Positions 1 through 64,000 of a stretch of 64,000 nucleotides of DNA are shown piece after piece. The DNA is taken from positions 30,014-94,013 of the IMG/VR virus record IMGVR_UViG_3300010885_014582. The stretch is one strand, 5' to 3'. The notes below the pieces were generated by a model, which saw only the letters and a list, made by a program, of their open reading frames with translations, was not told where the DNA came from and ran no database searches. The first letter of the stretch is position 1. Each line of letters starts with the position of its first letter. The DNA comes from a virus. Made by a program: the position numbers and the translations under genes.

Positions 1-619
1 GTACATCTACCGCAATTACTGGAACATCAGCATTAAAGATTGCATCTACGATCTCTTGCTTTGTCTTACCAACATTCTCAACACCTAGTGCCTTGGCTTG
101 ACGGCGAAGAACACCAATGTTCATGTTCATCAATTCTTCTCTGGTAAACACAAGTTCAGAAGTTTCTGGCTCAACCTCGACCTCGACAGGTTCCACCACA
201 GTTGTAGCCTCATCACCAATAACAATTGGTGTAAGTGCCATTGTCAAGTCTTTGATAGTGCACCCACCATCATGTGCCATGATCGCCATCTTGTTTGATG
301 ACTCTTCATTCTTCTCATCCCATAGGAGGAGGATCACATCAGACTCTTGAATGACAGTAAGAGTTGGGTCATCAGAAACAGTAATGCTTAGGGCGCAATC
401 AAGTAGAGGCTTAGGTGCGTTATCATCGATACGATGGATGGCAATAAAGGGTGACTCATTGTCAACAATGTAATCATAAACATCTCCAACGGATCCCTGT
501 GGTGCACGGCGAGCATGTACTACAAATACTGCTTCTGCATCACTTTCAATAATGTCTGCTAGTCCATCTCGTACCAATTTGGTATTAGCAGATCCACTGC
601 CAATAATTCCATACTTCAT
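1..619 (-). CDS. Partial phage protein with C-terminal Rho_N/SAP-like segment
   Basis: The reading frame is open from the ATG at 619 to the window edge (206 residues seen, C-terminus missing). AGGAG precedes the start. The N-terminus MKYGIIGSGSA looks like the first strand and glycine loop of a Rossmann-like fold. The visible C-terminal part (LRRQAKALGVENVGKTKQEI) resembles the Rho_N/SAP helix-extended-helix unit often found in phage proteins that touch nucleic acid. It follows the membrane-protein gene at 633-887 in the same direction. Function unknown. Confidence 0.75.
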   Translation of the reverse strand, partial: MKYGIIGSGSANTKLVRDGLADIIESDAEAVFVVHARRAPQGSVGDVYDYIVDNESPFIAIHRIDDNAPKPLLDCALSITVSDDPTLTVIQESDVILLLWDEKNEESSNKMAIMAHDGGCTIKDLTMALTPIVIGDEATTVVEPVEVEVEPETSELVFTREELMNMNIGVLRRQAKALGVENVGKTKQEIVDAIFNADVPVIAVDV

Positions 620-632
620 ATTGTGCTCCTAT

Positions 633-887
633 TTATTTGTAAGTTTTGCGAGCCGCTAAGTCCCCATGGAGAGTAATCACCCTCAAGATACCGTGGCATG
701 CACTAGCGATTGTAGCAACCACTAATCCAGATACCCACTTGTCTGGGAGGTTTATGATGAAAGATATTCCGTAGCCAAGGACAACACCTGTCAGGATCTT
801 TACCCAGGGCATTGCTTCCTTTGGGGTCATTGTGTTAAGAAACTGCATCAACTTGTATACGGCTAGTCCACTTATTAAATAGTTCAC
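633..887 (-). CDS. Small membrane protein, holin candidate
   Basis: 84 residues with GTG start, which overlaps the preceding stop codon as GTGA, so it is translationally coupled to the tail gene. Two to three hydrophobic segments are visible (about residues 2-16, 28-46 and 52-70), then a basic C-terminus. Size and topology fit a holin or other small phage membrane protein. Several other holin-like proteins are present in the window, so the lysis role is only one option. Confidence 0.6.
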   Translation of the reverse strand: MNYLISGLAVYKLMQFLNTMTPKEAMPWVKILTGVVLGYGISFIINLPDKWVSGLVVATIASACHGILRVITLHGDLAARKTYK

Positions 888-2674
888 TCAAGTACTTCCC
901 AATTGATTACATAGTTGACTGTATCGACTAAAGTAACAGGTATTACATAGTTTTTAACTATATCTTCTGTAACTTTTCGAGCACGGTGGTAATCAAGAGT
1001 GTAATAGGAAAAGTCTGTATTTATAGAACTCACTGCGTTTTGTCCCCAGTGGTAGTCATAGAGACCATCACCAGACACGCCTGCTCGTGGGATAAACCCA
1101 CCCATTGGCTCGCTTCCAGAGAAGAACACACCACTAGAGTTTTTATACTCAATCATTGGTTTAGTGAAGGTTACAGTCTTTGTTCCAGTAGCAGGATGAG
1201 CAACGCTTAGTACGAATACTCCTACAACATTAGTGGGGGTAACAGCCACACTATTTGGTGTACTAGCAGATATTTTTCTGTTGTTACCTGTTGCGTCAAG
1301 GTAACTCTCTGGTGTTCCTGATAGACCACCAGTTATCCAGTCATCAAAAAGAACTGGTGATGCTGTAGAACTATTTGCTAGTCCTTCAAAAGTTAACATT
1401 GCTGTTTTTGCCATAAACCTGACATTAAAAACATCAGATGAAAGGGCTGAACCATAATAAGTTAAATCATTATTGTAAAGAAACGACCCTCTACTGTAAA
1501 TGTATATAACGCTATTACCAGTTCCAGCAGCAAGTGTTACTGTCAGTACTCCATCAGTAATGTTAATTATATTGTTAGCAGCAAGACCTGAACTTGGTTG
1601 TACTGATGCAACACCCCAACCATACTCACGACCACCCTCATTTAACGCAGCAAAGTTTCTACGAACAATACCTGTGGTGTCTGTTGTGGTAGCACTTTGT
1701 GAAAAGAAAGGATCACTAAAAAGGTTTACACGCATGGGGTGAACATTAAATTGAATTGGAGATACACCAGTGTTGGTAGTTACGGAGCAGCCAGACATTG
1801 CAGAGATATACGCTTTGATGCTGTTTGTTGTACCCTTGGTTCGACGCAGGTATCCAATGTTGTTTAGTATTGAGCGAAGTTTTGCAGTACCTAAGGCATC
1901 TCTGTTGAACTCAACACCTGCCTGTTTGGCTAAAGCATCAATAGCAGAACTGTGTACAACTTCTGGGTCGTTTATACGCATGGTGTCATAGATAGTTGTT
2001 CGCACACGATCTAACTCCCAACCAAATAACTCTACAAAGCGATATAGAGGGCCAGTAGTAAAGGCGTAGTCCTCAGTAGCAAGCATGTAATTATCATCTA
2101 GTTGACGGTAGTACTCAGGTATATGGTTCCACAACTCTTCAGTAGACCCAAAGTTAATAGGAGTTTGTACAGATATGTCTGCTAAATTCTCATAATAAGA
2201 ATCATTAGTATTGTTTTTAAACTTTACAAACAAAGAATAGTATGACCAAGATCCTTCAGCAATGTATGGTCGAGATGTACCAGCAATGTCAATGTATTCT
2301 TCATAGTAGGTACCTTCTCCCGCAATGATACGGACAACCTCAAAACCATCAGCAGGTGTTATAGGTTCACCATCTCCAGATCCTCTAATCAAAAGTTCTA
2401 CTGGTTCAAATGCTGATGTGGTAACAGTACTGGTTAATGCTGTATCTAAACGCCATTTAAGTTCAACTTCTCCCCTTTTATAAATATTGGCAGAGAACGA
2501 TGAAGTTAAATAAGATTGCGGGACTGGTTCAAAATAACCATCAGAGCGAAGTGCACTGTCAAATAATGCAGTACCACTACCTGCTGGGGTAGTGGAGTCT
2601 TGTACTAAATTTGTACGGCGAAGAGCCGAACCATTATTATCGTCTTTACGGATCTTAAATGAGACTAAAGCCAT
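884..2674 (-). CDS. Baseplate/tail protein, P2 gpI-like
   Basis: 596 residues. The centre (about 185-300) has the pattern of the phage tail protein I family: an initial ...IPEYYRQLD segment, then FVELFGWELDRVR, then a conserved helix-rich part with YLRRTKGTTNSIKAYI. The N- and C-terminal parts are β-rich and may be species-specific carbohydrate- or fibre-binding additions, as the protein is longer than P2 gpI. It starts in a TAATG overlap with the baseplate J gene, as expected for the J-I gene order. Role: outer baseplate wedge connecting fibres to the tail. Confidence 0.75.
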   Translation of the reverse strand: MALVSFKIRKDDNNGSALRRTNLVQDSTTPAGSGTALFDSALRSDGYFEPVPQSYLTSSFSANIYKRGEVELKWRLDTALTSTVTTSAFEPVELLIRGSGDGEPITPADGFEVVRIIAGEGTYYEEYIDIAGTSRPYIAEGSWSYYSLFVKFKNNTNDSYYENLADISVQTPINFGSTEELWNHIPEYYRQLDDNYMLATEDYAFTTGPLYRFVELFGWELDRVRTTIYDTMRINDPEVVHSSAIDALAKQAGVEFNRDALGTAKLRSILNNIGYLRRTKGTTNSIKAYISAMSGCSVTTNTGVSPIQFNVHPMRVNLFSDPFFSQSATTTDTTGIVRRNFAALNEGGREYGWGVASVQPSSGLAANNIINITDGVLTVTLAAGTGNSVIYIYSRGSFLYNNDLTYYGSALSSDVFNVRFMAKTAMLTFEGLANSSTASPVLFDDWITGGLSGTPESYLDATGNNRKISASTPNSVAVTPTNVVGVFVLSVAHPATGTKTVTFTKPMIEYKNSSGVFFSGSEPMGGFIPRAGVSGDGLYDYHWGQNAVSSINTDFSYYTLDYHRARKVTEDIVKNYVIPVTLVDTVNYVINWEVLE

Positions 2675-4242
2675 TAGTTGCTACCAGTCAATCCACCAAC
2701 CATGTCAAAGTTAACAGCAATACGACTACTAATTTTGTCAGTAAAACATGGGAGTTGTGTTGCACTAACAGTCACATTGTTTACTGTACTTACAGTTGCT
2801 GGTGTTGAATCGTATGTTGTACTCAAGTTTGTAAGTATCACATAGTCAACTCCAGTGACAGATAGTGCTGCTCGGTACACTTCTCCAACAGTGAATATCT
2901 GTCCAAAAGACACATTATCAAAGGACAGCAAATCTCTAATTGCTTTGTCAACACCTGCTTGTACATAACTTTGTACATAATTAGTTTTTACATAAACTTG
3001 AATACCAACATAAATAGGTGTGCACTCAATGTACCGATCGACGCTTCCATGGTTAGCAGGGTTTACGACTGAAGCAGTTACACCCAACATTGACCTGGTT
3101 GAGAAGTACAACTCAATAGATTCTGTAGTATTCGCTGGTATTTCGATGATTACTTTGGTTGTACCAGAAGTAATTGGTTCAGGTGGGTAACTACTTTGAT
3201 AGGGAACTGGGTAGATAGTAACGGTTGGAGATGAGTATGTTGCTGTTGCTTTACTTACTGAGGGAATCTGTAAAGTTAAATCTTTATAGTCTTGTAATGA
3301 AACGGCTCGGTCTTGTGTTCGATATAGCCGAGACACATTGGATTTGATTGAACTAATTGATTCAGCATCAGCACCACCACTGGTTGCTCCAGACGACACA
3401 ACACTTATATAAGTGGACTGTGGTGAAGATGATACAAGTTTAATACCATTAGTTTGAAGGTTTCCATCGGATCCAGCAGTACTGCGGTAAGAGGCTGTAA
3501 TAGTTGCATTAGTAGTTGGCACTGTTCCGTTAAACCCATTACCAAATATGATTTGTGTGTATCCGTCAGAAGTACTTTTGGCAGTAAAAACTTTATCTAA
3601 ATAGTTAGCAGATGACAATTGTGCGACATAAGTGTACTCAACTGCTGAAGGCACACCACTAACAAGTGGTCCTTCGTAGACAAGAATGCTAATGCTGTTA
3701 ATGTCAACATTTGTTTTTAACAAAGAAAACTTTTGGTTAGTAAAACCAGCACTGGTACCAATTAGTTCATTAAAAACTAATGAACCTTGAATGACAGAAC
3801 CAGTTGCTTGTGTGGTAGTCACTAAATCTAAGGCAGGTAAATCATTAGCAAGGTAGAAATCATATTCGTTTCCATCAGCATCATAACCTTTGAAGGTAGT
3901 AAATTGTGGCACTGTGTAGGTTGTGGCACCAGCAGGTACTGAGTTTAATTTAACAGTTACTTGCCCACGAGATGCACGAGGTGATGCGGGGGCATAGTCC
4001 ATTAAGTTAGCAATTGCTAAAACTGAATCACGCTGTGTTGCAGTTTCTAAGAAAGTTTCTCCAGCAGCACGGTCAACATAAAAGTGAAGGACATCACCCA
4101 TGTACGCCCAAAGATCAACAAACATGTTTCCAAATTCGGAGGCGTCAGTGCCATCCCATTCTGGAATAGTCTTAGCGGCACGATTGATTAAATCTTGCCT
4201 GATTGATAAAAAATCTCTACTGGTGTAGTCAAATGTAGCCAT
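2674..4242 (-). CDS. Baseplate J-like protein
   Basis: 522 residues. The N-terminus (MATFDYTSRDFLSIRQDL, then ...GNMFVDLWAYMGDVLHFYVDRAAGETFLETA) is the typical opening of baseplate J proteins (P2 gpJ, T4 gp6 relatives). The central part has repeated β-rich segments and the C-terminal part has the SVSLQDYKDL-type region (here RAVSLQDYKDLTLQI). It forms the wedge of the contractile-tail baseplate. The gene lies between the gp25-like wedge and the gpI-like gene, the classical order. Confidence 0.88.
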   Translation of the reverse strand: MATFDYTSRDFLSIRQDLINRAAKTIPEWDGTDASEFGNMFVDLWAYMGDVLHFYVDRAAGETFLETATQRDSVLAIANLMDYAPASPRASRGQVTVKLNSVPAGATTYTVPQFTTFKGYDADGNEYDFYLANDLPALDLVTTTQATGSVIQGSLVFNELIGTSAGFTNQKFSLLKTNVDINSISILVYEGPLVSGVPSAVEYTYVAQLSSANYLDKVFTAKSTSDGYTQIIFGNGFNGTVPTTNATITASYRSTAGSDGNLQTNGIKLVSSSPQSTYISVVSSGATSGGADAESISSIKSNVSRLYRTQDRAVSLQDYKDLTLQIPSVSKATATYSSPTVTIYPVPYQSSYPPEPITSGTTKVIIEIPANTTESIELYFSTRSMLGVTASVVNPANHGSVDRYIECTPIYVGIQVYVKTNYVQSYVQAGVDKAIRDLLSFDNVSFGQIFTVGEVYRAALSVTGVDYVILTNLSTTYDSTPATVSTVNNVTVSATQLPCFTDKISSRIAVNFDMVGGLTGSN

Positions 4243-4244
4243 AA

Positions 4245-4649
4245 TTAAAAAGTGCTCTCTTCAGTTAAAATAGTATTAGAGTCGACAACCGCTGTGTACA
4301 CAGAAGTACCCATACCTGGAACAGCGTACACTACAGAAACAGATAATGTGGAATCACCACTACTTCTTGTTGTGTTACCTTCTGAAATCCTAATATCTTT
4401 AATAGTAGCAATACTTACATTATCGTTAATAGCCGCAAGTGCGTCCACTCGATAATCTGCAAAAACTAAAGGATCTAATGGTTCAAACAACAGCCCACTG
4501 ATACCAGCACCATATCCTGGGCGCATAACTCTTTCGGACCCTCTGGTAGCCAGCACATCTGCAATTCGTTGTTTGGCGATTACTCCAGTATCGGTAGTGT
4601 CAGGTACCTTACCACTCTCAAAACGGAAAGGTATATTAATTGATTTCAT
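4245..4649 (-). CDS. Baseplate wedge protein, gpW/gp25 family
   Basis: 134 residues, the usual size of the gpW/gp25 family. The pattern of an N-terminal β-part, ...VLATRGSERVMRPGYGAGISGLLFEPLDPL, and a short helix leading to alternating β-strands is characteristic. It is the inner wedge component that meets the sheath. It precedes baseplate J by two bases. Confidence 0.88.
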   Translation of the reverse strand: MKSINIPFRFESGKVPDTTDTGVIAKQRIADVLATRGSERVMRPGYGAGISGLLFEPLDPLVFADYRVDALAAINDNVSIATIKDIRISEGNTTRSSGDSTLSVSVVYAVPGMGTSVYTAVVDSNTILTEESTF

Positions 4650-4672
4650 AGGTTACCATTCTACATTGGTAT

Positions 4673-5833
4673 TTAAGAATAGACATAAATCATCTCATTT
4701 CTTGTCATCCAACGATTTCCTTTAAGTACTGGCTCAGTTAAATTAGGCATAGGTGCACTGATCACTGTGCTATCAACTGTCCCTGTGTCATTTGAGTCTT
4801 TAGCCAAAGTAAGGTACGACATTGCTGTACCACGGGATATTTCGTGCCTAACTGCTTGGACAATCCATAACCCATCTAAACCTGAGTTGTATTTGTCAAT
4901 TTTTACAACCATGCCAGGTTGGATAATAGGGTCTCCTACAATGTCTACATGAGCAATATAGGGTAAGTTGTGCCTACTGCGTCCTTTTAGGGATGCTTCT
5001 AGCATTTCTACTGAATGGGCATTACCAGAAATTTCATCTTTAAATATAGATTGAACTGTCTGACCATAGCCAGTAGACTCATTATTAGATTTGGTAATAA
5101 TTTGGTTACCAACTAATGCATGCATGGTCCCAGAAGTTTTTGCTGACAATGGGGTAATGGCTCCAATTACACCATGAAACTTAATTACTTGACCAGGTGC
5201 TGACGATAATCTTCCACTGTTACCAGACATTGCATATAAAGGTATTGATCCTGTACGACTAAAGGATGCAAATGGATCCCAGATATCAATGTGTACCCCA
5301 CGCATAATTACTTGGTAACCAAGGTAATTAGCAGCATGTACAAGTAATTCCCAATCGGACATTTCAGACTGTACTAATCTTGGAAAGACATACCTATCAT
5401 TTGGAACAGCCAATGTTAATGCATATTCGTTTGCAAGGGCTGTTGCAATTTGTGGCAAAGTCTTGTTTTCCCATGATCGTGATTTGCGACTCCGCATTGG
5501 GTATGACGAACCTAAACAATATATTCTTGTAATTTGGAATGGGCTGTTATCAATAAGACCATTTTTATTTACTGACTCTGGTTCTAGGTAAGTAATGTAC
5601 CCAACAAAACCATACATACGGATCTGACCAACACTTACTTTTATTGATATAGGTACATCAATAAAATCAGTTAAACTTTGTGGGGGTATTCCACCAACTT
5701 CTAAAATTGCAAGGTTGTGCATATTTTCTTGTAGTTCAATGTTGACACGCTTAACAGAAGCATAGTCAAGGTACATACCATTAACTATTACTTCAAATTT
5801 AATATCAAGGGGAGATGCACCAGAAGTAATCAT
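4673..5833 (-). CDS. Baseplate hub protein, gpD/gp27-like
   Basis: 386 residues. The first half is a β-rich tube-like domain (SIKVSVGQIRMYGFVGYI), followed by SDWELLVHAANYLGY, the segment typical of late-control D/hub proteins, and a C-terminal OB-like part (DPIIQPGMVVKIDKY...GLWIVQAVRHEI). It would cap the tail tube and hold the spike. The start overlaps the LysM gene stop (ATGA), so the two are coupled. No lysozyme domain is visible. Confidence 0.8.
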   Translation of the reverse strand: MITSGASPLDIKFEVIVNGMYLDYASVKRVNIELQENMHNLAILEVGGIPPQSLTDFIDVPISIKVSVGQIRMYGFVGYITYLEPESVNKNGLIDNSPFQITRIYCLGSSYPMRSRKSRSWENKTLPQIATALANEYALTLAVPNDRYVFPRLVQSEMSDWELLVHAANYLGYQVIMRGVHIDIWDPFASFSRTGSIPLYAMSGNSGRLSSAPGQVIKFHGVIGAITPLSAKTSGTMHALVGNQIITKSNNESTGYGQTVQSIFKDEISGNAHSVEMLEASLKGRSRHNLPYIAHVDIVGDPIIQPGMVVKIDKYNSGLDGLWIVQAVRHEISRGTAMSYLTLAKDSNDTGTVDSTVISAPMPNLTEPVLKGNRWMTRNEMIYVYS

Positions 5834-6084
5834 CGTGGAATACGGATATTTGTTCCGACAGGGATGTAATCAGGAAAAGGGACCTGTGGATTAATGTCTG
5901 CAATTTTCCAATAGAATAGAGGTGAACCTAAGTATCGAGCAGACAAATTTGTAAAAGTGTCACCAAATCTAGCATAATGAGATATATAACTTGGAAGTAC
6001 CATTTGTTTACGCACAGATACAATTACAATGTTTCCATTTCGTTCTTCTGCGGTAGTTGAGTATCGAGAAAGTGCTTCTATCAT
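5830..6084 (-). CDS. LysM-type baseplate hub protein
   Basis: 84 residues. The C-terminal two thirds form a LysM-like motif (ARFGDTFTNLSARYLGSP...WKIADINPQVPFPDYIPVGTNIRIP), with the usual GDTF opening and P-x-G-T-x-I-x-I-P end. Proteins of this kind (P2 gpX, T4 gp53 relatives) bind the hub. It is directly coupled to the gpD-like gene. Confidence 0.82.
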   Translation of the reverse strand: MIEALSRYSTTAEERNGNIVIVSVRKQMVLPSYISHYARFGDTFTNLSARYLGSPLFYWKIADINPQVPFPDYIPVGTNIRIPR

Positions 6085-6099
6085 TTTTGTTATTTCTTA

Positions 6100-7719
6100 C
6101 TACTTAGGAGGAGGAGGAGCAGGGTTTTGGTTTGCAATTAATTGGGGATAGGTTACTGTTCCCGTAAACGGTTGAGCATTTAGTTTTTCTTCACTATAAA
6201 ATAGTGGGGCACTCACTGACACACCTGTGTCCCCACTTCCTGCAAGTTCAACTGAATATCTAAAAGAAAGATAATTTTTTCTAAAGGAAGACACTTTGTA
6301 TTCTTTTAATAAAATGTTTACAAAATCAGAAGATTCTAAACCTCTTTCAGCAGCATCAGTTATTTTTTCTAATGGTATGTCATTAGATCCTTTATAAGTT
6401 AACGAAATGGCACTTGCTTTGTATTCCTCATCTGTTGGCGCAGTGTTTAAAGTAGTATCCGATCCTCTAACTACAGAATTTAAATTAAATTTATATTCAA
6501 GATTGACCCGAACTTTGACATCTTTAATTTCTTTTTTTTCTATTGCTTTTGCAAATTCGGTAGTTCTGTTGGCATCAATAGATGCAGAAAACCCTTCACC
6601 ACTCTCAAAACGAAAAGTATCAAAGTCTGTTCTGTAAAAGTTTACAGTAGTCAATGCTTTTTTTAATTTATTTATAACTTCTTCATCTTTAGTTATCTGC
6701 GTTGATGTGTCTTTTGCAGTATTTACTAAGTTGTCATACAAAAATGTATTCTTTTTTGCAAACCCAATATAAAGGGCGTACATATTGATGTCTACTGTGC
6801 ATTGTGTAGGTACCATGGTTTGACTAAATTTAGTAAAGTTTACAGAAACATTTGTTGCAATTCCTTCAACCATAAATAAAGTTGAGAACATCACACGAAA
6901 AGGTTGTGGGTTTAGGAAAGCAGAGTTACCAAGGTTTACTCTAAACTTTTCTGAAAGTGCATCAGGAGAAGTTTCAAGTTTTTTAAGTTTTCCAAAGACT
7001 TCACCTGCTTTTTGATCTTTTTTAGATAAATCTTTTAATGCTTCTTTTTCTGCGTCCATCTGTTGTGTCAAAAAGTCTGACTGTCTTTGAGCCAGCGCCT
7101 TGATCATGTCAGATGATATTCCTTGACCAGTAATTGTGTCTAAGACAAAAATATCTGCAAGAACACCTACTTGAGAAACTAATGCTGCTGATCCATTAGG
7201 CAACATTATTGCATCATTTTCTGTTTGTTTAGTTCCTTTATTAACTTCAGATTCCCGATTAAACATCAAACTAAACCCAAATGTTGAAACACCTGGAACT
7301 GCTTGCATGAGTTGTTCAGGGCTTTGTAACAAAGGAAGCATTGCTCCAGGTGTCTGTGACACATCTCTTCGAATAGCCTGTGGGTTAAATTGAAAGAATA
7401 ACCTACGATTTGGTGTCGTCATATCACCACCAACAATATTACCCAGATTGACATGGGGGTCAGTAATTAAACTTCTCATGTAACCACGCTGTATTTCTTG
7501 TGAAGTTTTATTGTTAGTACCATCTACATAATGTGTTTTATTTGAGGGCCAATCAAATGACGGGTTATCTGCGTCGGTATGCGTTAGATCAGATGGTTCA
7601 GTATCTAATATTCCAAAAAACTGATTAGTTGCATATCCTACATTTCCAGATAGTATTTTCCTTTTTTGAGTGCTTGGCGAAGGGGATTCTTTACCAGTTG
7701 TATCATCGTAAATAGCCAT
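6100..7719 (-). CDS. Baseplate/hub structural protein, CIS-tube-like N-terminus
   Basis: 539 residues. I do not recognise the whole protein. Residues near 107-165 (LFFQFNPQAIRRDVS, then GFSLMFNRESEV) resemble the entry strands of contractile-injection-system tube/adaptor proteins that partner a LysM protein. The middle is Lys-rich and probably helical, and the C-terminus is Pro-rich. It lies between the tape measure and the LysM hub gene and overlaps the tape-measure stop (TAATG). A hub or tube-initiator role fits the position. Confidence 0.6.
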   Translation of the reverse strand: MAIYDDTTGKESPSPSTQKRKILSGNVGYATNQFFGILDTEPSDLTHTDADNPSFDWPSNKTHYVDGTNNKTSQEIQRGYMRSLITDPHVNLGNIVGGDMTTPNRRLFFQFNPQAIRRDVSQTPGAMLPLLQSPEQLMQAVPGVSTFGFSLMFNRESEVNKGTKQTENDAIMLPNGSAALVSQVGVLADIFVLDTITGQGISSDMIKALAQRQSDFLTQQMDAEKEALKDLSKKDQKAGEVFGKLKKLETSPDALSEKFRVNLGNSAFLNPQPFRVMFSTLFMVEGIATNVSVNFTKFSQTMVPTQCTVDINMYALYIGFAKKNTFLYDNLVNTAKDTSTQITKDEEVINKLKKALTTVNFYRTDFDTFRFESGEGFSASIDANRTTEFAKAIEKKEIKDVKVRVNLEYKFNLNSVVRGSDTTLNTAPTDEEYKASAISLTYKGSNDIPLEKITDAAERGLESSDFVNILLKEYKVSSFRKNYLSFRYSVELAGSGDTGVSVSAPLFYSEEKLNAQPFTGTVTYPQLIANQNPAPPPPK

Positions 7720-10088
7720 TATGAAGTCCTCATCATTTTCAGTTTAACTTCCTGTTCAAGTAGGGATCCAACTTCCCGTGCAATTCGGCGCAAATCAGTT
7801 GACATATCTTGCGATCCATTTAAATAAATATTTGGAGAGATAGTAATAGTACTTCCTGCTGCTTGCCCTGATTGAGAAGATCCTTGTGCAGGAGCAGGTT
7901 GTTGCGGTGCCATACTTTGTGACAAACTTGGTCGGTAGTCAATAGGGTCACCAGAACTATTAGTTCCTTTTCCTCGTACAACAGCACTAGCACCAAGACT
8001 TAAAGAAGATATTTTGTCGGTGTTTCCAACAATAGAACCTTCAGATTTAAGTCCACCTTTTTCAATGTATGACTTGATTGATCCAGCAGCCCCACCTACC
8101 GCAGAAGTCAATGGTGCCATACTTACTTTACTAGTAGATATGCTTGTCTTTGAAAATACATTTAATTTCTTAACTGAACTTTTACTGACACCCGAAGAAC
8201 TTCCACTCTTACTTACCGAGTTTCCACCACCATACATAGAACCCATTGTTCCCGCTGGTTGAAGATGGAATGGTTCATCGCTTTGAGCACCTGCTTGTGT
8301 TCCACCATGTGCTAACCCATATTTTGCGGCATTTGCTCTAAGCCAGTTGTCATCACCAACAACATCAGCCGCTAGACCACGCTGGTGCATAGATTGACCT
8401 GGAGGAGCCATAGGATAATCTTTAGTGTTTTTCATTTCCCAAACAACGCCATTCCAAATACGACCTGTTTCACTTTTTTCAGATTGTGGTTTATCTGTTG
8501 GATAATAGCGTTGTCTAAATGACTGCTCTTGTTGTGCTTCACTTCTAACTGCATCACCAATCTTTAATGATGAGTTTGCCTCAAGAACTCTTCGAAGAGG
8601 TATAGCAAGTCTTGGATCTAATGTTGCTAATTTATCTTCGTTGTTTTTGCTTAACTTTTTGACATTTTGCTCTGCTCCAGCAGGTCCTGCATCTGCTGTA
8701 GATCCCTTAGTTGGCGCTGTTGTGGTTGTTGACACACTTTTTTGTTTGCTGTCGACCGCATCTCCACCAGGTCCCCCACCTGCGGCTAACCCTGCTAAGT
8801 CAAACGCAGTTACTGCTGCGTTCTTTCCAAAGTTAATTCCTGTTCCAACGCCATACTTTAGGGCTTCAGTTACAGGGTGACCTTTAGCGCTTATATACAT
8901 ACCAATAACTGATTGCATTGCATCTTCTAATTTTGCAAACATTTGAGTTGTTGTGCGAAGGTTTCTTTCAAATTGAGCAAAACTATCTGTTTGACGACCA
9001 TAAAACCGTTCTTCACGCTTGAGTCTTTCACCAGTAGTCTTTTCATGTTGAACAGCGTAGGTTCCTTCAATACCAGTTACTTCTCTGTCCTCTTGGACCG
9101 AGGGGTCATACATAACATTTTTGCCGCTCTTTTTTTGAAAAGAGTTATTTTGCATGGCATATTGAATAACTAGGTCTTGCATATCCTGTGGTACACCCAT
9201 TGCATCCAAACGCTGGCGGGTGTTAGACCCTTGTTGAAGGGCGCCCTTTAGCGCATCAGGGTTAGTCAATCCAGTACGACGAACAATATCTTGGATGGAT
9301 TGCATACCTGAGCGTTGCTTTCCCCCAATGCCATACATGCCAGTTCCACCCATCATAAACATTTTGTTTGCTACATCTGGAGAACCCATAGTGGATAGCA
9401 TCTTTGTGATGTCTCCAGAACCATAAGAGAATCCTGATACAGCACGGAGAGACTCTACGGTGGAAGCATTTTTTTCAGCAGATAATCCTGTGCTTGCCTG
9501 CATTCCTAAAAGATCATTGATAGCAGTACCACCACCAAGAAGGTAGTGGCTAGTAAGTGGCATACGCAATTGGTTACGGACTTGTCTATTTGACATTCCA
9601 TACATTTGTTGTAGTTGTACAGACATTCGGTCGGCTTGCAAAGAGTACTGAGCACCACGCTCCACACGGGCACCTATTGCCGACATGGCGTCACCTATTG
9701 GTTTCATGCCAGCGTTAATGGTGTTCATGACATTGTTGCCAATAGTTCCGCCACCGCCTCCGCCACCGCCTCCAGGTATAGGGGGGGTTCCTCCGCCTCC
9801 ACCACCGCCAACAGAAGGTATTGCAGATAGTGATGAGGACATAGAAGCAGCAACTGAGGTGTTACCAGCACCACTAGTCGTACCACTAGTGGTCATTCCT
9901 CGTCCACCACTACTCATTGCCCTAGCAGCACCAGATGCAGCGGTCCTTAATTTTTCATAAGCACCAGTAATTTTGGTAATACCAGCAACTACTTTGTCTA
10001 CGGCACGGTCATCAAGACCTAAAGTAGTACGCCCACCAACGCTGGCTTTCATAACACCTGCGTGATCAATTGGGGTTTCTTCGGGCAT
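7719..10088 (-). CDS. Tape measure protein with M15 peptidase domain
   Basis: 789 residues. It sits directly after the tail chaperone frameshift gene, the standard tape-measure position. The order is a Gly/Ser-rich linker (about 84-122), a long Gly/Met/Gln-rich helical middle, and a D-Ala-D-Ala carboxypeptidase-like domain. The domain shows SMHQRGLAADV (about 562-572) and EPFHLQP (about 602-606), matching the zinc ligands H, D and H of family M15. It would measure the tail length and cut peptidoglycan cross-bridges during DNA entry. The C-terminal 150 residues are low-complexity and Ser/Gly-rich. Confidence 0.85.
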   Translation of the reverse strand: MPEETPIDHAGVMKASVGGRTTLGLDDRAVDKVVAGITKITGAYEKLRTAASGAARAMSSGGRGMTTSGTTSGAGNTSVAASMSSSLSAIPSVGGGGGGGTPPIPGGGGGGGGGTIGNNVMNTINAGMKPIGDAMSAIGARVERGAQYSLQADRMSVQLQQMYGMSNRQVRNQLRMPLTSHYLLGGGTAINDLLGMQASTGLSAEKNASTVESLRAVSGFSYGSGDITKMLSTMGSPDVANKMFMMGGTGMYGIGGKQRSGMQSIQDIVRRTGLTNPDALKGALQQGSNTRQRLDAMGVPQDMQDLVIQYAMQNNSFQKKSGKNVMYDPSVQEDREVTGIEGTYAVQHEKTTGERLKREERFYGRQTDSFAQFERNLRTTTQMFAKLEDAMQSVIGMYISAKGHPVTEALKYGVGTGINFGKNAAVTAFDLAGLAAGGGPGGDAVDSKQKSVSTTTTAPTKGSTADAGPAGAEQNVKKLSKNNEDKLATLDPRLAIPLRRVLEANSSLKIGDAVRSEAQQEQSFRQRYYPTDKPQSEKSETGRIWNGVVWEMKNTKDYPMAPPGQSMHQRGLAADVVGDDNWLRANAAKYGLAHGGTQAGAQSDEPFHLQPAGTMGSMYGGGNSVSKSGSSSGVSKSSVKKLNVFSKTSISTSKVSMAPLTSAVGGAAGSIKSYIEKGGLKSEGSIVGNTDKISSLSLGASAVVRGKGTNSSGDPIDYRPSLSQSMAPQQPAPAQGSSQSGQAAGSTITISPNIYLNGSQDMSTDLRRIAREVGSLLEQEVKLKMMRTS

Positions 10089-10098
10089 GTTTTAATTC

Positions 10099-10269
10099 CT
10101 AATTATTGCGCCATTTTGCCATACCGAACCAGTAGGCACGCTGACGCACGGACATTGATTTAAGGTCGCTAAGACCAAAACCTCTGTACGAAGAGGCAAT
10201 CTTTTCATATTCCCAATATATAAGTTTCAGATTAACTGAATAAAAGTGAGACCCAATCGAGAACCACTG
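10099..10269 (-). CDS. Frameshifted C-terminal extension of the gp26-like tail chaperone
   Basis: The +1 frame relative to the 266-residue gene is open from 10269 to the TAG at 10099-10101. It has no ATG, GTG or TTG that would make a separate full-length gene. It encodes about 47 residues downstream of the likely shift site, including WEYEKIASSYRGFGLSDL and SVRQRAYWFGMAKW. This pattern of an aromatic, basic tail with R-x-x-Y-W resembles the downstream half of tail assembly chaperones. Candidate slip site CTT-TTA at 10241-10246 (read on the minus strand). The tape measure gene begins 11 bases after the stop. Confidence 0.68.
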   Translation of the reverse strand, partial: QWFSIGSHFYSVNLKLIYWEYEKIASSYRGFGLSDLKSMSVRQRAYWFGMAKWRNN

Positions 10270-11032
10270 TTAAATTTTCTTCACAGTGGGCACATTGAGT
10301 CTCCACCTCCCCCATACGGGGACCTGGTTGTACCGAGGTGATTTTCTTTAAGATCTTTTTACGATCCGCTACATTTAGTTTCTTTGACCAAGATTCACGA
10401 GATGAAGGTGTTCCCTCATCTGATTGTAAACACCGAGCAATAATAAAAGTATTTTGCTCGGCTACAGTCTTACCCTTTTTTGATGCGTAAAGACTGTCTC
10501 CAGTTGTTGGCAAGTTAAACGATAAAGTGTTTCCATCTTTTAGTTTGACAAGTATTGGTTGACTTAGGTCATCCTCAACTTTTTCCATTTTAAAATCTTC
10601 GTCTAAGTCAATTGCGACATCGTTGCTTCCCCCGCAACTGCCACAACTTAATTGTACTTCACGGGTTTTACCATAGGTAGCCCGTACAATTGCTAAAAAT
10701 AAAACATCTCTATCACCAATAATTAAATTATCAATGATGTCTTTGTTCTTATTTACTTCTTGTGAACCAATAGACACGACTGCTCGTTGTAGTAAGTGGG
10801 CAAGGTATTCACCATAGGTAACACCTTCCTTTGAATCAAAAGTAGCAAGGGCTTCTTCATCTTCTCCTGTCAACTCTCTCACAACGGCTGTAGTTTGCCA
10901 TTCCCCAGATTCTGTGTTGAACAACCCCCGTAGTAACTGAATATCAGTTACTGGAGGGGAGTCAATATATGGTGCTGGGTCTGTAATAGCAGTATTGGCG
11001 CTTTGTGCAAGCGAAGACAAGTTATCTGACAT
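10232..11032 (-). CDS. T4 gp26-like baseplate/tail assembly chaperone
   Basis: 266 residues when read without a shift. It carries two CxxC pairs, CGSCGG (about 131-136) and CAHCEE (about 249-254), which could form one zinc ribbon, as in gp26-like proteins of myoviruses. The N-terminus gives an acidic, flexible start, then LTGEDEEAL. It occupies the slot just before the tape measure gene where tail assembly chaperones lie. The stop is at 10232-10234; a +1 shift shortly before it would add about 47 residues. Confidence 0.75.
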   Translation of the reverse strand: MSDNLSSLAQSANTAITDPAPYIDSPPVTDIQLLRGLFNTESGEWQTTAVVRELTGEDEEALATFDSKEGVTYGEYLAHLLQRAVVSIGSQEVNKNKDIIDNLIIGDRDVLFLAIVRATYGKTREVQLSCGSCGGSNDVAIDLDEDFKMEKVEDDLSQPILVKLKDGNTLSFNLPTTGDSLYASKKGKTVAEQNTFIIARCLQSDEGTPSSRESWSKKLNVADRKKILKKITSVQPGPRMGEVETQCAHCEENLTVVLDWVSLLFS

Positions 11033-11054
11033 TTAGTATTCCTTTATTAAAGTG

Positions 11055-11666
11055 TTACCAGTTAAGGCTGTAGTTAGTAGCATCTGCTTGATTGAATGCT
11101 AACACAAATCCTTCGTGGTGGACTGTAAGTTCCTGTACCAGGATTCCACTGTCACCAGCACTTAAACCACCAAGACTGAATACTCCAGGCCAGCAGTTGA
11201 ACAACTTCATCATGAGGCGCTTGTTACCAGGGGTTGGTTCAATAGCAATACCATCTCCACCTGAATAGGTGTAGTTATTGCTAGTGGTTGGATGATCATA
11301 GACAGTTACTGTGATGTCACAGCGGTAATCTTGAGCAGCGCCAGTTCCCTTACTTCCGTTAGGTACTCCACCTTCCCATGAATGGATGAATTGTTGCCAC
11401 TTCCAAAGTTCATTGCCATCAGCAAAGACTCCACGAACAAATGATACGGCGCTAAAGTCTGACAGACCAACCATTTTATGAGTGTGGGTGTTCATTCCAC
11501 CTTCACGATAGGCAAGCATGTCATTAGTAACACTAAGACCACTCATTGTTGTAAATCCAAGTTTGGCTAACTTGGGGGAAAGTGATGCTAATGCACTATT
11601 AGTTGGTTCGATTTCTACTTGAAACTTAAAGTTACGAAGTGGATCGGTGCGTTGTGCTCTTGACAT
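11055..11666 (-). CDS. Tail tube protein, T4 gp19-like
   Basis: 203 residues. The opening DPLRNFKFQVEIE, followed by SGLSVTNDMLAYREGG and ...W.QFIHSWEGG, fits the phage T4 gp19-like tube family. AAGGAG precedes the start. It lies directly after the sheath gene, the normal order in contractile tails. Confidence 0.9.
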   Translation of the reverse strand: MSRAQRTDPLRNFKFQVEIEPTNSALASLSPKLAKLGFTTMSGLSVTNDMLAYREGGMNTHTHKMVGLSDFSAVSFVRGVFADGNELWKWQQFIHSWEGGVPNGSKGTGAAQDYRCDITVTVYDHPTTSNNYTYSGGDGIAIEPTPGNKRLMMKLFNCWPGVFSLGGLSAGDSGILVQELTVHHEGFVLAFNQADATNYSLNW

Positions 11667-11675
11667 TTTTACTCC

Positions 11676-13259
11676 TTAAACCGTTTCTACGGTGGTGTTG
11701 GATCCGCCAGAGAACTGGCTGATATTAATAACAATAAATTCAGCAGGTGCTTGTAAAGCCACACCTACCTCGACATGAAGTTCACCATTTTGTATTGCAT
11801 AGTCAGGGTTGTTTGTAGAGTTACAAATTACATAGAAAGATTCAAGTGAATTGCGTCCTTTAAGTGCCCCAGCAGACCACAGGTCTGAGAGGAACCGTGA
11901 GATACGACTGTTCAATTGTGACCATGTACGCTCACCGTTTGGTTCAAACAAAGCAGATTGAGCAATTTCTTCAACATTTGCTTTTACAAAGTTGAGTGTA
12001 CGGCGGACAGGAACATACTTTGTAATGTCTGTTTTTTTAAGTGTGCGGGAACCATTAATGATTACCCCACCACCAGGAATGTTTTTCATGGTGTTGACAT
12101 GGGCATCATACAAAAGACCAGTTTCAGCATTAGTGAAGTTTACTGCAAGACCATAGGTCCCACGAACATCATAAGCATATCCAGCAGGCGCTTTTCCAAC
12201 GGAACGATCTGCTTCCACACGGGTGTACAAACCAGCAACTGCTCCACCTGGGTAGGTGTTTCGCAATGTTGCAGAACCAGCACGGGCTGGGTCTGGCATT
12301 TGGAGCATTGGATAATACACTGCACCATAGGATGACTTGCTGTAGTTACTGGTCACACCAGTGATTCCTGCGGTAAGTGTCTGAGTTGGGTCTGCATCAA
12401 TGATTACAAAAGCATTTCCACGGGATTCAGCGTAGGTAAGTGCGTAGTTTACTCGTGTAGAAGTTGTCTGTCCTACAAGGTTGACCAAGATTGAACCATT
12501 AACATAGTTAAGGGAATCTACAGCAGCATTCCAGTCAGCATCTACGACAGCACCATTAGTTCCCGCAGTGACTCCTAGAGTGTATGTCGCAGCAGTAATG
12601 GTGTAAACCACGCCAGCAACAAGTGTGGCATCTACTTCATAAACATCTACAAAAGTTGAATAAGAGTTAACAATTGTAGTGATGTATTGTGGGGAGTCTG
12701 GATCAAGTGATACTTCAGTCCAGCGCTCTACTTCAGCGCCATTAAACAAAACAGCAAGGTTGAAAGTAAGGGGGGTACCTGTGCCACCAAGGCTTTCAGC
12801 AACACCATTACGCAATCCAGCAGTGATAATTACTTTAAGACCAACTTCTGTTGTAGTAGAAGTTGCAGCAGCGTAGTTTGCCCAAGTACCAACATTTTTT
12901 GCTTGTACTCTGAACAATGTTGTATTAGCACCACCAGCGATGGTTCCTGTAATTGATCCAGATTTTGCTTTGAGAGCAGCGGCACCACCAGTAGTAGTGG
13001 AGTGTGTAACACGGGTTACATAAGCCGTGCGACCACCGTTGGAGAAGAAGTGATAAACGGCGTAGCCGAGATCAGATGAGTTAGTGAGATCACCATAGAG
13101 TGTCTTATACTGACCCCAAGAGTCAATACGAGTTGGTAGTACAGGACCACGGGCGGCTGTACCGAGGAACGCTGTGGGCGTTACTTCAGTTCCAGTTTGC
13201 GTGACTGTAGAGAATGGGCCTTCGGTGATATATACACCTGGGCGGGAGTATGTTGCCAT
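11676..13259 (-). CDS. Tail sheath protein
   Basis: 527 residues. MATYSRPGVYITEG is the usual N-terminal sheath strand, and the C-terminus (IPGGGVIINGSRTL, VRRTLNFVKANVEE, then ...FLSDLWSAGALKG) matches the conserved sheath core that makes the inter-subunit mesh. A variable β-rich domain lies at about 100-240. It contracts during infection. A strong AAGGAG lies before the ATG. Confidence 0.93.
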   Translation of the reverse strand: MATYSRPGVYITEGPFSTVTQTGTEVTPTAFLGTAARGPVLPTRIDSWGQYKTLYGDLTNSSDLGYAVYHFFSNGGRTAYVTRVTHSTTTGGAAALKAKSGSITGTIAGGANTTLFRVQAKNVGTWANYAAATSTTTEVGLKVIITAGLRNGVAESLGGTGTPLTFNLAVLFNGAEVERWTEVSLDPDSPQYITTIVNSYSTFVDVYEVDATLVAGVVYTITAATYTLGVTAGTNGAVVDADWNAAVDSLNYVNGSILVNLVGQTTSTRVNYALTYAESRGNAFVIIDADPTQTLTAGITGVTSNYSKSSYGAVYYPMLQMPDPARAGSATLRNTYPGGAVAGLYTRVEADRSVGKAPAGYAYDVRGTYGLAVNFTNAETGLLYDAHVNTMKNIPGGGVIINGSRTLKKTDITKYVPVRRTLNFVKANVEEIAQSALFEPNGERTWSQLNSRISRFLSDLWSAGALKGRNSLESFYVICNSTNNPDYAIQNGELHVEVGVALQAPAEFIVINISQFSGGSNTTVETV

Positions 13260-13285
13260 TTTTGCTCCTTAGCAATAGACGGGGG

Positions 13286-13966
13286 TTACGGGGTACTTGT
13301 GAGTGCTTCGATTGTTGGGATAATGCTGGTGACTTGGTGTAGGCCATACATGTCTGCTGATGGTATCTCAGCAGTCATTTGAAGAGTATAAATCTTGCGA
13401 AAAATACGCTTACGGTATCCAGACTCAGAGTCTAGAAGGTCCGCCGTTGTCCAATCTAAAAGATCAAGACGACGAGTTGTGCCATCCTCTGGGATATCAA
13501 TGTACCCTTTTCGGAATGGAACAATTGTACTCAACATTTGACTGCTAAGTTGGCGATCGTGTAGGGCGCTACGAGTAAATGTAGAAACTTGATACAAAAG
13601 GTCTACTGGGACAAACTCTTTGCTAGTAATGAACTCAATGGTTGTAGTACCAGTAATAGTGTTCATGTTTGAAATGCGGCTAGGCCAGTATTGCAATTCA
13701 TTGGGTCTTCCAATAAACCTACTTCGTTGAGGTATTCCGACCTTGGCGTAAGTCAAATCTACTTCTGAATGCTGACGGTTCTTGGCGTGAACTAAGTCAA
13801 TCATCTCAATAGTCAAGAAAGGGTAAGACCGCTCAGTCTCTGCTTCTGGGTAGCGATAAAAAACTTGCACTGGACGAGAGCCATTGCGGTCATCCGAGAC
13901 AGACAATGTGGCAAACCGTGCTTTAAGGGCAGCATCTTCAGCAAGAAGGAATCCAGGATTAGGCAT
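13286..13966 (-). CDS. Putative tail terminator/neck protein
   Basis: 226 residues; I do not recognise a named family from sequence. It is placed between the gp10-like neck gene and the sheath gene, where myoviruses encode the tail terminator. The residues VFYRYPEAETERSYPFLTIEMID and a mixed α/β pattern fit this class. It overlaps the upstream gene by eight bases. Confidence 0.6.
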   Translation of the reverse strand: MPNPGFLLAEDAALKARFATLSVSDDRNGSRPVQVFYRYPEAETERSYPFLTIEMIDLVHAKNRQHSEVDLTYAKVGIPQRSRFIGRPNELQYWPSRISNMNTITGTTTIEFITSKEFVPVDLLYQVSTFTRSALHDRQLSSQMLSTIVPFRKGYIDIPEDGTTRRLDLLDWTTADLLDSESGYRKRIFRKIYTLQMTAEIPSADMYGLHQVTSIIPTIEALTSTP

Positions 13967-14366
13967 TGTTCCCCGACAGTTTCTTAGAAAGTAAGGAAGT
14001 TAATTCTTTTTTGAGATCTTGACCACGCTTGAAAGCCGTAGACCGAAGAAGCCCAGTAGCAACAACTTGTTGAGTTGGATCACCATACTCAAGCATGGTT
14101 ACTTCATTTGTGGGGGTATTTACGCTGTATTCAACATGACCATCGACTAGACCAACCTTAGCCTGGTCTGACAGGTGCGCCCAGTCTGGGTGGTTTGACA
14201 TGTTACTAGCAAGGTGTGATTGCTCGTTTTCAAGAAGTTCTTTAACGGAGGCAATTACGGCTTTTGGATAAGCCTCTAGGAGATCCTCAAAGAACCAAGA
14301 AGTTGGGAACTCTCCACGGATAATGCTATTAGAGTTCGTGGATGTATGCAATTGTGCAGAAGTCAT
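13959..14366 (-). CDS. Neck protein, gp10-like
   Basis: 135 residues from the ATG at 14366, which has GGGAG nine bases upstream; a GTG at 14378 would add four residues. Helical N-terminus, then a β-part, then LLRSTAFKRGQDLKKELTSLL. Size and place match HK97 gp10-like head-tail joining proteins. Family call is by context. Confidence 0.6.
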   Translation of the reverse strand: MTSAQLHTSTNSNSIIRGEFPTSWFFEDLLEAYPKAVIASVKELLENEQSHLASNMSNHPDWAHLSDQAKVGLVDGHVEYSVNTPTNEVTMLEYGDPTQQVVATGLLRSTAFKRGQDLKKELTSLLSKKLSGNNA

Positions 14367-14430
14367 TACTTCTCCCACGAGACTCTAGGCGTTGTAAATC
14401 TTGGCGCTCACCGAGATTACTTCCAGTTTA

Positions 14431-14967
14431 TCAGAGTTGAGGTAGGGTAGAAGGCCAAGGAAGATTCTGGGATGAGGTGGCAGTCGGACCCACATCAAAA
14501 GGCATTTCCTGATTGATGTATACCTCAATACCTTCAACGACGAGAATGACATCATCAGATGCTCGTCCTCTGACACGGTAAGAAGTTACTGAAAAATAAC
14601 GACCATCATAGAAGAACATATCGTTAAGGTGACCACGGTACTCATAGGGGGTAGTAACCCCAGCATCCCTAAAGTCCTGGATGGACGCCACGAAGTTAGT
14701 TAATTGGACAGCCTGACGACCTTCAGGGATGGCACGCTTCTGATCTTCAGCCTCGGTAATCATCAGGACTGGTACTACCACTCCCTTTTTGTACTTGCGA
14801 CCACCAGTTCCAGGCACACCCTCGTCGTAGACATCATCGTAGACAGATGCCGTTGTGGTGTTTGTACCCAGCGGTGTGAACTCAAACCATACAATAGACT
14901 CACCGTAGGCTTGCTGGTACCTACGGTAGTGCTTCCTAATGCTGGCTAATTCTCTCCGAATTTCCAT
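14431..14967 (-). CDS. Head-tail connector/stopper protein
   Basis: 178 residues, beginning in a TAATG overlap with the adaptor gene. The N-terminal helix (MEIRRELASIRKHYRRYQQAY) is followed by a β-rich body. The protein lies in the neck cluster between adaptor and terminator, so a head-closure role is likely. No motif allows a firm family assignment. A 64-base gap follows and holds no gene. Confidence 0.55.
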   Translation of the reverse strand: MEIRRELASIRKHYRRYQQAYGESIVWFEFTPLGTNTTTASVYDDVYDEGVPGTGGRKYKKGVVVPVLMITEAEDQKRAIPEGRQAVQLTNFVASIQDFRDAGVTTPYEYRGHLNDMFFYDGRYFSVTSYRVRGRASDDVILVVEGIEVYINQEMPFDVGPTATSSQNLPWPSTLPQL

Positions 14968-15785
14968 TAAAAGTAAGATTCACTAGTGTATGCAGTTGGA
15001 GGAACCCCTTCGATGAATACATCCTCCCGCAATGGTTCGTCTTGTTCTTCAATAAGGATATGACCTTCTGTGTCTTCTTTGAAAATGCGCTCCAGAGGAC
15101 CGTACTCGCCAAGTTCTTTACCCACATACAGTGGTACATAGCGGTTAGTTGTGCGTGAGATACGGCGAAGGCTGAACTGCTCGATACGCTCAGGACCAAT
15201 GTTGAGGTTATTGGCGTGTTTGCGGTACTCAACTTCCCATGCTTGGACAAGGCTTTGGAGCATACGGAAACGCTGAGAACCAGGGATGTGAATGGACTCA
15301 GAAGTCATTACATCGATGTCACGGGCATATTCTGTCATAAGTGACTGTAGTGCCTCTACAAGCGCTCCCAGACCCACTACATCCAATACTGCGGCGCTTG
15401 CCTGCTCTAGAGGAATCTTAATAGTTGGTTTGTGGAAGTTAATTGAACGCTCTGCGTAAAACTCAAGATCTTGGGGAAGAATCCACTCATAGTAATAACC
15501 TTCAACCATGATGGTTGTATTAGAAGGTGGGGTTCCTGCAAGGCGCATAATACCATTACGGTTATCGATGCTGTATTGAGAAGTAGTGAGTTGTGTAACA
15601 ACACCCGAAGTTACCGTCGCAACCCACAAAGTCGTTGAGTCAATGTTTACTTGACCCAGTTCATAGGTGCGACCGATGGTATCAAAAGAGACCTGAAAGA
15701 ACTTAGGAAAGTCACGAAGATAGTTTCGGGCTAACTGGACAGTGTGTTCCAGAACGGTTAGACCACTACTAGTTGTTCCAGCCAT
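14967..15785 (-). CDS. Head-tail adaptor protein
   Basis: 272 residues. An N-terminal helix with AGTTSSGLTVLEHTVQLARNYL, a β-rich centre and a long helix near 150-185 are visible, and the C-terminus is acidic. It is the first gene of the neck cluster. It is coupled by TAATG overlaps on both sides. Assignment is by position and general shape. Confidence 0.55.
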   Translation of the reverse strand: MAGTTSSGLTVLEHTVQLARNYLRDFPKFFQVSFDTIGRTYELGQVNIDSTTLWVATVTSGVVTQLTTSQYSIDNRNGIMRLAGTPPSNTTIMVEGYYYEWILPQDLEFYAERSINFHKPTIKIPLEQASAAVLDVVGLGALVEALQSLMTEYARDIDVMTSESIHIPGSQRFRMLQSLVQAWEVEYRKHANNLNIGPERIEQFSLRRISRTTNRYVPLYVGKELGEYGPLERIFKEDTEGHILIEEQDEPLREDVFIEGVPPTAYTSESYF

Positions 15786-15937
15786 TATTGATCTCCTGAA
15801 CTTACACCTGGGATGGTGTCTAGGGACGCTTGGTTAATCTGAGGCTGTTGCTCACGGTGCCTATGAGACATCACGGTACGCACACGGGTGATGTCTGCGA
15901 CAGTCCCTGTTGGTGTAGGGATGGGGCGCTCATCCAT
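15785..15937 (-). CDS. Small hypothetical protein (50 aa)
   Basis: ATG at 15937 overlaps the stop of the fibre gene (TAATG), and its own stop overlaps the next ATG (TAATG). The 50-residue product starts MDERPIPTPTGTVADITRV and is polar without membrane segments. Exact fit between two overlaps argues for a real gene. Function unknown; possibly a small virion or fibre-associated protein. Confidence 0.7.
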   Translation of the reverse strand: MDERPIPTPTGTVADITRVRTVMSHRHREQQPQINQASLDTIPGVSSGDQ

Positions 15938-17454
15938 TATGGAGCCTCTAGGGCTTCAACTTTTGCGGAAAGTTCCTGGACTGCTTGTACAAGGATAGAA
16001 ATAACATCGTTTGTTTTCCACATTTGTGGAACAATTTCTCCATCTGTAATACCAAACTCAATGAGTTGTGGTTGTACTTCTAAGATTTCATCAACAATAA
16101 AACCATGACTAATACTGTTTTCGTATTGATCTTTTTCAATTACTCCGTCAGATTCTTGAGGGATTGCTTTAAAGGTACGGGGAGTTAAAGAATTGATGAT
16201 ATTTAAACCATCAGTAAAAGAGTTAATTTGTTCTTTGTATTTACGAAGTGAGGTAACGGTTGCAACTTCTCCACCTGCAAGAACACGCATGTTAGCAGCG
16301 GCTGTTGTAGTACGGGTACCACCAAATATAAATGTTCCAATAGATAATGTTCCAGAAACAGCCCACCAACCAGAACCACTGCTCCAACCAATGTATGGTC
16401 CACCAAGCGGGTCCACATTGACAATTGCAGAAAGATAACCTGCTGTAGAAGCACTTCCTGCGCTACCAGCACTACCAGCACTGCCAGTAATGTTAATGCT
16501 ATAAGTACCACCATCATTATAGGCAATGGCTGGTTTACCACTAACATTTGCCCAACTGACTGCATTAGCAGCAGCAGCAGTGCCAGAAATATTGATGTTG
16601 TAAGTTCCACCGTCATTGAAAACATTTCCAATAGCAGGCTTACCACTAACATTTGCCCAAGTTACTGCGTTGGCGCTATCAGCCACACCAGCAGTTGCGG
16701 CTTTACCAGTTGTGCTCTGATTCCAAGTAGGGACAGTTCCAGTTAAACCTGAGTAAGGGACGCTACTAGCAGATGAGGCGTTGCCTACAAAACCACCGTT
16801 TGCGGTGATAGTGCCCGTTGTAGAGATGTTGCTGTTGGCTGTCCAGTAAGAAAGGTTGTACCAAGTACTACCTACTTTTACTGAGAATGGTGAGGCAGTG
16901 GTGCTGTTAGGTGTCCATGCAGTATTGACATAGGTGTCACCTGCTGAACCACGGTTAGAAGAAACTGTGTCTGTAAGTGTGCGAGCAGTACTGGAGCGAA
17001 CAAAAATGCGCTTATCAGTAATTGCTTGTGCAACAGGTATACCACTATCAACACGCCATACAGCGGCTAGTACAACATCAGTTGAATCAATGTTTACATC
17101 ATTGGTACCAGTACCAGATGAAGGGAATCGTGGGTTAGTACTTCCAGCGGCTGGTCGTACTGCAAAGCAAGTAATTGAACCGCTTGATAATCGAGCATGA
17201 ATGATGTCAAAGAAAGCAGGAGATGTATATGGGGTTAATAAAACCGTGCCACCTGCGTATGGGTAATAAGCCCCATTGATAAGTACTTCACCAGCAGAGA
17301 CTGTGACAGTCTGTGTAGCAGATCCTGGTGCAACGACCAGTCCACTGACAACACCACTTTTTTGATTTCCAAGAATCTGGAAGTCTAGGGAGTCTGGCTC
17401 TGCCTGATTTTGATTGAATGAATCAGGCGTATTTGGAATTGTAAAGCCAGACAT
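15937..17454 (-). CDS. Fibre protein with S74 intramolecular chaperone
   Basis: 505 residues. The N-terminal half resembles fibre adaptor domains, the middle has Gly/Ala/Ser-rich repeats (NVSGKPAI occurs twice), and the C-terminus is an S74 peptidase/intramolecular chaperone (SLRKYKEQINSF, HGFIVDEI, PQMWKTNDVI, then a coiled coil). The Ser and the Lys five residues later, the expected autocleavage dyad, are present. It lies between neck and capsid genes, away from the other fibres, so it could decorate the head or neck. Confidence 0.85.
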   Translation of the reverse strand: MSGFTIPNTPDSFNQNQAEPDSLDFQILGNQKSGVVSGLVVAPGSATQTVTVSAGEVLINGAYYPYAGGTVLLTPYTSPAFFDIIHARLSSGSITCFAVRPAAGSTNPRFPSSGTGTNDVNIDSTDVVLAAVWRVDSGIPVAQAITDKRIFVRSSTARTLTDTVSSNRGSAGDTYVNTAWTPNSTTASPFSVKVGSTWYNLSYWTANSNISTTGTITANGGFVGNASSASSVPYSGLTGTVPTWNQSTTGKAATAGVADSANAVTWANVSGKPAIGNVFNDGGTYNINISGTAAAANAVSWANVSGKPAIAYNDGGTYSINITGSAGSAGSAGSASTAGYLSAIVNVDPLGGPYIGWSSGSGWWAVSGTLSIGTFIFGGTRTTTAAANMRVLAGGEVATVTSLRKYKEQINSFTDGLNIINSLTPRTFKAIPQESDGVIEKDQYENSISHGFIVDEILEVQPQLIEFGITDGEIVPQMWKTNDVISILVQAVQELSAKVEALEAP

Positions 17455-17461
17455 TTATTCC

Positions 17462-17731
17462 TTAGAGAGTGTCGTAGATGTTCCCGTGGTTTTTAAGGTG
17501 GTCATACAAACCTGCGGGAAGTGTATAAGTTGTCCCATCCTCAAAGTCAAAAGTTTCTTGACCCCAGTACATCTTCCATGTGCCTTTAACTCGGCCTTTT
17601 TTGGTATCAGGTGCGCCAGGAGAAACGACAGTAGTACTTTCAGGTACTGATGTCTCCACTACTTCAGTAGTGGTCTCTTCTGGTTCTGAGAAGATATCTG
17701 TGGTTGTAACATTTGTGCGTTTCGTAGCCAT
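17462..17731 (-). CDS. Hypothetical virion-associated protein (89 aa)
   Basis: 89 residues with strong AAGGAG. The N-terminal half is Thr/Val/Glu-rich and probably disordered; the C-terminal half (GTWKMYWGQETFDFEDGTTYTL) looks like a compact β-fold. It is placed directly after the capsid gene and its terminator, so it may be a head or fibre accessory. No family recognised. Confidence 0.7.
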   Translation of the reverse strand: MATKRTNVTTTDIFSEPEETTTEVVETSVPESTTVVSPGAPDTKKGRVKGTWKMYWGQETFDFEDGTTYTLPAGLYDHLKNHGNIYDTL

Positions 17732-17752
17732 GGCTACTCCTTTTGGTAGTGG

Positions 17753-17811
17753 TTAAAAATTTAACTTAAAAAGTGGGGTACTAGGCTTGCGCCATTCCCC
17801 CACTTTAAGTT
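17753..17811 (-). terminator. Intrinsic terminator after the capsid gene
   Basis: On the minus strand an arm AACTTAAAGTGGGG (17798-17811) pairs with CCCCACTTTTTAAGTT (17763-17778), with a two-base bulge. It is followed by AAATTTTTAA. It lies 12 bases past the capsid stop codon, so capsid expression is probably partly set apart from the neck genes. Confidence 0.75.
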
Positions 17812-17822
17812 GACCTAGTGGA

Positions 17823-18902
17823 TTAGGCAGTTGGTACTGCGCCACCGAGTGTGTTGATGATAACACGAGATTCGTGTGTGATGACACCGAAGCCCCAGAT
17901 TGCGTACCATGACAAGCCGTGCTCACGACCGAAGTCGATTACACCACCATCACGGAGTTCAACTGGAAGGGCAATTGCTTGTCCGAATGCGTTGTCACCG
18001 ATCATGATTGAAGAGAACGAGTTCGAAAGAACTGCGTCACGGGTACTTGTTGCTGGGTTGGAGTCAACCAAACCAAGACCAGACTTAACCTGGGTGGTTT
18101 CAATGAAGACCACATCGTACAAACGACCAATTTCACCGAGCATGAAGTTACCTGGAGCGGCATACTTTGTTACTTCGATGAATTCTGGCCAGTCACGAAG
18201 CGCACGGCTCTGTGAAGGGTGTACGAAACATACATAGGTATCGCCAAGGCGAGGGATGTTCTGGTTAGCCAAGATCTCAACTGCGTCCTTGACGGTTGCA
18301 GGTGACATGTAGCCAGGTGCGCCTGAGTTACCAGCGGCTGCGTACTCGTAAGGAGCACGAGGACCACGGGTAGAAGGAGCGGTGCGTCCGAAGACTACTG
18401 ACGGTGCAACGGCAGAGCCGCCACCGAAAGGAACACCTGATGCGTACAGCGTGTTACGAGCCTGGATGTCCATGGACTGAGCCATGTGACGACCAAGAAG
18501 GCGTGAAGACGAAGCCATAACATCATCGAAAGAAGCGTTGAGGAGGAGTTCGGTAACCGAAACTGCCTTACCTTGTTCTTTAACAGTGATCTGGATCTGA
18601 CTTGCTGAAAGTGCTGAAGGCTCCATACGGGTACCTTCTGTCAATTCTGCACCTGTTGACTCGTCCGTTGCAAGGTTGTTGTAACGCATGAAGTTAATGG
18701 TGAGACCTGGCATGACGCCCAGTTCCGTCTTCTTGACGGCAAACTGTTCAAAGCGAAGCACTGGCATCGCCTGGAAAAGAATTTCTTTCGACCAGATAGT
18801 CTGGATCGCTGGGCTGAGAGCGGTGCCGCCAACGGTATAGCCAGTTGCGCTTGTCGCACCTGCCGTTGTTACTGCGCCACCTACGGGACCTGGAAGGGCC
18901 AT
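17823..18902 (-). CDS. Major capsid protein
   Basis: 359 residues with GGAGG before the ATG. It follows scaffold and portal genes. Features of HK97-fold capsid proteins of the N4/P22-like branch: SKEILFQAMPVLRFEQFAV near the N-terminus, LTEGTRMEPSALSASQIQITVKEQG (E-loop/P-domain strand), then a spine helix and ...GLSWYAIWGFGVI near the C-terminus. Its codon bias is stronger than that of its neighbours, as expected for an abundant protein. Confidence 0.88.
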   Translation of the reverse strand: MALPGPVGGAVTTAGATSATGYTVGGTALSPAIQTIWSKEILFQAMPVLRFEQFAVKKTELGVMPGLTINFMRYNNLATDESTGAELTEGTRMEPSALSASQIQITVKEQGKAVSVTELLLNASFDDVMASSSRLLGRHMAQSMDIQARNTLYASGVPFGGGSAVAPSVVFGRTAPSTRGPRAPYEYAAAGNSGAPGYMSPATVKDAVEILANQNIPRLGDTYVCFVHPSQSRALRDWPEFIEVTKYAAPGNFMLGEIGRLYDVVFIETTQVKSGLGLVDSNPATSTRDAVLSNSFSSIMIGDNAFGQAIALPVELRDGGVIDFGREHGLSWYAIWGFGVITHESRVIINTLGGAVPTA

Positions 18903-18936
18903 GGGTTTATCCTCCGTGGATAGGGGTTGTTATGTT

Positions 18937-19740
18937 TTAGAAACGGCCTCTAGGAGACCGTGCGTTCAGGAGCCTATCCCGCATTTTTGAGTACTGATCC
19001 ATCGACATATTGCGGATATCATCCGCACTTAACTGTTGGTATTCCGTTTGAGTTTCCATTGGCCCAACAGGAGGCGCCGTTACGGGTGCCCCCCTCAAGC
19101 GACCTTGCTGTTGCTGAGTCGCTTGCTGGATTGATTCAATAATAGCAGATGAACGCTCACGCAGTACAGCAATTGATTGTTCGATCTCATCCTCGCTGTT
19201 TCCTGACACAAGATCGATCAATTCTGGGATGATTGATTCTTGTTCTGCTTGCAGACGAGTATTGCGATAATGGGTCAAAGCCTGCATCTGGCGCTCTTTA
19301 TCGAGCAATGCTTCTTGGGCTTGGCGTTGTGCTTCAATGGTTTCAAGGCGTGCTTGCCACTCTTGCTCAACGGTATTGATGCGCTGATTGAATTCATCTT
19401 CCTGTTTAAGGAGAAGTTCTTTAGCGCTGAGTTCGTCGATTTCACGCTGACGCAGAATTTCCGATTCTTTTTTAGAAAGGGCTTCTGCTTGCTTGCGGGC
19501 TTCTTCTCGCTCCTTGGCAATAAGTGACATCTGCTCTTCCATGTTTTTCACACGGACATCTGCCTCTTCAAGACGCTTGTACATCTTGTCTTTTTCCTGC
19601 TTACGGATACCTTCTACCTCATCTTCAGAGAAGAGTTTGGCGTTTGTACTTTTCATTGCGTCTTCAACAAATTGCTCCACTTGTGGAGAATCCATTGGGA
19701 CAGAAATAATGTCCCCTTCGGGGACGGTGTTCTTGGACAT
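18937..19740 (-). CDS. Scaffold protein
   Basis: 267 residues, highly charged, with continuous heptad-like Glu/Lys/Gln-rich helices from about 40 to 160, then a Gln-rich linker and a basic C-terminus (RDRLLNARSPRGRF) suited to binding the capsid protein. It lies directly upstream of the capsid gene, where scaffolds are found. Confidence 0.82.
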   Translation of the reverse strand: MSKNTVPEGDIISVPMDSPQVEQFVEDAMKSTNAKLFSEDEVEGIRKQEKDKMYKRLEEADVRVKNMEEQMSLIAKEREEARKQAEALSKKESEILRQREIDELSAKELLLKQEDEFNQRINTVEQEWQARLETIEAQRQAQEALLDKERQMQALTHYRNTRLQAEQESIIPELIDLVSGNSEDEIEQSIAVLRERSSAIIESIQQATQQQQGRLRGAPVTAPPVGPMETQTEYQQLSADDIRNMSMDQYSKMRDRLLNARSPRGRF

Positions 19741-19793
19741 TAATTACCTACTTACTTTGTTAGTTTTGCTTTTTAGGGCTTGAATTGTTTGAC

Positions 19794-21488
19794 TTATGAT
19801 TCTTCGTCAGGCACACGACGCTGGGCGAACCGTGCTCCGTATGCCTTTGCTACAAGTTGATTTACCATCTGCTCTTCTTGTGGAGTGACCACTGCACCAG
19901 GCATTGGTCCACCACTATCAGGAGAGCCTCCTGTGGAAGATACATTAGCACCTCCAGCAGAAGCCATTTCTGGACCATCAGATCCAGGAATCATTCCAGT
20001 AGCCAGCATTACTGCTTGGCTGATCTGGGCACGGAGCATATCAAGTGCTCCTTGATCGACTGCGTCGTCTTGCAGTTCCTCAAAAATTTCGTCCATCTTC
20101 TCGTTCGGGAATTCTTCTCCAAGAAGGCGCAAAGCACCACGCTTGGATTCCAAACCAAGAGCCATCTTGGCTTGAACCTCATTGAGTTTGATGAGTTGGT
20201 CGACAGGGAGTGGCTCAGGCCAGTGAACCATTGTCTTGTAAGTAAGGGGGTCAGCAGGGTCTAGTGCCGTTGCTTGATCACGCTCAGGCATCGCTGCTTT
20301 ACTTGGATCATATTGAAGCATCTGTGGTTCAAACACAGCAGCAGTACGAATGATAATTTCATTTATACGCTCAAGACCTTTAGTAAAGTGAACCTTTTTC
20401 ATCATGAAACGGTTCATCATTGGCTGATACTGAATTGCCAAAGCAACACCAGAGGTGTTAGATACAGGTTGGAATTGACCAAGAGCGGTCTCAGGTACAC
20501 CAGTCATCTCATGCATAGAACGCTTAATGAAAGTGATGTATTCAAGAGCGCCAGCCATGTTTCCACTGGACTCAAGGTTGAATACGCTGGCGTCCTTAGG
20601 AAGACCTGCCCAAACTTTCTTAGGTCCACGCTCCAATTGAGAAGCCTTAGCGCCAGTAATAATAGTTACAGGAGCGGCGTGGTAGTTGATGATGTCAGAA
20701 ACTTCAACCATCTTCTCATTGAGTTCACGGTTAAGTGGGATGATATCCCAGATGTCTGACTGACCCCATGGAGAAGAAGAGATAGAGGTGTTGGGGATAT
20801 GCACAACAGGGATAGTTCCCAAAGCGTTGTCGTATTGATCAATTAGTTCGTCATTGATGAATTGTTGAATCATGTCATCAGAAAGAATTTCGGTAAAGGT
20901 GTAAACCTGACGAGTTCCTTCAGGAGATGTACCCCAGAAACGGTATTTAAGTTTAAAGCGAAGCAATCGGTCACGGTCATGTGGGTGATACTCAGGGAAG
21001 CAATGTGCTGGGTTCAACGGGATAACACGGATACGACCTTCAACAGGGATACCAACGCTGTCTACATATGGTTCTTCATATGCAATCTTTACAAAACAGT
21101 CACCAGTAACGGATGCTAGTTGACCCATTTCCCAAAGGACATAATGCTTGTTGTTATGGTTTTCCCATACTTGCGCCAGCAAATGAGGGATGATGGCTGA
21201 GTTTTGTTCTGGGCAACGAAATTGAACACCTTTACCAAAGCAAAAGTTGGTGATGTAGTCAGACATCGTGCGGACATAGTTAAGGTAGAACTGGGACTCA
21301 CCCATTTCACGACGGTATGACCAGTGGTGACCAAGGTACCAAGCCCATGCGGCTGAGTAACGGTTTAAGCGAGGTCCATGTACTTCAAACTCTTCGTCTG
21401 CTAATTCCACCAAACCAAGTGGGGAGATAGCAACAGTGAGGTCACTCGATGCTGCTCTATAAGATGGTGACCAGAAGTCCATTGCCAT
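19794..21488 (-). CDS. Portal protein
   Basis: 564 residues, the usual portal size. Features include ...EVHGPRLNRYSAAWAWYLGHHW near the N-terminus, MSDYITNFCFGKG, then a long helical middle with ...MHEMTGVPETALG, typical of HK97-type portals. The C-terminus is Gly/Ser-rich. It is followed by scaffold and capsid genes. It forms the DNA channel at the capsid vertex. Confidence 0.85.
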   Translation of the reverse strand: MAMDFWSPSYRAASSDLTVAISPLGLVELADEEFEVHGPRLNRYSAAWAWYLGHHWSYRREMGESQFYLNYVRTMSDYITNFCFGKGVQFRCPEQNSAIIPHLLAQVWENHNNKHYVLWEMGQLASVTGDCFVKIAYEEPYVDSVGIPVEGRIRVIPLNPAHCFPEYHPHDRDRLLRFKLKYRFWGTSPEGTRQVYTFTEILSDDMIQQFINDELIDQYDNALGTIPVVHIPNTSISSSPWGQSDIWDIIPLNRELNEKMVEVSDIINYHAAPVTIITGAKASQLERGPKKVWAGLPKDASVFNLESSGNMAGALEYITFIKRSMHEMTGVPETALGQFQPVSNTSGVALAIQYQPMMNRFMMKKVHFTKGLERINEIIIRTAAVFEPQMLQYDPSKAAMPERDQATALDPADPLTYKTMVHWPEPLPVDQLIKLNEVQAKMALGLESKRGALRLLGEEFPNEKMDEIFEELQDDAVDQGALDMLRAQISQAVMLATGMIPGSDGPEMASAGGANVSSTGGSPDSGGPMPGAVVTPQEEQMVNQLVAKAYGARFAQRRVPDEES

Positions 21489-21501
21489 GAGTTAGACCTT
21501 A

Positions 21502-22170
21502 CTACTTTTTTGTGGTTGGTGGAGGCTGTAATTGACTACCAGCACCAGTAAAGATGAATGTTCCTTGACCCGCTGGAACTACTGCTTTTTTACGACCACG
21601 ACCACGGGAGAATCTTTGTGTTTCTGTTGTAGCACCAGTAACTACTTCTGTACCGACAGGTGCTTCTGAAGTAGTGTATCGCTCTGCTTCACCTGGGTCT
21701 AACTCAACATTTCCACCAGCCCTTTTTAAAACATCAGGATGTGTGGGGTTATATTCTGTAGTAAATGTTTCAATATTGTAGATACCCATTTGGTTTCCAC
21801 CAACAGCGGAAGTTCGTGCTAAGCGATTACTGCGTGGGGTGTCTTTAAATACACGAGAAACATCTTGAAAGATGTGAGGCTTACCTGATTCGTCAGTATC
21901 CGCCCACATACCGAGTGCACGGTTAGGACGACCCGTTAGTTTTGCGTGATTTTCTGGTGTATGCATATAACGCATTACATCAGTAACACCAAAGTCATCT
22001 GTTGGCACACGCTCTTCATGACCAGGTAGAGATACAGAAGTACCAGAAGTTGGTGATTTTCCAGAAGCAAAGGTGGTTGATCCACCATTTGCAAGAGTGT
22101 CAGCAACTAATTTATGTGGGTCAATTCCTGGGTATAGAAATTCACCATTATCAAATGTCTTTTCTGACAT
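21502..22170 (-). CDS. Hypothetical virion-associated protein (222 aa)
   Basis: 222 residues, polar, without membrane segments. It starts in a TGATG overlap with the small holin-like gene and precedes the portal gene. Motif VMRYMHTPENHAKLTGRPNRALG is notable but I recognise no family. The C-terminal 40 residues are basic and Gly-rich and could bind DNA or another virion protein. Confidence 0.65.
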   Translation of the reverse strand: MSEKTFDNGEFLYPGIDPHKLVADTLANGGSTTFASGKSPTSGTSVSLPGHEERVPTDDFGVTDVMRYMHTPENHAKLTGRPNRALGMWADTDESGKPHIFQDVSRVFKDTPRSNRLARTSAVGGNQMGIYNIETFTTEYNPTHPDVLKRAGGNVELDPGEAERYTTSEAPVGTEVVTGATTETQRFSRGRGRKKAVVPAGQGTFIFTGAGSQLQPPPTTKK

Positions 22171-22478
22171 CAGGCACCAGCCTTAGGAGCCGCCTTCTTA
22201 GCAGGAGCCGCCTTCTTAGCAGGGGCTTTTTTCTTTGCTACTGCAACAGTCAATTCTTCAACAACTTCAGGAAGTTCTACGGAAGCCTTGGCTAGGAAGT
22301 TAGCAGTTCCCTTGTCACCAACGAGGGTGCTGGCATAAGCAAGACCTGTAATAACGAGTGGCATAATTGCAGCCTGTGCGCCTGGATCAATATTTGCCTT
22401 AGCAAGGAAATAAGAGAGTGCGCCGACAGCGGCACCCTTGAGAGTCTGGTCTGCGACCTGTTGGTTCTTTGTAGCCAT
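22170..22478 (-). CDS. Small membrane protein with Lys/Ala-rich tail
   Basis: 102 residues from the ATG at 22478, chosen because AGGAG lies eight bases upstream; an upstream in-frame start would add eight residues. Two hydrophobic segments (about 14-28 and 38-54) are followed by a tail of repeated KKAAPAK units. Small membrane proteins with basic tails can be holin-like or DNA-binding. Position between the hydrolase and portal genes does not settle the role. Confidence 0.6.
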   Translation of the reverse strand: MATKNQQVADQTLKGAAVGALSYFLAKANIDPGAQAAIMPLVITGLAYASTLVGDKGTANFLAKASVELPEVVEELTVAVAKKKAPAKKAAPAKKAAPKAGA

Positions 22479-22511
22479 GAATGCTCCTAGTAGAAGTGAC
22501 ACTCAATGATA

Positions 22512-23126
22512 CTATTTTTTAGAATCTCGTTCTTGCATAAAGGATTGGAAGGGTGCTCCCGTGTATGGATCAAACTTACTAGCCACGGTAATTGCCTTAT
22601 TTGCAACGGTTTTAGCCTGCTGTGGTGTCAACTGTTTACCTACCGCAAGGGTGTGTAAAGCGCCCAAAGCGTAAGAGGAACCTGTACCTACAGCGTAAAT
22701 ACCATTGCTATCGCTAGTCCAAGAGTAGTCACCCTCAAGAATATAGATAGTCCCATGGACAACTACAATGATGGTTGACCCTTGTTCAGCAATATGTTCT
22801 TTGTCATCTTTTGCTGAGGAATAACCCTGCTCGTCAAAACAAGACCTAAGAGAAGGTATGAACTGACGGGTAATGAACTGATCAAGTTTCTTACCAAGAG
22901 TATTGGCAGGTGGTATTGGTGGAACAAACACATGCTGAAGGATGTTGATTGCTCGAACATCTCCAGCAGCGCCCATGATGTACTTACCATTAGCGGCAAT
23001 CTTGGATGTTCCAGCCCCAAGGGTAGTTACCTGATATGCCGACCCTGAGTCGTCAAATGAGGCAATACGACTATCTGTGCAAAGTACCGCATAGTTGTCA
23101 CCTTGGATACCCACAATAGTTGTCAT
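22512..23126 (-). CDS. Proteasome β-subunit/HslV-like Ntn hydrolase
   Basis: 204 residues from the ATG at 23126, in a TAATG overlap with the phosphoesterase gene. The start places Thr2-Thr3 right after Met1 (MTTIVGI), as in HslV, so removal of Met would give the catalytic N-terminal Thr. TDSR (17-20) supplies the conserved Asp, SKI (41-43) the Lys, and GTGSSYALGA the late GSG...YA-GA motif of the family. Family role: threonine peptidase in a ring-shaped protease. Here it may act in head maturation or on host proteins. No partner ATPase is seen in the window. Confidence 0.85.
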   Translation of the reverse strand: MTTIVGIQGDNYAVLCTDSRIASFDDSGSAYQVTTLGAGTSKIAANGKYIMGAAGDVRAINILQHVFVPPIPPANTLGKKLDQFITRQFIPSLRSCFDEQGYSSAKDDKEHIAEQGSTIIVVVHGTIYILEGDYSWTSDSNGIYAVGTGSSYALGALHTLAVGKQLTPQQAKTVANKAITVASKFDPYTGAPFQSFMQERDSKK

Positions 23127-24289
23127 TAGGCGGTGTATTCCTTGTTGTGGTACATCGCCCAACCATCTCGGATGGGGATCATCTCAAGGTTGAATTCGGC
23201 ATCACCATCTTTGTAGTTGACTACACAGAGACCCTGTTGCCAGTTCTCAGTGATTGTCATCGGGCGACCGTCAAGGTCGATACCACCTTTAGTAGATGGT
23301 ACAGCGCCATCAACACGAGCAAGGCAACCAGCAGAAGCCGCAAGGATGGTCTTACGACCGTCATAGTCTTCACGGGTTACTTCTGCCCACTCACGGCGGT
23401 GGATGTGTCCATAGAGCACTGAGGTCTTTTCATTAGCCAAATACATGTGTGCTGTAGAGCCGTTGCTTTTAACACGAGTACCATGGATAACTTTCAACTT
23501 CTGATTAATCCAATAGTAACCAGCAGGGTAGCCAGGAACATATTGAATATTGAAATCATTAAAACGACAGAGGAACGGAACCGAAAGTACGGGCCAGTTG
23601 TCTGGTGTGTCTCCACGCCTCAAACCAAAAGAAGCCTTTGCATTATCTAATGTGTAGTTAACAAGACGCTCTTCATGGTTTCCAGCAAGCCAAACAATTT
23701 CAGCGTCAGGAGCAGCAGCACGAATACGAGCCATAAGAATTGTTGCGTAGTCAATTGATTTTTGAGTTGTCAATGCATAGGCAGGACTAAGTCGGTATTT
23801 ACCAAACTCAGCAAAGTCCAAGTTGTCACCATGCATGACTACTTTTTCAGGCTTTAAATCCTTGATCATTGCAACGCAGATGTCGATAGCCCGCTCATCA
23901 TGGATACCTTCAAGTTCACCTAATGCATTACGAAAGTAGCCGATCTGCATGTCAGGTAGGACTACTGCTGTATTCCACTCTGTTTTCTTTGGTGTTTTAG
24001 TTACATTGTTTGTTGGCAATTTAACAGCAGGACCTTGGTTAACAGGATCCCATTCAGGACCTTCTGCCCACTTTGGTGAGAACTGAATAGCCGCAAGGTC
24101 GTGAATTTGTGCTTCACCATCTTGGTCTTTAGTTAGTGATTGATAAAGAGATACACGCTTTACTGAACCAATTTCGTCAATGTCAATCTTCTGACGATCA
24201 AGAATCTCAAGAAGTTTTCCAAGAGCCTTAGCGTTGTTTGCTGGTTTGTCTAGATCATTCGCCAAGTTGCTCACAAGGACACTCCCCAT
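23126..24289 (-). CDS. Calcineurin-like metallophosphoesterase
   Basis: 387 residues. After an unassigned N-terminal 120 residues come the five motifs of the family: LPDMQIG, HGDNLDF, LAGNHEER, VIHG and YGHIHRR. The first motif has Gln instead of the usual His. It would hydrolyse phosphomono- or diesters using two metals. The start used is the ATG at 24289; a GTG at 24274 is an alternative. The gene overlaps the small HTH protein by 35 bases. Confidence 0.85.
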   Translation of the reverse strand: MGSVLVSNLANDLDKPANNAKALGKLLEILDRQKIDIDEIGSVKRVSLYQSLTKDQDGEAQIHDLAAIQFSPKWAEGPEWDPVNQGPAVKLPTNNVTKTPKKTEWNTAVVLPDMQIGYFRNALGELEGIHDERAIDICVAMIKDLKPEKVVMHGDNLDFAEFGKYRLSPAYALTTQKSIDYATILMARIRAAAPDAEIVWLAGNHEERLVNYTLDNAKASFGLRRGDTPDNWPVLSVPFLCRFNDFNIQYVPGYPAGYYWINQKLKVIHGTRVKSNGSTAHMYLANEKTSVLYGHIHRREWAEVTREDYDGRKTILAASAGCLARVDGAVPSTKGGIDLDGRPMTITENWQQGLCVVNYKDGDAEFNLEMIPIRDGWAMYHNKEYTA

Positions 24290-24548
24290 TTATATGTCGT
24301 TGGATTGTACTGATGCTTACTGAATGTCCATGCTTACGCAAATTCTGTGTAAGCCAAGAAGCGCTGTAAGTCTTTGAACGACCTTGTCCTCTGTCTGCTT
24401 TGATTAAAGCAATTGCTCTGTTAAGAGCCTCAATGTCTTTTGTTTCCATGTCTGACATGATGACGGACAACTTGCAATGAACTTGGTTAGCGTTCAAGCG
24501 AGGTTCCATCAAATCGTCATACAAAGACCTACTGGTCTTATCTGCCAT
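24255..24548 (-). CDS. Small HTH protein, small terminase candidate
   Basis: 97 residues with GGGAG before the ATG. The C-terminal half (SASWLTQNLRKHGHSVSISTIQRH) fits a helix-turn-helix for DNA binding. Position near the large terminase and a phosphoesterase is consistent with a small terminase, but a regulator is possible. Confidence 0.6.
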   Translation of the reverse strand: MADKTSRSLYDDLMEPRLNANQVHCKLSVIMSDMETKDIEALNRAIALIKADRGQGRSKTYSASWLTQNLRKHGHSVSISTIQRHINGECPCEQLGE

Positions 24549-24633
24549 TTTGACTCCCTAGGATATCTATGCAGAGTTCTATTCAAGAACTCACTGTGCA
24601 TCGTATCACGAACTAATGCACGATGCTAAGACT

Positions 24634-24831
24634 TTACTTCTTCAGGTGCCAATCAACATGGTCGTCAAGTCTTTCAGCGACATGGTTAACGCTGTCTTGA
24701 ACTTTATCCAAGCGTTGCATTACTTGACCGTGGTCAAGCGAGTTAGCCTTCTTCATTGATTTAAACTCTTTAATTGAAAAACCAAAGGTAGTAATTACTG
24801 CAACAATAATGGTGGCGATTGCGGGATCCAT
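24634..24831 (-). CDS. Small membrane/coiled-coil protein (DUF2746-like)
   Basis: 65 residues: one N-terminal membrane helix (about 4-20), a short charged region, then an amphipathic helix with HGQVMQRLDKVQDSVNHV and the end DDHVDWHLKK. This resembles small actinophage membrane proteins of the DUF2746 type, often suggested to act in lysis. It begins two bases after the stop of the preceding gene. Gap 24549-24633 shows no gene. Confidence 0.6.
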   Translation of the reverse strand: MDPAIATIIVAVITTFGFSIKEFKSMKKANSLDHGQVMQRLDKVQDSVNHVAERLDDHVDWHLKK

Positions 24832-24833
24832 AA

Positions 24834-25544
24834 TTAATCTGTAATACCATGGATATTACGCCATCTAACCCAGTTGATTGCTTGAGTTTGCCCAGGGTTT
24901 AAACCTTCTAAACCAGAAACGGTATTTAGTCGGTTGGTTGCAGCCATGTGAGCATCTACAAAAGTGCTGTAACGACCAATTGCGCCAAGTCTTCGATCAC
25001 GACCACCCCAACGCTCGTTGATTGTTGCGTCATGAGCATGTCGATCAATAGTTACCGCAGAACTGTCAGAGGGGTCATTTATATTTCTAAAAAAATGACC
25101 AGTCTTTACCTTCATAGGAAGTAGTTCTTCGGGATCTCGTCCTTCACGAATTTCATTTGCACGCCTAATAGTGTCTTGAGTAATGAATCCGTGGGTGGTT
25201 CCAGTACGACCAATTTCTCTAGCCATTCGAACATTCTCACCCCAAGAGTTTTGAGGACTTGTTATTGCCAAGATTCCTGCACCCTTGCGGATGTCACCAT
25301 TACCTACTTCATGTGCAATTTCTTGAGCCTTGGGATACCACATTTTCCCTGATTCAATCTCATCATCTGAAGCGGTTAGTACACCATGTTCAATGTTTCT
25401 TGTCATGGTTGCAAATTGTTGTGGATGTAAGTTTTTTCCTCTAACACCAATAACATCACCACCTTTTGCAGGAAGTACTCGTCGTGGTGTGTAACTTAGA
25501 CCTTTGTCATCTGGGACAATTAGCCCACTCTCAGTCATAGCCAT
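24834..25544 (-). CDS. Conserved actinophage protein, possible DUF7178-type
   Basis: 236 residues. The motif LAITSPQNSWGENVRMA followed by FFRNIN and SSAVTIDRHAHDATI recalls a family often seen in actinophages (DUF7178). It may be a DNA-modifying or -binding enzyme, but this is not shown. It starts in a TGATG overlap. Role unknown. Confidence 0.6.
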   Translation of the reverse strand: MAMTESGLIVPDDKGLSYTPRRVLPAKGGDVIGVRGKNLHPQQFATMTRNIEHGVLTASDDEIESGKMWYPKAQEIAHEVGNGDIRKGAGILAITSPQNSWGENVRMAREIGRTGTTHGFITQDTIRRANEIREGRDPEELLPMKVKTGHFFRNINDPSDSSAVTIDRHAHDATINERWGGRDRRLGAIGRYSTFVDAHMAATNRLNTVSGLEGLNPGQTQAINWVRWRNIHGITD

Positions 25545-26014
25545 CAGTACTGACCGCCAGAATCAGTATTCTCTTTGTTTACTTTACGGTATGAAGAGGT
25601 TCCACGCTGACGCTGACGGCTTGAGTCTGTAGGGCGAGAAGGACGACGGACACCCTCTTGCTTCTTATCAATGTCACTACCTTGTGACTTAAATAGGTCA
25701 AGAGGATCAGTGTAAGGGGTACCAGTTCCAGCCATATGGCGCTCGACATCAATACCACCACGAGGACCCATTGGCGTTGGTACAAACGGACTTGGATAGT
25801 CAGTGCCGTAATCTTGGCGTTGGTAGAACTGCTCGCTCAGAAATTCTTTTTTGCGAGTACGCAAAGCAGGAGAAAAGTTATATGGAACCATTGATCCTGC
25901 GTATACAGGAGCAATTGGCATGCTTTCAGTTGTGGTTGGGCCGCTACTGTCCTGTGCGGGAGCGCTGGCTTCACCTGCGCCTTCTGCACCGTCTGCGCCT
26001 TCTGCGCCTTCCAT
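25544..26014 (-). CDS. Hypothetical protein (156 aa)
   Basis: 156 residues, with a low-complexity start of Ala/Gly/Glu repeats (MEGAEGADGAEGAGE), then a polar Pro-rich body ending Arg/Ser-rich. It lies in the terminase-portal interval and is coupled to the next gene by TGATG. Not recognised; could be virion-associated. Confidence 0.6.
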   Translation of the reverse strand: MEGAEGADGAEGAGEASAPAQDSSGPTTTESMPIAPVYAGSMVPYNFSPALRTRKKEFLSEQFYQRQDYGTDYPSPFVPTPMGPRGGIDVERHMAGTGTPYTDPLDLFKSQGSDIDKKQEGVRRPSRPTDSSRQRQRGTSSYRKVNKENTDSGGQY

Positions 26015-26019
26015 GAGTA

Positions 26020-26421
26020 CTAGTCGTTAACGACTGTTGGGTTTGGACGGTTCATGTGTCCACCCGTGTTGTACTCATACTCGAAATATGGCATTGAGTC
26101 ACCAGCGACTGAACCCTGTACGAACTCTGAAAGAACCGTAGGAGCCTCAATCCAAGCAGCAGCGCCAACATGGGCACGCTCTTGCATTGTCTGTTCTGCA
26201 TGCTTGTAGAACATCTCTGGGTTGTTATGGTTCATGCGACCACGAGCAGGTGCGGTATCAAGATACGCTCCCTGAGCGAAGTCATTAGGAACATCGGTGT
26301 CTGTGGCGACACCCTCTTCAAAACGAAGAGGTCCTTTGTTACCTGGAATGCTTGGAGCGAAACTGCGCTCAAATACATTTGGCGCCTTTTCTGCGAACTG
26401 TGGGCTTGGTGCTACTGACAC
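26020..26421 (-). CDS. Hypothetical protein (133 aa)
   Basis: 133 residues. It uses a GTG start at 26421, supported by GGAGG eight bases upstream; no closer ATG fits. The polar sequence has no membrane segment, and the motif FEEGVATDTDVPNDFAQGAY is unassigned. It directly follows the terminase gene, so a virion or packaging role is possible. Confidence 0.6.
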   Translation of the reverse strand: MSVAPSPQFAEKAPNVFERSFAPSIPGNKGPLRFEEGVATDTDVPNDFAQGAYLDTAPARGRMNHNNPEMFYKHAEQTMQERAHVGAAAWIEAPTVLSEFVQGSVAGDSMPYFEYEYNTGGHMNRPNPTVVND

Positions 26422-26482
26422 TATTTACTCCTCCATAAAGGGGTATTGACTTATTTACAAGAATATCATTTTTAAGAGGGTG

Positions 26483-28045
26483 TTATCTGAAAAACGGGCT
26501 AGTTGAGGCTTGAACCTGTGGCATCGTATCCATAACTGTCAAAGCACAAGCAATAGCAAGGCTGTCAGGATAGTCGTCAAAAGCACCACGCTCATTGGGA
26601 GCAGCCGCTAAAAGGTACGGTCCTTTATAGATTTTTTCAAGGTCAGACATTTGTTGGTTAAAGCGCTTCCATGTGCGGGTACGCCTAGCCTTAGAATGTC
26701 CTGGAAGAATTAACTGATCTCTCTGAATTAATTCGGTTAAATGCACCCAGCGCTCGTTCTGAGCCTTTGAATCCGATGAGATGGGCAATACCTCAATATC
26801 AGGCAGTAGAAGCGCCAGACGCTCTGCTACAGCGCCTCCGACGCCCTGTGAGTCCACTCCCACCCTTAGGAGGTCGTAATGTCGCAGGAAATCAATAATA
26901 TGGAAATATTGTGCTTCCCATTCCTCATTGTTAATCTCAAGCCAGTTGAGGACACGGTGTTCATAGAAACCAAATGGGTCTGGATGATCCCAGTCAACCC
27001 ATACAACGGTAACTACTGTGGAGTCATTTGAGCGAGCCACATCGATTCCTGCCACACAGGGTGTACGCCACCATTCTTTAACCAAAGGCATGGACTGGTC
27101 GTACAGACGATCCATACGCTCTTCAGTAACGAACATTCCTTTTTCAAGAATGAACTTATTGCAGTACGACATCTGGAACTCGTCCGAGTCTTCCCCGATG
27201 CGTAACTTCTCTTTAGAGATAAACTTTGAGTAGTTGTCGTTGTACTTTGAGGCAACCCTATGGTCGTACTCAAAGTGAGCCTCACGGAAACGCTTTCCAC
27301 CGTTAGCGGAACGACGCTTGTTGTACTGAATCATACGGTAGAAATAGGATTTCTGACGGTTAGCAGTTCCTGTAAGAGCAATCGATCCGTTGTTGAACGC
27401 CAGCATGGGTTTGATTGACTTAGCGATCATGGTCTCATCGGCTTCCTGAGCCTCATCGATAAGGACGAAGTGGTAAGTCTTAGACTCAATCTTTGCCTTA
27501 GGGTTACATGTCTGCATACGGCAGAGTGATCCAGCATGCTTCAAAGTGATTAGGCGACCACGACCACGGGTACCACCACCTGTTGCCTTGTCATCAATCT
27601 CAGGGTCAAGAAGGAACTGCATAGCGTGGTCACTAGTTAGTTTTGTGACAATACGACTAAATACAGTTTCTGCCTGCTCTTCGGTAGGAGCAAACACGCC
27701 TACCCAAAAACCTCTGTCAAACTTCTCTAACCATGTCGGATAGATGGGTGCCAACTTAGGAAGGATGACCATCATGCCAGCCATAACTGCTGAAAGAACT
27801 TCTGACTTACCTGACTGACGGGTAGCGACCACAGTCAACTCATCACCATCTCCCAGAACTACAGATTCAATAATGCGGTAGGCAATAGGTATCTGGTAGG
27901 GAAAGAACTCAATATCACAGAACTCTTCTGTAAAGATTATAATTCGTTTTACTAGTTGGTCAATAAATTCCGCAGAAGTTTCGTCCAGTTCTTCGGGGTC
28001 ACCAAAGTCTTCCAGTGGTTCGACTAGGTCTTCCTGCTCGATCAT
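26483..28045 (-). CDS. terL: Terminase large subunit
   Basis: 520 residues. Walker A is ATRQSGKSE (about 74-82), Walker B is FVLIDEAQE (193-201), the coupling motif is LTGTANRQK (224-232). The nuclease domain shows VAGIDVARSND (Asp335), VGVDSQGVGG (Asp398) and a late acidic cluster DDYPDSLAIA near 490. It packages and cuts the phage DNA. Start overlaps the preceding stop as ATGA. A 61-base gap after it holds only the next gene's ribosome site. Confidence 0.95.
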   Translation of the reverse strand: MIEQEDLVEPLEDFGDPEELDETSAEFIDQLVKRIIIFTEEFCDIEFFPYQIPIAYRIIESVVLGDGDELTVVATRQSGKSEVLSAVMAGMMVILPKLAPIYPTWLEKFDRGFWVGVFAPTEEQAETVFSRIVTKLTSDHAMQFLLDPEIDDKATGGGTRGRGRLITLKHAGSLCRMQTCNPKAKIESKTYHFVLIDEAQEADETMIAKSIKPMLAFNNGSIALTGTANRQKSYFYRMIQYNKRRSANGGKRFREAHFEYDHRVASKYNDNYSKFISKEKLRIGEDSDEFQMSYCNKFILEKGMFVTEERMDRLYDQSMPLVKEWWRTPCVAGIDVARSNDSTVVTVVWVDWDHPDPFGFYEHRVLNWLEINNEEWEAQYFHIIDFLRHYDLLRVGVDSQGVGGAVAERLALLLPDIEVLPISSDSKAQNERWVHLTELIQRDQLILPGHSKARRTRTWKRFNQQMSDLEKIYKGPYLLAAAPNERGAFDDYPDSLAIACALTVMDTMPQVQASTSPFFR

Positions 28046-28266
28046 GTGACGATGCGGCTCCGTTGTTCATCCCATAAGTCTTTTACAAGATTCATGATTG
28101 TAGTAAATTCGTCTGGGTCACCTTTGTGGAAAGCCCATTTGTCGTAAGCCGCACCTAGTTCCATCAAGCATGAATTAAGCCAACCACGAAGTTGGATATC
28201 ATCCATGTTCTTGATTCGGTCAGGCCGTGGTCGTTCTGGTTGTTTTGCTTCTTTTCTGAATATCAT
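28042..28266 (-). CDS. Hypothetical protein (74 aa) before terminase
   Basis: 74 residues from the ATG at 28266; a GTG at 28290 would add eight residues. Charged N-terminus, then helix-rich (LRGWLNSCLMELGAAYDKW). It overlaps the upstream gene by 47 bases and ends in an ATGA overlap with the terminase gene. Position suggests a packaging accessory, but no motif supports this. Confidence 0.55.
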   Translation of the reverse strand: MIFRKEAKQPERPRPDRIKNMDDIQLRGWLNSCLMELGAAYDKWAFHKGDPDEFTTIMNLVKDLWDEQRSRIVT

Positions 28267-28681
28267 TCCAATTCCCAATTTCTTTGGCACTGATGTCTAG
28301 GTACTTACCTTGAATGGCAGAGAGCGTACCTGCTGTATCATCAAGATTTTGCTTATGGCATAAACCAATCTGGATACTGCGCTTAAATACAGCAACATAG
28401 ATTCCTGCGCCTTTTCTCCATGGAGCGCTCAACTCATGCATAGTACCAAACCCAGCAGACAACTGGCGAGGGTCATGTCGGGTAATCCAATACACAGGAC
28501 CAATACCTTGGACGATGTCTGTAGTTCCCCTAAACACTAAATATGCGTAAGTAAGAAAAGGAATAATAAATGAGGGGTGTAGAACCACCGTCATGTACAG
28601 ATATACCAACATAAAAACTAAGGGTGCATACCCCAGTATGTGTTGTGCCTTCTTATAGATCGTCCGTGTTTGCTGTGTCAT
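28220..28681 (-). CDS. Membrane protein (153 aa)
   Basis: 153 residues. Hydrophobic segments at about 14-33 and 36-55 are followed by a polar C-terminal domain. It overlaps the KTSB-domain gene by 29 bases. It lies between an endolysin candidate and the terminase, so a lysis role is possible, but function is unknown. Confidence 0.6.
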   Translation of the reverse strand: MTQQTRTIYKKAQHILGYAPLVFMLVYLYMTVVLHPSFIIPFLTYAYLVFRGTTDIVQGIGPVYWITRHDPRQLSAGFGTMHELSAPWRKGAGIYVAVFKRSIQIGLCHKQNLDDTAGTLSAIQGKYLDISAKEIGNWNDIQKRSKTTRTTTA

Positions 28682-29234
28682 CTCGTGAACCTATTCTGCT
28701 GTATTTGTAGTTGTTAAGGAATTGATTAATAAATCTGCCCTTAGACTCACTGTTTGCAAAGTTGTTGTAAACGCTTTCTGGAACATGTGAGTATTTATAG
28801 ATGTCATTAGCATGACTTCCATTAAGGTGTGGTTGAAATCTAACATACACAGTACCCAATGTGTTTGTCCTTGTAGCCACTCCTGCTTTTTCAATCAGGT
28901 ATGTGCGGTCAGGAGAGTGCGGAACAAACTTGTGTGACCTAACCCGTGTACTGCTACCAGGACCTCTTCCATAGTTATCCTTTGGAGGCTTTGCATCGAT
29001 GACTTCCTGTGTGGCGTAATCAATGGGTATCCCACTATTCTCACCAATTGTGTCGGGGGTTTTTCGTGCACCCCAAGGTTGACCAAACATGTTGAATTCA
29101 GAAAGTTCATTTCCTTGTTCAGAGGAAGGTGCTTCTGTAGGGATCTGACGCATATTCCTGTTGGTGTTAATGCGACCTTCTTCAGCAAGTATGTCATTAA
29201 GTGACTTGCCCAGTCTTCTTTTTGGTGTTGCCAT
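28653..29234 (-). CDS. KTSB-domain protein
   Basis: 193 residues. The C-terminal 60 residues (VYVRFQPHLNG...YKYSHVPESVYNNFANSES, then GRFINQFLNNYKY) match the KTSB domain, a small fold found near lysyl-tRNA synthetase and in phage proteins. The N-terminus is basic and polar. It overlaps the M15 peptidase gene stop (TAATG). Role unknown. Confidence 0.7.
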   Translation of the reverse strand: MATPKRRLGKSLNDILAEEGRINTNRNMRQIPTEAPSSEQGNELSEFNMFGQPWGARKTPDTIGENSGIPIDYATQEVIDAKPPKDNYGRGPGSSTRVRSHKFVPHSPDRTYLIEKAGVATRTNTLGTVYVRFQPHLNGSHANDIYKYSHVPESVYNNFANSESKGRFINQFLNNYKYSRIGSRDDTANTDDL

Positions 29235-29761
29235 TATTCAGGCTTAGGAAGTGCCCGCCACGCTGCTTCAAACTTTGCGGCGTCTTTTGCCATCTCTGGA
29301 GAAAGTTCTAAATGCAACCAAAAACCGCCGAATGAACCAGCATTATCGGACTCACTAAAAATCTTCACCCCTTGTAAATTTTCGCCTCTTGAACAGCGGA
29401 AGCCTCTTCCATAACCTTTGTTTTTGTCTTTAGGATTTGCGTCAAAGGCGTAGTCGTGAATTTCTTCAATTCCTAATTCTTTTGTGTACTTGATAAACCA
29501 GTCCCACATGGCAACGCCAACCTTGCGGTCGTCATACCCAATATCGACCGCAGCCCCAGTGGAATGGACTGAAAGCCATTTTTCCATGCCAGGGTCGCCA
29601 ATCTTCTTACCCTCGGTATGAGAGTTCCTCATCAATCTGGCGGAATAAATCCCCAGGTTCTTAGTTTTCCATCTGGCCGCACAAAGCGCAGCGAGTTTTT
29701 CTGTGCCAGGCTGTGCCTTTTTTCCGTCAAAACTGGGGTAATAAGAATATTTTCTGGGCAT
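29234..29761 (-). CDS. M15-family peptidase, endolysin candidate
   Basis: 175 residues. Zinc-ligand motifs of M15 D,D-peptidases are seen: SVHSTGAAVDIG (His66, Asp73) and WLHLELS (His150). It has no signal peptide or wall-binding domain. It would cut peptidoglycan stem or cross-bridge peptides at lysis. Neighbouring small membrane proteins could supply holin function. AAGGA lies before the ATG. Confidence 0.82.
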   Translation of the reverse strand: MPRKYSYYPSFDGKKAQPGTEKLAALCAARWKTKNLGIYSARLMRNSHTEGKKIGDPGMEKWLSVHSTGAAVDIGYDDRKVGVAMWDWFIKYTKELGIEEIHDYAFDANPKDKNKGYGRGFRCSRGENLQGVKIFSESDNAGSFGGFWLHLELSPEMAKDAAKFEAAWRALPKPE

Positions 29762-29769
29762 AATGTTCC

Positions 29770-30894
29770 TTAGGGATTAGTTAACTCTTCTATTTTAGCC
29801 TCTAATTCAGACACTTTCTGGGACAGTTCCTGTATGGATTTTACTGCCAAGGCTATTATGGCATGGTGTTTCCACATTTGTGGTTCCGTGCCATTTTCTC
29901 CCTCTTCATGGTGAATAAGGTCTGGATTAACTTCTTGTATTTCTTCGACAATAAAACCATATTGGCGTTGGGTTCTTCTACAAAATACTTCATATGGCTC
30001 ATCCATTGAAGTGTGTTCTTCTTTGAAGATAAAGGTTCGTGGTCGTAAATTGTTAATTATACTTAAACCATTATTTAAGTCTTCTATTTGCTCTTTATGG
30101 TCACGCAACGAAGACACTGCATTGAAACGGATTCCATAGGCAGGGGAACCAGTAACAGATAGCCTTACTAAAGCATTAAGAGAAGATGAAGATGGCGGGT
30201 TGTAAATAAATTCATTTAGGCTCAATGTCCCGTTGCTTGTTACATTATTGAAAGTGACATTGCTTGTAGTGTCAAGTGCTTGGTTAGCACCTGGACCTGC
30301 GGGACCTGAAGGTCCAGATGGACCTGCACCGCCGTTTGTACCATTTGTACCATTTGTACCATTTGTACCAGCCACACCACTGACACCTTGTGCACCTTGT
30401 GCACCTGATGGACCTGCTACACCTTGTGGACCTGATGGACCTGATGGACCTGATGGACCTTGAGGTCCTGATGGACCTGCTACACCTTGAGGTCCAGTAG
30501 GACCTGATGGTCCACCAGGTGTTCCACTGACTCCTGAGACACCTTGAGGTCCAGTTGCACCTGTAGGACCTGAAGGACCACTTGGACCTTGGATACCTTG
30601 AGGACCAGAAGGTCCGCTTGGACCTGAAGGACCAGAAACAGTCGATGGTGTACCGCTAACTCCCTGAGGACCACTGGGTCCTGAGGGGCCAGACGGTCCA
30701 GGAACAGTAGAACCTGGACCTGTTGGTCCTGCGGGTCCTGATGAATAGGCAAGCGCTGTCCATGCACTAGCACCATTGCCTACTTTAAATTTACCTGTGT
30801 CAGTTTCCGAACCTAGTTCACCAGCAGCAAGAGTTGGGTTTGCAGCAGTCCATTGAGCGGCTGTTCCCCTACGAAGTTGTATTTTAATAGGCAC
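29770..30894 (-). CDS. Collagen-like tail fibre with Mtd-type N-terminus and S74 chaperone
   Basis: 374 residues, GTG start in a TAGTG overlap. Order: an N-terminal domain like that of Major tropism determinant ([34 protein letters not shown]), then about 120 residues of [10 protein letters not shown]-type collagen triplets, a β segment, then the S74 chaperone ([23 protein letters not shown]) with Ser and Lys five apart, and a coiled coil. Probably a trimeric host-recognition fibre. Confidence 0.88.
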
Positions 30895-31211
30895 TACACA
30901 CCACCTGCGTTAATCTCATCGATCCCAACATATGAAGAATCAGGGAATCCCCCATCCATATTAGACGAAGAACTAGCGGCTGGTTCTATTTGAACCCAAA
31001 ACACATTAGTCAAGTTAGCATCATCCGATGTAACCACGATCTGCTCACCAATATCTGGGACAGCCCATGGGTCTCTACGCCCAATATATGAGATAGATAC
31101 TTCGGAGTTAGCCCCCAGCAATGATGGAATCTTTACACGGATTTCACCAGTGGCGGTACTGGAATAAGTAACTAGCGCCCTGTGGACAGGGGGTGTGTTT
31201 GAACTGTGCAT
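30894..31211 (-). CDS. Fibre-associated OB-like protein with C-terminal GG tag
   Basis: 105 residues. It has a compact β-rich body with [10 protein letters not shown] and [14 protein letters not shown]. The last 20 residues ([20 protein letters not shown]) match the end of the protein at 42244-42759. It precedes a Mtd-type fibre gene, as the other copy does. It may dock the fibre on the baseplate. Confidence 0.65.
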
Positions 31212-31352
31212 TTACTCTTCTGTGTCAGGCGTTTCGCCCATTGGGGTTGCTTGCATACGCTGTAATGCTGCCTTGTAAGCGATATTTTCCAAGGTAAGGC
31301 GCTTTACTTCGTCAAGTAGTCCGTTGATGAGGTCATCAGTTTGTAATTCCAT
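31212..31352 (-). CDS. Small hypothetical protein (46 aa)
   Basis: 46 residues from the ATG at 31352, with AAGGAA upstream, ending TAA directly before the next ATG. It begins MELQTDDLINGLLDEVKRL, an amphipathic helix. It overlaps the glycosyltransferase end by 17 bases. Similar short helices are frequent in actinophages. Function unknown. Confidence 0.65.
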   Translation of the reverse strand: MELQTDDLINGLLDEVKRLTLENIAYKAALQRMQATPMGETPDTEE

Positions 31353-32421
31353 TTAAGGTTCCTTCTTTGATTTCATAGAATCCTTTGCCCCAGAGAGACA
31401 AAAGACGGTTGAAGTATCTATCATACAGCAAAGCGTTGGCATCTAGCCCAAAGCGGTTAACTGCGTACTCTCTAATGGCTTTGCGGTCAAGGCTTGGTGC
31501 CTTTTCAGCAGCCTCAATAAATTCCTGCAATGTCCGACAACGGAAGCCACTAACTCCTTGAACTACATTCTCAGGGAAAGCACCCCAGTCTGTGGTAATT
31601 ACAGGAGTGCCACATGCCATGGCTTCAGCCACAACTAACCCAAATGGCTCGGTGTAGATGGTGGGGGCAAATGAGGCTATTGCGCCACCCATTAGTTTGG
31701 CTCGTTCTTCTGTACCCACGACTCCTACATATTCTCCGTAGTCGGGAACTGTTCCTTGTCCAGCAATGATCAACCGCTTACCAAGGTGCCTACAAACATC
31801 TACTGCCACCTGGTAGCCCTTACGGTCAATCAATCGACCCATGAAAAGGTAGTAATCATCGGGAGTCTCTCTAAAGGGGAAATCCTTGATGTCAACATGA
31901 CCTGGGATTACATCGTCAAAAAACTGACCATCCACATCGTGGGGGTTATTAGTTGCTGCTCCATAACAGACATGCATCCATGCGTATGACTCAAACACCT
32001 TGTACTTGGCAAAGGTTCCACCGTAACCAACTTCGAACTCTACGGTCATGTGGTTAGGAAAGGCATCAGCAATTACTTTGTGTGCCCTTCCTCCAATAAC
32101 GCAAATAAAGTCTTTGGGCTGGATCCTTTTGCCTATTTCCTCGATTGCAGTGTTGTTGAACTTTACCCAATGAGGCAGAGCGTAGTCAAAGGAGGCAAGG
32201 GAATAGTGTTTGCCCTCTAGGGAGTCAAGGCGCTCCTGCTCGGAAATGCACATGATGTTCTCATCACAAGGCGCATCAGTAAATTCCCCACCATAAAGAA
32301 AAACCTCATGGTTGAGAGATTTCATCATAATTGCAAATTTACGAACATTCTCAGTAAAAGCGCAAGCCGTGAAATCTAGGGTCGTATTAGCGTGGGGTAA
32401 ACCAACTACATGAAATCTCAT
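31336..32421 (-). CDS. Glycosyltransferase, GT4-like
   Basis: 361 residues with a GT-B pattern. The C-terminal half shows FMGRLIDRKGYQVAV (start of the donor-binding domain), LIIAGQGT, and YTEPFGLVVAEAMACGTPVI, the E-x7-E motif of retaining GT4 enzymes. It would transfer sugar from a nucleotide donor, perhaps to fibres, DNA or host surface. A leaderless promoter TAGTAT lies six bases before the ATG. It sits between two fibre genes. Confidence 0.88.
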   Translation of the reverse strand: MRFHVVGLPHANTTLDFTACAFTENVRKFAIMMKSLNHEVFLYGGEFTDAPCDENIMCISEQERLDSLEGKHYSLASFDYALPHWVKFNNTAIEEIGKRIQPKDFICVIGGRAHKVIADAFPNHMTVEFEVGYGGTFAKYKVFESYAWMHVCYGAATNNPHDVDGQFFDDVIPGHVDIKDFPFRETPDDYYLFMGRLIDRKGYQVAVDVCRHLGKRLIIAGQGTVPDYGEYVGVVGTEERAKLMGGAIASFAPTIYTEPFGLVVAEAMACGTPVITTDWGAFPENVVQGVSGFRCRTLQEFIEAAEKAPSLDRKAIREYAVNRFGLDANALLYDRYFNRLLSLWGKGFYEIKEGTLNGITN

Positions 32422-32427
32422 GCTGGA

Positions 32428-32433
32428 ATACTA
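32428..32433 (-). promoter_or_regulatory. Leaderless -10 box for the glycosyltransferase gene
   Basis: TAGTAT on the minus strand, six bases before the ATG at 32421; no Shine-Dalgarno is present. This matches the TANNNT-N6/7-start pattern of actinobacterial leaderless genes. Confidence 0.6.
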
Positions 32434-33444
32434 TCAGGAACCTTTAAGTGTGTCTACTTCTAGTTTAAGGTCTGCTACCTGAGAAGACAGTTCTTTTACG
32501 GCTGATACAAGCAATGAAATAACATCGTTTGTTTTCCACATGATTGCTTTACGAGAGCCATCTGTGTCGGGGATATAATGAAGAAGGTCGGCTGATACTT
32601 CTTCTATTTCTTGGACTATAAAACCGTGTTCTGTGTAGTCACGGTGTAATCCTTTTTCAAACTCTGGGTCATCAGGTGCATCGTTCCATTTGAATGTGCG
32701 TGGTCGCAATTGATTAACTATTTCTAAACCATTGTCAAAATCAGCAATGTCATTTTTTAGTTCTCTGCGTGAACTGCTTACTCTCACAGCACCATTTGAT
32801 ACCCTTATTAAAGAAGTACCAGAGCCAGTAGTGGAAGAGTATGAACCAATCAAAGAAATTTCTGCGTTAGTAGCATAAATTATTGGTGTATCAATACCAC
32901 TTTGAATCTGCCATAGACCAGCATTGCGCAAAATGTTAGACCCTTCATCTGAAAGGCTTGTTGCTGTGTACGAGGTTGAACCAGCAGGACCTTGAATACC
33001 TTGTGGACCTTGAGCACCTGTTCCACCAGCAGCACCTTGTGGACCTTGTGCACCAGTGCCACCCGTGCTTCCTGCTACACCTTGAGGTCCTGATGGACCT
33101 GATGGACCTGCTACACCCTGTGCACCTTGAGGTCCACTAGGACCTGCTACACCCTGAGGTCCAGTTGCGCCCGTAGTACCTTGAGGTCCCGTTGCACCTA
33201 CAGCACCATTGGTCCCTGGCACACCACTCACACCTTGTGGTCCAGATGGTCCAGCAACACTAGAAGGGGTACCACTCACACCTTGTGGTCCTGTAGCCCC
33301 TGCTGGACCACTAGGACCTGTTGCCCCTGTGACACCTAGAGAGTTGACATTGAGCGCCCACTTACCATCTGTAAATGTCCAAGTTTTGCCGCTTACTGTG
33401 TAGTTATCACCAGGCGCAGGGGAGTTTGGGAAATCAATAGCCAT
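32434..33444 (-). CDS. Collagen-like tail fibre with S74 chaperone
   Basis: 336 residues. The N-terminal domain (FPNSPAPGDNYTVSGKTWTF) recurs in the protein at 40167-40931. Collagen-like triplets follow for about 110 residues, then a β segment and an S74 chaperone (SRRELKNDIADF with Ser-Lys spacing of five, HGFIVQEIEEV, MWKTNDVI). TAAACT lies eight bases before the ATG, so a very short leader or leaderless start is possible. Confidence 0.85.
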   Translation of the reverse strand: MAIDFPNSPAPGDNYTVSGKTWTFTDGKWALNVNSLGVTGATGPSGPAGATGPQGVSGTPSSVAGPSGPQGVSGVPGTNGAVGATGPQGTTGATGPQGVAGPSGPQGAQGVAGPSGPSGPQGVAGSTGGTGAQGPQGAAGGTGAQGPQGIQGPAGSTSYTATSLSDEGSNILRNAGLWQIQSGIDTPIIYATNAEISLIGSYSSTTGSGTSLIRVSNGAVRVSSSRRELKNDIADFDNGLEIVNQLRPRTFKWNDAPDDPEFEKGLHRDYTEHGFIVQEIEEVSADLLHYIPDTDGSRKAIMWKTNDVISLLVSAVKELSSQVADLKLEVDTLKGS

Positions 33445-33478
33445 AAGTAACCAGTTTACCGTATAGGGCTATAGTCGG

Positions 33479-33763
33479 TCAGAGCCACCAAAAGTGTTTA
33501 ATGATTGAGAGACTAGCCAAGATCACCCACGCCACATTGAAAAGGATGATTGTGGGAAGGGTCTTTTCGGTCGATGACCAAATCAGGGCAATGCTTGAAG
33601 CGATGGCAAAGATATAAACCCACCACCATTGGTAACCAAGAAGCAGTCCAGGAAAGATAATGGCAATCTTGGTAGAAAAACCCCATGCTTCCACGATGTT
33701 TGGTTTAGTCCAATATCCTTTGTGGGACATTGTCTTTGTTGCTTGAATTACTTTTTTTAACAT
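33479..33763 (-). CDS. Membrane protein (94 aa)
   Basis: 94 residues with three hydrophobic segments (about 29-44, 47-62 and 70-88) rich in Trp and Ile. It is the last gene of the halogenase operon, starting in a TAATG overlap. Possible roles include export of a modified product or lysis; nothing in the sequence decides this. Confidence 0.6.
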   Translation of the reverse strand: MLKKVIQATKTMSHKGYWTKPNIVEAWGFSTKIAIIFPGLLLGYQWWWVYIFAIASSIALIWSSTEKTLPTIILFNVAWVILASLSIIKHFWWL

Positions 33764-34872
33764 TAGTTATATGCTATATAAGACAATAATGCTTTTCTTG
33801 CTGCATACATTTCAGGGCGACTTAAATCTTCTGATTGCCAAATATTTGGAAATTCAACTATACTCAGTGCTTCTTTAGGGGTCGCTATCAAGTCGTTAAT
33901 TGATAAAAGTGCGCAATATTTGTATACATCTTTTTCAATAGATACTCGTTCTGTTTCCAGTATGTCTGAATCAATATTTACAGTTCTTGGATGGTTGGCA
34001 ACTAAGGAATTTAAAGAAAGATACCTAACTTTAGACTTTAACCAGTTTTCAAACAATGGACCCACGGTTGTACTTTCCTCAAAATCAAAGCGGGCGTTGC
34101 TCATTCCTTTAAGATACCTGTACAGAGGCATGTCTTCTTGAATGCCAATAAACTCATCCATAATGTCTTGACCTATTTCAAGTTTTTTAAGAAGTTCTGC
34201 ACAGTCAAGTACGATTTCCTCGGTGCTATTAAATGGTTCTTCTTTAAGAGAAGCCCACTCTATGAGCAATTTTATAGCACCTACAAATGACTTGGACATA
34301 CGGGTTACCCCAGGCCAATCTCGATAATCAGTACCTTGCCCAACCATCTTAAAATAAACAATATGAGCATCGCCAACAGAATTTATTAATGGCAAAGAAA
34401 GTTTTATTGTTTGACCATTTACAGTCTCAGGATTTACTGATGATTCTTTTACTCCATCAAGAATAGCGTATGCTTTTCCACCGTATGTTTCAGTGTCACA
34501 CCTTTGTTCATAGGCAATTATAGGGTTGTGGTTACTAGACATTAAGTTTGGCATAGATACGGAGTCTAAAATTGTATATACACCGTCTTCGGTAATGTTT
34601 GATTCGTTGATGTATTCACGAGCAAACTCGTAACACGACCATTGAATCAGTGATTCTTTACCGTTTGATACCAACACATAGTTATACTCAACTTTATAAA
34701 AGTTGAAATCTTTAAAGGCAATTATTGTTTTGTCATCTGCTGTAAATGTGTCATATTCAGTATATTCAATATCGCCATCGGGATAGCGTCTATACAACTT
34801 AAATGCGTCTAGTGATTCATAGACATAGTAACAACCATAAAGAGATACATCGATCTGTGCTGTGTTATTCAT
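33763..34872 (-). CDS. Hypothetical protein in halogenase operon (369 aa)
   Basis: 369 residues, soluble, β-rich N-terminal half, helical C-terminal half, acidic. No family recognised. GAGG precedes the ATG. It is co-directional and closely spaced with the halogenase and the 266-residue gene, so it may belong to the same modification pathway, for example as substrate or carrier. Confidence 0.65.
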   Translation of the reverse strand: MNNTAQIDVSLYGCYYVYESLDAFKLYRRYPDGDIEYTEYDTFTADDKTIIAFKDFNFYKVEYNYVLVSNGKESLIQWSCYEFAREYINESNITEDGVYTILDSVSMPNLMSSNHNPIIAYEQRCDTETYGGKAYAILDGVKESSVNPETVNGQTIKLSLPLINSVGDAHIVYFKMVGQGTDYRDWPGVTRMSKSFVGAIKLLIEWASLKEEPFNSTEEIVLDCAELLKKLEIGQDIMDEFIGIQEDMPLYRYLKGMSNARFDFEESTTVGPLFENWLKSKVRYLSLNSLVANHPRTVNIDSDILETERVSIEKDVYKYCALLSINDLIATPKEALSIVEFPNIWQSEDLSRPEMYAARKALLSYIAYN

Positions 34873-34875
34873 GTA

Positions 34876-35676
34876 TTAACCTCTTTTAAAGATTTTACTA
34901 AAAATACCTTTTTTGGTATCTTCTTCTTCTAAAGCCTTGTCGACTCGTATGCGTTCACGCCTGTATGGTGCGGCTGTACCTTCGGCTGGCATGATGTGTC
35001 CAAAGCCAAAACCTTTGTTCGCTACATATTTATATGTAGATTCATCAGCCAAAATTACTTTATTAATGTTGTTCTTGCGCTCAAATGGCACCAAATGTGC
35101 CAGAGGTGTTCCATATTTAATGGAGAATTCTTTATCACCAGTTATGTTTAAAACAATATTAGCGGTGTGGTAAAAGTCGGTGTGAACAATAGCGGGCATT
35201 ATTGTGTAGTTAGGGTTTGGTTCCCATAACACTGGCAAGAATAACACCGACCACCCTGGCGCTGTCTCTATTTTCCACGGATTTACTATTTTTGGAAACC
35301 CTGCTTGACTAAATTCAGAAGACCGTATACTTGTTACAGGGCACTCACCTGTTGACTCATACGGAAAACCTTGAATTACTGAAATATCATTATTTTCAAC
35401 TTGAAAACCAAAGTTGTCTGCTCGTGTTTCCCAGTCCCCGCTAGGTCCTGGCCTAAACTTATAGTTTGTCCACGCAGGAATGGTTATTCCAGTGCTGAAG
35501 TAATCATTAATCCCAGCGCAACGGCGAAGAGAGCCTTCACCTTTATGGATACGCTTGAACCACGGGCGCTGTGTTTCTACCGAGTTTTTGTACGGAGGCA
35601 TCTCATTAAGCCTGTTATCGAGAGGGGTAATCCTGATTTCTCCAGGTTTTACTTTTTCTTGCTTATTCATTTTCAT
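34876..35676 (-). CDS. Hypothetical protein next to halogenase, DUF6065-like pattern
   Basis: 266 residues from the ATG at 35676, which overlaps the halogenase stop (ATGA). The middle (ETAPGWSVLFLPVLWEPNPN, AIVHTDFYH, FSIKYGTPLAHLVPF) resembles a family of β-rich proteins with the GWS-F-x-P pattern (DUF6065-like) that I associate with such operons; this link is tentative. Likely a partner in the oxygenase/halogenase chemistry. Confidence 0.6.
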   Translation of the reverse strand: MKMNKQEKVKPGEIRITPLDNRLNEMPPYKNSVETQRPWFKRIHKGEGSLRRCAGINDYFSTGITIPAWTNYKFRPGPSGDWETRADNFGFQVENNDISVIQGFPYESTGECPVTSIRSSEFSQAGFPKIVNPWKIETAPGWSVLFLPVLWEPNPNYTIMPAIVHTDFYHTANIVLNITGDKEFSIKYGTPLAHLVPFERKNNINKVILADESTYKYVANKGFGFGHIMPAEGTAAPYRRERIRVDKALEEEDTKKGIFSKIFKRG

Positions 35677-37175
35677 AGCCAATCGTCGTCTACTTTACTA
35701 AGTTGTTGTAGGGCTAGAGCATGGTCAATCAATTCATGATTGTGCCGTTCTTCTCGCATTTGGGCAACAACATTTTCTGTTTCTTGTCTGATGTTTAGTC
35801 TATCAAGAACCCTCGTAGATGGCTCTACTGAGAAAACTCCTTGCCCTTGAGCAACATGCGCCATATGGGGGGTCGCAAACAACTCTGCATGAAGGTGTGG
35901 GACATCGTTTCTAACAGGTGGTCGTTCTGACCATAGATCAAGCAACTCTTGGAGTTCATGGTTTATTGGCATATCCGCCATTGCCGACCAGAATGGGGTG
36001 TCTCGTCGATCACTGTAGTAATGCAATCTAATCATTGTGAGAATATTACGCATAACCTCACTAAACGCCTTATTAAAGTGCTTTTGAGATTTTGTATACG
36101 AAGAATCGTATGACGCCATGTATGGAATCATCATTTTAACTTGTTGGATAGTTGAGCCAATACTCGTTGCTTCTAAAGGCTCGACAAATGATGATGCCAA
36201 TCCAACTGCTACACAGTTGTTTTTCCAAGGCTCATCGAGATACCCAGCGTCAAACTTAATAGACCTGTGCTTATCTATTTTGTATCCAGATATTTCTTCG
36301 GCTTCTTTAACAATCTCTTCTTCCGTGGCAAACTGGGAAGAATACACATAACCATTTCCTCGTCGAGATTGGGTAGGTATTTCCCACACCCATCCGTTCG
36401 TTGCAGCAATTGCACGGGTGTATGGACGAATCTCTCCTGATGGATCAGACTCTGTAGGGAAGGCAATAGAGGAATCACACAAAAGATACTTATTAAATGA
36501 GTTCCACTTAACATCTCCTAGGTTATTCATTAATACTCGTCTAAAACCAGAAGCATCAAACCAAAAGTCAGCGTTTACTACGCTTCCCTCTTCTGTTTTT
36601 ACAGAAGTAATATTCCCATTTTCTTCTTGATTAACTTCAGTTACTGTTCCTTCAATAAACTTAATGCTTCGTTTAAAACACAATTCAGTAAAATACTCGT
36701 TTAATTTGAAGGTATCAAAGTGGTACTGGTTAGTGTTGCGGTGAAGCCCAAGAACCCTAATTTGGTTACGAACAAGCCCTACGCTGGTTGTTTGGTTTGT
36801 AAACAACCTTTCATTCTCTAGGAAACTTGCATAGGTGGCGTGCACTCCCCACCCAAATATTTCATCAACATTTCCTACACTATGGAAGTACCTAGGGATG
36901 TTTTCTGTCCATCCCTCAAACCGAATCCCATATTTATGAGTTGCTCCAGTAGAAACAAGCATGTCCTCAAGAGGAATATCACAATGTTTCATGAACTCTG
37001 ACCAGTGCTCAGTGCTACCTTCTCCAACGCCAATAATGCCAATATCTGAAGATACAACGACAGTTATTTCTGACATTGGGAACGCCTTGCGTAAAAGTAA
37101 CGCTGAAACTAACCCTGCGGTGCCAGCACCGACTATCCCTATAGATAACTGATGAGTAAATTGTTTCTGATTCAT
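35673..37175 (-). CDS. Flavin-dependent tryptophan halogenase-like enzyme
   Basis: 500 residues from the ATG at 37175 (ATGA overlap with the oxygenase). FAD-binding GAGTAG at 16-21; GVGEGST at 49-55; THKYGIRF places Lys81 where PrnA has its catalytic Lys; WVWEIP at 262-267 is the halogenase WxWxIP signature; SFVEPLEAT near 329-337 contains the conserved Glu. All key motifs are kept, so an active FADH2-dependent halogenase is likely. It needs reduced flavin; no flavin reductase is seen in the window. The substrate could be Trp or an aromatic residue of a protein. Confidence 0.9.
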   Translation of the reverse strand: MNQKQFTHQLSIGIVGAGTAGLVSALLLRKAFPMSEITVVVSSDIGIIGVGEGSTEHWSEFMKHCDIPLEDMLVSTGATHKYGIRFEGWTENIPRYFHSVGNVDEIFGWGVHATYASFLENERLFTNQTTSVGLVRNQIRVLGLHRNTNQYHFDTFKLNEYFTELCFKRSIKFIEGTVTEVNQEENGNITSVKTEEGSVVNADFWFDASGFRRVLMNNLGDVKWNSFNKYLLCDSSIAFPTESDPSGEIRPYTRAIAATNGWVWEIPTQSRRGNGYVYSSQFATEEEIVKEAEEISGYKIDKHRSIKFDAGYLDEPWKNNCVAVGLASSFVEPLEATSIGSTIQQVKMMIPYMASYDSSYTKSQKHFNKAFSEVMRNILTMIRLHYYSDRRDTPFWSAMADMPINHELQELLDLWSERPPVRNDVPHLHAELFATPHMAHVAQGQGVFSVEPSTRVLDRLNIRQETENVVAQMREERHNHELIDHALALQQLSKVDDDWL

Positions 37176-37747
37176 TGAAACCAAGTTACCATAGAATATT
37201 TGGTTCCACTCGTAACGGGGTGTGCAATGTGCATATACGGAAAGTTGCTAGGAAACAATATTACCGAACCAGCATCTAAGGACACTGTTACATCTAAGTT
37301 TGGAAACTCCAAATGACCACCCTCTTCGGCTGCACCCAAACATGCAATTGCACTAAACACCCGTCGACTGTCTGGGGAGTGATCGTAGTGGGCGTGGTAT
37401 TCAGCAAGCCCAGAATACTTTAAAACTGATATGAGTTCATGACCTGCTCCAGGAAGTTGGTACTCCTCTGCATAGTCATTTACTACTTTTATAAAAGGAT
37501 TATAAATTGCTTCCCTGAATAACTGAGACAACCCAGTGGTTTGGTAAGGTGGAAGCAGAGTAGTCAGCATGCAGGAAAGTGATGTCCTGTGTTGACCAAT
37601 TCTCCCGTTGCCGACTAGAGAAGTATCCCAAGATAGATCTTCGCCAAAGTTGTCTTCTATGTTTTTCTCTAGGGCTTTAATAAACTCTGTTGGTTCAAGC
37701 GCATCTCTATATACAGAGATACATAGACCTGGTTTTTCTACAATCAT
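37172..37747 (-). CDS. 2-oxoglutarate/Fe(II) oxygenase, P4H-like
   Basis: 191 residues. Iron ligands fit HAHYD (His120-x-Asp122) and the distal His176 in AHPVTSG, with Lys183 able to bind 2-oxoglutarate. It is a double-stranded β-helix dioxygenase of the prolyl-4-hydroxylase type that would hydroxylate a side chain or small molecule. It overlaps the preceding and following genes by four bases each (ATGA), so expression with the halogenase is linked. Confidence 0.88.
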   Translation of the reverse strand: MIVEKPGLCISVYRDALEPTEFIKALEKNIEDNFGEDLSWDTSLVGNGRIGQHRTSLSCMLTTLLPPYQTTGLSQLFREAIYNPFIKVVNDYAEEYQLPGAGHELISVLKYSGLAEYHAHYDHSPDSRRVFSAIACLGAAEEGGHLEFPNLDVTVSLDAGSVILFPSNFPYMHIAHPVTSGTKYSMVTWFQ

Positions 37748-38166
37748 GATACTTCAAACTTTCCTTCTTGTATAACCCCATGGAGGGAGGAACTTACTAC
37801 GAAACTGTAGATTCCTATCTCGTTAAACCTATCACGGTACTTAACTACATGGCTTTCTTTAAGTTTTGGAGTTAATTCTATTTGGGTGCCAGTAGCACCA
37901 TCTTGGTTGACAACACACTTTAAATCTTTTGGGAACACAATAAATTCATTGGTGTAGTCAATTGGTTGGATAAACCCAACTTCTACAATTTTTTTGTAGT
38001 CAATTGCATGTTTTTCTGGTATTTGAACTACACAAATATCTGTTTCTGAGTCTTCCTCAGTACCAATTCGAACAGGTAGTTGTGTTTCTTTGGCTAGTGC
38101 CAGTGCTTCTTCTGGTATTTTTTCGTCTATGTATAAAGACGCAGGTACATGAATTAATCGTTTCAT
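37744..38166 (-). CDS. Hypothetical protein, first gene of halogenase operon
   Basis: 140 residues. It is soluble; the N-terminus MKRLIHVPASLYIDEKIPE and a β-rich C-terminal half are seen. It begins a six-gene operon with ATGA overlaps. TATCAT lies six bases before the ATG, a leaderless start. Function not recognised. Confidence 0.65.
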   Translation of the reverse strand: MKRLIHVPASLYIDEKIPEEALALAKETQLPVRIGTEEDSETDICVVQIPEKHAIDYKKIVEVGFIQPIDYTNEFIVFPKDLKCVVNQDGATGTQIELTPKLKESHVVKYRDRFNEIGIYSFVVSSSLHGVIQEGKFEVS

Positions 38167-38170
38167 GACC

Positions 38171-38413
38171 TTATGATAGCGACTGAATCTTCGCCTTTAC
38201 ACTATTGTAAGCGGTCAACAACTTGCGTAAACGCATAATTTCTCCCTCATACCCTGCGACTGTAGAGTCATCCATAGCGTCTAAATCGCTTGCTTGAAAA
38301 GCATCTGGGTCAAGATTGATTCTCAAAAGAAGATTGTAAATTTCGTGGCTTAGTGCCACCTCTGATCCTTCAAGTGATTGAAGTTTTTGAGCAGATGTAA
38401 GATTGAGTTCCAT
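38171..38413 (-). CDS. Small helical protein (80 aa)
   Basis: 80 residues, helical, with leucine-rich heptads (ALSHEIYNLLLRINL; EIMRLRKLLTAYNSVKAKI). AGGAAAG lies before the ATG. It is next to the His-rich fibre gene and may be a fibre chaperone or attachment protein; this is a guess. Confidence 0.6.
   Translation of the reverse strand: MELNLTSAQKLQSLEGSEVALSHEIYNLLLRINLDPDAFQASDLDAMDDSTVAGYEGEIMRLRKLLTAYNSVKAKIQSLS
38173..38178 (-). promoter_or_regulatory. Leaderless -10 box for the halogenase operon
   Basis: TATCAT on the minus strand with AAGGTC to the ATG at 38166 (six bases). The AAGG in the spacer is too close to serve as a ribosome site. Confidence 0.6.
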
Positions 38414-38421
38414 GGTCTTTC

Positions 38422-40164
38422 CTATGTGTTGAGTAGAACATACGCTGTTCCGCTTCCAGCAGGGTTACCCCCAGCAGCCAAGACGCTTCCGCCTCCTGTG
38501 TTGTATGTGATTGTACCAGAAACGGAATCTGTTACTACAAGGATAGCACCTCCGCCTCCAGGACCTCCATGAGTTCCATTTGGAGCCTGTAAAGCAGGAG
38601 CACCTCTACCAAAGGTAGTTCCGTTGTTTACACCACCAGCACCACCTGTCCAGTGACCATTAGGTTGTGCCGTATGGGTGTTGGGGTTTGCATGGTGAGA
38701 ATGTCGTGCAGCGGTAAAATAACCATTTGAATAAGTGTGTGGTCCGTGGTGGTGACCACCACTAACTTGCATTCCTCCACCTTGGTTAGTTCCATTTCCT
38801 AGGTCGCTACCGTTGGCGTGAGTGTGGGTATGGGGCGGGATGGCTTGACCTGCGTGGATATGACCGTCATGTCCACCAGCATGTTGATGATAGACCCTTC
38901 CTTCAAAATGCCCATAAGTAGCAGGATGAGAGTGTTGGGCAGCATGGTTTGTTTTAGCATTGGTATGGATGACACTGGGCCAGTTGTGGATGTGGGTTAA
39001 CGCACCATGCCCATCATTGGAGTGTGGGTGGTGTGCTCCACCAGTGTGGTGGTAGTGACCAGAGTTATGGTTATGTCCAGGGTAATGCTGTCCGCCGTAG
39101 TGAGAAGCAGGGTTATGAGAAGCGGGGTTATGGTGCGTGTGGTGGTATTTATCGCCACCATCATGTGCTCCAGGATAATGCTGTCCACCATAGTGGGATG
39201 CAGCGTTATGGGATGCACAACAATGTGGGTGTGGGTTAACAATGTGCAGGTGATGGTCAGCAAATCTTGCATAACCATGGTGATGGCTAGGGTTGTGTGT
39301 AGGTGCTACATGGTTTGGAGTAGGAGCCACATGGTAAGCAAGATCTGGTGCTTTAGCGCCATCGGCACCTTGAGTACCAGCATTTCCAGTTGTTCCATTA
39401 GTGGCTGTTCCACCAGTGTTACCTATAGAAATAAACTTTCCTGAGCCAACAATTACCTTTGCGACAACACAAACAACACCACCGCCAAGTCCACCAGCAC
39501 CGCCAGTTCCAGGGGTTCCTGCGGTCCATCCCGTCACATTACCATCTGATGCTGTTGCACCTTTTCCACCAGGAACACTAACTGTGTCTTTGTAAGGGTT
39601 TGCAACGCTGTTTACTGAACCAGTTGCGGAACCTGCTGTTCCAACAGCACCCGCTTTTCCTGACCATGTATCAGAGTTAGTTAATGGGGTTACTGCTGCT
39701 CCATTGGCTCCAGCACCACCAAAACCACCACCTCGTATTGGTGTTACACCAGTAGTGGGGTCTGTAAATACCCCGCCAGACATTGCGTTGATACTTTTAA
39801 ATAAAAAACTTGGAAGAAGTGTGGACGAGTCAGTTCCACCTGCTCCACCAGCACGGTATGTGATTGCGCCAGTTGTATGACCACCGACTGTTCCGTCGGC
39901 AACGGTTGACGCAGCAGGTCCTAATACACCCGCTGGTGCAGTTCCTATGCCAATATAACCATTTAAAGTTAATGTGTTCTTTACAAAGACTCGAAAACCA
40001 TTGGTGTTGAGGACAACACCCGCATCTACGGTTAAGTTTCTGTAGTAAGTATCAGAGGTAATGTTTGTGTTAGTAGTAATGACCACATCGCCGTCAACAC
40101 CTGATCCGTAAACAGCATCATTCGCAATGCGAGCAACGCTCGTTTCAATTCTTGAAATAGCCAT
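38422..40164 (-). CDS. Glycine- and histidine-rich tail fibre
   Basis: 580 residues. The N-terminal 100 residues are β-rich, with NGFRVFVKNTLTLNG shared with the next protein. Then a Gly/Ala-rich stretch to about 280, then a highly His-rich region (about 285-508) with dense HxH, HH and HYGGQHYPG repeats (the last unit occurs twice). The C-terminus is again Gly-rich and β. A His-rich trimeric fibre could bind metal ions along its axis, as HxH sites do in the T4 gp37 needle. Confidence 0.82.
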   Translation of the reverse strand: MAISRIETSVARIANDAVYGSGVDGDVVITTNTNITSDTYYRNLTVDAGVVLNTNGFRVFVKNTLTLNGYIGIGTAPAGVLGPAASTVADGTVGGHTTGAITYRAGGAGGTDSSTLLPSFLFKSINAMSGGVFTDPTTGVTPIRGGGFGGAGANGAAVTPLTNSDTWSGKAGAVGTAGSATGSVNSVANPYKDTVSVPGGKGATASDGNVTGWTAGTPGTGGAGGLGGGVVCVVAKVIVGSGKFISIGNTGGTATNGTTGNAGTQGADGAKAPDLAYHVAPTPNHVAPTHNPSHHHGYARFADHHLHIVNPHPHCCASHNAASHYGGQHYPGAHDGGDKYHHTHHNPASHNPASHYGGQHYPGHNHNSGHYHHTGGAHHPHSNDGHGALTHIHNWPSVIHTNAKTNHAAQHSHPATYGHFEGRVYHQHAGGHDGHIHAGQAIPPHTHTHANGSDLGNGTNQGGGMQVSGGHHHGPHTYSNGYFTAARHSHHANPNTHTAQPNGHWTGGAGGVNNGTTFGRGAPALQAPNGTHGGPGGGGAILVVTDSVSGTITYNTGGGSVLAAGGNPAGSGTAYVLLNT

Positions 40165-40166
40165 AT

Positions 40167-40931
40167 TTAAACCTGCTGAATATAGTTTACAGTTCCAGCA
40201 TTGGCACCAGTTACATCTGTTGCGACAGTAGCAGGAAGTGCGCTTGCGGAAGAAACTATAATTATGACTCCGCCACCACCAGGGGATACGGCTGGTGCTT
40301 TAATGTAGCCAGTTCCAGAAGCGGGACCGCTGATGTAACGAGCGGCAAGGATAACAATTCCGCCACCTTCCTTACTAGCCCCACCTGCGCCTCCACGAAG
40401 CCATGTAGGGCCTCCTGATGCTGTTATAGAGTATCCTGTGATGGCTTGCAGTGGTTGTTTAAAGTAGTTAGCGCCACCTAATGCAGAAGTAGGTGCAGTG
40501 GCTGTATAAGTTGCGGCTGCGTTCCCACCGAGACTGTGTGTGACTGATGTAGCAACTGCTCCGCCCTGCATGATTGAACCTGAAGTTGAATAACCAGCCT
40601 GAAAACCAACAATAGAACTTGTACCAAAGCGCAAAGTTCCTTTAACAAATATACGATAACCGTTAGGTGAAAGACGAACGCTATTACCTAATGTTAAATC
40701 ATTGAAGTACATATCTTGTGTCATGGCATAAGTACTTGAAAATGGCACCATTCCTAGAACAGTCGTGGTTCCGTCCAGTACGGCATCTCCGTCAGCGCCT
40801 GTTCCGTAAACAGAGTCAACGCCTTCGTTGTAGTAGGCGTTCCATACAGAACCATCCCATTGCCAACTTTTGGAACCAACAGTGTAAATCTGGTTTGTGT
40901 ATGGAGAAGCAGGAAAAGTAATCGCTGGCAT
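40167..40931 (-). CDS. Tail fibre adaptor protein
   Basis: 254 residues. The N-terminal adaptor (FPASPYTNQIYTVGSKSWQW) is like that at 33444. The next part (NGYRIFVKGTLRFG) is like the His-rich fibre, and the C-terminus is Gly-rich with ...GGGVIIIVSSA. It shares its middle with its neighbour, which suggests duplication. TAATG overlap with the preceding fibre gene. Confidence 0.75.
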   Translation of the reverse strand: MPAITFPASPYTNQIYTVGSKSWQWDGSVWNAYYNEGVDSVYGTGADGDAVLDGTTTVLGMVPFSSTYAMTQDMYFNDLTLGNSVRLSPNGYRIFVKGTLRFGTSSIVGFQAGYSTSGSIMQGGAVATSVTHSLGGNAAATYTATAPTSALGGANYFKQPLQAITGYSITASGGPTWLRGGAGGASKEGGGIVILAARYISGPASGTGYIKAPAVSPGGGGVIIIVSSASALPATVATDVTGANAGTVNYIQQV

Positions 40932-42244
40932 TAGGCAGGACCAATATCTTCTACTATAATTTGAATTGGCTGTGAAGCACTTGCTTCTGCTTTAGATGTA
41001 GCATTTTCACAGGCTCCACGAAGTTTATAAGTAACAGAACCACTAATACCACTGGCTATAAAAAATGAAGATGCATTCCAATATCCAGATGCATTGGCGG
41101 TAACATCCATTTGTTGTTGAGTTGTATTAGCAGAGTTTGTAAGAGAAATGCTTGTATATCCAGCAGTAGTATATTTGAATCCAGTTGACGCCCATGAAAT
41201 TTTATAAAGTCTGCCACTTATAGCAGTCCATGTTGCACTACATCCAGTAATGTCTATTGGAGATGTTGAACTAAAAGTGGTGCCACCTGATGTTCTATTT
41301 GTAAAAGCAACCTGTCCCCAAGGCAAGTTCCAGTTTGGATACCATGCCGTACCGTTCCAAAACAGCATCTTGTCTGTATCTGTTTCGTAAATTGTCTGAC
41401 CTTCCCACGGTGCAGATGGACGAGTAGATGAAGTACACTGATACGGCGACATCGTGCCACCACCTAATTCAACCCATGCTGAGTTGTAATAGATGTACGA
41501 AGCACCACTATTGGTGTCAAACCAAACTTGACCAGCAACTGGGGATACTGGAGCGGTTGCAGAACTTGTAATCGCAGTAGGTCCTGTTACGCCAGTCGCC
41601 CCAGTTACACCAGTTGGTCCTGTTGGACCTGTCGGTCCAGTAGCGCCAATAACACCTGAAACTCCGCTAACACCTGAAACTCCACTGACACCCTGAACTC
41701 CAGTAGGACCAGTAGGTCCTGTGACTCCAGTTGCGCCAATTACACCACTAACACCACTAACACCAGATACTCCTGAAACACCAGAAACACCTTGAACCCC
41801 AGTAGGACCAGTAGGACCAATAAGGATTACACCAGCAGGCCAAGTACCTGCTGCTTTTGGACCATAGATAGTGTTTGTAACAGTATTGACATAGAAGTCA
41901 CCGTTAACACCTTGGGTTGTCGGCGCAACAGTTCCGTAAAGGATTGTGTTTCCTGGAACACCAGTTACACCAGATACGCCTGAAACTCCACTGACACCTG
42001 AAACACCTGAAACACCAGATACACCCTGTATTCCAGTGGGTCCTGTAGGTCCAACAGGACCAGTCGGGCCAGTAGGTCCAGCAGGACCAGTACTGTAAGC
42101 AAGGGAAGTCCAAGCAGTGGAGCCAGTACCAACTTTAAACTTTCCTGTATCGGTTTCTGCGCCAAGTTCTCCTACAGCAAGAGTAGGGTTTGAAGCCGTC
42201 CACTCTGCGGCAGTGCCTCGTCTAATTTGAATTTGAATAGCCAC
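40931..42244 (-). CDS. Collagen-like tail fibre with Mtd-type N-terminus
   Basis: 437 residues, GTG start in a TAGTG overlap. The N-terminus [19 protein letters not shown] is nearly identical in pattern to the fibre at 29770-30894. Two blocks of GVSGVSGV and GPTGPTGP repeats surround a β segment ([17 protein letters not shown]). The C-terminal half has [10 protein letters not shown]-like units and ends in a β-sandwich-like domain, perhaps the receptor-binding tip. There is no S74 domain. Confidence 0.85.
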
Positions 42245-42759
42245 TAAACACCTCCTGAATCAAGTGTAGTAATACCGCCGTAGTTAGATGAAGGTACACC
42301 ACCATCAATGTTCACAACAGAGGATCCTGTAGGACCTGTAGGTCCAGTATACCCTGTAGGACCAGTGGGTCCTGAAGGTCCAGATGGCCCTGTAGGTCCG
42401 ATCTGTCCCAATGGTTGTGCACCAACTTCAATCCATGACGAGTCATAATACACAAAAGTTTTACCAGTATCAGACTCAAACCAAATCTGTCCAGCAACAG
42501 GGGTGCTCGGAGCGGCATCAGATATTGTTGCGCCACCAGCGGCATTAGCATTTACCCACTGAGTACCATTCCATTGAAGAACTTGGTTGGTAACACTGCT
42601 TACTATGGTTACATCTGTTAAATCATCAAGGGAGGCAACGGTGGACGCAATTCCTGGAAGGAACTTAGTTCCGTTGAATTTAAGTACTTGATCGCTAGTT
42701 GCACCAGCGGGGTCAATCTCAACGCCCTTGATAAATAATGATTTGAGAAAGTTAGCCAT
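42244..42759 (-). CDS. Fibre-associated protein with C-terminal GG tag
   Basis: 171 residues. It begins with fibre attachment units ([27 protein letters not shown]), then a short collagen-like part ([16 protein letters not shown]), and ends [20 protein letters not shown], like the end of 30894-31211. It precedes a Mtd-type fibre gene. Confidence 0.75.
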
Positions 42760-42775
42760 AATAAACCTCTACTAA

Positions 42776-42792
42776 GGTAGCACGAGGCTACC
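42776..42792 (-). terminator. Hairpin after fibre gene
   Basis: GGTAGC-CTCGT-GCTACC read on the minus strand, directly after the stop codon of the 42793-44019 gene. There is no T run, so it may be a weak terminator or an RNA-stability hairpin. Confidence 0.45.
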
Positions 42793-44019
42793 CTAAGCCA
42801 GGATGACTACTCGGTACTGGTTAGCAGTTGGGGCTACCGCAAAAGATAGTGTGGTTGTGGTGCTGGTATTGACAATGTCAGCGTAGACAACTTCACCAGT
42901 AGATACCTCATAAACATTAACTACTAAGTCTGCGGTTGCAAGACCATGTGTGATGGCGTAGGAAGTAGAAGATGTCGAAAGAGTTTCAGCATGCTTCTTC
43001 TTTGTCCATACAGGAGCAGATGCTCCTGCGATAAGAGCATAACCCGTAGTACCGAGTGCAAGGGTGCTTGTTGTAGCAGAACCTGTCTGATAAACAATTG
43101 AACCAGCGGCACCACCAGTGACATTTGTTGCTGTTGTAGCGGTTGAAGCATTACCTGTGTATTGGGTTGCTGACAGTACTTGGGTACCCGCAATCTTGAT
43201 GACTTTTCCAGATGCAAGGTCAATATGCTCAGAAGATGTCCATGCTGCTGTACTAAGTACCCAGTTCCATGTTTTGTCAATCGTTGCTTTAAGGGTAATA
43301 CCACCACCATCAGCGCCTGCGTCTGACGGGCTTGCAATTGAACCAAGTTCAAGGTTCTTATCGTCTACCGTGATTGTGGTTGAGTTTACGGTAGTTGTTG
43401 TACCATTAACGGTCAAGTTACCAGCAATGGTAACTGTTGTACCACTTCCACCCATGTTAATATCTGCTGCACCACCAAAGTTAATTGTTGTAGCAGTAGC
43501 ATTTAAAAGGTTAAATGAAGTGCTTGCTGTAGTAAGCGAGGTTGTGATTGCAGGGCTGGTACCAAATACAAGGGCACCAGAGCCAGTTTCATCAGAGATG
43601 ACTCCAGCCAGTTCGGCAGATGTAGTTGCCGCAAAAACGCTTAACTTGTCAGTTGTCTTAGCAACATTGGTGATGGCACCAGAGACACCATTGACCGTTG
43701 TAACACCTGTAGTATTCGTTAAATAGGTTGTGGTGTCTAGTGCCCATGTATTAGCAGCAGTCTTAATAAGAAAACCAGTGGTCCCTGTAAGGGCGGCAAT
43801 TGCAGTTAGGTCACCATCAGCAGGTTGCCAAGTACCAGCAGCACCAGATGATAGTTCTACCCATGCACCACCTGTGTAGTATTTAAGTCTGTTTGTGCCT
43901 GTATCAAAGTAAATACCACCAGACTTAGCACTAGGTGTAGGTGCTGTTCCAAGGTTTTGAACAACCACATTGCGGAGTTCATTACCATTTAGGTCAACAT
44001 TATTTAGAAACTTTGACAT
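42793..44019 (-). CDS. Tail fibre protein (408 aa)
   Basis: 408 residues, AAGGA before the ATG. β-helix-like, with repeated Thr/Ala-rich units (TATTINFGGAADINMGGSGTTVTIAGNLTVNGTT appears here in parts) typical of trimeric fibre shafts, and a C-terminal tip (YAITHGLATADLVVNVYEVSTGEVV) like a knob domain. It shares the THGL element with the next gene product. Confidence 0.78.
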   Translation of the reverse strand: MSKFLNNVDLNGNELRNVVVQNLGTAPTPSAKSGGIYFDTGTNRLKYYTGGAWVELSSGAAGTWQPADGDLTAIAALTGTTGFLIKTAANTWALDTTTYLTNTTGVTTVNGVSGAITNVAKTTDKLSVFAATTSAELAGVISDETGSGALVFGTSPAITTSLTTASTSFNLLNATATTINFGGAADINMGGSGTTVTIAGNLTVNGTTTTVNSTTITVDDKNLELGSIASPSDAGADGGGITLKATIDKTWNWVLSTAAWTSSEHIDLASGKVIKIAGTQVLSATQYTGNASTATTATNVTGGAAGSIVYQTGSATTSTLALGTTGYALIAGASAPVWTKKKHAETLSTSSTSYAITHGLATADLVVNVYEVSTGEVVYADIVNTSTTTTLSFAVAPTANQYRVVILA

Positions 44020-44027
44020 TTAAATCC

Positions 44028-44429
44028 TTACGAGAAGTAGGCTTTTCCGCCAAAACTGGACGAAAATGCGATGGAAACTTGATTCACTGATATATATGAT
44101 ACATCACCTTCGACCACTGACCCGCCGCTGTCAATCACAGACACAGCGGGAAAGAAACCCAAACCATGAGTCACGATCCAAGTAGATGCAGAAACACTTT
44201 GGGTATGGACATACTGACCTGCCATTGGTAAAACAAAATTAATTGTTTGAGCGGGGGCAACCCCTGTAAGGGTCACGGCTGGGCTTATACCAGTTGCTAC
44301 AGTGCCTACCGCTAGGATGTTTGGTGGACCAGCAACACCAGGATCACTGACCTCAATTACTGAGTTTCGTGATGGAGAGGAGACAACTACCGACTTGCGG
44401 TTCTCCCTAGTGACTTCTACAGTACTCAT
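44028..44429 (-). CDS. Fibre tip-like protein (133 aa)
   Basis: 133 residues. The C-terminal half (ASTWIVTHGLGFFPAVSVID, ...FSSSFGGKAYFS) resembles knob domains of phage fibres (W-x-x-x-H-G-L-x-x-x-P pattern). It overlaps the upstream stop as ATGA. It probably forms a fibre end or cap. Confidence 0.68.
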   Translation of the reverse strand: MSTVEVTRENRKSVVVSSPSRNSVIEVSDPGVAGPPNILAVGTVATGISPAVTLTGVAPAQTINFVLPMAGQYVHTQSVSASTWIVTHGLGFFPAVSVIDSGGSVVEGDVSYISVNQVSIAFSSSFGGKAYFS

Positions 44430-45136
44430 ACAGGTGGTGCTGAGACCGCTGGTTCAACGACTAAAGTTCCTGATGACAAACAATCCCAATCCCCTGCTGA
44501 GTCTTGTACAAAGAGATCGTAAGAATATACACCTGAAGCCACATTATTTGTATTAGAAATGTGCAACTCTAGGGTTGCTCCAGTTGCTGGAGCCAAATAA
44601 CCACGCTTGTTGGCTGGAGTCAAGCCAATTACCGTTGACTCAGATGGTTTAGGTGAATACCAGCGTAAATCCACAACAGTGGTGCCAGTAGCGGTCTTAG
44701 CCTGCATGAATGCGCTTTGGACAGCAATAACGACCCCATCTGCGTCTTTCCATGTAAAGGTACGGCGATAGTCCGTGTATTGCTTGTAACGGATTTCCAT
44801 AGCGTCTGAGTCCTCCAGAGGGGTGATATTGTTCAAAGCGGATACAGAAATTGTACCCTGTGATACAGGCTGCTGAACTCCATTGATAGTGGCAAGAACA
44901 TCATAGAACAGGTCACCCAATGGAAGATCTTGTGTCTCTTCTGCTGTCAATGATAGGGCAATACCATTTTCTGATGTCAAAGTAGTGGTTAACTCAGCAA
45001 CCGTGATTGCCCCTGTACGAACATAGGCACGAGCATCAGTAGGGCGTTGTAGGTGATGCGTTCTCTTATCTTTTACGATAATCAAGCGCTCCCATGGTAA
45101 ACCCCGAACTAGGGTGTAATTAACTGTGCGAACCAT
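44426..45136 (-). CDS. Fibre/upper-baseplate protein (236 aa)
   Basis: 236 residues made of two similar β-sandwich halves (RGLPWERLIIVKDKRTHH at the start; YRRTFTWKDADGVVI in the middle), each of the kind seen in phage BppU-like adaptor proteins. It starts the fibre operon and has a leaderless TAGAAT box. Role by context: connects fibres to baseplate. Confidence 0.62.
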   Translation of the reverse strand: MVRTVNYTLVRGLPWERLIIVKDKRTHHLQRPTDARAYVRTGAITVAELTTTLTSENGIALSLTAEETQDLPLGDLFYDVLATINGVQQPVSQGTISVSALNNITPLEDSDAMEIRYKQYTDYRRTFTWKDADGVVIAVQSAFMQAKTATGTTVVDLRWYSPKPSESTVIGLTPANKRGYLAPATGATLELHISNTNNVASGVYSYDLFVQDSAGDWDCLSSGTLVVEPAVSAPPV

Positions 45137-45143
45137 AACTACT

Positions 45144-45149
45144 ATTCTA
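45144..45149 (-). promoter_or_regulatory. Leaderless -10 box at start of fibre operon
   Basis: TAGAAT read on the minus strand, seven bases before the ATG at 45136, with no ribosome site between. Confidence 0.55.
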
Positions 45150-45162
45150 CTTCAGTATGGGT

Positions 45163-45327
45163 TTACTCGCCGCCTTTAAACAGAGCAGATATGAGGTGAA
45201 CTGTTAGTGCAGCACCACTTATCCAGAGACCATAGGTTTGTACTTTGCCAGACAAAGTAATTAAAACTAGTCCTGTACCAGCGATGGTAAAAGCCAAACC
45301 TTGCAGTTCTTCAAAAAATCTATTCAT
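45163..45327 (-). CDS. Small membrane protein (54 aa), holin-like
   Basis: 54 residues, MNRFFEELQGLAF then two hydrophobic stretches (about 10-22 and 32-48) and a short charged tail. The ATG overlaps the stop of the Thr-rich surface protein (TAATG), so the two are made together. Could be a holin or a membrane partner of the surface protein. Confidence 0.65.
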   Translation of the reverse strand: MNRFFEELQGLAFTIAGTGLVLITLSGKVQTYGLWISGAALTVHLISALFKGGE

Positions 45328-46625
45328 TATTTCTTTCTACGGGATTTATTGTCGGATGACTGGGAACCGCTTGAAGACGAAGAAACTGGAACTACTGGTG
45401 CCATAAATAATACCCCAGTTGCGGCTACCAATACTTTTCTCTGCCCCACATTGATCTTCGAGCCAATCGGCACATACTTATTAAACTTGCCCCCAAAGAT
45501 ATTAATCTGTTCTTCAAAAGCAGCCTTCACTTCCTCAGGGGCGTTTTGGACTGCTTCAATCAGTTGATCCGCTTGTGCGTCGGACAAATTAGATACTTCA
45601 ACGGCAGCAAAGATTTCAGTTGCTTGTTCTGATGTAACCGACTGGAGGACCTCTGGGTTAGTGGCAAGGGCGGTTGCTTCATCAGCACTGACGCCCTGCT
45701 CGATGATGTTATCCACAGCCGCTGCGATCTCAGATTGTGGGAGGTTGTTAATGGCACCCAATAAAGCGGTCACTTCTGGGTCAACTTGTACAAGTTCTTG
45801 TACAGGTGGGACTGTAGTGGTTGTGGTAGTCGTAGGAAGCACCGTAGAGGTCGTAGAGGTCGTAGAGGTACTTGTAGTGGTCGTGGTGGGCACAGGAGCC
45901 AAAGTTGTCGTGGTAGTGCTTGTGGTTCCTGTCACAGGTGATATCGTGGTAGTAGTCTCAGGAACTGTCGTGGAGGTAGTCGATGTTGTTGTGGGTAATA
46001 CTGTTGTTGTCGGCGGCTCTGTTGTCGTTGTCGTTGTCGAAGAAGTGGTGGTAGTTGATGTCGTGGTTGTGGTTGGTGCCAGTGTTGTTGTGGTTGTGGA
46101 TGTTGTGGAAGTCGTGGTAGATGTCGTCGTGGAGGATGTGGTTGTGGTTGGTGCCAGCGTTGATGTTGTCGTGGGTGGCACGGTCGTTTGAGGAACAGTT
46201 GTTTGAGGAATGGTAGATGTGGTCTGAGTAGACCCAACACCATTGAAACCTAGTTCGTACCGTAAGTTCCATCCCCCATTTGTACGCCAAGCATTGGGGT
46301 CACCACAACAAATACCAGCCCTCAGTCTGTAACGACCAGCAGGTACTTCAATTGAAATGTACGACTGCAAGCCAATAGAGTCGTCATTGGCTGCAAGTTG
46401 CGTTCCTGCTTCGTTGTATAGCCACAACATAGGATCTGAGTTGTACCCAGTGATCATATAGGTTTGGGCAATAAACTGTGTTGTCTCACTGTAATCAAAC
46501 CAAACATCTGTTGGCTCTGTGATTATTAGGTTTTCGGCTTTAGCGGGGGAAGACGGATAAAGACCCAAAAATGTGAGAACTACCCACAAAAAACAACTTG
46601 TAACCCGCACACGGGATTTACGCAT
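45327..46625 (-). CDS. Secreted Thr-rich (mucin-like) membrane-anchored surface protein
   Basis: 432 residues. A signal peptide (1-30, ending PAKA) is followed by a β-sandwich of PPC-like pattern (about 35-125; DPMLWLYNEAGTQL, VPAGRYRLRAG, with CC), a Thr/Ser/Pro-rich linker of about 140 residues, a helical Ala/Glu-rich part, then a hydrophobic segment (VLVAATGVLFMAPVVPV) and a basic tail. This is a host-type cell-surface architecture. It may block superinfection or alter the envelope. Leaderless TAAACT lies upstream. Confidence 0.8.
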   Translation of the reverse strand: MRKSRVRVTSCFLWVVLTFLGLYPSSPAKAENLIITEPTDVWFDYSETTQFIAQTYMITGYNSDPMLWLYNEAGTQLAANDDSIGLQSYISIEVPAGRYRLRAGICCGDPNAWRTNGGWNLRYELGFNGVGSTQTTSTIPQTTVPQTTVPPTTTSTLAPTTTTSSTTTSTTTSTTSTTTTTLAPTTTTTSTTTTSSTTTTTTEPPTTTVLPTTTSTTSTTVPETTTTISPVTGTTSTTTTTLAPVPTTTTTSTSTTSTTSTVLPTTTTTTTVPPVQELVQVDPEVTALLGAINNLPQSEIAAAVDNIIEQGVSADEATALATNPEVLQSVTSEQATEIFAAVEVSNLSDAQADQLIEAVQNAPEEVKAAFEEQINIFGGKFNKYVPIGSKINVGQRKVLVAATGVLFMAPVVPVSSSSSGSQSSDNKSRRKK

Positions 46626-46631
46626 TAATTA

Positions 46632-46637
46632 AGTTTA
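46632..46637 (-). promoter_or_regulatory. Leaderless -10 box for the Thr-rich surface protein
   Basis: TAAACT on the minus strand, TAATTA then the ATG at 46625 (six bases). Confidence 0.62.
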
Positions 46638-46640
46638 TCA

Positions 46641-47087
46641 CTACTTGTATTTAACGCCAGTTGGACCTAGTCGTACTCCACTCATACCTGTTGATACATC
46701 TTCACCTGTATCTTCATCAGTCATTGACCCTGGGCGGATTTTTAGTGTTTTATCAGCAGGTTCGATTGGTACTGGATGAATGGTACCTTCAGCAAAAGTA
46801 TTTCGTGTTTTAGCACCTGTAGAACTAGAGAGGTGATTTTCAAGTTCCCTTTTGTTTACTTTCATTTTTACATCTTTTAAGTAGATGTCATCTGAATGAC
46901 CAACTACTTTTCCAGAAACAAGAACACTGTAGATAGGGCGACCAAGTGCTGTAGTTGCAGGGGTGTGCATATGAACTTGTGCTTTTGTACCTACAAGATC
47001 ACCAAGACCTATCTCACTAAGGATGTTTACAGAAACACCACGAACTTTGTGTGTTTCTTTAAACTGAGGTCCATCAGGTATTGGCAT
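46641..47087 (-). CDS. Hypothetical protein (148 aa)
   Basis: 148 residues, soluble. The start MPIPDGPQF matches the start of the 48407-48967 protein (MPKPSGPQF), so the two may share an N-terminal element. The middle has VHMHTPATTALGRPIY. Not recognised. TAATAT lies six bases before the ATG. Confidence 0.6.
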   Translation of the reverse strand: MPIPDGPQFKETHKVRGVSVNILSEIGLGDLVGTKAQVHMHTPATTALGRPIYSVLVSGKVVGHSDDIYLKDVKMKVNKRELENHLSSSTGAKTRNTFAEGTIHPVPIEPADKTLKIRPGSMTDEDTGEDVSTGMSGVRLGPTGVKYK

Positions 47088-47093
47088 GATTCA

Positions 47094-47099
47094 ATATTA
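47094..47099 (-). promoter_or_regulatory. Leaderless -10 box (gene at 47087)
   Basis: TAATAT on the minus strand, TGAATC then the ATG at 47087. Confidence 0.6.
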
Positions 47100-47164
47100 C
47101 CAGAGACACGAAGACGGACCGCCCTCAAGCAGCCCGCCTCGGTGGGTAAGAACCTCATTAATAA

Positions 47165-47196
47165 TTATACACACATGTGAATAAACATGTGGATAA
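47165..47196. promoter_or_regulatory. Cluster of three DnaA boxes
   Basis: TTATACACA (47165-47173, plus), TTATTCACA (minus, 47176-47184) and TTATCCACA (minus, 47188-47196) all match TTATNCACA. AT-rich attaataattat lies just before. They fill the gap between two accessory genes, directly after a stop codon. Possible origin element or DnaA-binding decoy. Confidence 0.6.
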
Positions 47197-47592
47197 CTAC
47201 TCAGTATCAGGATGTCCTGAGTACATACCTTCTGTGCCCTCAACATGCTCGTCATGGTTTGGCTCATATGCAGTACGGTTGTAATACTTATCTTCAAACT
47301 GTGAAGCCAAGTGTGTAGCGGCTGGGTGGATTGTCAAACCCCAGTTAATAAATGATTTAGGATAACGGTCATATACATGTTGCATTAATGCTTTAGCGTG
47401 ACCTTTTCCTTCACGATGGCTTTTTAAATAGTCAATATCAATTTGGGAGTTGCCGTCTTCATTGGTGTAATTATCAAAAGAAACACGAGCAAGGTTTCCA
47501 CTATCCATGTTGGATAATGTCAGGGAATGTGAACCTTTATCAAGTTTGCTATGGGTTACATGGAATTGACTACTCAAGTTATTGCGATTCAT
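47197..47592 (-). CDS. GNAT-like acetyltransferase (131 aa)
   Basis: 131 residues from the ATG at 47592 (TGATG overlap with the zinc-ribbon gene). DIDYLKSHREGKGHAKALMQHV carries the R-x-G-x-G/A acetyl-CoA loop of motif A, and WGLTIHPAATHLASQFEDKYY fits the motif B end. It would acetylate an unknown target. The C-terminus is acidic. Confidence 0.65.
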   Translation of the reverse strand: MNRNNLSSQFHVTHSKLDKGSHSLTLSNMDSGNLARVSFDNYTNEDGNSQIDIDYLKSHREGKGHAKALMQHVYDRYPKSFINWGLTIHPAATHLASQFEDKYYNRTAYEPNHDEHVEGTEGMYSGHPDTE

Positions 47593-47723
47593 CAATAAAC
47601 TCCCTCACAACAAGAGTCCCTAGAGCCACAAGATTCGCACCGATAATGAGCGTGTTCAGGGCGCATTTTACCGCCACACCAAACACATTGCTCAGACAGG
47701 TCACAGGACTTTTCATCTGTCAT
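47592..47723 (-). CDS. Tiny zinc-ribbon protein (43 aa)
   Basis: 43 residues with CVWCGG and CESCGSRDSCC, suited to bind one zinc. The ATG overlaps the stop of the upstream gene (ATGA) and its TGA overlaps the next ATG. Too short for most gene finders. Possibly a transcription or RNA-binding adaptor. Confidence 0.72.
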   Translation of the reverse strand: MTDEKSCDLSEQCVWCGGKMRPEHAHYRCESCGSRDSCCEGVY

Positions 47724-47875
47724 GAAACTACTAGGACAACATCCCAAGAACTAGCCGCAATTTGGATAGCCTTGGAGACAGTTACATTCTTGTAACCACT
47801 GGCACGGGCAAGGTTTGTTGCAATCTTAATTGCGTCAGACATAAGGACAGTGCTAACGGGGTAAGTAACGAACAT
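47720..47875 (-). CDS. Small hypothetical protein (51 aa)
   Basis: 51 residues from the ATG at 47875; an inner ATG (MSDAIKIATNL) would give 40 residues. The second half (KAIQIAASSWDVVLVVS) may be a helix and strand. It is the first gene of a three-gene coupled unit with the zinc ribbon and the GNAT protein. Function unknown. Confidence 0.55.
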   Translation of the reverse strand: MFVTYPVSTVLMSDAIKIATNLARASGYKNVTVSKAIQIAASSWDVVLVVS

Positions 47876-47909
47876 GAGTATTTTCTATCACACTTATTGT
47901 GTAATAAAT

Positions 47910-48140
47910 TTAGTACTGTGTTCCTGGGTTTGCCACTGCTTGAGAGATCGAGCGGTGCAGTTCACACTGACCACATGGGCAATCTCCTGCGATAGCACCG
48001 AGAAAGGCCGCTTGGTTGCGCTCTGCACGAGTAAAGCGCCCACCGTTCCATCCACCTTTGCTGTCTGCGGGGATGGCTGTGAGTGAGGAACCACTTTCGT
48101 CACTTCCAGACTTTGAACTTGATTTTCCTAAAATAGCCAT
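47910..48140 (-). CDS. Hypothetical protein with CxxC pair (76 aa)
   Basis: 76 residues. The Ser/Gly-rich start is followed by GGRFTRAERNQAAFLGAIAGDCPCGQCELHR. One CPCGQC cluster is present. No family recognised. TAAACT lies six bases before the ATG. Confidence 0.62.
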   Translation of the reverse strand: MAILGKSSSKSGSDESGSSLTAIPADSKGGWNGGRFTRAERNQAAFLGAIAGDCPCGQCELHRSISQAVANPGTQY

Positions 48141-48146
48141 GGTCTT

Positions 48147-48152
48147 AGTTTA
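48147..48152 (-). promoter_or_regulatory. Leaderless -10 box (gene at 48140)
   Basis: TAAACT on the minus strand, AAGACC then the ATG at 48140. Confidence 0.62.
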
Positions 48153-48179
48153 CCTCATCTAAAGATATGAGTTTTAAAA

Positions 48180-48407
48180 TCAGTTCTTTTTATCTACTTT
48201 GTTGAAGACATCGTTGATCTCTTCAATGCTGAGTTTTCCGTCATCCATGTAGGCTCGTGCGAGACCTTCAACAACAAAACTGACTCCACCGATACCAGCC
48301 ATCAACATGGCCTTCCATAGTGGTATTCCTGCGATAGCGCCTGCTCCAACCACTGAAAGACCAGTGGCAGCAAAGGCAGCCAGGATTCGGAGCAAAATCT
48401 GTTTCAT
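48180..48407 (-). CDS. Holin-like membrane protein
   Basis: 75 residues. Hydrophobic segment 4-29, second 31-50, then an acidic tail (MDDGKLSIEEINDVF) with an EF-hand-like look. This arrangement is common in actinophage holins. It starts in a TAATG overlap with the ADP-ribosyltransferase-like gene. Confidence 0.65.
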   Translation of the reverse strand: MKQILLRILAAFAATGLSVVGAGAIAGIPLWKAMLMAGIGGVSFVVEGLARAYMDDGKLSIEEINDVFNKVDKKN

Positions 48408-48967
48408 TATTTTCTCTTACGACGCTTCACATACTGAACAGCACCACCATCACCAATTTGTGATTTTGGAACCATCCATGAAATACTTCCCACATCTTCA
48501 CGACGGTTTCGGTATGGGGTAACAATTCCTTTTTCAGCAACACCTTTGGTGTCAGGTGCGGTTTCTTCAAACAACCCAGGTTGTTTTCCTGACATACGCT
48601 CTTGGAAATGGGCATACAACTCGCCAGCCTCTCCACCCATGACTTCATTGGTGTCACCTTTTTGGGCGCTAATTTCTGCTACTTCACTATCTATTGCATG
48701 ATCCATTTTTAATATTGAAGGAGATTCACCAAAAGTAACTGGTGACACTGATGGGTGATTAACATTAATCCTGTACTCATGGATATTGTTTCTCATGGGC
48801 CAATCTTGCGCTGATTCCCTTGTACCCATATGGAGGATGTCTGGGTGAACATTGTCTCCTTCTTTGAAACTATGAAACACAGGGTGTGCATGTTGAAGGT
48901 GTGGAGGGGTCGCTTCATTAGAAGAATGGAACACACTTATAAATTGAGGTCCAGAAGGCTTTGGCAT
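48407..48967 (-). CDS. ADP-ribosyltransferase-like protein (186 aa)
   Basis: 186 residues. FHSSNEATPP and ILHMGTRESA fit the His/Thr motifs of ART-like folds. Near the C-terminus PYRNRREDVGSISW matches PYKNEREDKGSTSY of the protein at 50551-51021, which marks them as relatives. It could attach ADP-ribose to host proteins; catalytic residues are not certain. TATAAT lies six bases before the ATG. Confidence 0.6.
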   Translation of the reverse strand: MPKPSGPQFISVFHSSNEATPPHLQHAHPVFHSFKEGDNVHPDILHMGTRESAQDWPMRNNIHEYRINVNHPSVSPVTFGESPSILKMDHAIDSEVAEISAQKGDTNEVMGGEAGELYAHFQERMSGKQPGLFEETAPDTKGVAEKGIVTPYRNRREDVGSISWMVPKSQIGDGGAVQYVKRRKRK

Positions 48968-48973
48968 CCTTCA

Positions 48974-48979
48974 ATTATA
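48974..48979 (-). promoter_or_regulatory. Leaderless -10 box (gene at 48967)
   Basis: Consensus TATAAT on the minus strand, TGAAGG then the ATG at 48967. Confidence 0.65.
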
Positions 48980-48981
48980 CT

Positions 48982-49155
48982 TCAACCGCCGTTGCGGTAA
49001 TAACCTTTGCCTACAAGGTTGAATGTAGGGGCGCTAAAGACTTTCTTCATTTCTTCTGAGCATGCTGTACAGATAAGAATAGGCTCTCTGTCATGGATTG
49101 ACCTATCTTCTTCATAGAAGTGGTCATTAGGGCACTTGTATTGGTATATAGGCAT
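48982..49155 (-). CDS. FmdB-type zinc-ribbon protein (57 aa)
   Basis: 57 residues from the ATG at 49155. MPIYQYKCPNDH then CTACSEEMKKVFSAP gives the two CxxC-type pairs and the M-P-x-Y-x-Y-x-C start of the FmdB/regulatory zinc-ribbon family. A longer start would add six residues without support. It ends in GKGYYRNGG, common in this family. Confidence 0.78.
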   Translation of the reverse strand: MPIYQYKCPNDHFYEEDRSIHDREPILICTACSEEMKKVFSAPTFNLVGKGYYRNGG

Positions 49156-49162
49156 ATTGCCT

Positions 49163-49168
49163 ACTCTA
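49163..49168 (-). promoter_or_regulatory. Leaderless -10 box (gene at 49155)
   Basis: TAGAGT on the minus strand, seven bases before the ATG at 49155. It overlaps the stop codon of the upstream gene. Confidence 0.5.
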
Positions 49169-49894
49169 CACAAAACCTTCCATACCTGGGAGAAATTGGT
49201 TACTTAAACCTTTAGGTGTCACAGGGGTGCTACTGCGCTTCCTGCTATTGCGTAAAGACTGTCGGACATCATTCTGTGCAACCATGACTTCACCTTGTGT
49301 CACTGGTTGCATTTTCTCATGTGCATAGTCAATCTCGTTTAGTCCTGCCCAGCGCTCTACTTTGTCAATGTCATTTTTGGGTTCTGCCTCTGTATTTAAG
49401 GGATTTGTCTGGACCAATCCCTTACTGGCAGCATTTTTAACTAATTTACTGCTATGTGGAGATAAATCAGAGTCTGCCATTAAAACTTCAGGTTTATGCT
49501 TATTTTTAGCAAGTTGTGCCATTGTCAAGGCTGTGGATGACATAGACGGGTCTGCAAACATACGGGTTATGTGTGTAGTTGAAGGGATTGTGTCAAAAAG
49601 AGTATCTTGTTGGAAATAAGGATGATTTGTGTTTCTTCCAGCGGCAAAAGAATCGCTGTCAGGGTCAGTAGCCCAGTTTTCTGTATATAACTTGTCTGCT
49701 TTCTTATGAGCATGTCCAGAAAAGCCACTTGGCATAGTATTATCGAAGTTCGGTAAGAATTTTGGTGGGTGATAGGTAGCACCTAACTCAGCCACTTTCC
49801 GATTACCTTGCTCATCTGACTCGCCAAAAGCAATGTAGGACTGGTATACCCTGCCATCAGGGGCTTTTGCGTCGTTACTGTAGTAATCAGCCAT
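49166..49894 (-). CDS. Hypothetical protein (242 aa), possible divergent GNAT
   Basis: 242 residues from the ATG at 49894. N-terminal β-part (GRVYQSYIAFGESDEQG), then a segment ADSDLSPHSSKLVKNAASKGL that resembles the last helix of GNAT proteins, but the acetyl-CoA loop is not clear. The C-terminus is basic and polar. Function unknown. Confidence 0.55.
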   Translation of the reverse strand: MADYYSNDAKAPDGRVYQSYIAFGESDEQGNRKVAELGATYHPPKFLPNFDNTMPSGFSGHAHKKADKLYTENWATDPDSDSFAAGRNTNHPYFQQDTLFDTIPSTTHITRMFADPSMSSTALTMAQLAKNKHKPEVLMADSDLSPHSSKLVKNAASKGLVQTNPLNTEAEPKNDIDKVERWAGLNEIDYAHEKMQPVTQGEVMVAQNDVRQSLRNSRKRSSTPVTPKGLSNQFLPGMEGFV

Positions 49895-49899
49895 CACCA

Positions 49900-49905
49900 A
49901 TAATA
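49900..49905 (-). promoter_or_regulatory. Possible leaderless -10 box (gene at 49894)
   Basis: TATTAT on the minus strand, five bases before the ATG at 49894. Spacing is one base short of the usual. Confidence 0.4.
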
Positions 49906-49956
49906 CCTTAAATGGTCAAACGCAAATTTTTTTACTTCTTACTTGTCATGACGGCG

Positions 49957-50541
49957 CTAAGAGCCACTACCAGCCCTCTTTACACCAGCGTTCTTCTTAG
50001 GATTACGACTAAACATGACCTTCATATCCGCACGACCTGGGTTTTTCTCGTTGATGTTGTCAACAATGTTCATAGTTGCCTCATGCATAGCCTTACCCAT
50101 ATTAATTGTGGATGAAGGGTCGGTAGTGCGATCCAAATGGTTGACCATCTCTGCTGCAATACCACGCTGTTGGTGGTCTGGGTGAACATTCATGAAGCCA
50201 ATATTGGTATCAGCCGCATGGTAGGTCCTGTCTTGCTCGATATAAGACCCATCTGGCTGTTCTACATTGTATATGAACCCTCTTTTAGTCATAGGTTCAC
50301 GATAAAAGTCTGTATAACCGATTAAACCTTGTGTTCCTGTCTCACTGGGTCGTACATAACCCTTTTCAATGGTGAATTTACGGGTCTCATTCGGGTCAAT
50401 CACCTGTAGACGGCGTGGTTCTCCATAGGATTTGAGTGGGTGGTCATATGCATGGTCTTGAGGCATAGGAAATTCCATGTAGTGGCGACCTACATGGTCT
50501 GTAAATTGAGCACCAAGGTGTGGGATTGGGTTATCAGCCAT
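49957..50541 (-). CDS. GNAT-like acetyltransferase (194 aa)
   Basis: 194 residues. Motif A is GFMNVHPDHQQRGIAAEMVNH, with Q-x-R-G-I-A as the acetyl-CoA loop; the following MGKAMHEATMNIVDNI fits the next helix. N-terminal β-strands include RRLQVIDPNETRKF. The C-terminus is basic. Targets unknown; in phages such enzymes can act on host proteins. Confidence 0.72.
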   Translation of the reverse strand: MADNPIPHLGAQFTDHVGRHYMEFPMPQDHAYDHPLKSYGEPRRLQVIDPNETRKFTIEKGYVRPSETGTQGLIGYTDFYREPMTKRGFIYNVEQPDGSYIEQDRTYHAADTNIGFMNVHPDHQQRGIAAEMVNHLDRTTDPSSTINMGKAMHEATMNIVDNINEKNPGRADMKVMFSRNPKKNAGVKRAGSGS

Positions 50542-50547
50542 ATAACT

Positions 50548-50553
50548 AGTTTA
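50548..50553 (-). promoter_or_regulatory. Leaderless -10 box (gene at 50541)
   Basis: TAAACT on the minus strand, AGTTAT then the ATG at 50541. It overlaps the end of the next upstream gene. Confidence 0.62.
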
Positions 50554-51021
50554 CTTCTTAAATGGCCCGCCAGCCATTACAGATATAGTACCCATAAATG
50601 CCTTTTCTGAGTCAGCATCCGCATTGAGTAGGAATTGTTGTGTGTTCAAATGCTTAACATGATTACCAACGAATGCAGCAGGAACCACATAAGAAGTTGA
50701 ACCTTTGTCTTCACGCTCATTTTTGTAAGGGTAAATTCGTGTTTGACTATGTTCAGGGACTGTTCTGCTCTCATCTTCTGAAAACATGGGGTCTTCCCAC
50801 ACTCTCCTAGATGTTGGAGCAGAATCAGATATCTCATAAGCATGTATTTGACCGATACCCACTTGGGCTTTACCCGTACCTTCGGGGTCCCAGTCCACAC
50901 CATGCTCAATTTCATCGTCTAGACGGTCATTGGCGGCTTTGTGCGTGCCTGCGTGGAAGGGGTAACCATGTTCATGTGGTGCTTGACCACTCAAAGTGCC
51001 GTGGTAAACAATCTTTCCCAT
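50551..51021 (-). CDS. ADP-ribosyltransferase-like protein (156 aa)
   Basis: 156 residues. Starts MGKIVYHGTLSG, with the H-G-T of ART-like folds, then PFHAGTHKAANDRL, IHAYEI and PYKNEREDKGSTSYVVP, shared with the 48407-48967 protein. The order of motifs is the same in both. It may ADP-ribosylate a host protein. TAAACT lies seven bases before the ATG. Confidence 0.62.
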   Translation of the reverse strand: MGKIVYHGTLSGQAPHEHGYPFHAGTHKAANDRLDDEIEHGVDWDPEGTGKAQVGIGQIHAYEISDSAPTSRRVWEDPMFSEDESRTVPEHSQTRIYPYKNEREDKGSTSYVVPAAFVGNHVKHLNTQQFLLNADADSEKAFMGTISVMAGGPFKK

Positions 51022-51026
51022 AACTA

Positions 51027-51392
51027 CTAGTTTACTCTACGGGTATAGGCTCTACGAATAACACGATAACCCTCAGGAGAGGTGTGTTGTCTCAACGAAC
51101 CGTCACGAAACTTGGTCTCTGTCCATTCAGCGGTTTCTGGGTTGACTGGCTCTACTTGATATACCCGTGTGCGGGCATCAGGACGGTCATTCATTATCTT
51201 GGAGACACCACCGTAGTACTTAGCGGTCTCTAGGTCATCGGTGGCATAGGCAAGGTTAGGGTCATTCTTGCTCTTGGCACCCCAGTTGCGTGTTGCACCT
51301 GTCTGTGAGGGAGGGAGAATCAGGTCACCAGTCTTGAACTTACGGCTTGTCCCATGAAAGAGGGTCTCATTGACATGTTCCGATGCTGACAT
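51027..51392 (-). CDS. Arr-like ADP-ribosyltransferase (121 aa)
   Basis: 121 residues. TLFHGTSRKFKTGDLILPP, LAYATDDLETAKYYG and RVYQVEPVNPETAEWTE follow the order of rifamycin ADP-ribosyltransferase (Arr): H-G-T, the Y-x-T-x-x-x-x-A strand-helix, and the V-x-P end. Length also fits Arr. Family role is NAD-dependent ADP-ribosylation; here the target may be a host protein rather than an antibiotic. TAAACT lies six bases before the ATG. Confidence 0.75.
   Translation of the reverse strand: MSASEHVNETLFHGTSRKFKTGDLILPPSQTGATRNWGAKSKNDPNLAYATDDLETAKYYGGVSKIMNDRPDARTRVYQVEPVNPETAEWTETKFRDGSLRQHTSPEGYRVIRRAYTRRVN
51029..51034 (-). promoter_or_regulatory. Leaderless -10 box (gene at 51021)
   Basis: TAAACT on the minus strand, AGTAGTT then the ATG at 51021 (seven bases). 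Confidence 0.6.
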
Positions 51393-51398
51393 CTATCT

Positions 51399-51404
51399 AG
51401 TTTA
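51399..51404 (-). promoter_or_regulatory. Leaderless -10 box (gene at 51392)
   Basis: TAAACT on the minus strand, AGATAG then the ATG at 51392. Confidence 0.62.
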
Positions 51405-51408
51405 CTAC

Positions 51409-51930
51409 CTAGTAACCACGCTCTTGCTTGAGTTTGGCTGCATGTGCTTCGACATCTGATGGCTTGAACTGGACAGACAACTTGTGTGTACCACCTTCGG
51501 TAGCCCATGGGAACCATCCTCTGACATGATCAGGGTGTATACCCTCTACTGGGCGTGTTCCCTGTGCCATCTCCTGTAGTCCCTTGACGGTCCCAACCAC
51601 GGCTGACCTCAGTGTTCGTCCAGCAGGAACATTAAACTCATGAAATGGTTGGTCACTGGCTGAACTAATCAACTTAACCCTGGCGTAAGCCTCATCCCAA
51701 ACTGGGGTACCTTTTTTAGTCGTGCCTTTTTGGCGGGGAGTACTGTGTTCTACATGGGCTTGTATCATTGAAGAGTTACCATATGGAACATCCAGGATGG
51801 CATGGGAAGCAATTGTTGGGTTTTCAAAGTCATCTTCTGATGATTGCCACTGGTCGTCATGCTCTGGACCTGTGGATAGGCGGGCGACAATATGGTTATG
51901 TCCTGAATTAAAGGCTTCGTTACGACTCAT
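51409..51930 (-). CDS. Hypothetical protein (173 aa)
   Basis: 173 residues, soluble, with many His. First gene leftward of the control region. Segments HNHIVARLSTGPEHDDQW and FNVPAGRTLRSAVVGTVKGL are notable; FHEFNVPAG may relate to ART-like folds of the neighbours, but this is not clear. TATACT lies six bases before the ATG. Confidence 0.6.
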   Translation of the reverse strand: MSRNEAFNSGHNHIVARLSTGPEHDDQWQSSEDDFENPTIASHAILDVPYGNSSMIQAHVEHSTPRQKGTTKKGTPVWDEAYARVKLISSASDQPFHEFNVPAGRTLRSAVVGTVKGLQEMAQGTRPVEGIHPDHVRGWFPWATEGGTHKLSVQFKPSDVEAHAAKLKQERGY

Positions 51931-51936
51931 ATATCT

Positions 51937-51942
51937 AGTATA
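51937..51942 (-). promoter_or_regulatory. Leaderless -10 box (gene at 51930)
   Basis: TATACT on the minus strand, AGATAT then the ATG at 51930. First leftward promoter next to the control region. Confidence 0.62.
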
Positions 51943-52013
51943 GGGCTATCTGGGGCGGGTTTTTTGTTTACCCCATTTCCTGGATAGGGCTACATGGCGG
52001 ATCTGTGTGTCTT

Positions 52014-52035
52014 GGGGGGATGTTCCCTACCCCCC
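52014..52035. other. G6/C6 hairpin in control region
   Basis: GGGGGG-N10-CCCCCC inverted repeat at the left border of the operator cluster. No T run on either side. May isolate the two divergent units. Confidence 0.45.
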
Positions 52036-52040
52036 GACCC

Positions 52041-52129
52041 TGTGACGGGCGTCACTTAACCATGGGGGGGTGTGACAAATGGCACATGTGACGAAGGTCA
52101 CACCGCCAAACCATGTGACATTCGTCACT
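52041..52129. promoter_or_regulatory. CRP/GlxR-like operator cluster
   Basis: Four 16-bp dyads: 52041-52056, 52071-52086, 52087-52102 and 52114-52129, with a fifth at 52227-52242. Pattern TGTGAC-N4-GTCACA; the copy at 52087 is a perfect TGTGA-N6-TCACA, the known CRP/GlxR consensus. Two copies abut exactly. Likely binding sites of a host CRP/GlxR regulator or a phage repressor that controls both divergent units. Confidence 0.7.
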
Positions 52130-52170
52130 ATCCCTTGACAGGAGACCCGATCTATGACCAGTAAATGAAA

Positions 52171-52315
52171 CCCTTATATCATATGGGTCGCAGGGGTAGT
52201 CATACCATAGGGCGCCCTTTGTCAAGTGTGACATTTGCCACTTACCCATGGGTAAACCCTTATGCCATAAGGAAACCCCACCAGACACGCCAGAACGCCC
52301 CTTACCCGTGAGTAA
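52171..52315. promoter_or_regulatory. Second set of palindromes in the control region
   Basis: TTACCCATGGGTAA is a perfect 14-bp palindrome (52242-52255), with a near-copy TTACCCGTGAGTAA exactly 60 bp further (52302-52315). Between them lies CCTTATG-C-CATAAGG (52258-52272). A weaker dyad is at 52171-52187. A TTGACA is present on the minus strand at 52220-52225 but I see no good -10 at 17 bp. Confidence 0.55.
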
Positions 52316-52786
52316 CCCCTGTTTGGGGGTGCTTATACCTTTTTGCGATTTTGGGCGCTTAAACGGCGTCGCTACCCCCTGAAAAGGGGTCAAAATGGGG
52401 GCAATTACCCCTGATTTCATTGGCTATCTGCGTATATTCACATTTTTCAATTGAAATCTCTGGGGATGGGTCGAGGGCTATCGATGGGGGCGCTGGGGCG
52501 TGAGGGCGATGTGGGTAGGTCACATGACCCCCAGAGCCACAGGAATCACAATGAGCCAGCCACGCCAGCCACCAGCCACACATGCACCTGCATCCCCTCC
52601 TGTTCCTTCCCTTGGAACCCTCTGGAAACGATTCGGTTTTGCGCCCTTTTCCTTGCCCTGTAAGGCTCAGAATCGATCGTCCACGAGCACATATATATGC
52701 CCCAGAAACTTTGATTGAAACTATTGACGCCAGCCCATCCACCTGCGAGACTGGGAACGGAGGGCACATATTCCCCTCCGAGTGGC
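52316..52786. other. Non-coding stretch of control region
   Basis: No convincing gene on either strand: the open frames here have poor start sites and low-complexity, Cys/Trp-rich products. A short hairpin CCCCTGAAAAGGGG lies near 52376-52389. An origin or long regulatory DNA is possible, but nothing else is seen. Confidence 0.5.
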
Positions 52787-52814
52787 TTGACACCGCTCCA
52801 CGGTCAATTAATTG
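52787..52814 (+). promoter_or_regulatory. Candidate rightward early promoter
   Basis: TTGACA (52787-52792), 16-bp spacer, TAATTG (52809-52814). It would start a transcript about 270 bases before the first rightward gene. The -10 is only moderately close to consensus. Confidence 0.35.
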
Positions 52815-52876
52815 CTAGGCGCCTTCGGGCTTGCAAAGGCTCCCGTGGAGATGCCAGTAAACAGAGGTGAAGGGAA

Positions 52877-53069
52877 CATGGCGTGAGCCATGGGTGATGC
52901 AACACACCCCAATAACAAAGCCTGTCATCTTGGTAGAGATGGCTGATTCGGCGCCCACGATATGGCGCCCCAATTCACAGTCCTGCACTTCTCTTCGGAT
53001 GAGTTCAGTGAGAGCAACCTTTCACTGTCGGAGCAACACCGAGCGCAGGGGCTAATGCCACACGGCATT
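52877..53069 (+). other. Structured 5' leader of the rightward operon
   Basis: Three hairpins: CATGGC-GTGA-GCCATG (52877-52892), GGCGCC-N8-GGCGCC (52950-52969), AATGCC-ACAC-GGCATT (53054-53069). The last lies 21 bases before the first ATG, which has its own AAAGGAG. No protein gene is convincing here. Confidence 0.55.
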
Positions 53070-53089
53070 TACAACAAAGGAGCACCACG

Positions 53090-53272
53090 ATGGCAACATC
53101 GACATACTCAATCAAAGTCAATCGTCACGAAGGTGACGGTTGGCAAATCTGGGCAATTCTTCTCACCAAAGAAGAGGGTCTCAAGCAAGTCCGTGAGTCC
53201 AATAAATGGGCGAAGGACAACGGCTTTCAGTGGACATACCTCCTCTGCCGTCCGACTCTGCCAGAGGGTTAG
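53090..53272 (+). CDS. Small hypothetical protein (60 aa)
   Basis: 60 residues, first rightward gene, with AAAGGAG ahead of the ATG. Sequence has YSIKVNRHEGDGWQIWAIL and a helix, then CRP. Small α/β fold expected. Function unknown; early host-takeover role possible from position. Confidence 0.7.
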   Translation: MATSTYSIKVNRHEGDGWQIWAILLTKEEGLKQVRESNKWAKDNGFQWTYLLCRPTLPEG

Positions 53273-53284
53273 TAACACTCACCT

Positions 53285-53342
53285 GCATCACCGCTTCGGC
53301 GGTGGTGCTCACAAAGGGCATTGGCTTCGGTCAGTGCCTTTT
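53285..53342 (+). terminator. Tandem UUCG hairpins
   Basis: GCATCACCGC-TTCG-GCGGTGGTGC (53285-53308), a 10-bp stem, then a 13-bp stem AAAGGGCATTGGC-TTCG (53313-53329) closing with GTCAGTGCCTTTT (to 53342). Both have UUCG loops. The second ends in TTTT and could terminate in part. A ribosome site follows at 53373. Confidence 0.75.
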
Positions 53343-53383
53343 GTGAGCATCTGCTCAAGCACCACCACAACAAAGGAGTTCAC

Positions 53384-53974
53384 ATGAACAGATATCAAAA
53401 CTTAAAGCATTACGCCCAAATCAAAGCGAACATCAAGAAGCGCAACTCAAACTTTGCAGAGCGCAACTTGTGGGACGCAATTCCAGTCATCAACGAAGAT
53501 TCCCAGTGGGGACAACTTGTCAAAGACTTCAGCATCGACTCGCACGATGGTCATGTTGGCGTCGTGTCCAGCCGTGAGCCGTTCAAGAAGCGTGACGGTC
53601 GCTGTGGTGTCCGCATCGAGATGGAGTTCATCAACCACACAACAGCGAATGAGTACAGCCCAGATGTGCGGACACGCAAGTTTGAGTTCATCTACAAGCC
53701 AGAAGCACCTGTTGCGACTGCGACTGTGCGTGAGTTCAACTTCGTAGTGGTCGCCACTGTCGACGAGCACGGTGTGACCACCTTCTCGATTGACTCTGCT
53801 CGCAGTGACGCTTGCGTCGATGCGGTGTACGAGTACCCAGCAGGCACTGACCAGTACGACCCACGATGTGACCAGCGTGGTTACAACGGTGTTGGTGAGC
53901 ACGAGACAGCCTCTCGAATCGTTGACCTACTCGCTGATGCGCTCGTATCCATCTCATACCCAACCAACGCCTAG
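53384..53974 (+). CDS. Hypothetical early protein (196 aa)
   Basis: 196 residues from the ATG at 53384 (AAAGGAG upstream). Basic helical start (MNRYQNLKHYAQIKANIKKR), then a β-rich part with FNFVVVATVDEHGVTTFSID. No family recognised. It ends GCC-TAG within an inverted repeat that holds the next ribosome site. Confidence 0.68.
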   Translation: MNRYQNLKHYAQIKANIKKRNSNFAERNLWDAIPVINEDSQWGQLVKDFSIDSHDGHVGVVSSREPFKKRDGRCGVRIEMEFINHTTANEYSPDVRTRKFEFIYKPEAPVATATVREFNFVVVATVDEHGVTTFSIDSARSDACVDAVYEYPAGTDQYDPRCDQRGYNGVGEHETASRIVDLLADALVSISYPTNA

Positions 53975-53984
53975 GAGGCACCAC

Positions 53985-54311
53985 ATGAACAGCAACCGCA
54001 AAGGAATCATCCACGAGTGCCAGCCAGAAGTATCTGACTGGATTCTCTGCGCCGACTTCGAGGACGAGATGCCTCATGACAACCCAGAGCGTCACAAGTG
54101 GCACAACCGTGTCCTAGGCGACTTCCAGACGGAGACAGGCGTGTACCTGCTCGACCTGACAGTCGACGAGAACGACGGTGACCCCGACTATGACGAGGTC
54201 GCATTCAGACTCACGAATCACGGGTTCGACATCTACAACAGCGACACCTACTTCGAGGTGTACAACAAAGCAGTCTTCTGCGACGACGAAGAGTGTGGGG
54301 AGGTTCGCTGA
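53985..54311 (+). CDS. Hypothetical early protein (108 aa), acidic
   Basis: 108 residues from the ATG at 53985, after GCCTAGGAGGC (53969-53979). Highly acidic (ADFEDEMPHDNPE, VDENDGDPDYDEV). Cys pair late. Function unknown; acidity may suit a DNA mimic. Confidence 0.68.
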   Translation: MNSNRKGIIHECQPEVSDWILCADFEDEMPHDNPERHKWHNRVLGDFQTETGVYLLDLTVDENDGDPDYDEVAFRLTNHGFDIYNSDTYFEVYNKAVFCDDEECGEVR

Positions 54312-54375
54312 CCCAGACAACCATCCATCGATCCCTTTCAACCACACACCACCCAAACCGCCTAGGAGGCACACA

Positions 54376-55290
54376 ATGAGCACCAGCACATCAATCCATG
54401 AGCACGCAGTCGAAATCGACACACGGCTCGCTACGACCTACAAGCACCTGTCCGACATCGAGTACAGCATCGAGCGTGCTGAGAGCGCCATTCGCCGTGC
54501 GACTGGTCAGACCTACCACCACGGTCAGTGGGACGGCACACTGCACGACGCACTGATAGTGACTACCTTCCGCACCGAGTGGGACGCCAGAGGTCATGAA
54601 GATGGCATCAAGTCACTCAATGACTTGCGCCCAGTGCGTGACTCACTGAATGTCATCATCGATGCCTGCAACGCCGACTGGCGTGACAATGGTCGCTGGT
54701 CGAGGTTCTATCTGGTCACCAACACCAACGGTCACATCCACTCCAGCCTCGGTTGCTCGACCTGCTTCCGTGACACCAACTTTGCTTGGCTCACTCATCT
54801 CTCAGGACTCGATGAGGCAGACGCTGTGCAGGCGGAAGGCGAAGTGCTCTGCACAATCTGTTACCCGTCAGCGCCAGTGTCATGGACGAACGGCATCAGC
54901 CGTCGTGACAAGGAAGCCAAGGCACTGCGTGAAGCCGAGAAGGCAGAGCGTCAGCGCATCAAGGCTGAGAAGTCACTGAGCATCAACGGTGATGTGGTCA
55001 GCATCCGCATCGACCCGAAGGAAGGCTCTCGCTACTACGGTCACAAAGACTTCAAGACATTGCGCTCTGCGGAGTTGTGGCTCGTCGAGGCATACACACA
55101 TGTCTTAATCGAGTCATGGAAATCCCTTGGCGATACGAACTGCTGGTCAGTGACACCTGATGCCTTCAGCAATGAGAACCACGCTCTCGTGCTCGACCTG
55201 TACCTCAAGAAGACAGGCAAGGCGTTCGACGATGTCGTGCCTGCCTTCCTCAAGAAGGCTGAGAAGAAGGCACGAGGCAATCGCTACTAG
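54376..55290 (+). CDS. Conserved actinophage protein with CxxC pairs (304 aa)
   Basis: 304 residues from the ATG at 54376, after GCCTAGGAGGC (54360-54370). Centre has WSRFYLVTNTNGHIHSSLGC, CSTC and later CTICYP: a possible zinc site (CSTC...CTIC). The C-terminus is basic. The pattern is one I know from many actinophage early proteins of unknown role. Confidence 0.75.
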   Translation: MSTSTSIHEHAVEIDTRLATTYKHLSDIEYSIERAESAIRRATGQTYHHGQWDGTLHDALIVTTFRTEWDARGHEDGIKSLNDLRPVRDSLNVIIDACNADWRDNGRWSRFYLVTNTNGHIHSSLGCSTCFRDTNFAWLTHLSGLDEADAVQAEGEVLCTICYPSAPVSWTNGISRRDKEAKALREAEKAERQRIKAEKSLSINGDVVSIRIDPKEGSRYYGHKDFKTLRSAELWLVEAYTHVLIESWKSLGDTNCWSVTPDAFSNENHALVLDLYLKKTGKAFDDVVPAFLKKAEKKARGNRY

Positions 55291-55298
55291 TAACTGGG

Positions 55299-55372
55299 GC
55301 GTCACAGCATCGCTGTGGCGCTCTCAGAGGGCATCAGACACGCTCTGGTGCCTTCTGAGGGCGGACACCGCC
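55299..55372 (+). terminator. Tandem hairpin array
   Basis: Stem 1: 10 bp with ATC loop (55299-55321). Stem 2: perfect 16-bp (two wobbles) with CACGC loop (55323-55359). Stem 3: GGCGG-ACA-CCGCC (55360-55372). No T run. A strong ribosome site inside an inverted repeat GACCTTAGGAGGTC (55388-55401) follows. Confidence 0.75.
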
Positions 55373-55406
55373 CAGCACCACCACAACGACCTTAGGAGGT
55401 CACACA

Positions 55407-55916
55407 ATGTCCATTTACTCATACGGCATCACTGGTACCCGTCATCTCGACGGCATCGGTCAAGTCTCAACAGTCAAGTTCCGCTTCTCTCGCTCATACG
55501 CAGACAACGCACGCATTGCACGCCAAGAGCGTGCGGACAAGGCGTACATCGATCGATTCGATGGCGTCAAGTTCCCTCATCTCGTCGCTTACCGTGGCGC
55601 TCTTGGTGTGTGGACAAGTGACAGTGTCATCGGTGACGAGTGCATCGAGAACTTGCGTGGTGGTGTCCTGAAGTACCTGCCAGAAGCAGAGTTGAACGCT
55701 CTTCCCTTGTGGGTCATCTTCGCTGTTCAAGCAGTCGACCGAGGCGACATTCCATTCGTGCCGACCAGCGAGAAGGAATACCAACTCATCACCGATGCCT
55801 ACATCACCTTGCGCTTGCGCCAGCGTGGTGACCGCAACGCTCAACCACTCATCCGTAACAACAAGTGGTGGGTCAAGTTGCTCGACAGCAACTTCCACCA
55901 AACAGCAACCGCCTAG
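55407..55916 (+). CDS. Hypothetical early protein (169 aa)
   Basis: 169 residues. Starts MSIYSYGITGTRHLDGIG, then a β-rich N-terminal half and a helical C-terminal half. The ATG has a strong AGGAGG. Ends GCC-TAG. No family recognised. Confidence 0.68.
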   Translation: MSIYSYGITGTRHLDGIGQVSTVKFRFSRSYADNARIARQERADKAYIDRFDGVKFPHLVAYRGALGVWTSDSVIGDECIENLRGGVLKYLPEAELNALPLWVIFAVQAVDRGDIPFVPTSEKEYQLITDAYITLRLRQRGDRNAQPLIRNNKWWVKLLDSNFHQTATA

Positions 55917-55925
55917 GAGGCACAC

Positions 55926-56150
55926 ATGTACATCATTCAACTTAGTTTCACGAGGTCACCACGCATACCGAAGTACCTGAAGGCACATCACTTGCGTGGA
56001 GGCAGAATCGTCACCACCCGTCACCAACACTGTGCACGCAAGTTCAAGTCTGAAGCAGAGGCGCAAGAGTTTGTAGACAAACTCAGCATCTACTACCTCG
56101 GCTATGTCTGGACAGTCGTACCGTTCATCCCACAATCAGTAAGCGCCTAG
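55926..56150 (+). CDS. Small basic protein (74 aa)
   Basis: 74 residues, basic. MYIIQLSFTRSPRIPKYLKA and later HQHCARKFKSEAEAQEFVDKL. Preceded by GCCTAGGAGGC (55911-55921). Nucleic-acid binding is possible. Confidence 0.66.
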   Translation: MYIIQLSFTRSPRIPKYLKAHHLRGGRIVTTRHQHCARKFKSEAEAQEFVDKLSIYYLGYVWTVVPFIPQSVSA

Positions 56151-56162
56151 GAGGCACACACA

Positions 56163-56822
56163 ATGTCAGCAACCACCATTACCCCCAAGCAACAATCCTT
56201 CGTGCGCTCATTGCTCACTGAGCGCCAAGCAGTGCTCGGTATCGATGACATCGATGCGTACATCAGGGAGAAGGGCATCGATCGATTGACTGGTGCATCT
56301 GCCAGCAAGGTCATCGAGCAACTGCTCACGATTGCCAAGCCAGTGAACCCAGAGCACGCTCACCTGCCCCAAGGTCATGTCATCGTCAACAAGCGTGACG
56401 GTGTCTGCACCAAGTGCAACGGTGAGGTGCTCAAGTTCGACGGCTTCGCTGTCGCTGTCAACGGAGGTTGGAAGACCTTCCACAAGGCAGATGAGTGCCT
56501 ACCAGAACCAGCCACGCTCGAAGCCATCGAGTTCGGCTACTACGCACTGCCCAGTGCCACTGGCAACAACGACCTCGACTTCTTCTTCGTCAGTAAGAGC
56601 CGTGAGATACGCCGTGTACTCGGTGGTCATGCACCGCTCCGCATCTCGACGACAGAGGTCAAGCAAGTAGTCGAGCGCCTCACAGCGCTCACAGAAGAGC
56701 AGGTGCGTGACGCACACATCCTCTACGGTCAAGAGATTGGCTCGTGCGGATTGTGTGGTCGGTCACTCACTGATGAAGCGAGCCGTGCTCGTGGACTTGG
56801 TTCTGACTGCGCCAGCAAGTAA
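56163..56822 (+). CDS. DUF6011-domain protein (219 aa)
   Basis: 219 residues. The C-terminal end SCGLCGRSLTDEASRARGLGSDC is a DUF6011-type ending with three Cys, and a middle CTKCNGE pair adds to a zinc site. Start lies after GCCTAGGAGGC (56145-56155). Common in actinophage early regions. Function unknown. Confidence 0.75.
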   Translation: MSATTITPKQQSFVRSLLTERQAVLGIDDIDAYIREKGIDRLTGASASKVIEQLLTIAKPVNPEHAHLPQGHVIVNKRDGVCTKCNGEVLKFDGFAVAVNGGWKTFHKADECLPEPATLEAIEFGYYALPSATGNNDLDFFFVSKSREIRRVLGGHAPLRISTTEVKQVVERLTALTEEQVRDAHILYGQEIGSCGLCGRSLTDEASRARGLGSDCASK

Positions 56823-56864
56823 CCTCAACACCCCAAGCAAGCACCACCACAAGAAGGAAACGAA

Positions 56865-58406
56865 ATGTCCAATGAAAGAAATGCCCTTGACGCCCTGCTC
56901 GCAGGCTCCGTCAAGGTTCAACCACCACAAGATGTCAACCCAGAACTCACAGCACTGTCCAGTGCACACGACTTCGATCTTGGCTTCGACCTAGCACTGC
57001 CACTGCTCCCGTACCAGCGTGCTGGTGCTGGCTACGCACTCAAGCAACGCCGTGTCATCCTCGGTGATGAGATGGGCTTAGGTAAGACACCTCAACTCAT
57101 CGCTGTTGCTGTCAAGGCTGTTGAAGAGGGACACCGTGTCCTCATCAGCGTGCCACCGTCACTGCGTATCAACTGGGTGCGAGAGATTGCCAAGTTCACT
57201 GACAATGCGTTGAGCGTTGAAGTCATCGATGGTACGAAGCCGTACAAGTTGTCTGGCGCTGATGTCACCGTCATTGGTGACGCTGGACTCACTGGCTGGG
57301 CACCTGCGCTCGACCGTCAAGGCTTCGGTGCACTGCTAGTCGATGAGGCACACCGCTTCAAGAACGCCAAGTCAAAGCGCACCATTGCTCTTCAGGGCAT
57401 CGCTCGTGGCATCCCACAGGATGGGTATGTCGTGCTCGCCTCTGGTACGCCAGCGGTCAACCGTCCAGTCGAACTGGTGGCACTGCTCGACATCATTGGC
57501 ACGCTCGACCCAGTGTTCGGTAGTGCTGGCTCATTCAAGTTCCGCTACTGCGACCCAGTGAAGAACAACTTCGGTTGGACATTCGTTGGTTCATCGAACA
57601 GTGCAGAACTACACGCCAAGTTGCGTGGCACCTGCTACATCCGTCGTCGCAAGAATGATGTGCTCACTGAGTTGCCTGCGAAGCGTCGTGCATCTGTAGC
57701 GATCGAATTGTCAGACACTGAGTTGAAGGAATATCTCAAGATTGAGAATGAGTTCCTCGGCTGGGTGTTCGAGAAGGGCGGTCGTGAGGCTGTGCTGAAA
57801 GCATCTCGTGCTGAAGCAATCACCAAACTCACCGCACTGCGTCAGTCAATTGCCAAGGCAAAGATAAAGCACGCCATCAACCACATCGAGACCATCATTG
57901 ATGGTGACGAGCCAGTGGTGGTGTTCGGGCATCACCGCTCAGTGCTCAACGCAATCATCGATGAGTGTCGTGCACGCTCCGTTGAAGACCCACGATGGAA
58001 TGTCGTGAGTGTTCTCGGTGGCATGACTGACAGTGCCAAGCAGTTAGCGGTTGACGACTTCCAATCTGGTCGTGCGTCAATCTTCGTAGGCAACTACGAG
58101 TCTGCTGGTGTCGGTCTCACACTCACCCGTGCGAACCAGTGGGTGTCTGTGGAGAATCCATGGACGCCTGCCTCACTCAGTCAAGCCGAAGACCGTTGCC
58201 ACCGATTCGGGCAGAGCGAAGCAGTCACCTGCTGGAACCTGCTCGGTGTGCGTAGCAACGGTGTCGACACGATCGATGAGCGCTTGTTCGCACTGCTCAA
58301 CTCAAAGCAAGAAGTACTGAGTTCAGTGCTCGACGGATTCGCTGAAGACTTGAACGCTGACAACGACTCACTGTTGTCATCGCTCTTGTCCGACTGGGTC
58401 GGTTAA
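56865..58406 (+). CDS. SNF2-family DNA-dependent ATPase/helicase
   Basis: 513 residues. Motif I GDEMGLGKT (67-75), motif II DEAH (160-163), motif III-like ASGTPAVNR, motif V/VI AGVGLTL...QAEDRCHRFGQ. LLPYQRAGAGYAL (47-59) gives the Q-like entry. All SF2/SNF2 parts are present, with no extra binding domain. Probably remodels DNA forks or protein-DNA complexes in replication or recombination. Confidence 0.92.
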   Translation: MSNERNALDALLAGSVKVQPPQDVNPELTALSSAHDFDLGFDLALPLLPYQRAGAGYALKQRRVILGDEMGLGKTPQLIAVAVKAVEEGHRVLISVPPSLRINWVREIAKFTDNALSVEVIDGTKPYKLSGADVTVIGDAGLTGWAPALDRQGFGALLVDEAHRFKNAKSKRTIALQGIARGIPQDGYVVLASGTPAVNRPVELVALLDIIGTLDPVFGSAGSFKFRYCDPVKNNFGWTFVGSSNSAELHAKLRGTCYIRRRKNDVLTELPAKRRASVAIELSDTELKEYLKIENEFLGWVFEKGGREAVLKASRAEAITKLTALRQSIAKAKIKHAINHIETIIDGDEPVVVFGHHRSVLNAIIDECRARSVEDPRWNVVSVLGGMTDSAKQLAVDDFQSGRASIFVGNYESAGVGLTLTRANQWVSVENPWTPASLSQAEDRCHRFGQSEAVTCWNLLGVRSNGVDTIDERLFALLNSKQEVLSSVLDGFAEDLNADNDSLLSSLLSDWVG

Positions 58407-58432
58407 CAAACAATCTGAGGTGGTGCTCATGG

Positions 58433-58499
58433 GCGTCACGAGGGCAACCTCGTGGCGTGCCAAGGGCACTGTGACACCCCCCCGTGCCACAGTGTCTTT
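58433..58499 (+). terminator. Tandem hairpin array
   Basis: GCGTCACGAGG-GCAA-CCTCGTGGCGT (58433-58458), an 11-bp stem with a GNRA loop, then a 12-bp stem (58462-58473 with 58488-58499). These follow the helicase stop. No T run. Confidence 0.72.
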
Positions 58500-58546
58500 G
58501 GGACGCAAGTCCACAAGCACCCAACCAATGCCTAAGGAGGCAACCA

Positions 58547-58780
58547 ATGTCCACACGAATAAGTACACACTCTGTAAAAGCAGAGTCCATCAAAATAAGA
58601 GTTTCTTCTACTCAAGAGTCAGGTAGTGGTTTCGACATCACAGTCCATGATGATGAGGGAGCACGCACTTGCTTTCAATTGTTCCTTGCTGATGGTGACA
58701 CAGTCCGACAGGCTCTTGAGCAACTGTTGAACCAAGTCATTGCAGGCATCGTCACACTTGAAGTGCTGGGTAAGAAATGA
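58547..58780 (+). CDS. Small hypothetical early protein (77 aa)
   Basis: 77 residues from the ATG at 58547, with GCCTAAGGAGGC (58530-58541) upstream. MSTRISTHSVKAESIKI, then an acidic β-rich segment. Overlaps the next gene by four bases (ATGA). Not recognised. Confidence 0.65.
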   Translation: MSTRISTHSVKAESIKIRVSSTQESGSGFDITVHDDEGARTCFQLFLADGDTVRQALEQLLNQVIAGIVTLEVLGKK

Positions 58781-59067
58781 GCACAGACAAAGCACCTATC
58801 GGTATCGACTGTGCCGTGACATACCACGACAGTCCAGACGGTTACGAAGATGCATACATCTCGTTCTCGGAGGAATTACTCAACCATGAAGGCGAGCCAG
58901 CAGAGGAAGACATCTACGGCGTGCCCGACGATCGAATCTTCTTCTACTTCAACGCTGAACAGCAAGAGGCACTGGGCGTAGCAATCGCTGAGGACAAGGA
59001 CAAGTTCCACCTCGGAGAAGAGTGGTACATCGACCTCGAAGAGGGCTACACACTCGTCTACGAATAG
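58777..59067 (+). CDS. Acidic early protein (96 aa)
   Basis: 96 residues, very acidic (EDAYISFSEELLNHEGEPAEED). β-rich, with AVTYHDSPDGYEDAYI near the start. Starts in ATGA overlap. Could be a DNA mimic or inhibitor; no family recognised. Confidence 0.65.
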   Translation: MSTDKAPIGIDCAVTYHDSPDGYEDAYISFSEELLNHEGEPAEEDIYGVPDDRIFFYFNAEQQEALGVAIAEDKDKFHLGEEWYIDLEEGYTLVYE

Positions 59068-59072
59068 ACAAT

Positions 59073-59150
59073 GGCATCACTGGCACACAGGTGCCAGTGG
59101 TGTCCTTAGAGGGCTTAGGAGTCGTCCTGAGCCTTGTAAGGGCATCGCCC
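59073..59150 (+). terminator. Tandem hairpin array
   Basis: 14-bp stem with ACAG loop (59073-59104), 11-bp stem with GTCG loop (59110-59135) and GGGC-ATC-GCCC (59140-59150). A ribosome site in GACCTTAGGAGGTC (59165-59178) follows, as at 55388. Confidence 0.75.
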
Positions 59151-59180
59151 AAAGCAACCACCACGACCTTAGGAGGTCAC

Positions 59181-59615
59181 ATGAAAACCCAACTACTACT
59201 CACCATCGACCATCCAGATGATGTGCCTGCACATGACTTCATTGCTATCGCTATCAAGAGCGTGCTCAATGACATCAATGCAGACCTCGACGATGACTGG
59301 TCACTCACTGCCACCGACATTCAGCCACGCAACTACCAGTTCTTGCAGGACTACGCATTGAAGTGCTCACTCGAACACCACCTGTGCAATGTTGAAGAAC
59401 TCATCGATGAAGGGAAAGCACCTGCCGACATTCTTGATCTTGTAGAGGCTGGCTCCAATGACCCAGTGATCTGGGAGCGTTACGAATACGACCCACGAGA
59501 AGATGTCGTCGAGTCAATCGAAGATGCACGAGGTGTGCACCTCTTCAACTTCAGTGAACTACTCAAAGAAATCAACGGTGAACAATGGTTCACCAACTTC
59601 AAGGAAGGTAAGTAA
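59181..59615 (+). CDS. Acidic early protein (144 aa)
   Basis: 144 residues from the ATG at 59181. TIDHPDDVPAHDFIAIAIKS at the start, then helices and DDWSLTATDI. Acidic overall. Function unknown. Confidence 0.65.
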   Translation: MKTQLLLTIDHPDDVPAHDFIAIAIKSVLNDINADLDDDWSLTATDIQPRNYQFLQDYALKCSLEHHLCNVEELIDEGKAPADILDLVEAGSNDPVIWERYEYDPREDVVESIEDARGVHLFNFSELLKEINGEQWFTNFKEGK

Positions 59616-59617
59616 CA

Positions 59618-59950
59618 ATGAGCGATATAAAAATCGACGAGATAACCCAGTGGGAAGAGAAGTACAAGCCCATCGCTAACCACATCGACTCTGGCGCAAG
59701 TTGGACGAATGACAAGGGTGAGGGACTTATGTTCGAGACCTACGGTGCCGAAGAAGACTTCGTCCGCCAACAGCCAGACAACAATGTGTGGACATGGGTA
59801 GACGGTGATGGGGGATCATTCATCATCACTGGCATGGCGTTCGTGAATCGCATTGGTTACTTCGTGACCAGCGAGCCATGGACTGACCATGTCGAAGTAC
59901 AGGTCGACACATACGAAGACAGCGACGACGAAGACGACGAGGAATCATGA
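59618..59950 (+). CDS. Acidic early protein (110 aa)
   Basis: 110 residues, ending in DSDDEDDEES, an extreme acidic tail. TWEEKYKP near the start and WTWVDGDGGSFIITG in the middle suggest a β-fold. Overlaps the next gene (ATGA). Confidence 0.65.
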   Translation: MSDIKIDEITQWEEKYKPIANHIDSGASWTNDKGEGLMFETYGAEEDFVRQQPDNNVWTWVDGDGGSFIITGMAFVNRIGYFVTSEPWTDHVEVQVDTYEDSDDEDDEES

Positions 59951-60195
59951 AGACCAAACAATTAGAGAATTTCTGTGAGGCACTAGCAAGCCTCTACGAA
60001 TCAGAGTTATGCACGGCACCAGAGGACACTGAGACCGACTGGTGGCATGCATTCAATGAATACATCGATGTGAACCTTTGGTCAGATGGCGAGCGCTTGC
60101 TCGTCAGTGCCTATCGGTACACAGAAGACGGTCTCGACACAACCACCCATACCAACATCATCGACAAACAAATCAAACCAAGGAGTCAGCAATGA
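59947..60195 (+). CDS. Hypothetical early protein (82 aa)
   Basis: 82 residues, acidic, with LENFCEALASLYESELC and WWHAFNEYIDVNLW. Starts in an ATGA overlap, and ends four bases into the next gene. Function unknown. Confidence 0.63.
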   Translation: MKTKQLENFCEALASLYESELCTAPEDTETDWWHAFNEYIDVNLWSDGERLLVSAYRYTEDGLDTTTHTNIIDKQIKPRSQQ

Positions 60196-60557
60196 GTAAG
60201 ACCTACGATCACTTGCACAACATCCAGCAACGCCAACACGCACTGGAACAGCGCATCAACAACGCTGTGAAGGTTCGCATCTACCCACTTGACCTCATTG
60301 ATGAGCCAATGAGCGAGTGGGAATGGCATGTTGAAATAACTATCCCAAACAATCAGTGGGAGGACTCAGATGAAGATGGAAACTTCTTCGTCCACCGTGC
60401 AGGCATTGACGCTTTCTACTCCCTCGACGATGCGTTCAAATGGGCGTACAAGTGGTTGAATGGTCGTGGCTACGACCTCTCAAGCATTGAATTAAACCTC
60501 GACTCCATCTTCTGTGATGGCATTATCAAAAAACAACCAACAAGGAGCCAGCAATGA
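60192..60557 (+). CDS. Hypothetical early protein (121 aa)
   Basis: 121 residues from the ATG at 60192 with AAGGAG upstream. SKTYDHLHNIQQRQHALEQRI is a long helix; a β-rich acidic part follows (WHVEITIPNNQWEDSDEDGN). Ends in RSQQ, as does the previous product. Unknown. Confidence 0.65.
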   Translation: MSKTYDHLHNIQQRQHALEQRINNAVKVRIYPLDLIDEPMSEWEWHVEITIPNNQWEDSDEDGNFFVHRAGIDAFYSLDDAFKWAYKWLNGRGYDLSSIELNLDSIFCDGIIKKQPTRSQQ

Positions 60558-61447
60558 CTACACAAGTAACACCCAACAAACAACATGTAAACCATCCCTT
60601 CGACGGTCGATCCCGTGAAGGCAAGATTGCCAAGCAACTACGAAACCTCAAGGACTGGGATCACGCCGAGTACACCGAGACTTCAGTCAATGAATACGGC
60701 AGAGAAGTAGCCACCTACACCACTGAACTTGACTTGGTCATCGAAGATGCACACATCGAGGTGCTGAAGAAACTGGTTGAACTCAATGGCTCTGTCCCAC
60801 AGCAGTACTTGGTGACTCGTATTGTCATCGATGTCGTCAAAGATGAAGCCATCTCAATCACTTACAAGGAACTGGGAGTGCAAGAGAACGACGGACTCGA
60901 ACTCACTGTGAGCGGTAGTTCATCTACTGTGAAGCCTGACAGGTGGGAAGACCCACTAGGTTGGGCGTTCTGGCACAGGTTGGTCACTGCGTATCACACT
61001 GGTACTGCGTTCAACCTCGATGAGCAGACGCTTGCATACGGGCTGGAGTCACTTGCCAAACAGCAAGAGCGTCTAGCAAAGCGTGAAGCATTGCTGGCAA
61101 ACTTCGAGCCGTCATCTATTGACCTCAGGACAATTGCACGACTTGAAGAAGTTGTGGCGAATGATGACAAGCAAATATCAGGGTGGAGCGACTCTGAGAA
61201 GGCACTGAACGCAATCATCTGGGAAGGTGTTCGTTACTGTTCACGGTACGCACTGGAGTTCGCACACAAGACAACTTACGATGGTCGTCATTACATATTT
61301 GACACATCAGATCATCATGTCATCACTGTCACTGAGGCATACGGATACACCGTGTCTCACCTGCTGACCAGCAACAACGATCATGTGGTAGAGGCGCTAC
61401 AGCGTCAAGTACTTCAGTCATTCACCAAACTAATTCAGAGATGGTAA
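60554..61447 (+). CDS. Hypothetical early protein (297 aa)
   Basis: 297 residues. Helix-rich; NHPFDGRSREGKIAKQLRNL near the start and ...GLESLAKQQERLAKREALLA, a coiled coil, in the middle. The largest unknown of the early region. It starts in an ATGA overlap. No family recognised. Confidence 0.68.
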   Translation: MTTQVTPNKQHVNHPFDGRSREGKIAKQLRNLKDWDHAEYTETSVNEYGREVATYTTELDLVIEDAHIEVLKKLVELNGSVPQQYLVTRIVIDVVKDEAISITYKELGVQENDGLELTVSGSSSTVKPDRWEDPLGWAFWHRLVTAYHTGTAFNLDEQTLAYGLESLAKQQERLAKREALLANFEPSSIDLRTIARLEEVVANDDKQISGWSDSEKALNAIIWEGVRYCSRYALEFAHKTTYDGRHYIFDTSDHHVITVTEAYGYTVSHLLTSNNDHVVEALQRQVLQSFTKLIQRW

Positions 61448-61457
61448 GGAGATAACC

Positions 61458-62003
61458 ATGGACGACACAATAACCAACTGCCCAGAATGCAAAGAGGAGT
61501 TCGACACACAAGAGTGTGGAGTGTTCTCAGAGATAAAGGGGGACTACTACTGCGAAGCGTGCTATCAAAACGACCTTGAGTATTCGTCCACCTTGATCGT
61601 GTTTGATCGTGGGGAGGTAAAGCGATACAACATCGGTGACCTCTTCCGTGTCAACGAATACGGTGACGATGCTTCCATCGAAGTCGAGCGCAAGTACACC
61701 TCAACTGATGCATGGCGTGGATTCCACAACACATCAGTGGTTGGTTCAGTCACTGTGCTCGATGGTTGGACTACTGGTGGCTGGGGTGACCCAGTCGCTG
61801 ACCGCAAGGCAGTGTTCAATGACTGGCTCGAAAACAATTTGGAGTATCCACCAGTGATCCCTTATTCTTTCTCTGTGAGCATCGACCCAACATCAAACCT
61901 CTTCTCATCATCCATAACTGTGCAGGTCGGCGCTGACAACGCTGATGACTTCAAGTTCTGGCTCGCTGAGGAACTAGACCAACTACAACAAGCACTCTCG
62001 TAA
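61458..62003 (+). CDS. Zinc-finger early protein (181 aa)
   Basis: 181 residues. The N-terminus NCPECKEEFDTQECGV and YYCEACYQND gives two C-x2-C pairs, a LIM- or ribbon-like zinc site. The rest is mixed α/β, W-rich (GWTTGGWGDPVADR). Role unknown. Confidence 0.72.
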   Translation: MDDTITNCPECKEEFDTQECGVFSEIKGDYYCEACYQNDLEYSSTLIVFDRGEVKRYNIGDLFRVNEYGDDASIEVERKYTSTDAWRGFHNTSVVGSVTVLDGWTTGGWGDPVADRKAVFNDWLENNLEYPPVIPYSFSVSIDPTSNLFSSSITVQVGADNADDFKFWLAEELDQLQQALS

Positions 62004-62014
62004 AGGAGATACCA

Positions 62015-62254
62015 ATGAAACAACCAACACTTACCTGCCTTGGTTTCAAGGCTGATGTCATTTGGGGAGGCTCTGGTGAGGTGTCACACATCTATGTGTC
62101 ACTCACCGATGCCACCAGCGAGTACTACATGACCAAGAGCGATCTTGACACATGGCTCAACGACCCAGAGCACTACTCATACATCCTTGCGTGCGAGTTC
62201 CTCTCACACTCAAATGAAATCGAATGGGTCTTCGACCTAGAGGAGGTTCAGTAA
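62015..62254 (+). CDS. Small hypothetical protein (79 aa)
   Basis: 79 residues, LTCLGFKADVIWGGSGEVS at the start, then a helix and acidic end. AAAGGAG before the ATG. Ends in a TAATG overlap. Unknown. Confidence 0.65.
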   Translation: MKQPTLTCLGFKADVIWGGSGEVSHIYVSLTDATSEYYMTKSDLDTWLNDPEHYSYILACEFLSHSNEIEWVFDLEEVQ

Positions 62255-62415
62255 TGCTGGAGCAACACATACAACTACATAAGTTTGTGGCGTCAATCGA
62301 TAAAGATTCGTTGCACACTGACTGGCATGTATCCGAACTGTGTCACATAATCGAAACACTCAATGAATCACTCGGTGAGTTAATTGAACTACTTGAAAAA
62401 GGAGAACAGAAATGA
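62254..62415 (+). CDS. Small helical protein (53 aa)
   Basis: 53 residues from the ATG at 62254 (TAATG overlap). Helical, acidic (IIETLNESLGELIELLEK). Overlaps the next ATG. Function unknown. Confidence 0.6.
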   Translation: MLEQHIQLHKFVASIDKDSLHTDWHVSELCHIIETLNESLGELIELLEKGEQK

Positions 62416-62660
62416 CAATCATTATTCGTGACTACAAAGAGGGTGAAAATATCCCTGATGCAGAGAACAATATGTCTTACAGATATGAACAACTAGACGG
62501 GGCGGTGTATCTCCGTAGCGATGACATCACAGGTGCAGAGACCTATCTGCTTACTAACGGTACTGTAGCAGTCCTACAATCCATCGACCTTGAATGGGTG
62601 GAGCCACTTAACATCCGCCTTCTAATAACAAAACCAGTCCCACCAACAGAGGAGTACTGA
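62412..62660 (+). CDS. Small hypothetical protein (82 aa)
   Basis: 82 residues, β-rich, acidic. IIIRDYKEGENIPDAENN at the start. ATGA overlap upstream. Unknown. Confidence 0.62.
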   Translation: MTIIIRDYKEGENIPDAENNMSYRYEQLDGAVYLRSDDITGAETYLLTNGTVAVLQSIDLEWVEPLNIRLLITKPVPPTEEY

Positions 62661-62661
62661 C

Positions 62662-62835
62662 ATGCCGTTGTACACAATGACATACGAAATAATCACCCGT
62701 CACATACATGAAGTAGAGGCTGACAGCGAATTTGAGGCAACGCTCAAGTTCGGCTGGAATGAATCTGTGTGTGTTGACACGACACAAGAAGTAATAGCAA
62801 CAGCAACCAAAGAAATAGAAAGGTCTCAGCGATGA
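62662..62835 (+). CDS. Small hypothetical protein (57 aa)
   Basis: 57 residues from the ATG at 62662, with GAGGAG upstream. TYEIITRHIHEVEADSEFEA resembles the next product (FNIQWTHEIEVEAIDEDEA), so the two may be paralogues. Ends in an ATGA overlap. Too short for many gene finders. Confidence 0.65.
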   Translation: MPLYTMTYEIITRHIHEVEADSEFEATLKFGWNESVCVDTTQEVIATATKEIERSQR

Positions 62836-63077
62836 GCATATTCAAATTCAACATCCAGTGGACGCATGAAATCGAAGTCGAGGCAATCGATGAAGATGAA
62901 GCGTTCGAGATCGTCTACGGCGGAGTCATCCTTGATGACTACGGCAAGGGCAAGGGTTACTTATCTGTCGAACTAGAAGTAGACGACAGTGCAACCACAG
63001 AGTGGGGACTGTTTGACACAGACCCTGAAGAAGAAGACATCACCTACCTCAGCCTCAATGATGCTGAGTATCTCTAA
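62832..63077 (+). CDS. Small acidic protein (81 aa)
   Basis: 81 residues, very acidic, β-rich (HEIEVEAIDEDEAFEIV; TDPEEEDITYLSL). Probable paralogue of the preceding 57-residue protein. Function unknown. Confidence 0.65.
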   Translation: MSIFKFNIQWTHEIEVEAIDEDEAFEIVYGGVILDDYGKGKGYLSVELEVDDSATTEWGLFDTDPEEEDITYLSLNDAEYL

Positions 63078-63088
63078 GGAGAGAAACA

Positions 63089-63328
63089 ATGACAACAGAT
63101 AACCTCACCCTGTTCTGCCGAGAATGTCTCACGACATGGCATAACATCGATCCTGATACTGGCGTGTGCACTGTGTGTGAAACACCAAACATCTTGGAAC
63201 GATTCAAGTTCACCCTTGATTGCAGTCTCACTGGCTACGACCGCACTGACCTTGTCAGCGAGTTGCAGTTCTTCGTTGAACTTGCAATCGAGCGTGGTCT
63301 ACTCCCACAGGACACGGTGGTCATCTAA
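63089..63328 (+). CDS. Zinc-ribbon protein (79 aa)
   Basis: 79 residues. LFCRECLTTWHNIDPDTG and CTVCET form two CxxC knuckles, followed by a helical tail. Could be a transcription or DNA-binding protein. Its stop overlaps the next start (TAATG). Confidence 0.7.
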   Translation: MTTDNLTLFCRECLTTWHNIDPDTGVCTVCETPNILERFKFTLDCSLTGYDRTDLVSELQFFVELAIERGLLPQDTVVI

Positions 63329-63552
63329 TGAGCATGACCGACCCAAGCCCGTACCTAAATAGACAAGAGGGATTCGAAGTCTGGTGGGCATCCGTTGGAT
63401 GTCTGCCAGATGCAGAGTCACCAGCGTTCATTGGAACTATCTCTGAGTGCATTGCTTACACGCAAGACGACCCAGATGGTTACTTCGACACCGTAGGTGA
63501 CTACAACCTTTATACATTCACCATTCAACCCCACAATCCTGAGGAGGACTAA
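63328..63552 (+). CDS. Small acidic protein (74 aa)
   Basis: 74 residues, acidic, W-rich (GFEVWWASVGCLPDAE). Coupled by TAATG. Unknown. Confidence 0.62.
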   Translation: MSMTDPSPYLNRQEGFEVWWASVGCLPDAESPAFIGTISECIAYTQDDPDGYFDTVGDYNLYTFTIQPHNPEED

Positions 63553-63555
63553 CAC

Positions 63556-63852
63556 ATGGGTTACTTAACCGCATACGACACATTCACGCAAGCAGGAGAC
63601 CTGAGTGAAGCACTCAGCATCCACTTCTCATCTAACTGCTATCCACCAGTGCCCCAGTACATGGTCGCTGTTGCTGTAGAGGCAATTGAGAATGTGCTCA
63701 ATGAAGAAGACTCTGCACCAATAGATCTTCCAGAAGGCGTCACATGGCGTGGAGAGCGCACTGTGCGTTCTCTGTCTGCCATTGAGTCACTGCACTTGGA
63801 AGCATTCGTGGATGCCCTGCTCGACGGGGAGTACGCAGATGAAGATCAGTAA
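63556..63852 (+). CDS. Small hypothetical protein (98 aa)
   Basis: 98 residues, acidic, helical. GGAGGA before the ATG. PVPQYMVAVAVEAIENVLN in the middle. It overlaps the next gene by 14 bases. Unknown. Confidence 0.64.
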   Translation: MGYLTAYDTFTQAGDLSEALSIHFSSNCYPPVPQYMVAVAVEAIENVLNEEDSAPIDLPEGVTWRGERTVRSLSAIESLHLEAFVDALLDGEYADEDQ

Positions 63853-64000
63853 CTACGAAAAGTTTCGTAACCGAGTACTCATCCCACTGTCTGTCCCGTT
63901 CTACGCATTCGGTGCGTACCTTGGGCTGTTCATGAATGTGTACTTTCGTGGTCAACCGATCACCTTCATCGTGTCCTTTGCTTTAATCGGTACAGGCATG
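63839..64000 (+). CDS. Partial membrane protein
   Basis: The ATG at 63839 opens 54 residues to the window edge, beginning MKISNYEKFRNRVLIPL. Two hydrophobic segments (about 14-33 and 41-54) are visible. It is probably a small membrane protein; the rest lies outside. Confidence 0.6.
   Translation, partial: MKISNYEKFRNRVLIPLSVPFYAFGAYLGLFMNVYFRGQPITFIVSFALIGTGM

Follow-up and report, generated by a model that had tools for sequence, protein, structure and literature searches.

How are the accessory genes of an actinobacterial phage started, when many of their start codons are preceded by a short TANNNT box and not by a Shine-Dalgarno (SD) site? The question is raised by a stretch of 64,000 nucleotides, here called the window, which comprises bases 30014-94013 of a 94-kb viral contig. 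The window encodes sheath, baseplate, portal and major head proteins, and hence belongs to a contractile-tailed phage. Its closest relatives in culture belong to the BRock group of Streptomyces phages, with 58-60% identity in the head protein and ~45% in the terminase. The phage itself carries WhiB genes. Such genes occur in 18 of 19 related records, two of them in most, and together with the Streptomyces-phage relatives they make an actinobacterium the likely host. RecA is ~37% identical to that of Actinomarina-like genomes, a figure that is partly an effect of the search patterns, and therefore no host claim is drawn from it. For the accessory block on the minus strand, a near-match DNA search of cultured phages gave no match, no cultured-phage relative was found for the protein encoded at 44429-45136, and several block proteins are without any family match.

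A TANNNT element before the starts of the accessory block

Within the block (44.0-52.5 kb), TANNNT ends 5-7 nt upstream of the start codon at 11 of the 17 starts on the minus strand (Table 1). About 0.6 such starts would be expected, at the ~3.5% per start found at positions 8-25 of the same starts, and the enrichment amounts to P = 4.6e-11 when the per-start rate is floored at 5%. The sequence-only reading had listed 13 starts of this kind without a usable SD site. All 13 upstreams match its description, and the lack of an SD site is confirmed for the 11 block starts (0/11). The other two, 32421 and 38166, also have a spacing of 6 nt, which leaves 49894 alone among the 13 at 5 nt. Elsewhere in the window the element is found at 2 of 30 virion-gene starts, which is background, and at none of the 13 plus-strand early genes, 11 of which have SD sites.

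A weight matrix trained on the relatives only, and then applied to the ATGs of the window, puts each of the 11 block starts within the top 0.04-1.6%, with 51392 at 0.04% and 48140 at 0.12%. The same matrix ranks 32421 at 1.6%, which is marginal, and 38166 at 6%; homologues of 38166 are without the motif, and the genes of 32-43 kb as a group are at background level (P = 0.21). The promoter-like array is real within 45-52 kb, and the two starts outside the block are unsupported. Against dinucleotide shuffles, TANNNT-N5-7-ATG is found 16 times in the block where 7.5 are expected, a roughly twofold excess that is weak alone, and TAAACT-N4-9-ATG 5 times against 0.33, which is strong. The five occurrences of TAAACT claimed earlier are correct.

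Table 1. Promoter-like elements before block starts, and two further genes discussed in the text; positions are those of the window.
Feature	Positions	Strand	Start codon, gene and remarks
-10 TATACT	51937..51942	-	6 nt before ATG 51930; 173-aa gene 51409-51930
-10 TAAACT	51399..51404	-	6 nt before ATG 51392; 121-aa Arr-like ADP-ribosyltransferase 51027-51392
-10 TAAACT	51029..51034	-	7 nt before ATG 51021; 156-aa gene 50551-51021
-10 TAAACT	50548..50553	-	6 nt before ATG 50541; 194-aa gene 49957-50541 (weak GNAT similarity)
-10 TATTAT	49900..49905	-	5 nt before ATG 49894; 242-aa gene 49166-49894
-10 TAGAGT	49163..49168	-	7 nt before ATG 49155; 57-aa FmdB-type zinc ribbon 48982-49155
-10 TATAAT	48974..48979	-	6 nt before ATG 48967; 186-aa gene
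-10 TAAACT	48147..48152	-	6 nt before ATG 48140; 76-aa gene 47910-48140
-10 TAATAT	47094..47099	-	6 nt before ATG 47087; 148-aa gene 46641-47087
-10 TAAACT	46632..46637	-	6 nt before ATG 46625; 432-aa secreted Thr-rich protein 45327-46625
-10 TAGAAT	45144..45149	-	7 nt before ATG 45136; 236-aa gene 44426-45136
Small zinc-ribbon gene, near-invariant DNA	47592..47747	-	SD-type, not leaderless
Conserved 272-aa virion-region gene	14967..15785	-	GGAG before the window's copy; many relatives have aGTAAACT-N6-ATG

The signal in related phages and the two start modes

The wider sample covers 160 related loci and ~2,000 distinct gene starts (~2,020). When every hexamer was counted at every distance from these starts, without a preset motif, SD variants came to the top, and the strongest listed signal of any other kind was TAAACT at exactly 6 nt (37 against 0.5 expected). 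TANNNT ends 6 nt upstream of 122 starts, compared with ~30 at other distances. Over strong sites, which were selected on part of the -10 core, information lies at -14 to -7 and gives the consensus aGTANAcT-N6-ATG (or aGTANAAT), with no information at -35. The two kinds of signal seldom coincide, as 145 starts are leaderless-type and 5 carry both. Since an in-frame TAA at -12 can be favoured by start calling, stop-free hexamers of the form TA[CT](AA/AC/TA)T were tested, and these peak at 6 nt as well (26 against ~3 elsewhere). Counted over whole records of 19 phages the pattern is barely above its reversed control (33 against 27), and the start-anchored counts are therefore relied on; scans of the whole collection, comparing a distance of 6 with one of 10, are not quantitative, as the pattern at 6 has a built-in in-frame stop.

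Homologues of the single sites give the same picture in several places. Among the 25 distinct upstreams of 46625 homologues, 12 keep TANNNT at exactly 6 nt in otherwise diverged sequence, as one of six hexamers (TAAACT, TATAAT, TACACT, TATTAT, TACAAT and TATACT). The element lies at 5-7 nt in 8 of the 8 or 9 distinct upstreams of 45136 homologues, at 6 nt in both homologues of 48967, and as TAAAAT at 6 nt in those of 47087. The 49155 homologues have TAAACT at 6 nt in locus L161, TAGCCT at 7 nt in L086 and SD sites in others. A constant spacing with varied hexamers in diverged homologues is what selection looks like when it acts on a promoter linked to its start codon. The motif is not kept in homologues of 49894, which makes that site a weaker one, nor in the relatives' homologues of 51392.

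Virion and early genes had been said to use AGGAG-type sites instead. This stands for the early strand of the window and, counted as distinct upstreams in the relatives, for the capsid (52/52), sheath (35/35) and tube (35/36) genes, but not for two others: leaderless-type upstreams precede the 272-aa virion-region gene in up to 26 of 46 cases and the terminase in up to 7 of 26, both being upper figures because start selection favoured TANNNT at 6 nt. By aligned starts, 19 of 38 upstreams of the 272-aa gene are leaderless-type. The signal is, on these counts, not confined to accessory genes. The GGAG of the 272-aa gene in the window sits at the very place where relatives have aGTAAACT, and genes therefore appear to switch between the two start modes. 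Homologues of gene 48407 likewise have predicted leaderless promoters in some phages and SD sites in others.

Probable leaderless messages from -10-only promoters

By the established spacing, a bacterial -10 box that ends 6 nt before a start codon places the start of transcription on that codon. With the boxes of the block ending at about this distance, it is therefore probable that transcripts start with the codon itself and can do without a leader for ribosome binding. The reading we prefer, with a probability of roughly 0.83, is that the block of this actinobacterial myovirus holds an array of about eleven -10-only promoters predicted to give leaderless mRNAs. The earlier proposal of leaderless promoters is well supported in this respect by the position of the element, the missing SD sites and the conservation across relatives. 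Each promoter would be an extended -10 (aGTANAcT or aGTANAAT) without a -35 element, and its reader would be the RNA polymerase of the host carrying the main sigma factor, perhaps aided by a phage-made regulator. The first nucleotide of the transcript would be that of the start codon, and host ribosomes would accept the leaderless messages directly at a 5' AUG or GUG. Promoter and translation start would thus be packed into ~20 bp, in some cases running into the stop codon of the gene before, as the -10 of 51021 does; a reading frame placed behind such a junction could therefore be expressed without a leader or an SD site. The motif, its constant spacing and conservation, the missing SD and -35 elements and the different genes behind conserved -10 boxes are seen in the sequence, and from them we infer where transcripts begin, which sigma factor acts, that translation is leaderless, the timing, and that genes are exchanged through recombination.

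Three observations count against this reading: the homologues of 49894 and 51392 that keep no motif; the BRock group, nearest among cultured relatives, where the signal is missing (1/54 starts); and TAAACT and G at -13, which the sampled actinobacterial genomes do not prefer. PA6, phiC31 and BRock, the cultured phages compared, show no 6-nt peak.

Comparable systems have been described. TANNNT ~12 bp upstream is a mark of leaderless genes in bacteria, and such genes exceed 20% in Actinobacteria (PMC3160421). The TA-led genes of Actinobacteria and Deinococcus-Thermus (Zheng et al. 2011, PMC3160421) share with the present array the TANNNT core ~12 bp upstream, the sharp distance and the lack of an SD site, of which the distance and the SD absence were tested and found here. 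They differ in that the present sites belong to a phage, are clustered in one accessory block and prefer aGTAAACT over TATAAT. In Corndog and other Cluster O mycobacteriophages, three leaderless promoters per genome are predicted, with SigA-like -35/-10 pairs (PMC4351075). There too the predicted transcription start is the first base of the start codon, whereas here about eleven sites stand close together and without a -35.

Possible gene exchange, alternative readings and the reader of the element

The block had further been described as made of self-contained single-gene units suited to moving between genomes. A promoter-like site does stand before each unit, and a single gene lies behind 7 of the 11; each of the remaining 4 (48967, 48140, 46625 and 45136) is followed by a few genes that overlap or lie close together. 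Thus gene 48407 overlaps the stop codon of the 186-aa gene at 48967, gene 45327 overlaps that of the 432-aa gene at 46625, and the 45136 gene is followed by a coupled gene (44429) and then by gene 44019. Terminator-like sites are near shuffle level (12 against 8.0), and none was found on the minus strand between units of the block; the units are therefore not insulated, and their transcripts should nest.

For the exchange of genes, pairs of starts were compared that share 70% identity or more over the 34 nt from -40 to -7. The downstream genes are unrelated in 15 of 75 leaderless pairs, against 40 of 951 SD pairs, though the pairs are not independent and represent about four junctions. A single slot contributes 27 of the 40 SD pairs, and without it the figure is 13/924. 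The sequence gtgtctctggTAANNT is found before 47087, before an unrelated 168-aa gene and before the 432-aa gene family; cggcggttgaagTATAAT stands before either 48967 or, in L086, with the same -10, an unrelated 140-aa gene; and gatagcccTATACT precedes either 51930 or, in L089 and L161, where the upstream is 97% identical and the -10 is the same, an unrelated 54-aa gene. A near-identical copy of the 50541 promoter stands before an unrelated gene in L092. These cases support gene change behind conserved, putatively leaderless-type promoters, and movement of promoter and gene together fits them as well as replacement of a gene behind a resident promoter.

Mobile single-gene cassettes, in which promoter and gene move as a unit, are accordingly a possibility we hold tentatively, and one compatible with the array of leaderless promoters. 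In the morons of lambdoid phages, accessory genes with their own promoter lie between phage genes. As in morons, each of the 11 accessory units has its own promoter-like site, and gene content differs among close relatives behind the same upstream and -10; genes such as 48407, leaderless in some phages and SD-type in others, also speak for cassettes. Here, however, there is neither a terminator nor a separate leader, the promoter lies directly against the start codon, and four units hold several genes. Moreover, the busy gene-swap slot of the block, a hypervariable gene that comes after the near-invariant zinc-ribbon gene 47592-47747 and is overlapped by it (TGATG), is SD-type, and leaderless starts are therefore not required for exchange. 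Suitability for movement gains support from the upstreams and -10 boxes kept before unrelated genes.

A second alternative concerns the reader of the element. It holds that aGTAAACT is a phage-specific class of late or middle promoter, incidentally leaderless, and that its reader is the host polymerase as modified by a factor of the phage; one of the two WhiB proteins, acting on sigma region 4, would be an example. Marine actinobacterial genomes have the same 6-nt TANNNT peak (160/590 starts), with TATAAT preferred. TAAACT makes up 2 of their 160 sites against 33 of 111 in the phages, and G at -13 is found in 20 of 160 against 69 of 111; the element is therefore phage-biased, and the host main sigma factor may not be its reader, with the proviso that the genomes compared may not represent the real host. 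AGTAAACT-N6-ATG shows no enrichment in 396 genomes of the sampled phylum, which favours a phage-specific class, as do the missing -35 and the two WhiB genes of most related records. On the other side, these phages also have many sites of the ordinary kind (TATAAT, TAAAAT or TACAAT), and the 19 related records contain no sigma region-2 domain over the cut-off, as phage late promoters with a phage sigma factor would have; matches to sigma region 4 are weak, partial and below the cut-off. We regard such a class as rather unlikely. Unlikelier again is its extended form, in which a -35-less aGTAAACT-N6-ATG promoter would depend on a host polymerase that WhiB or another phage factor has remodelled, and its 20-bp junctions of promoter and start codon would be landing sites where exchanged unrelated genes are expressed immediately, so that a modular accessory region is built up.

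It is very improbable that the element acts as a signal for translation, or as a DNA-binding site close to the starts, and not as a promoter. The Start-Associated Sequences of Cluster K, 13-bp GGGATAGGAGCCC with AGGAG, stand a few bases before the starts of some non-structural genes (PMC3203893). The likeness is that a repeated element lies a few bases before some of the start codons, sometimes around the stop codon of the gene upstream. The difference is that the present consensus is a -10 element, aGTANAcT, that is not SD-like, and the Cluster K 13-mer with AGGAG was not found in the consensus of the relatives. Only T-12, A-11 and T-7 are fixed, as for a sigma factor (in sites selected on part of the core), and actinobacterial genomes have the same 6-nt peak. 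Lastly, that chance or start calling made the array, with A+T-rich spacers and stop codons before starts creating TANNNT, is hardly credible for the block despite the twofold excess over shuffles and the in-frame TAA, being refuted by the lack of period-3 peaks, the equal peak of stop-free hexamers and the spacing kept across homologues with different hexamers, though it is still adequate for 38166 and perhaps for 32421.

Leaderless genes are well described in actinobacterial chromosomes, and in the open-access literature we found few predicted cases in actinophages. The class of mechanism is thus a known one, and the dense phage array with its phage-biased element is a new variant of it. Gene callers that expect an SD site may misplace or miss such starts. 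A dense array with a fixed 6-nt spacing, kept across many uncultured actinophages, would offer an annotation rule for both start codons and promoters in these phages. It also leads to a testable idea, namely that accessory genes may be gained without disturbing operons.

WhiB genes, a halogenase gene and parS-type sites

At least two WhiB genes are carried by most of the 19 related records, and the studied phage (its own record being G000) also has two. The halogenase gene has its kin among the tryptophan-halogenase family genes of cyanophages and Pelagibacter phages. Perfect parS-type sites (TGTTTCACGTGAAACA) are present in two related phages, L092 and L093, each of which has one copy immediately upstream of a predicted leaderless TTGTAAACTT promoter; none was found in the window.

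Features discussed (window positions unless a record or locus is named)
Feature	Position	Strand	Remark
WhiB gene	G000 1541-1741	+	
WhiB gene	G000 3077-3271	-	
Tryptophan-halogenase family gene	35673-37184	-	
parS-type sites	L092 512, 1073		perfect
parS-type sites	L093 1690, 1720, 2264		perfect
432-aa protein gene	45327-46625	-	apparent signal peptide, stalk
Small zinc-ribbon protein gene	47592-47747	-	near-invariant DNA
75-aa membrane-like protein gene	48180-48407	-	PHROG match
Arr-like protein gene, 121 aa	51027-51392	-	Pfam match

Proteins of the accessory block

The PHROG matched by the 75-aa protein is labelled nuclease, the holin family match is weak, and its homologues are predicted to be leaderless in four relatives and have Shine-Dalgarno or coupled starts elsewhere. 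The Arr-like protein matches the rifampin ADP-ribosyltransferase family barely above the Pfam cut-off, and the neighbouring product (50551-51021; N-terminus MGKIVYHGT), judged by eye from its sequence, possibly has a related fold. The 432-aa protein, for which family searches returned no match, joins a conserved N-terminal domain to a conserved C-terminal part through a long, mucin-like, Thr/Ser-rich stalk of variable length.

Zinc-ribbon anchor and gene slot

In the window and the related loci L084, L085, L086, L089 and L091-L094, about 110 bp of the zinc-ribbon coding DNA is near-invariant, and the stop of this gene overlaps the next start as TGATG. The gene downstream differs in most of these phages. 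The zinc-ribbon DNA is a fixed anchor, with a hypervariable gene slot behind it.
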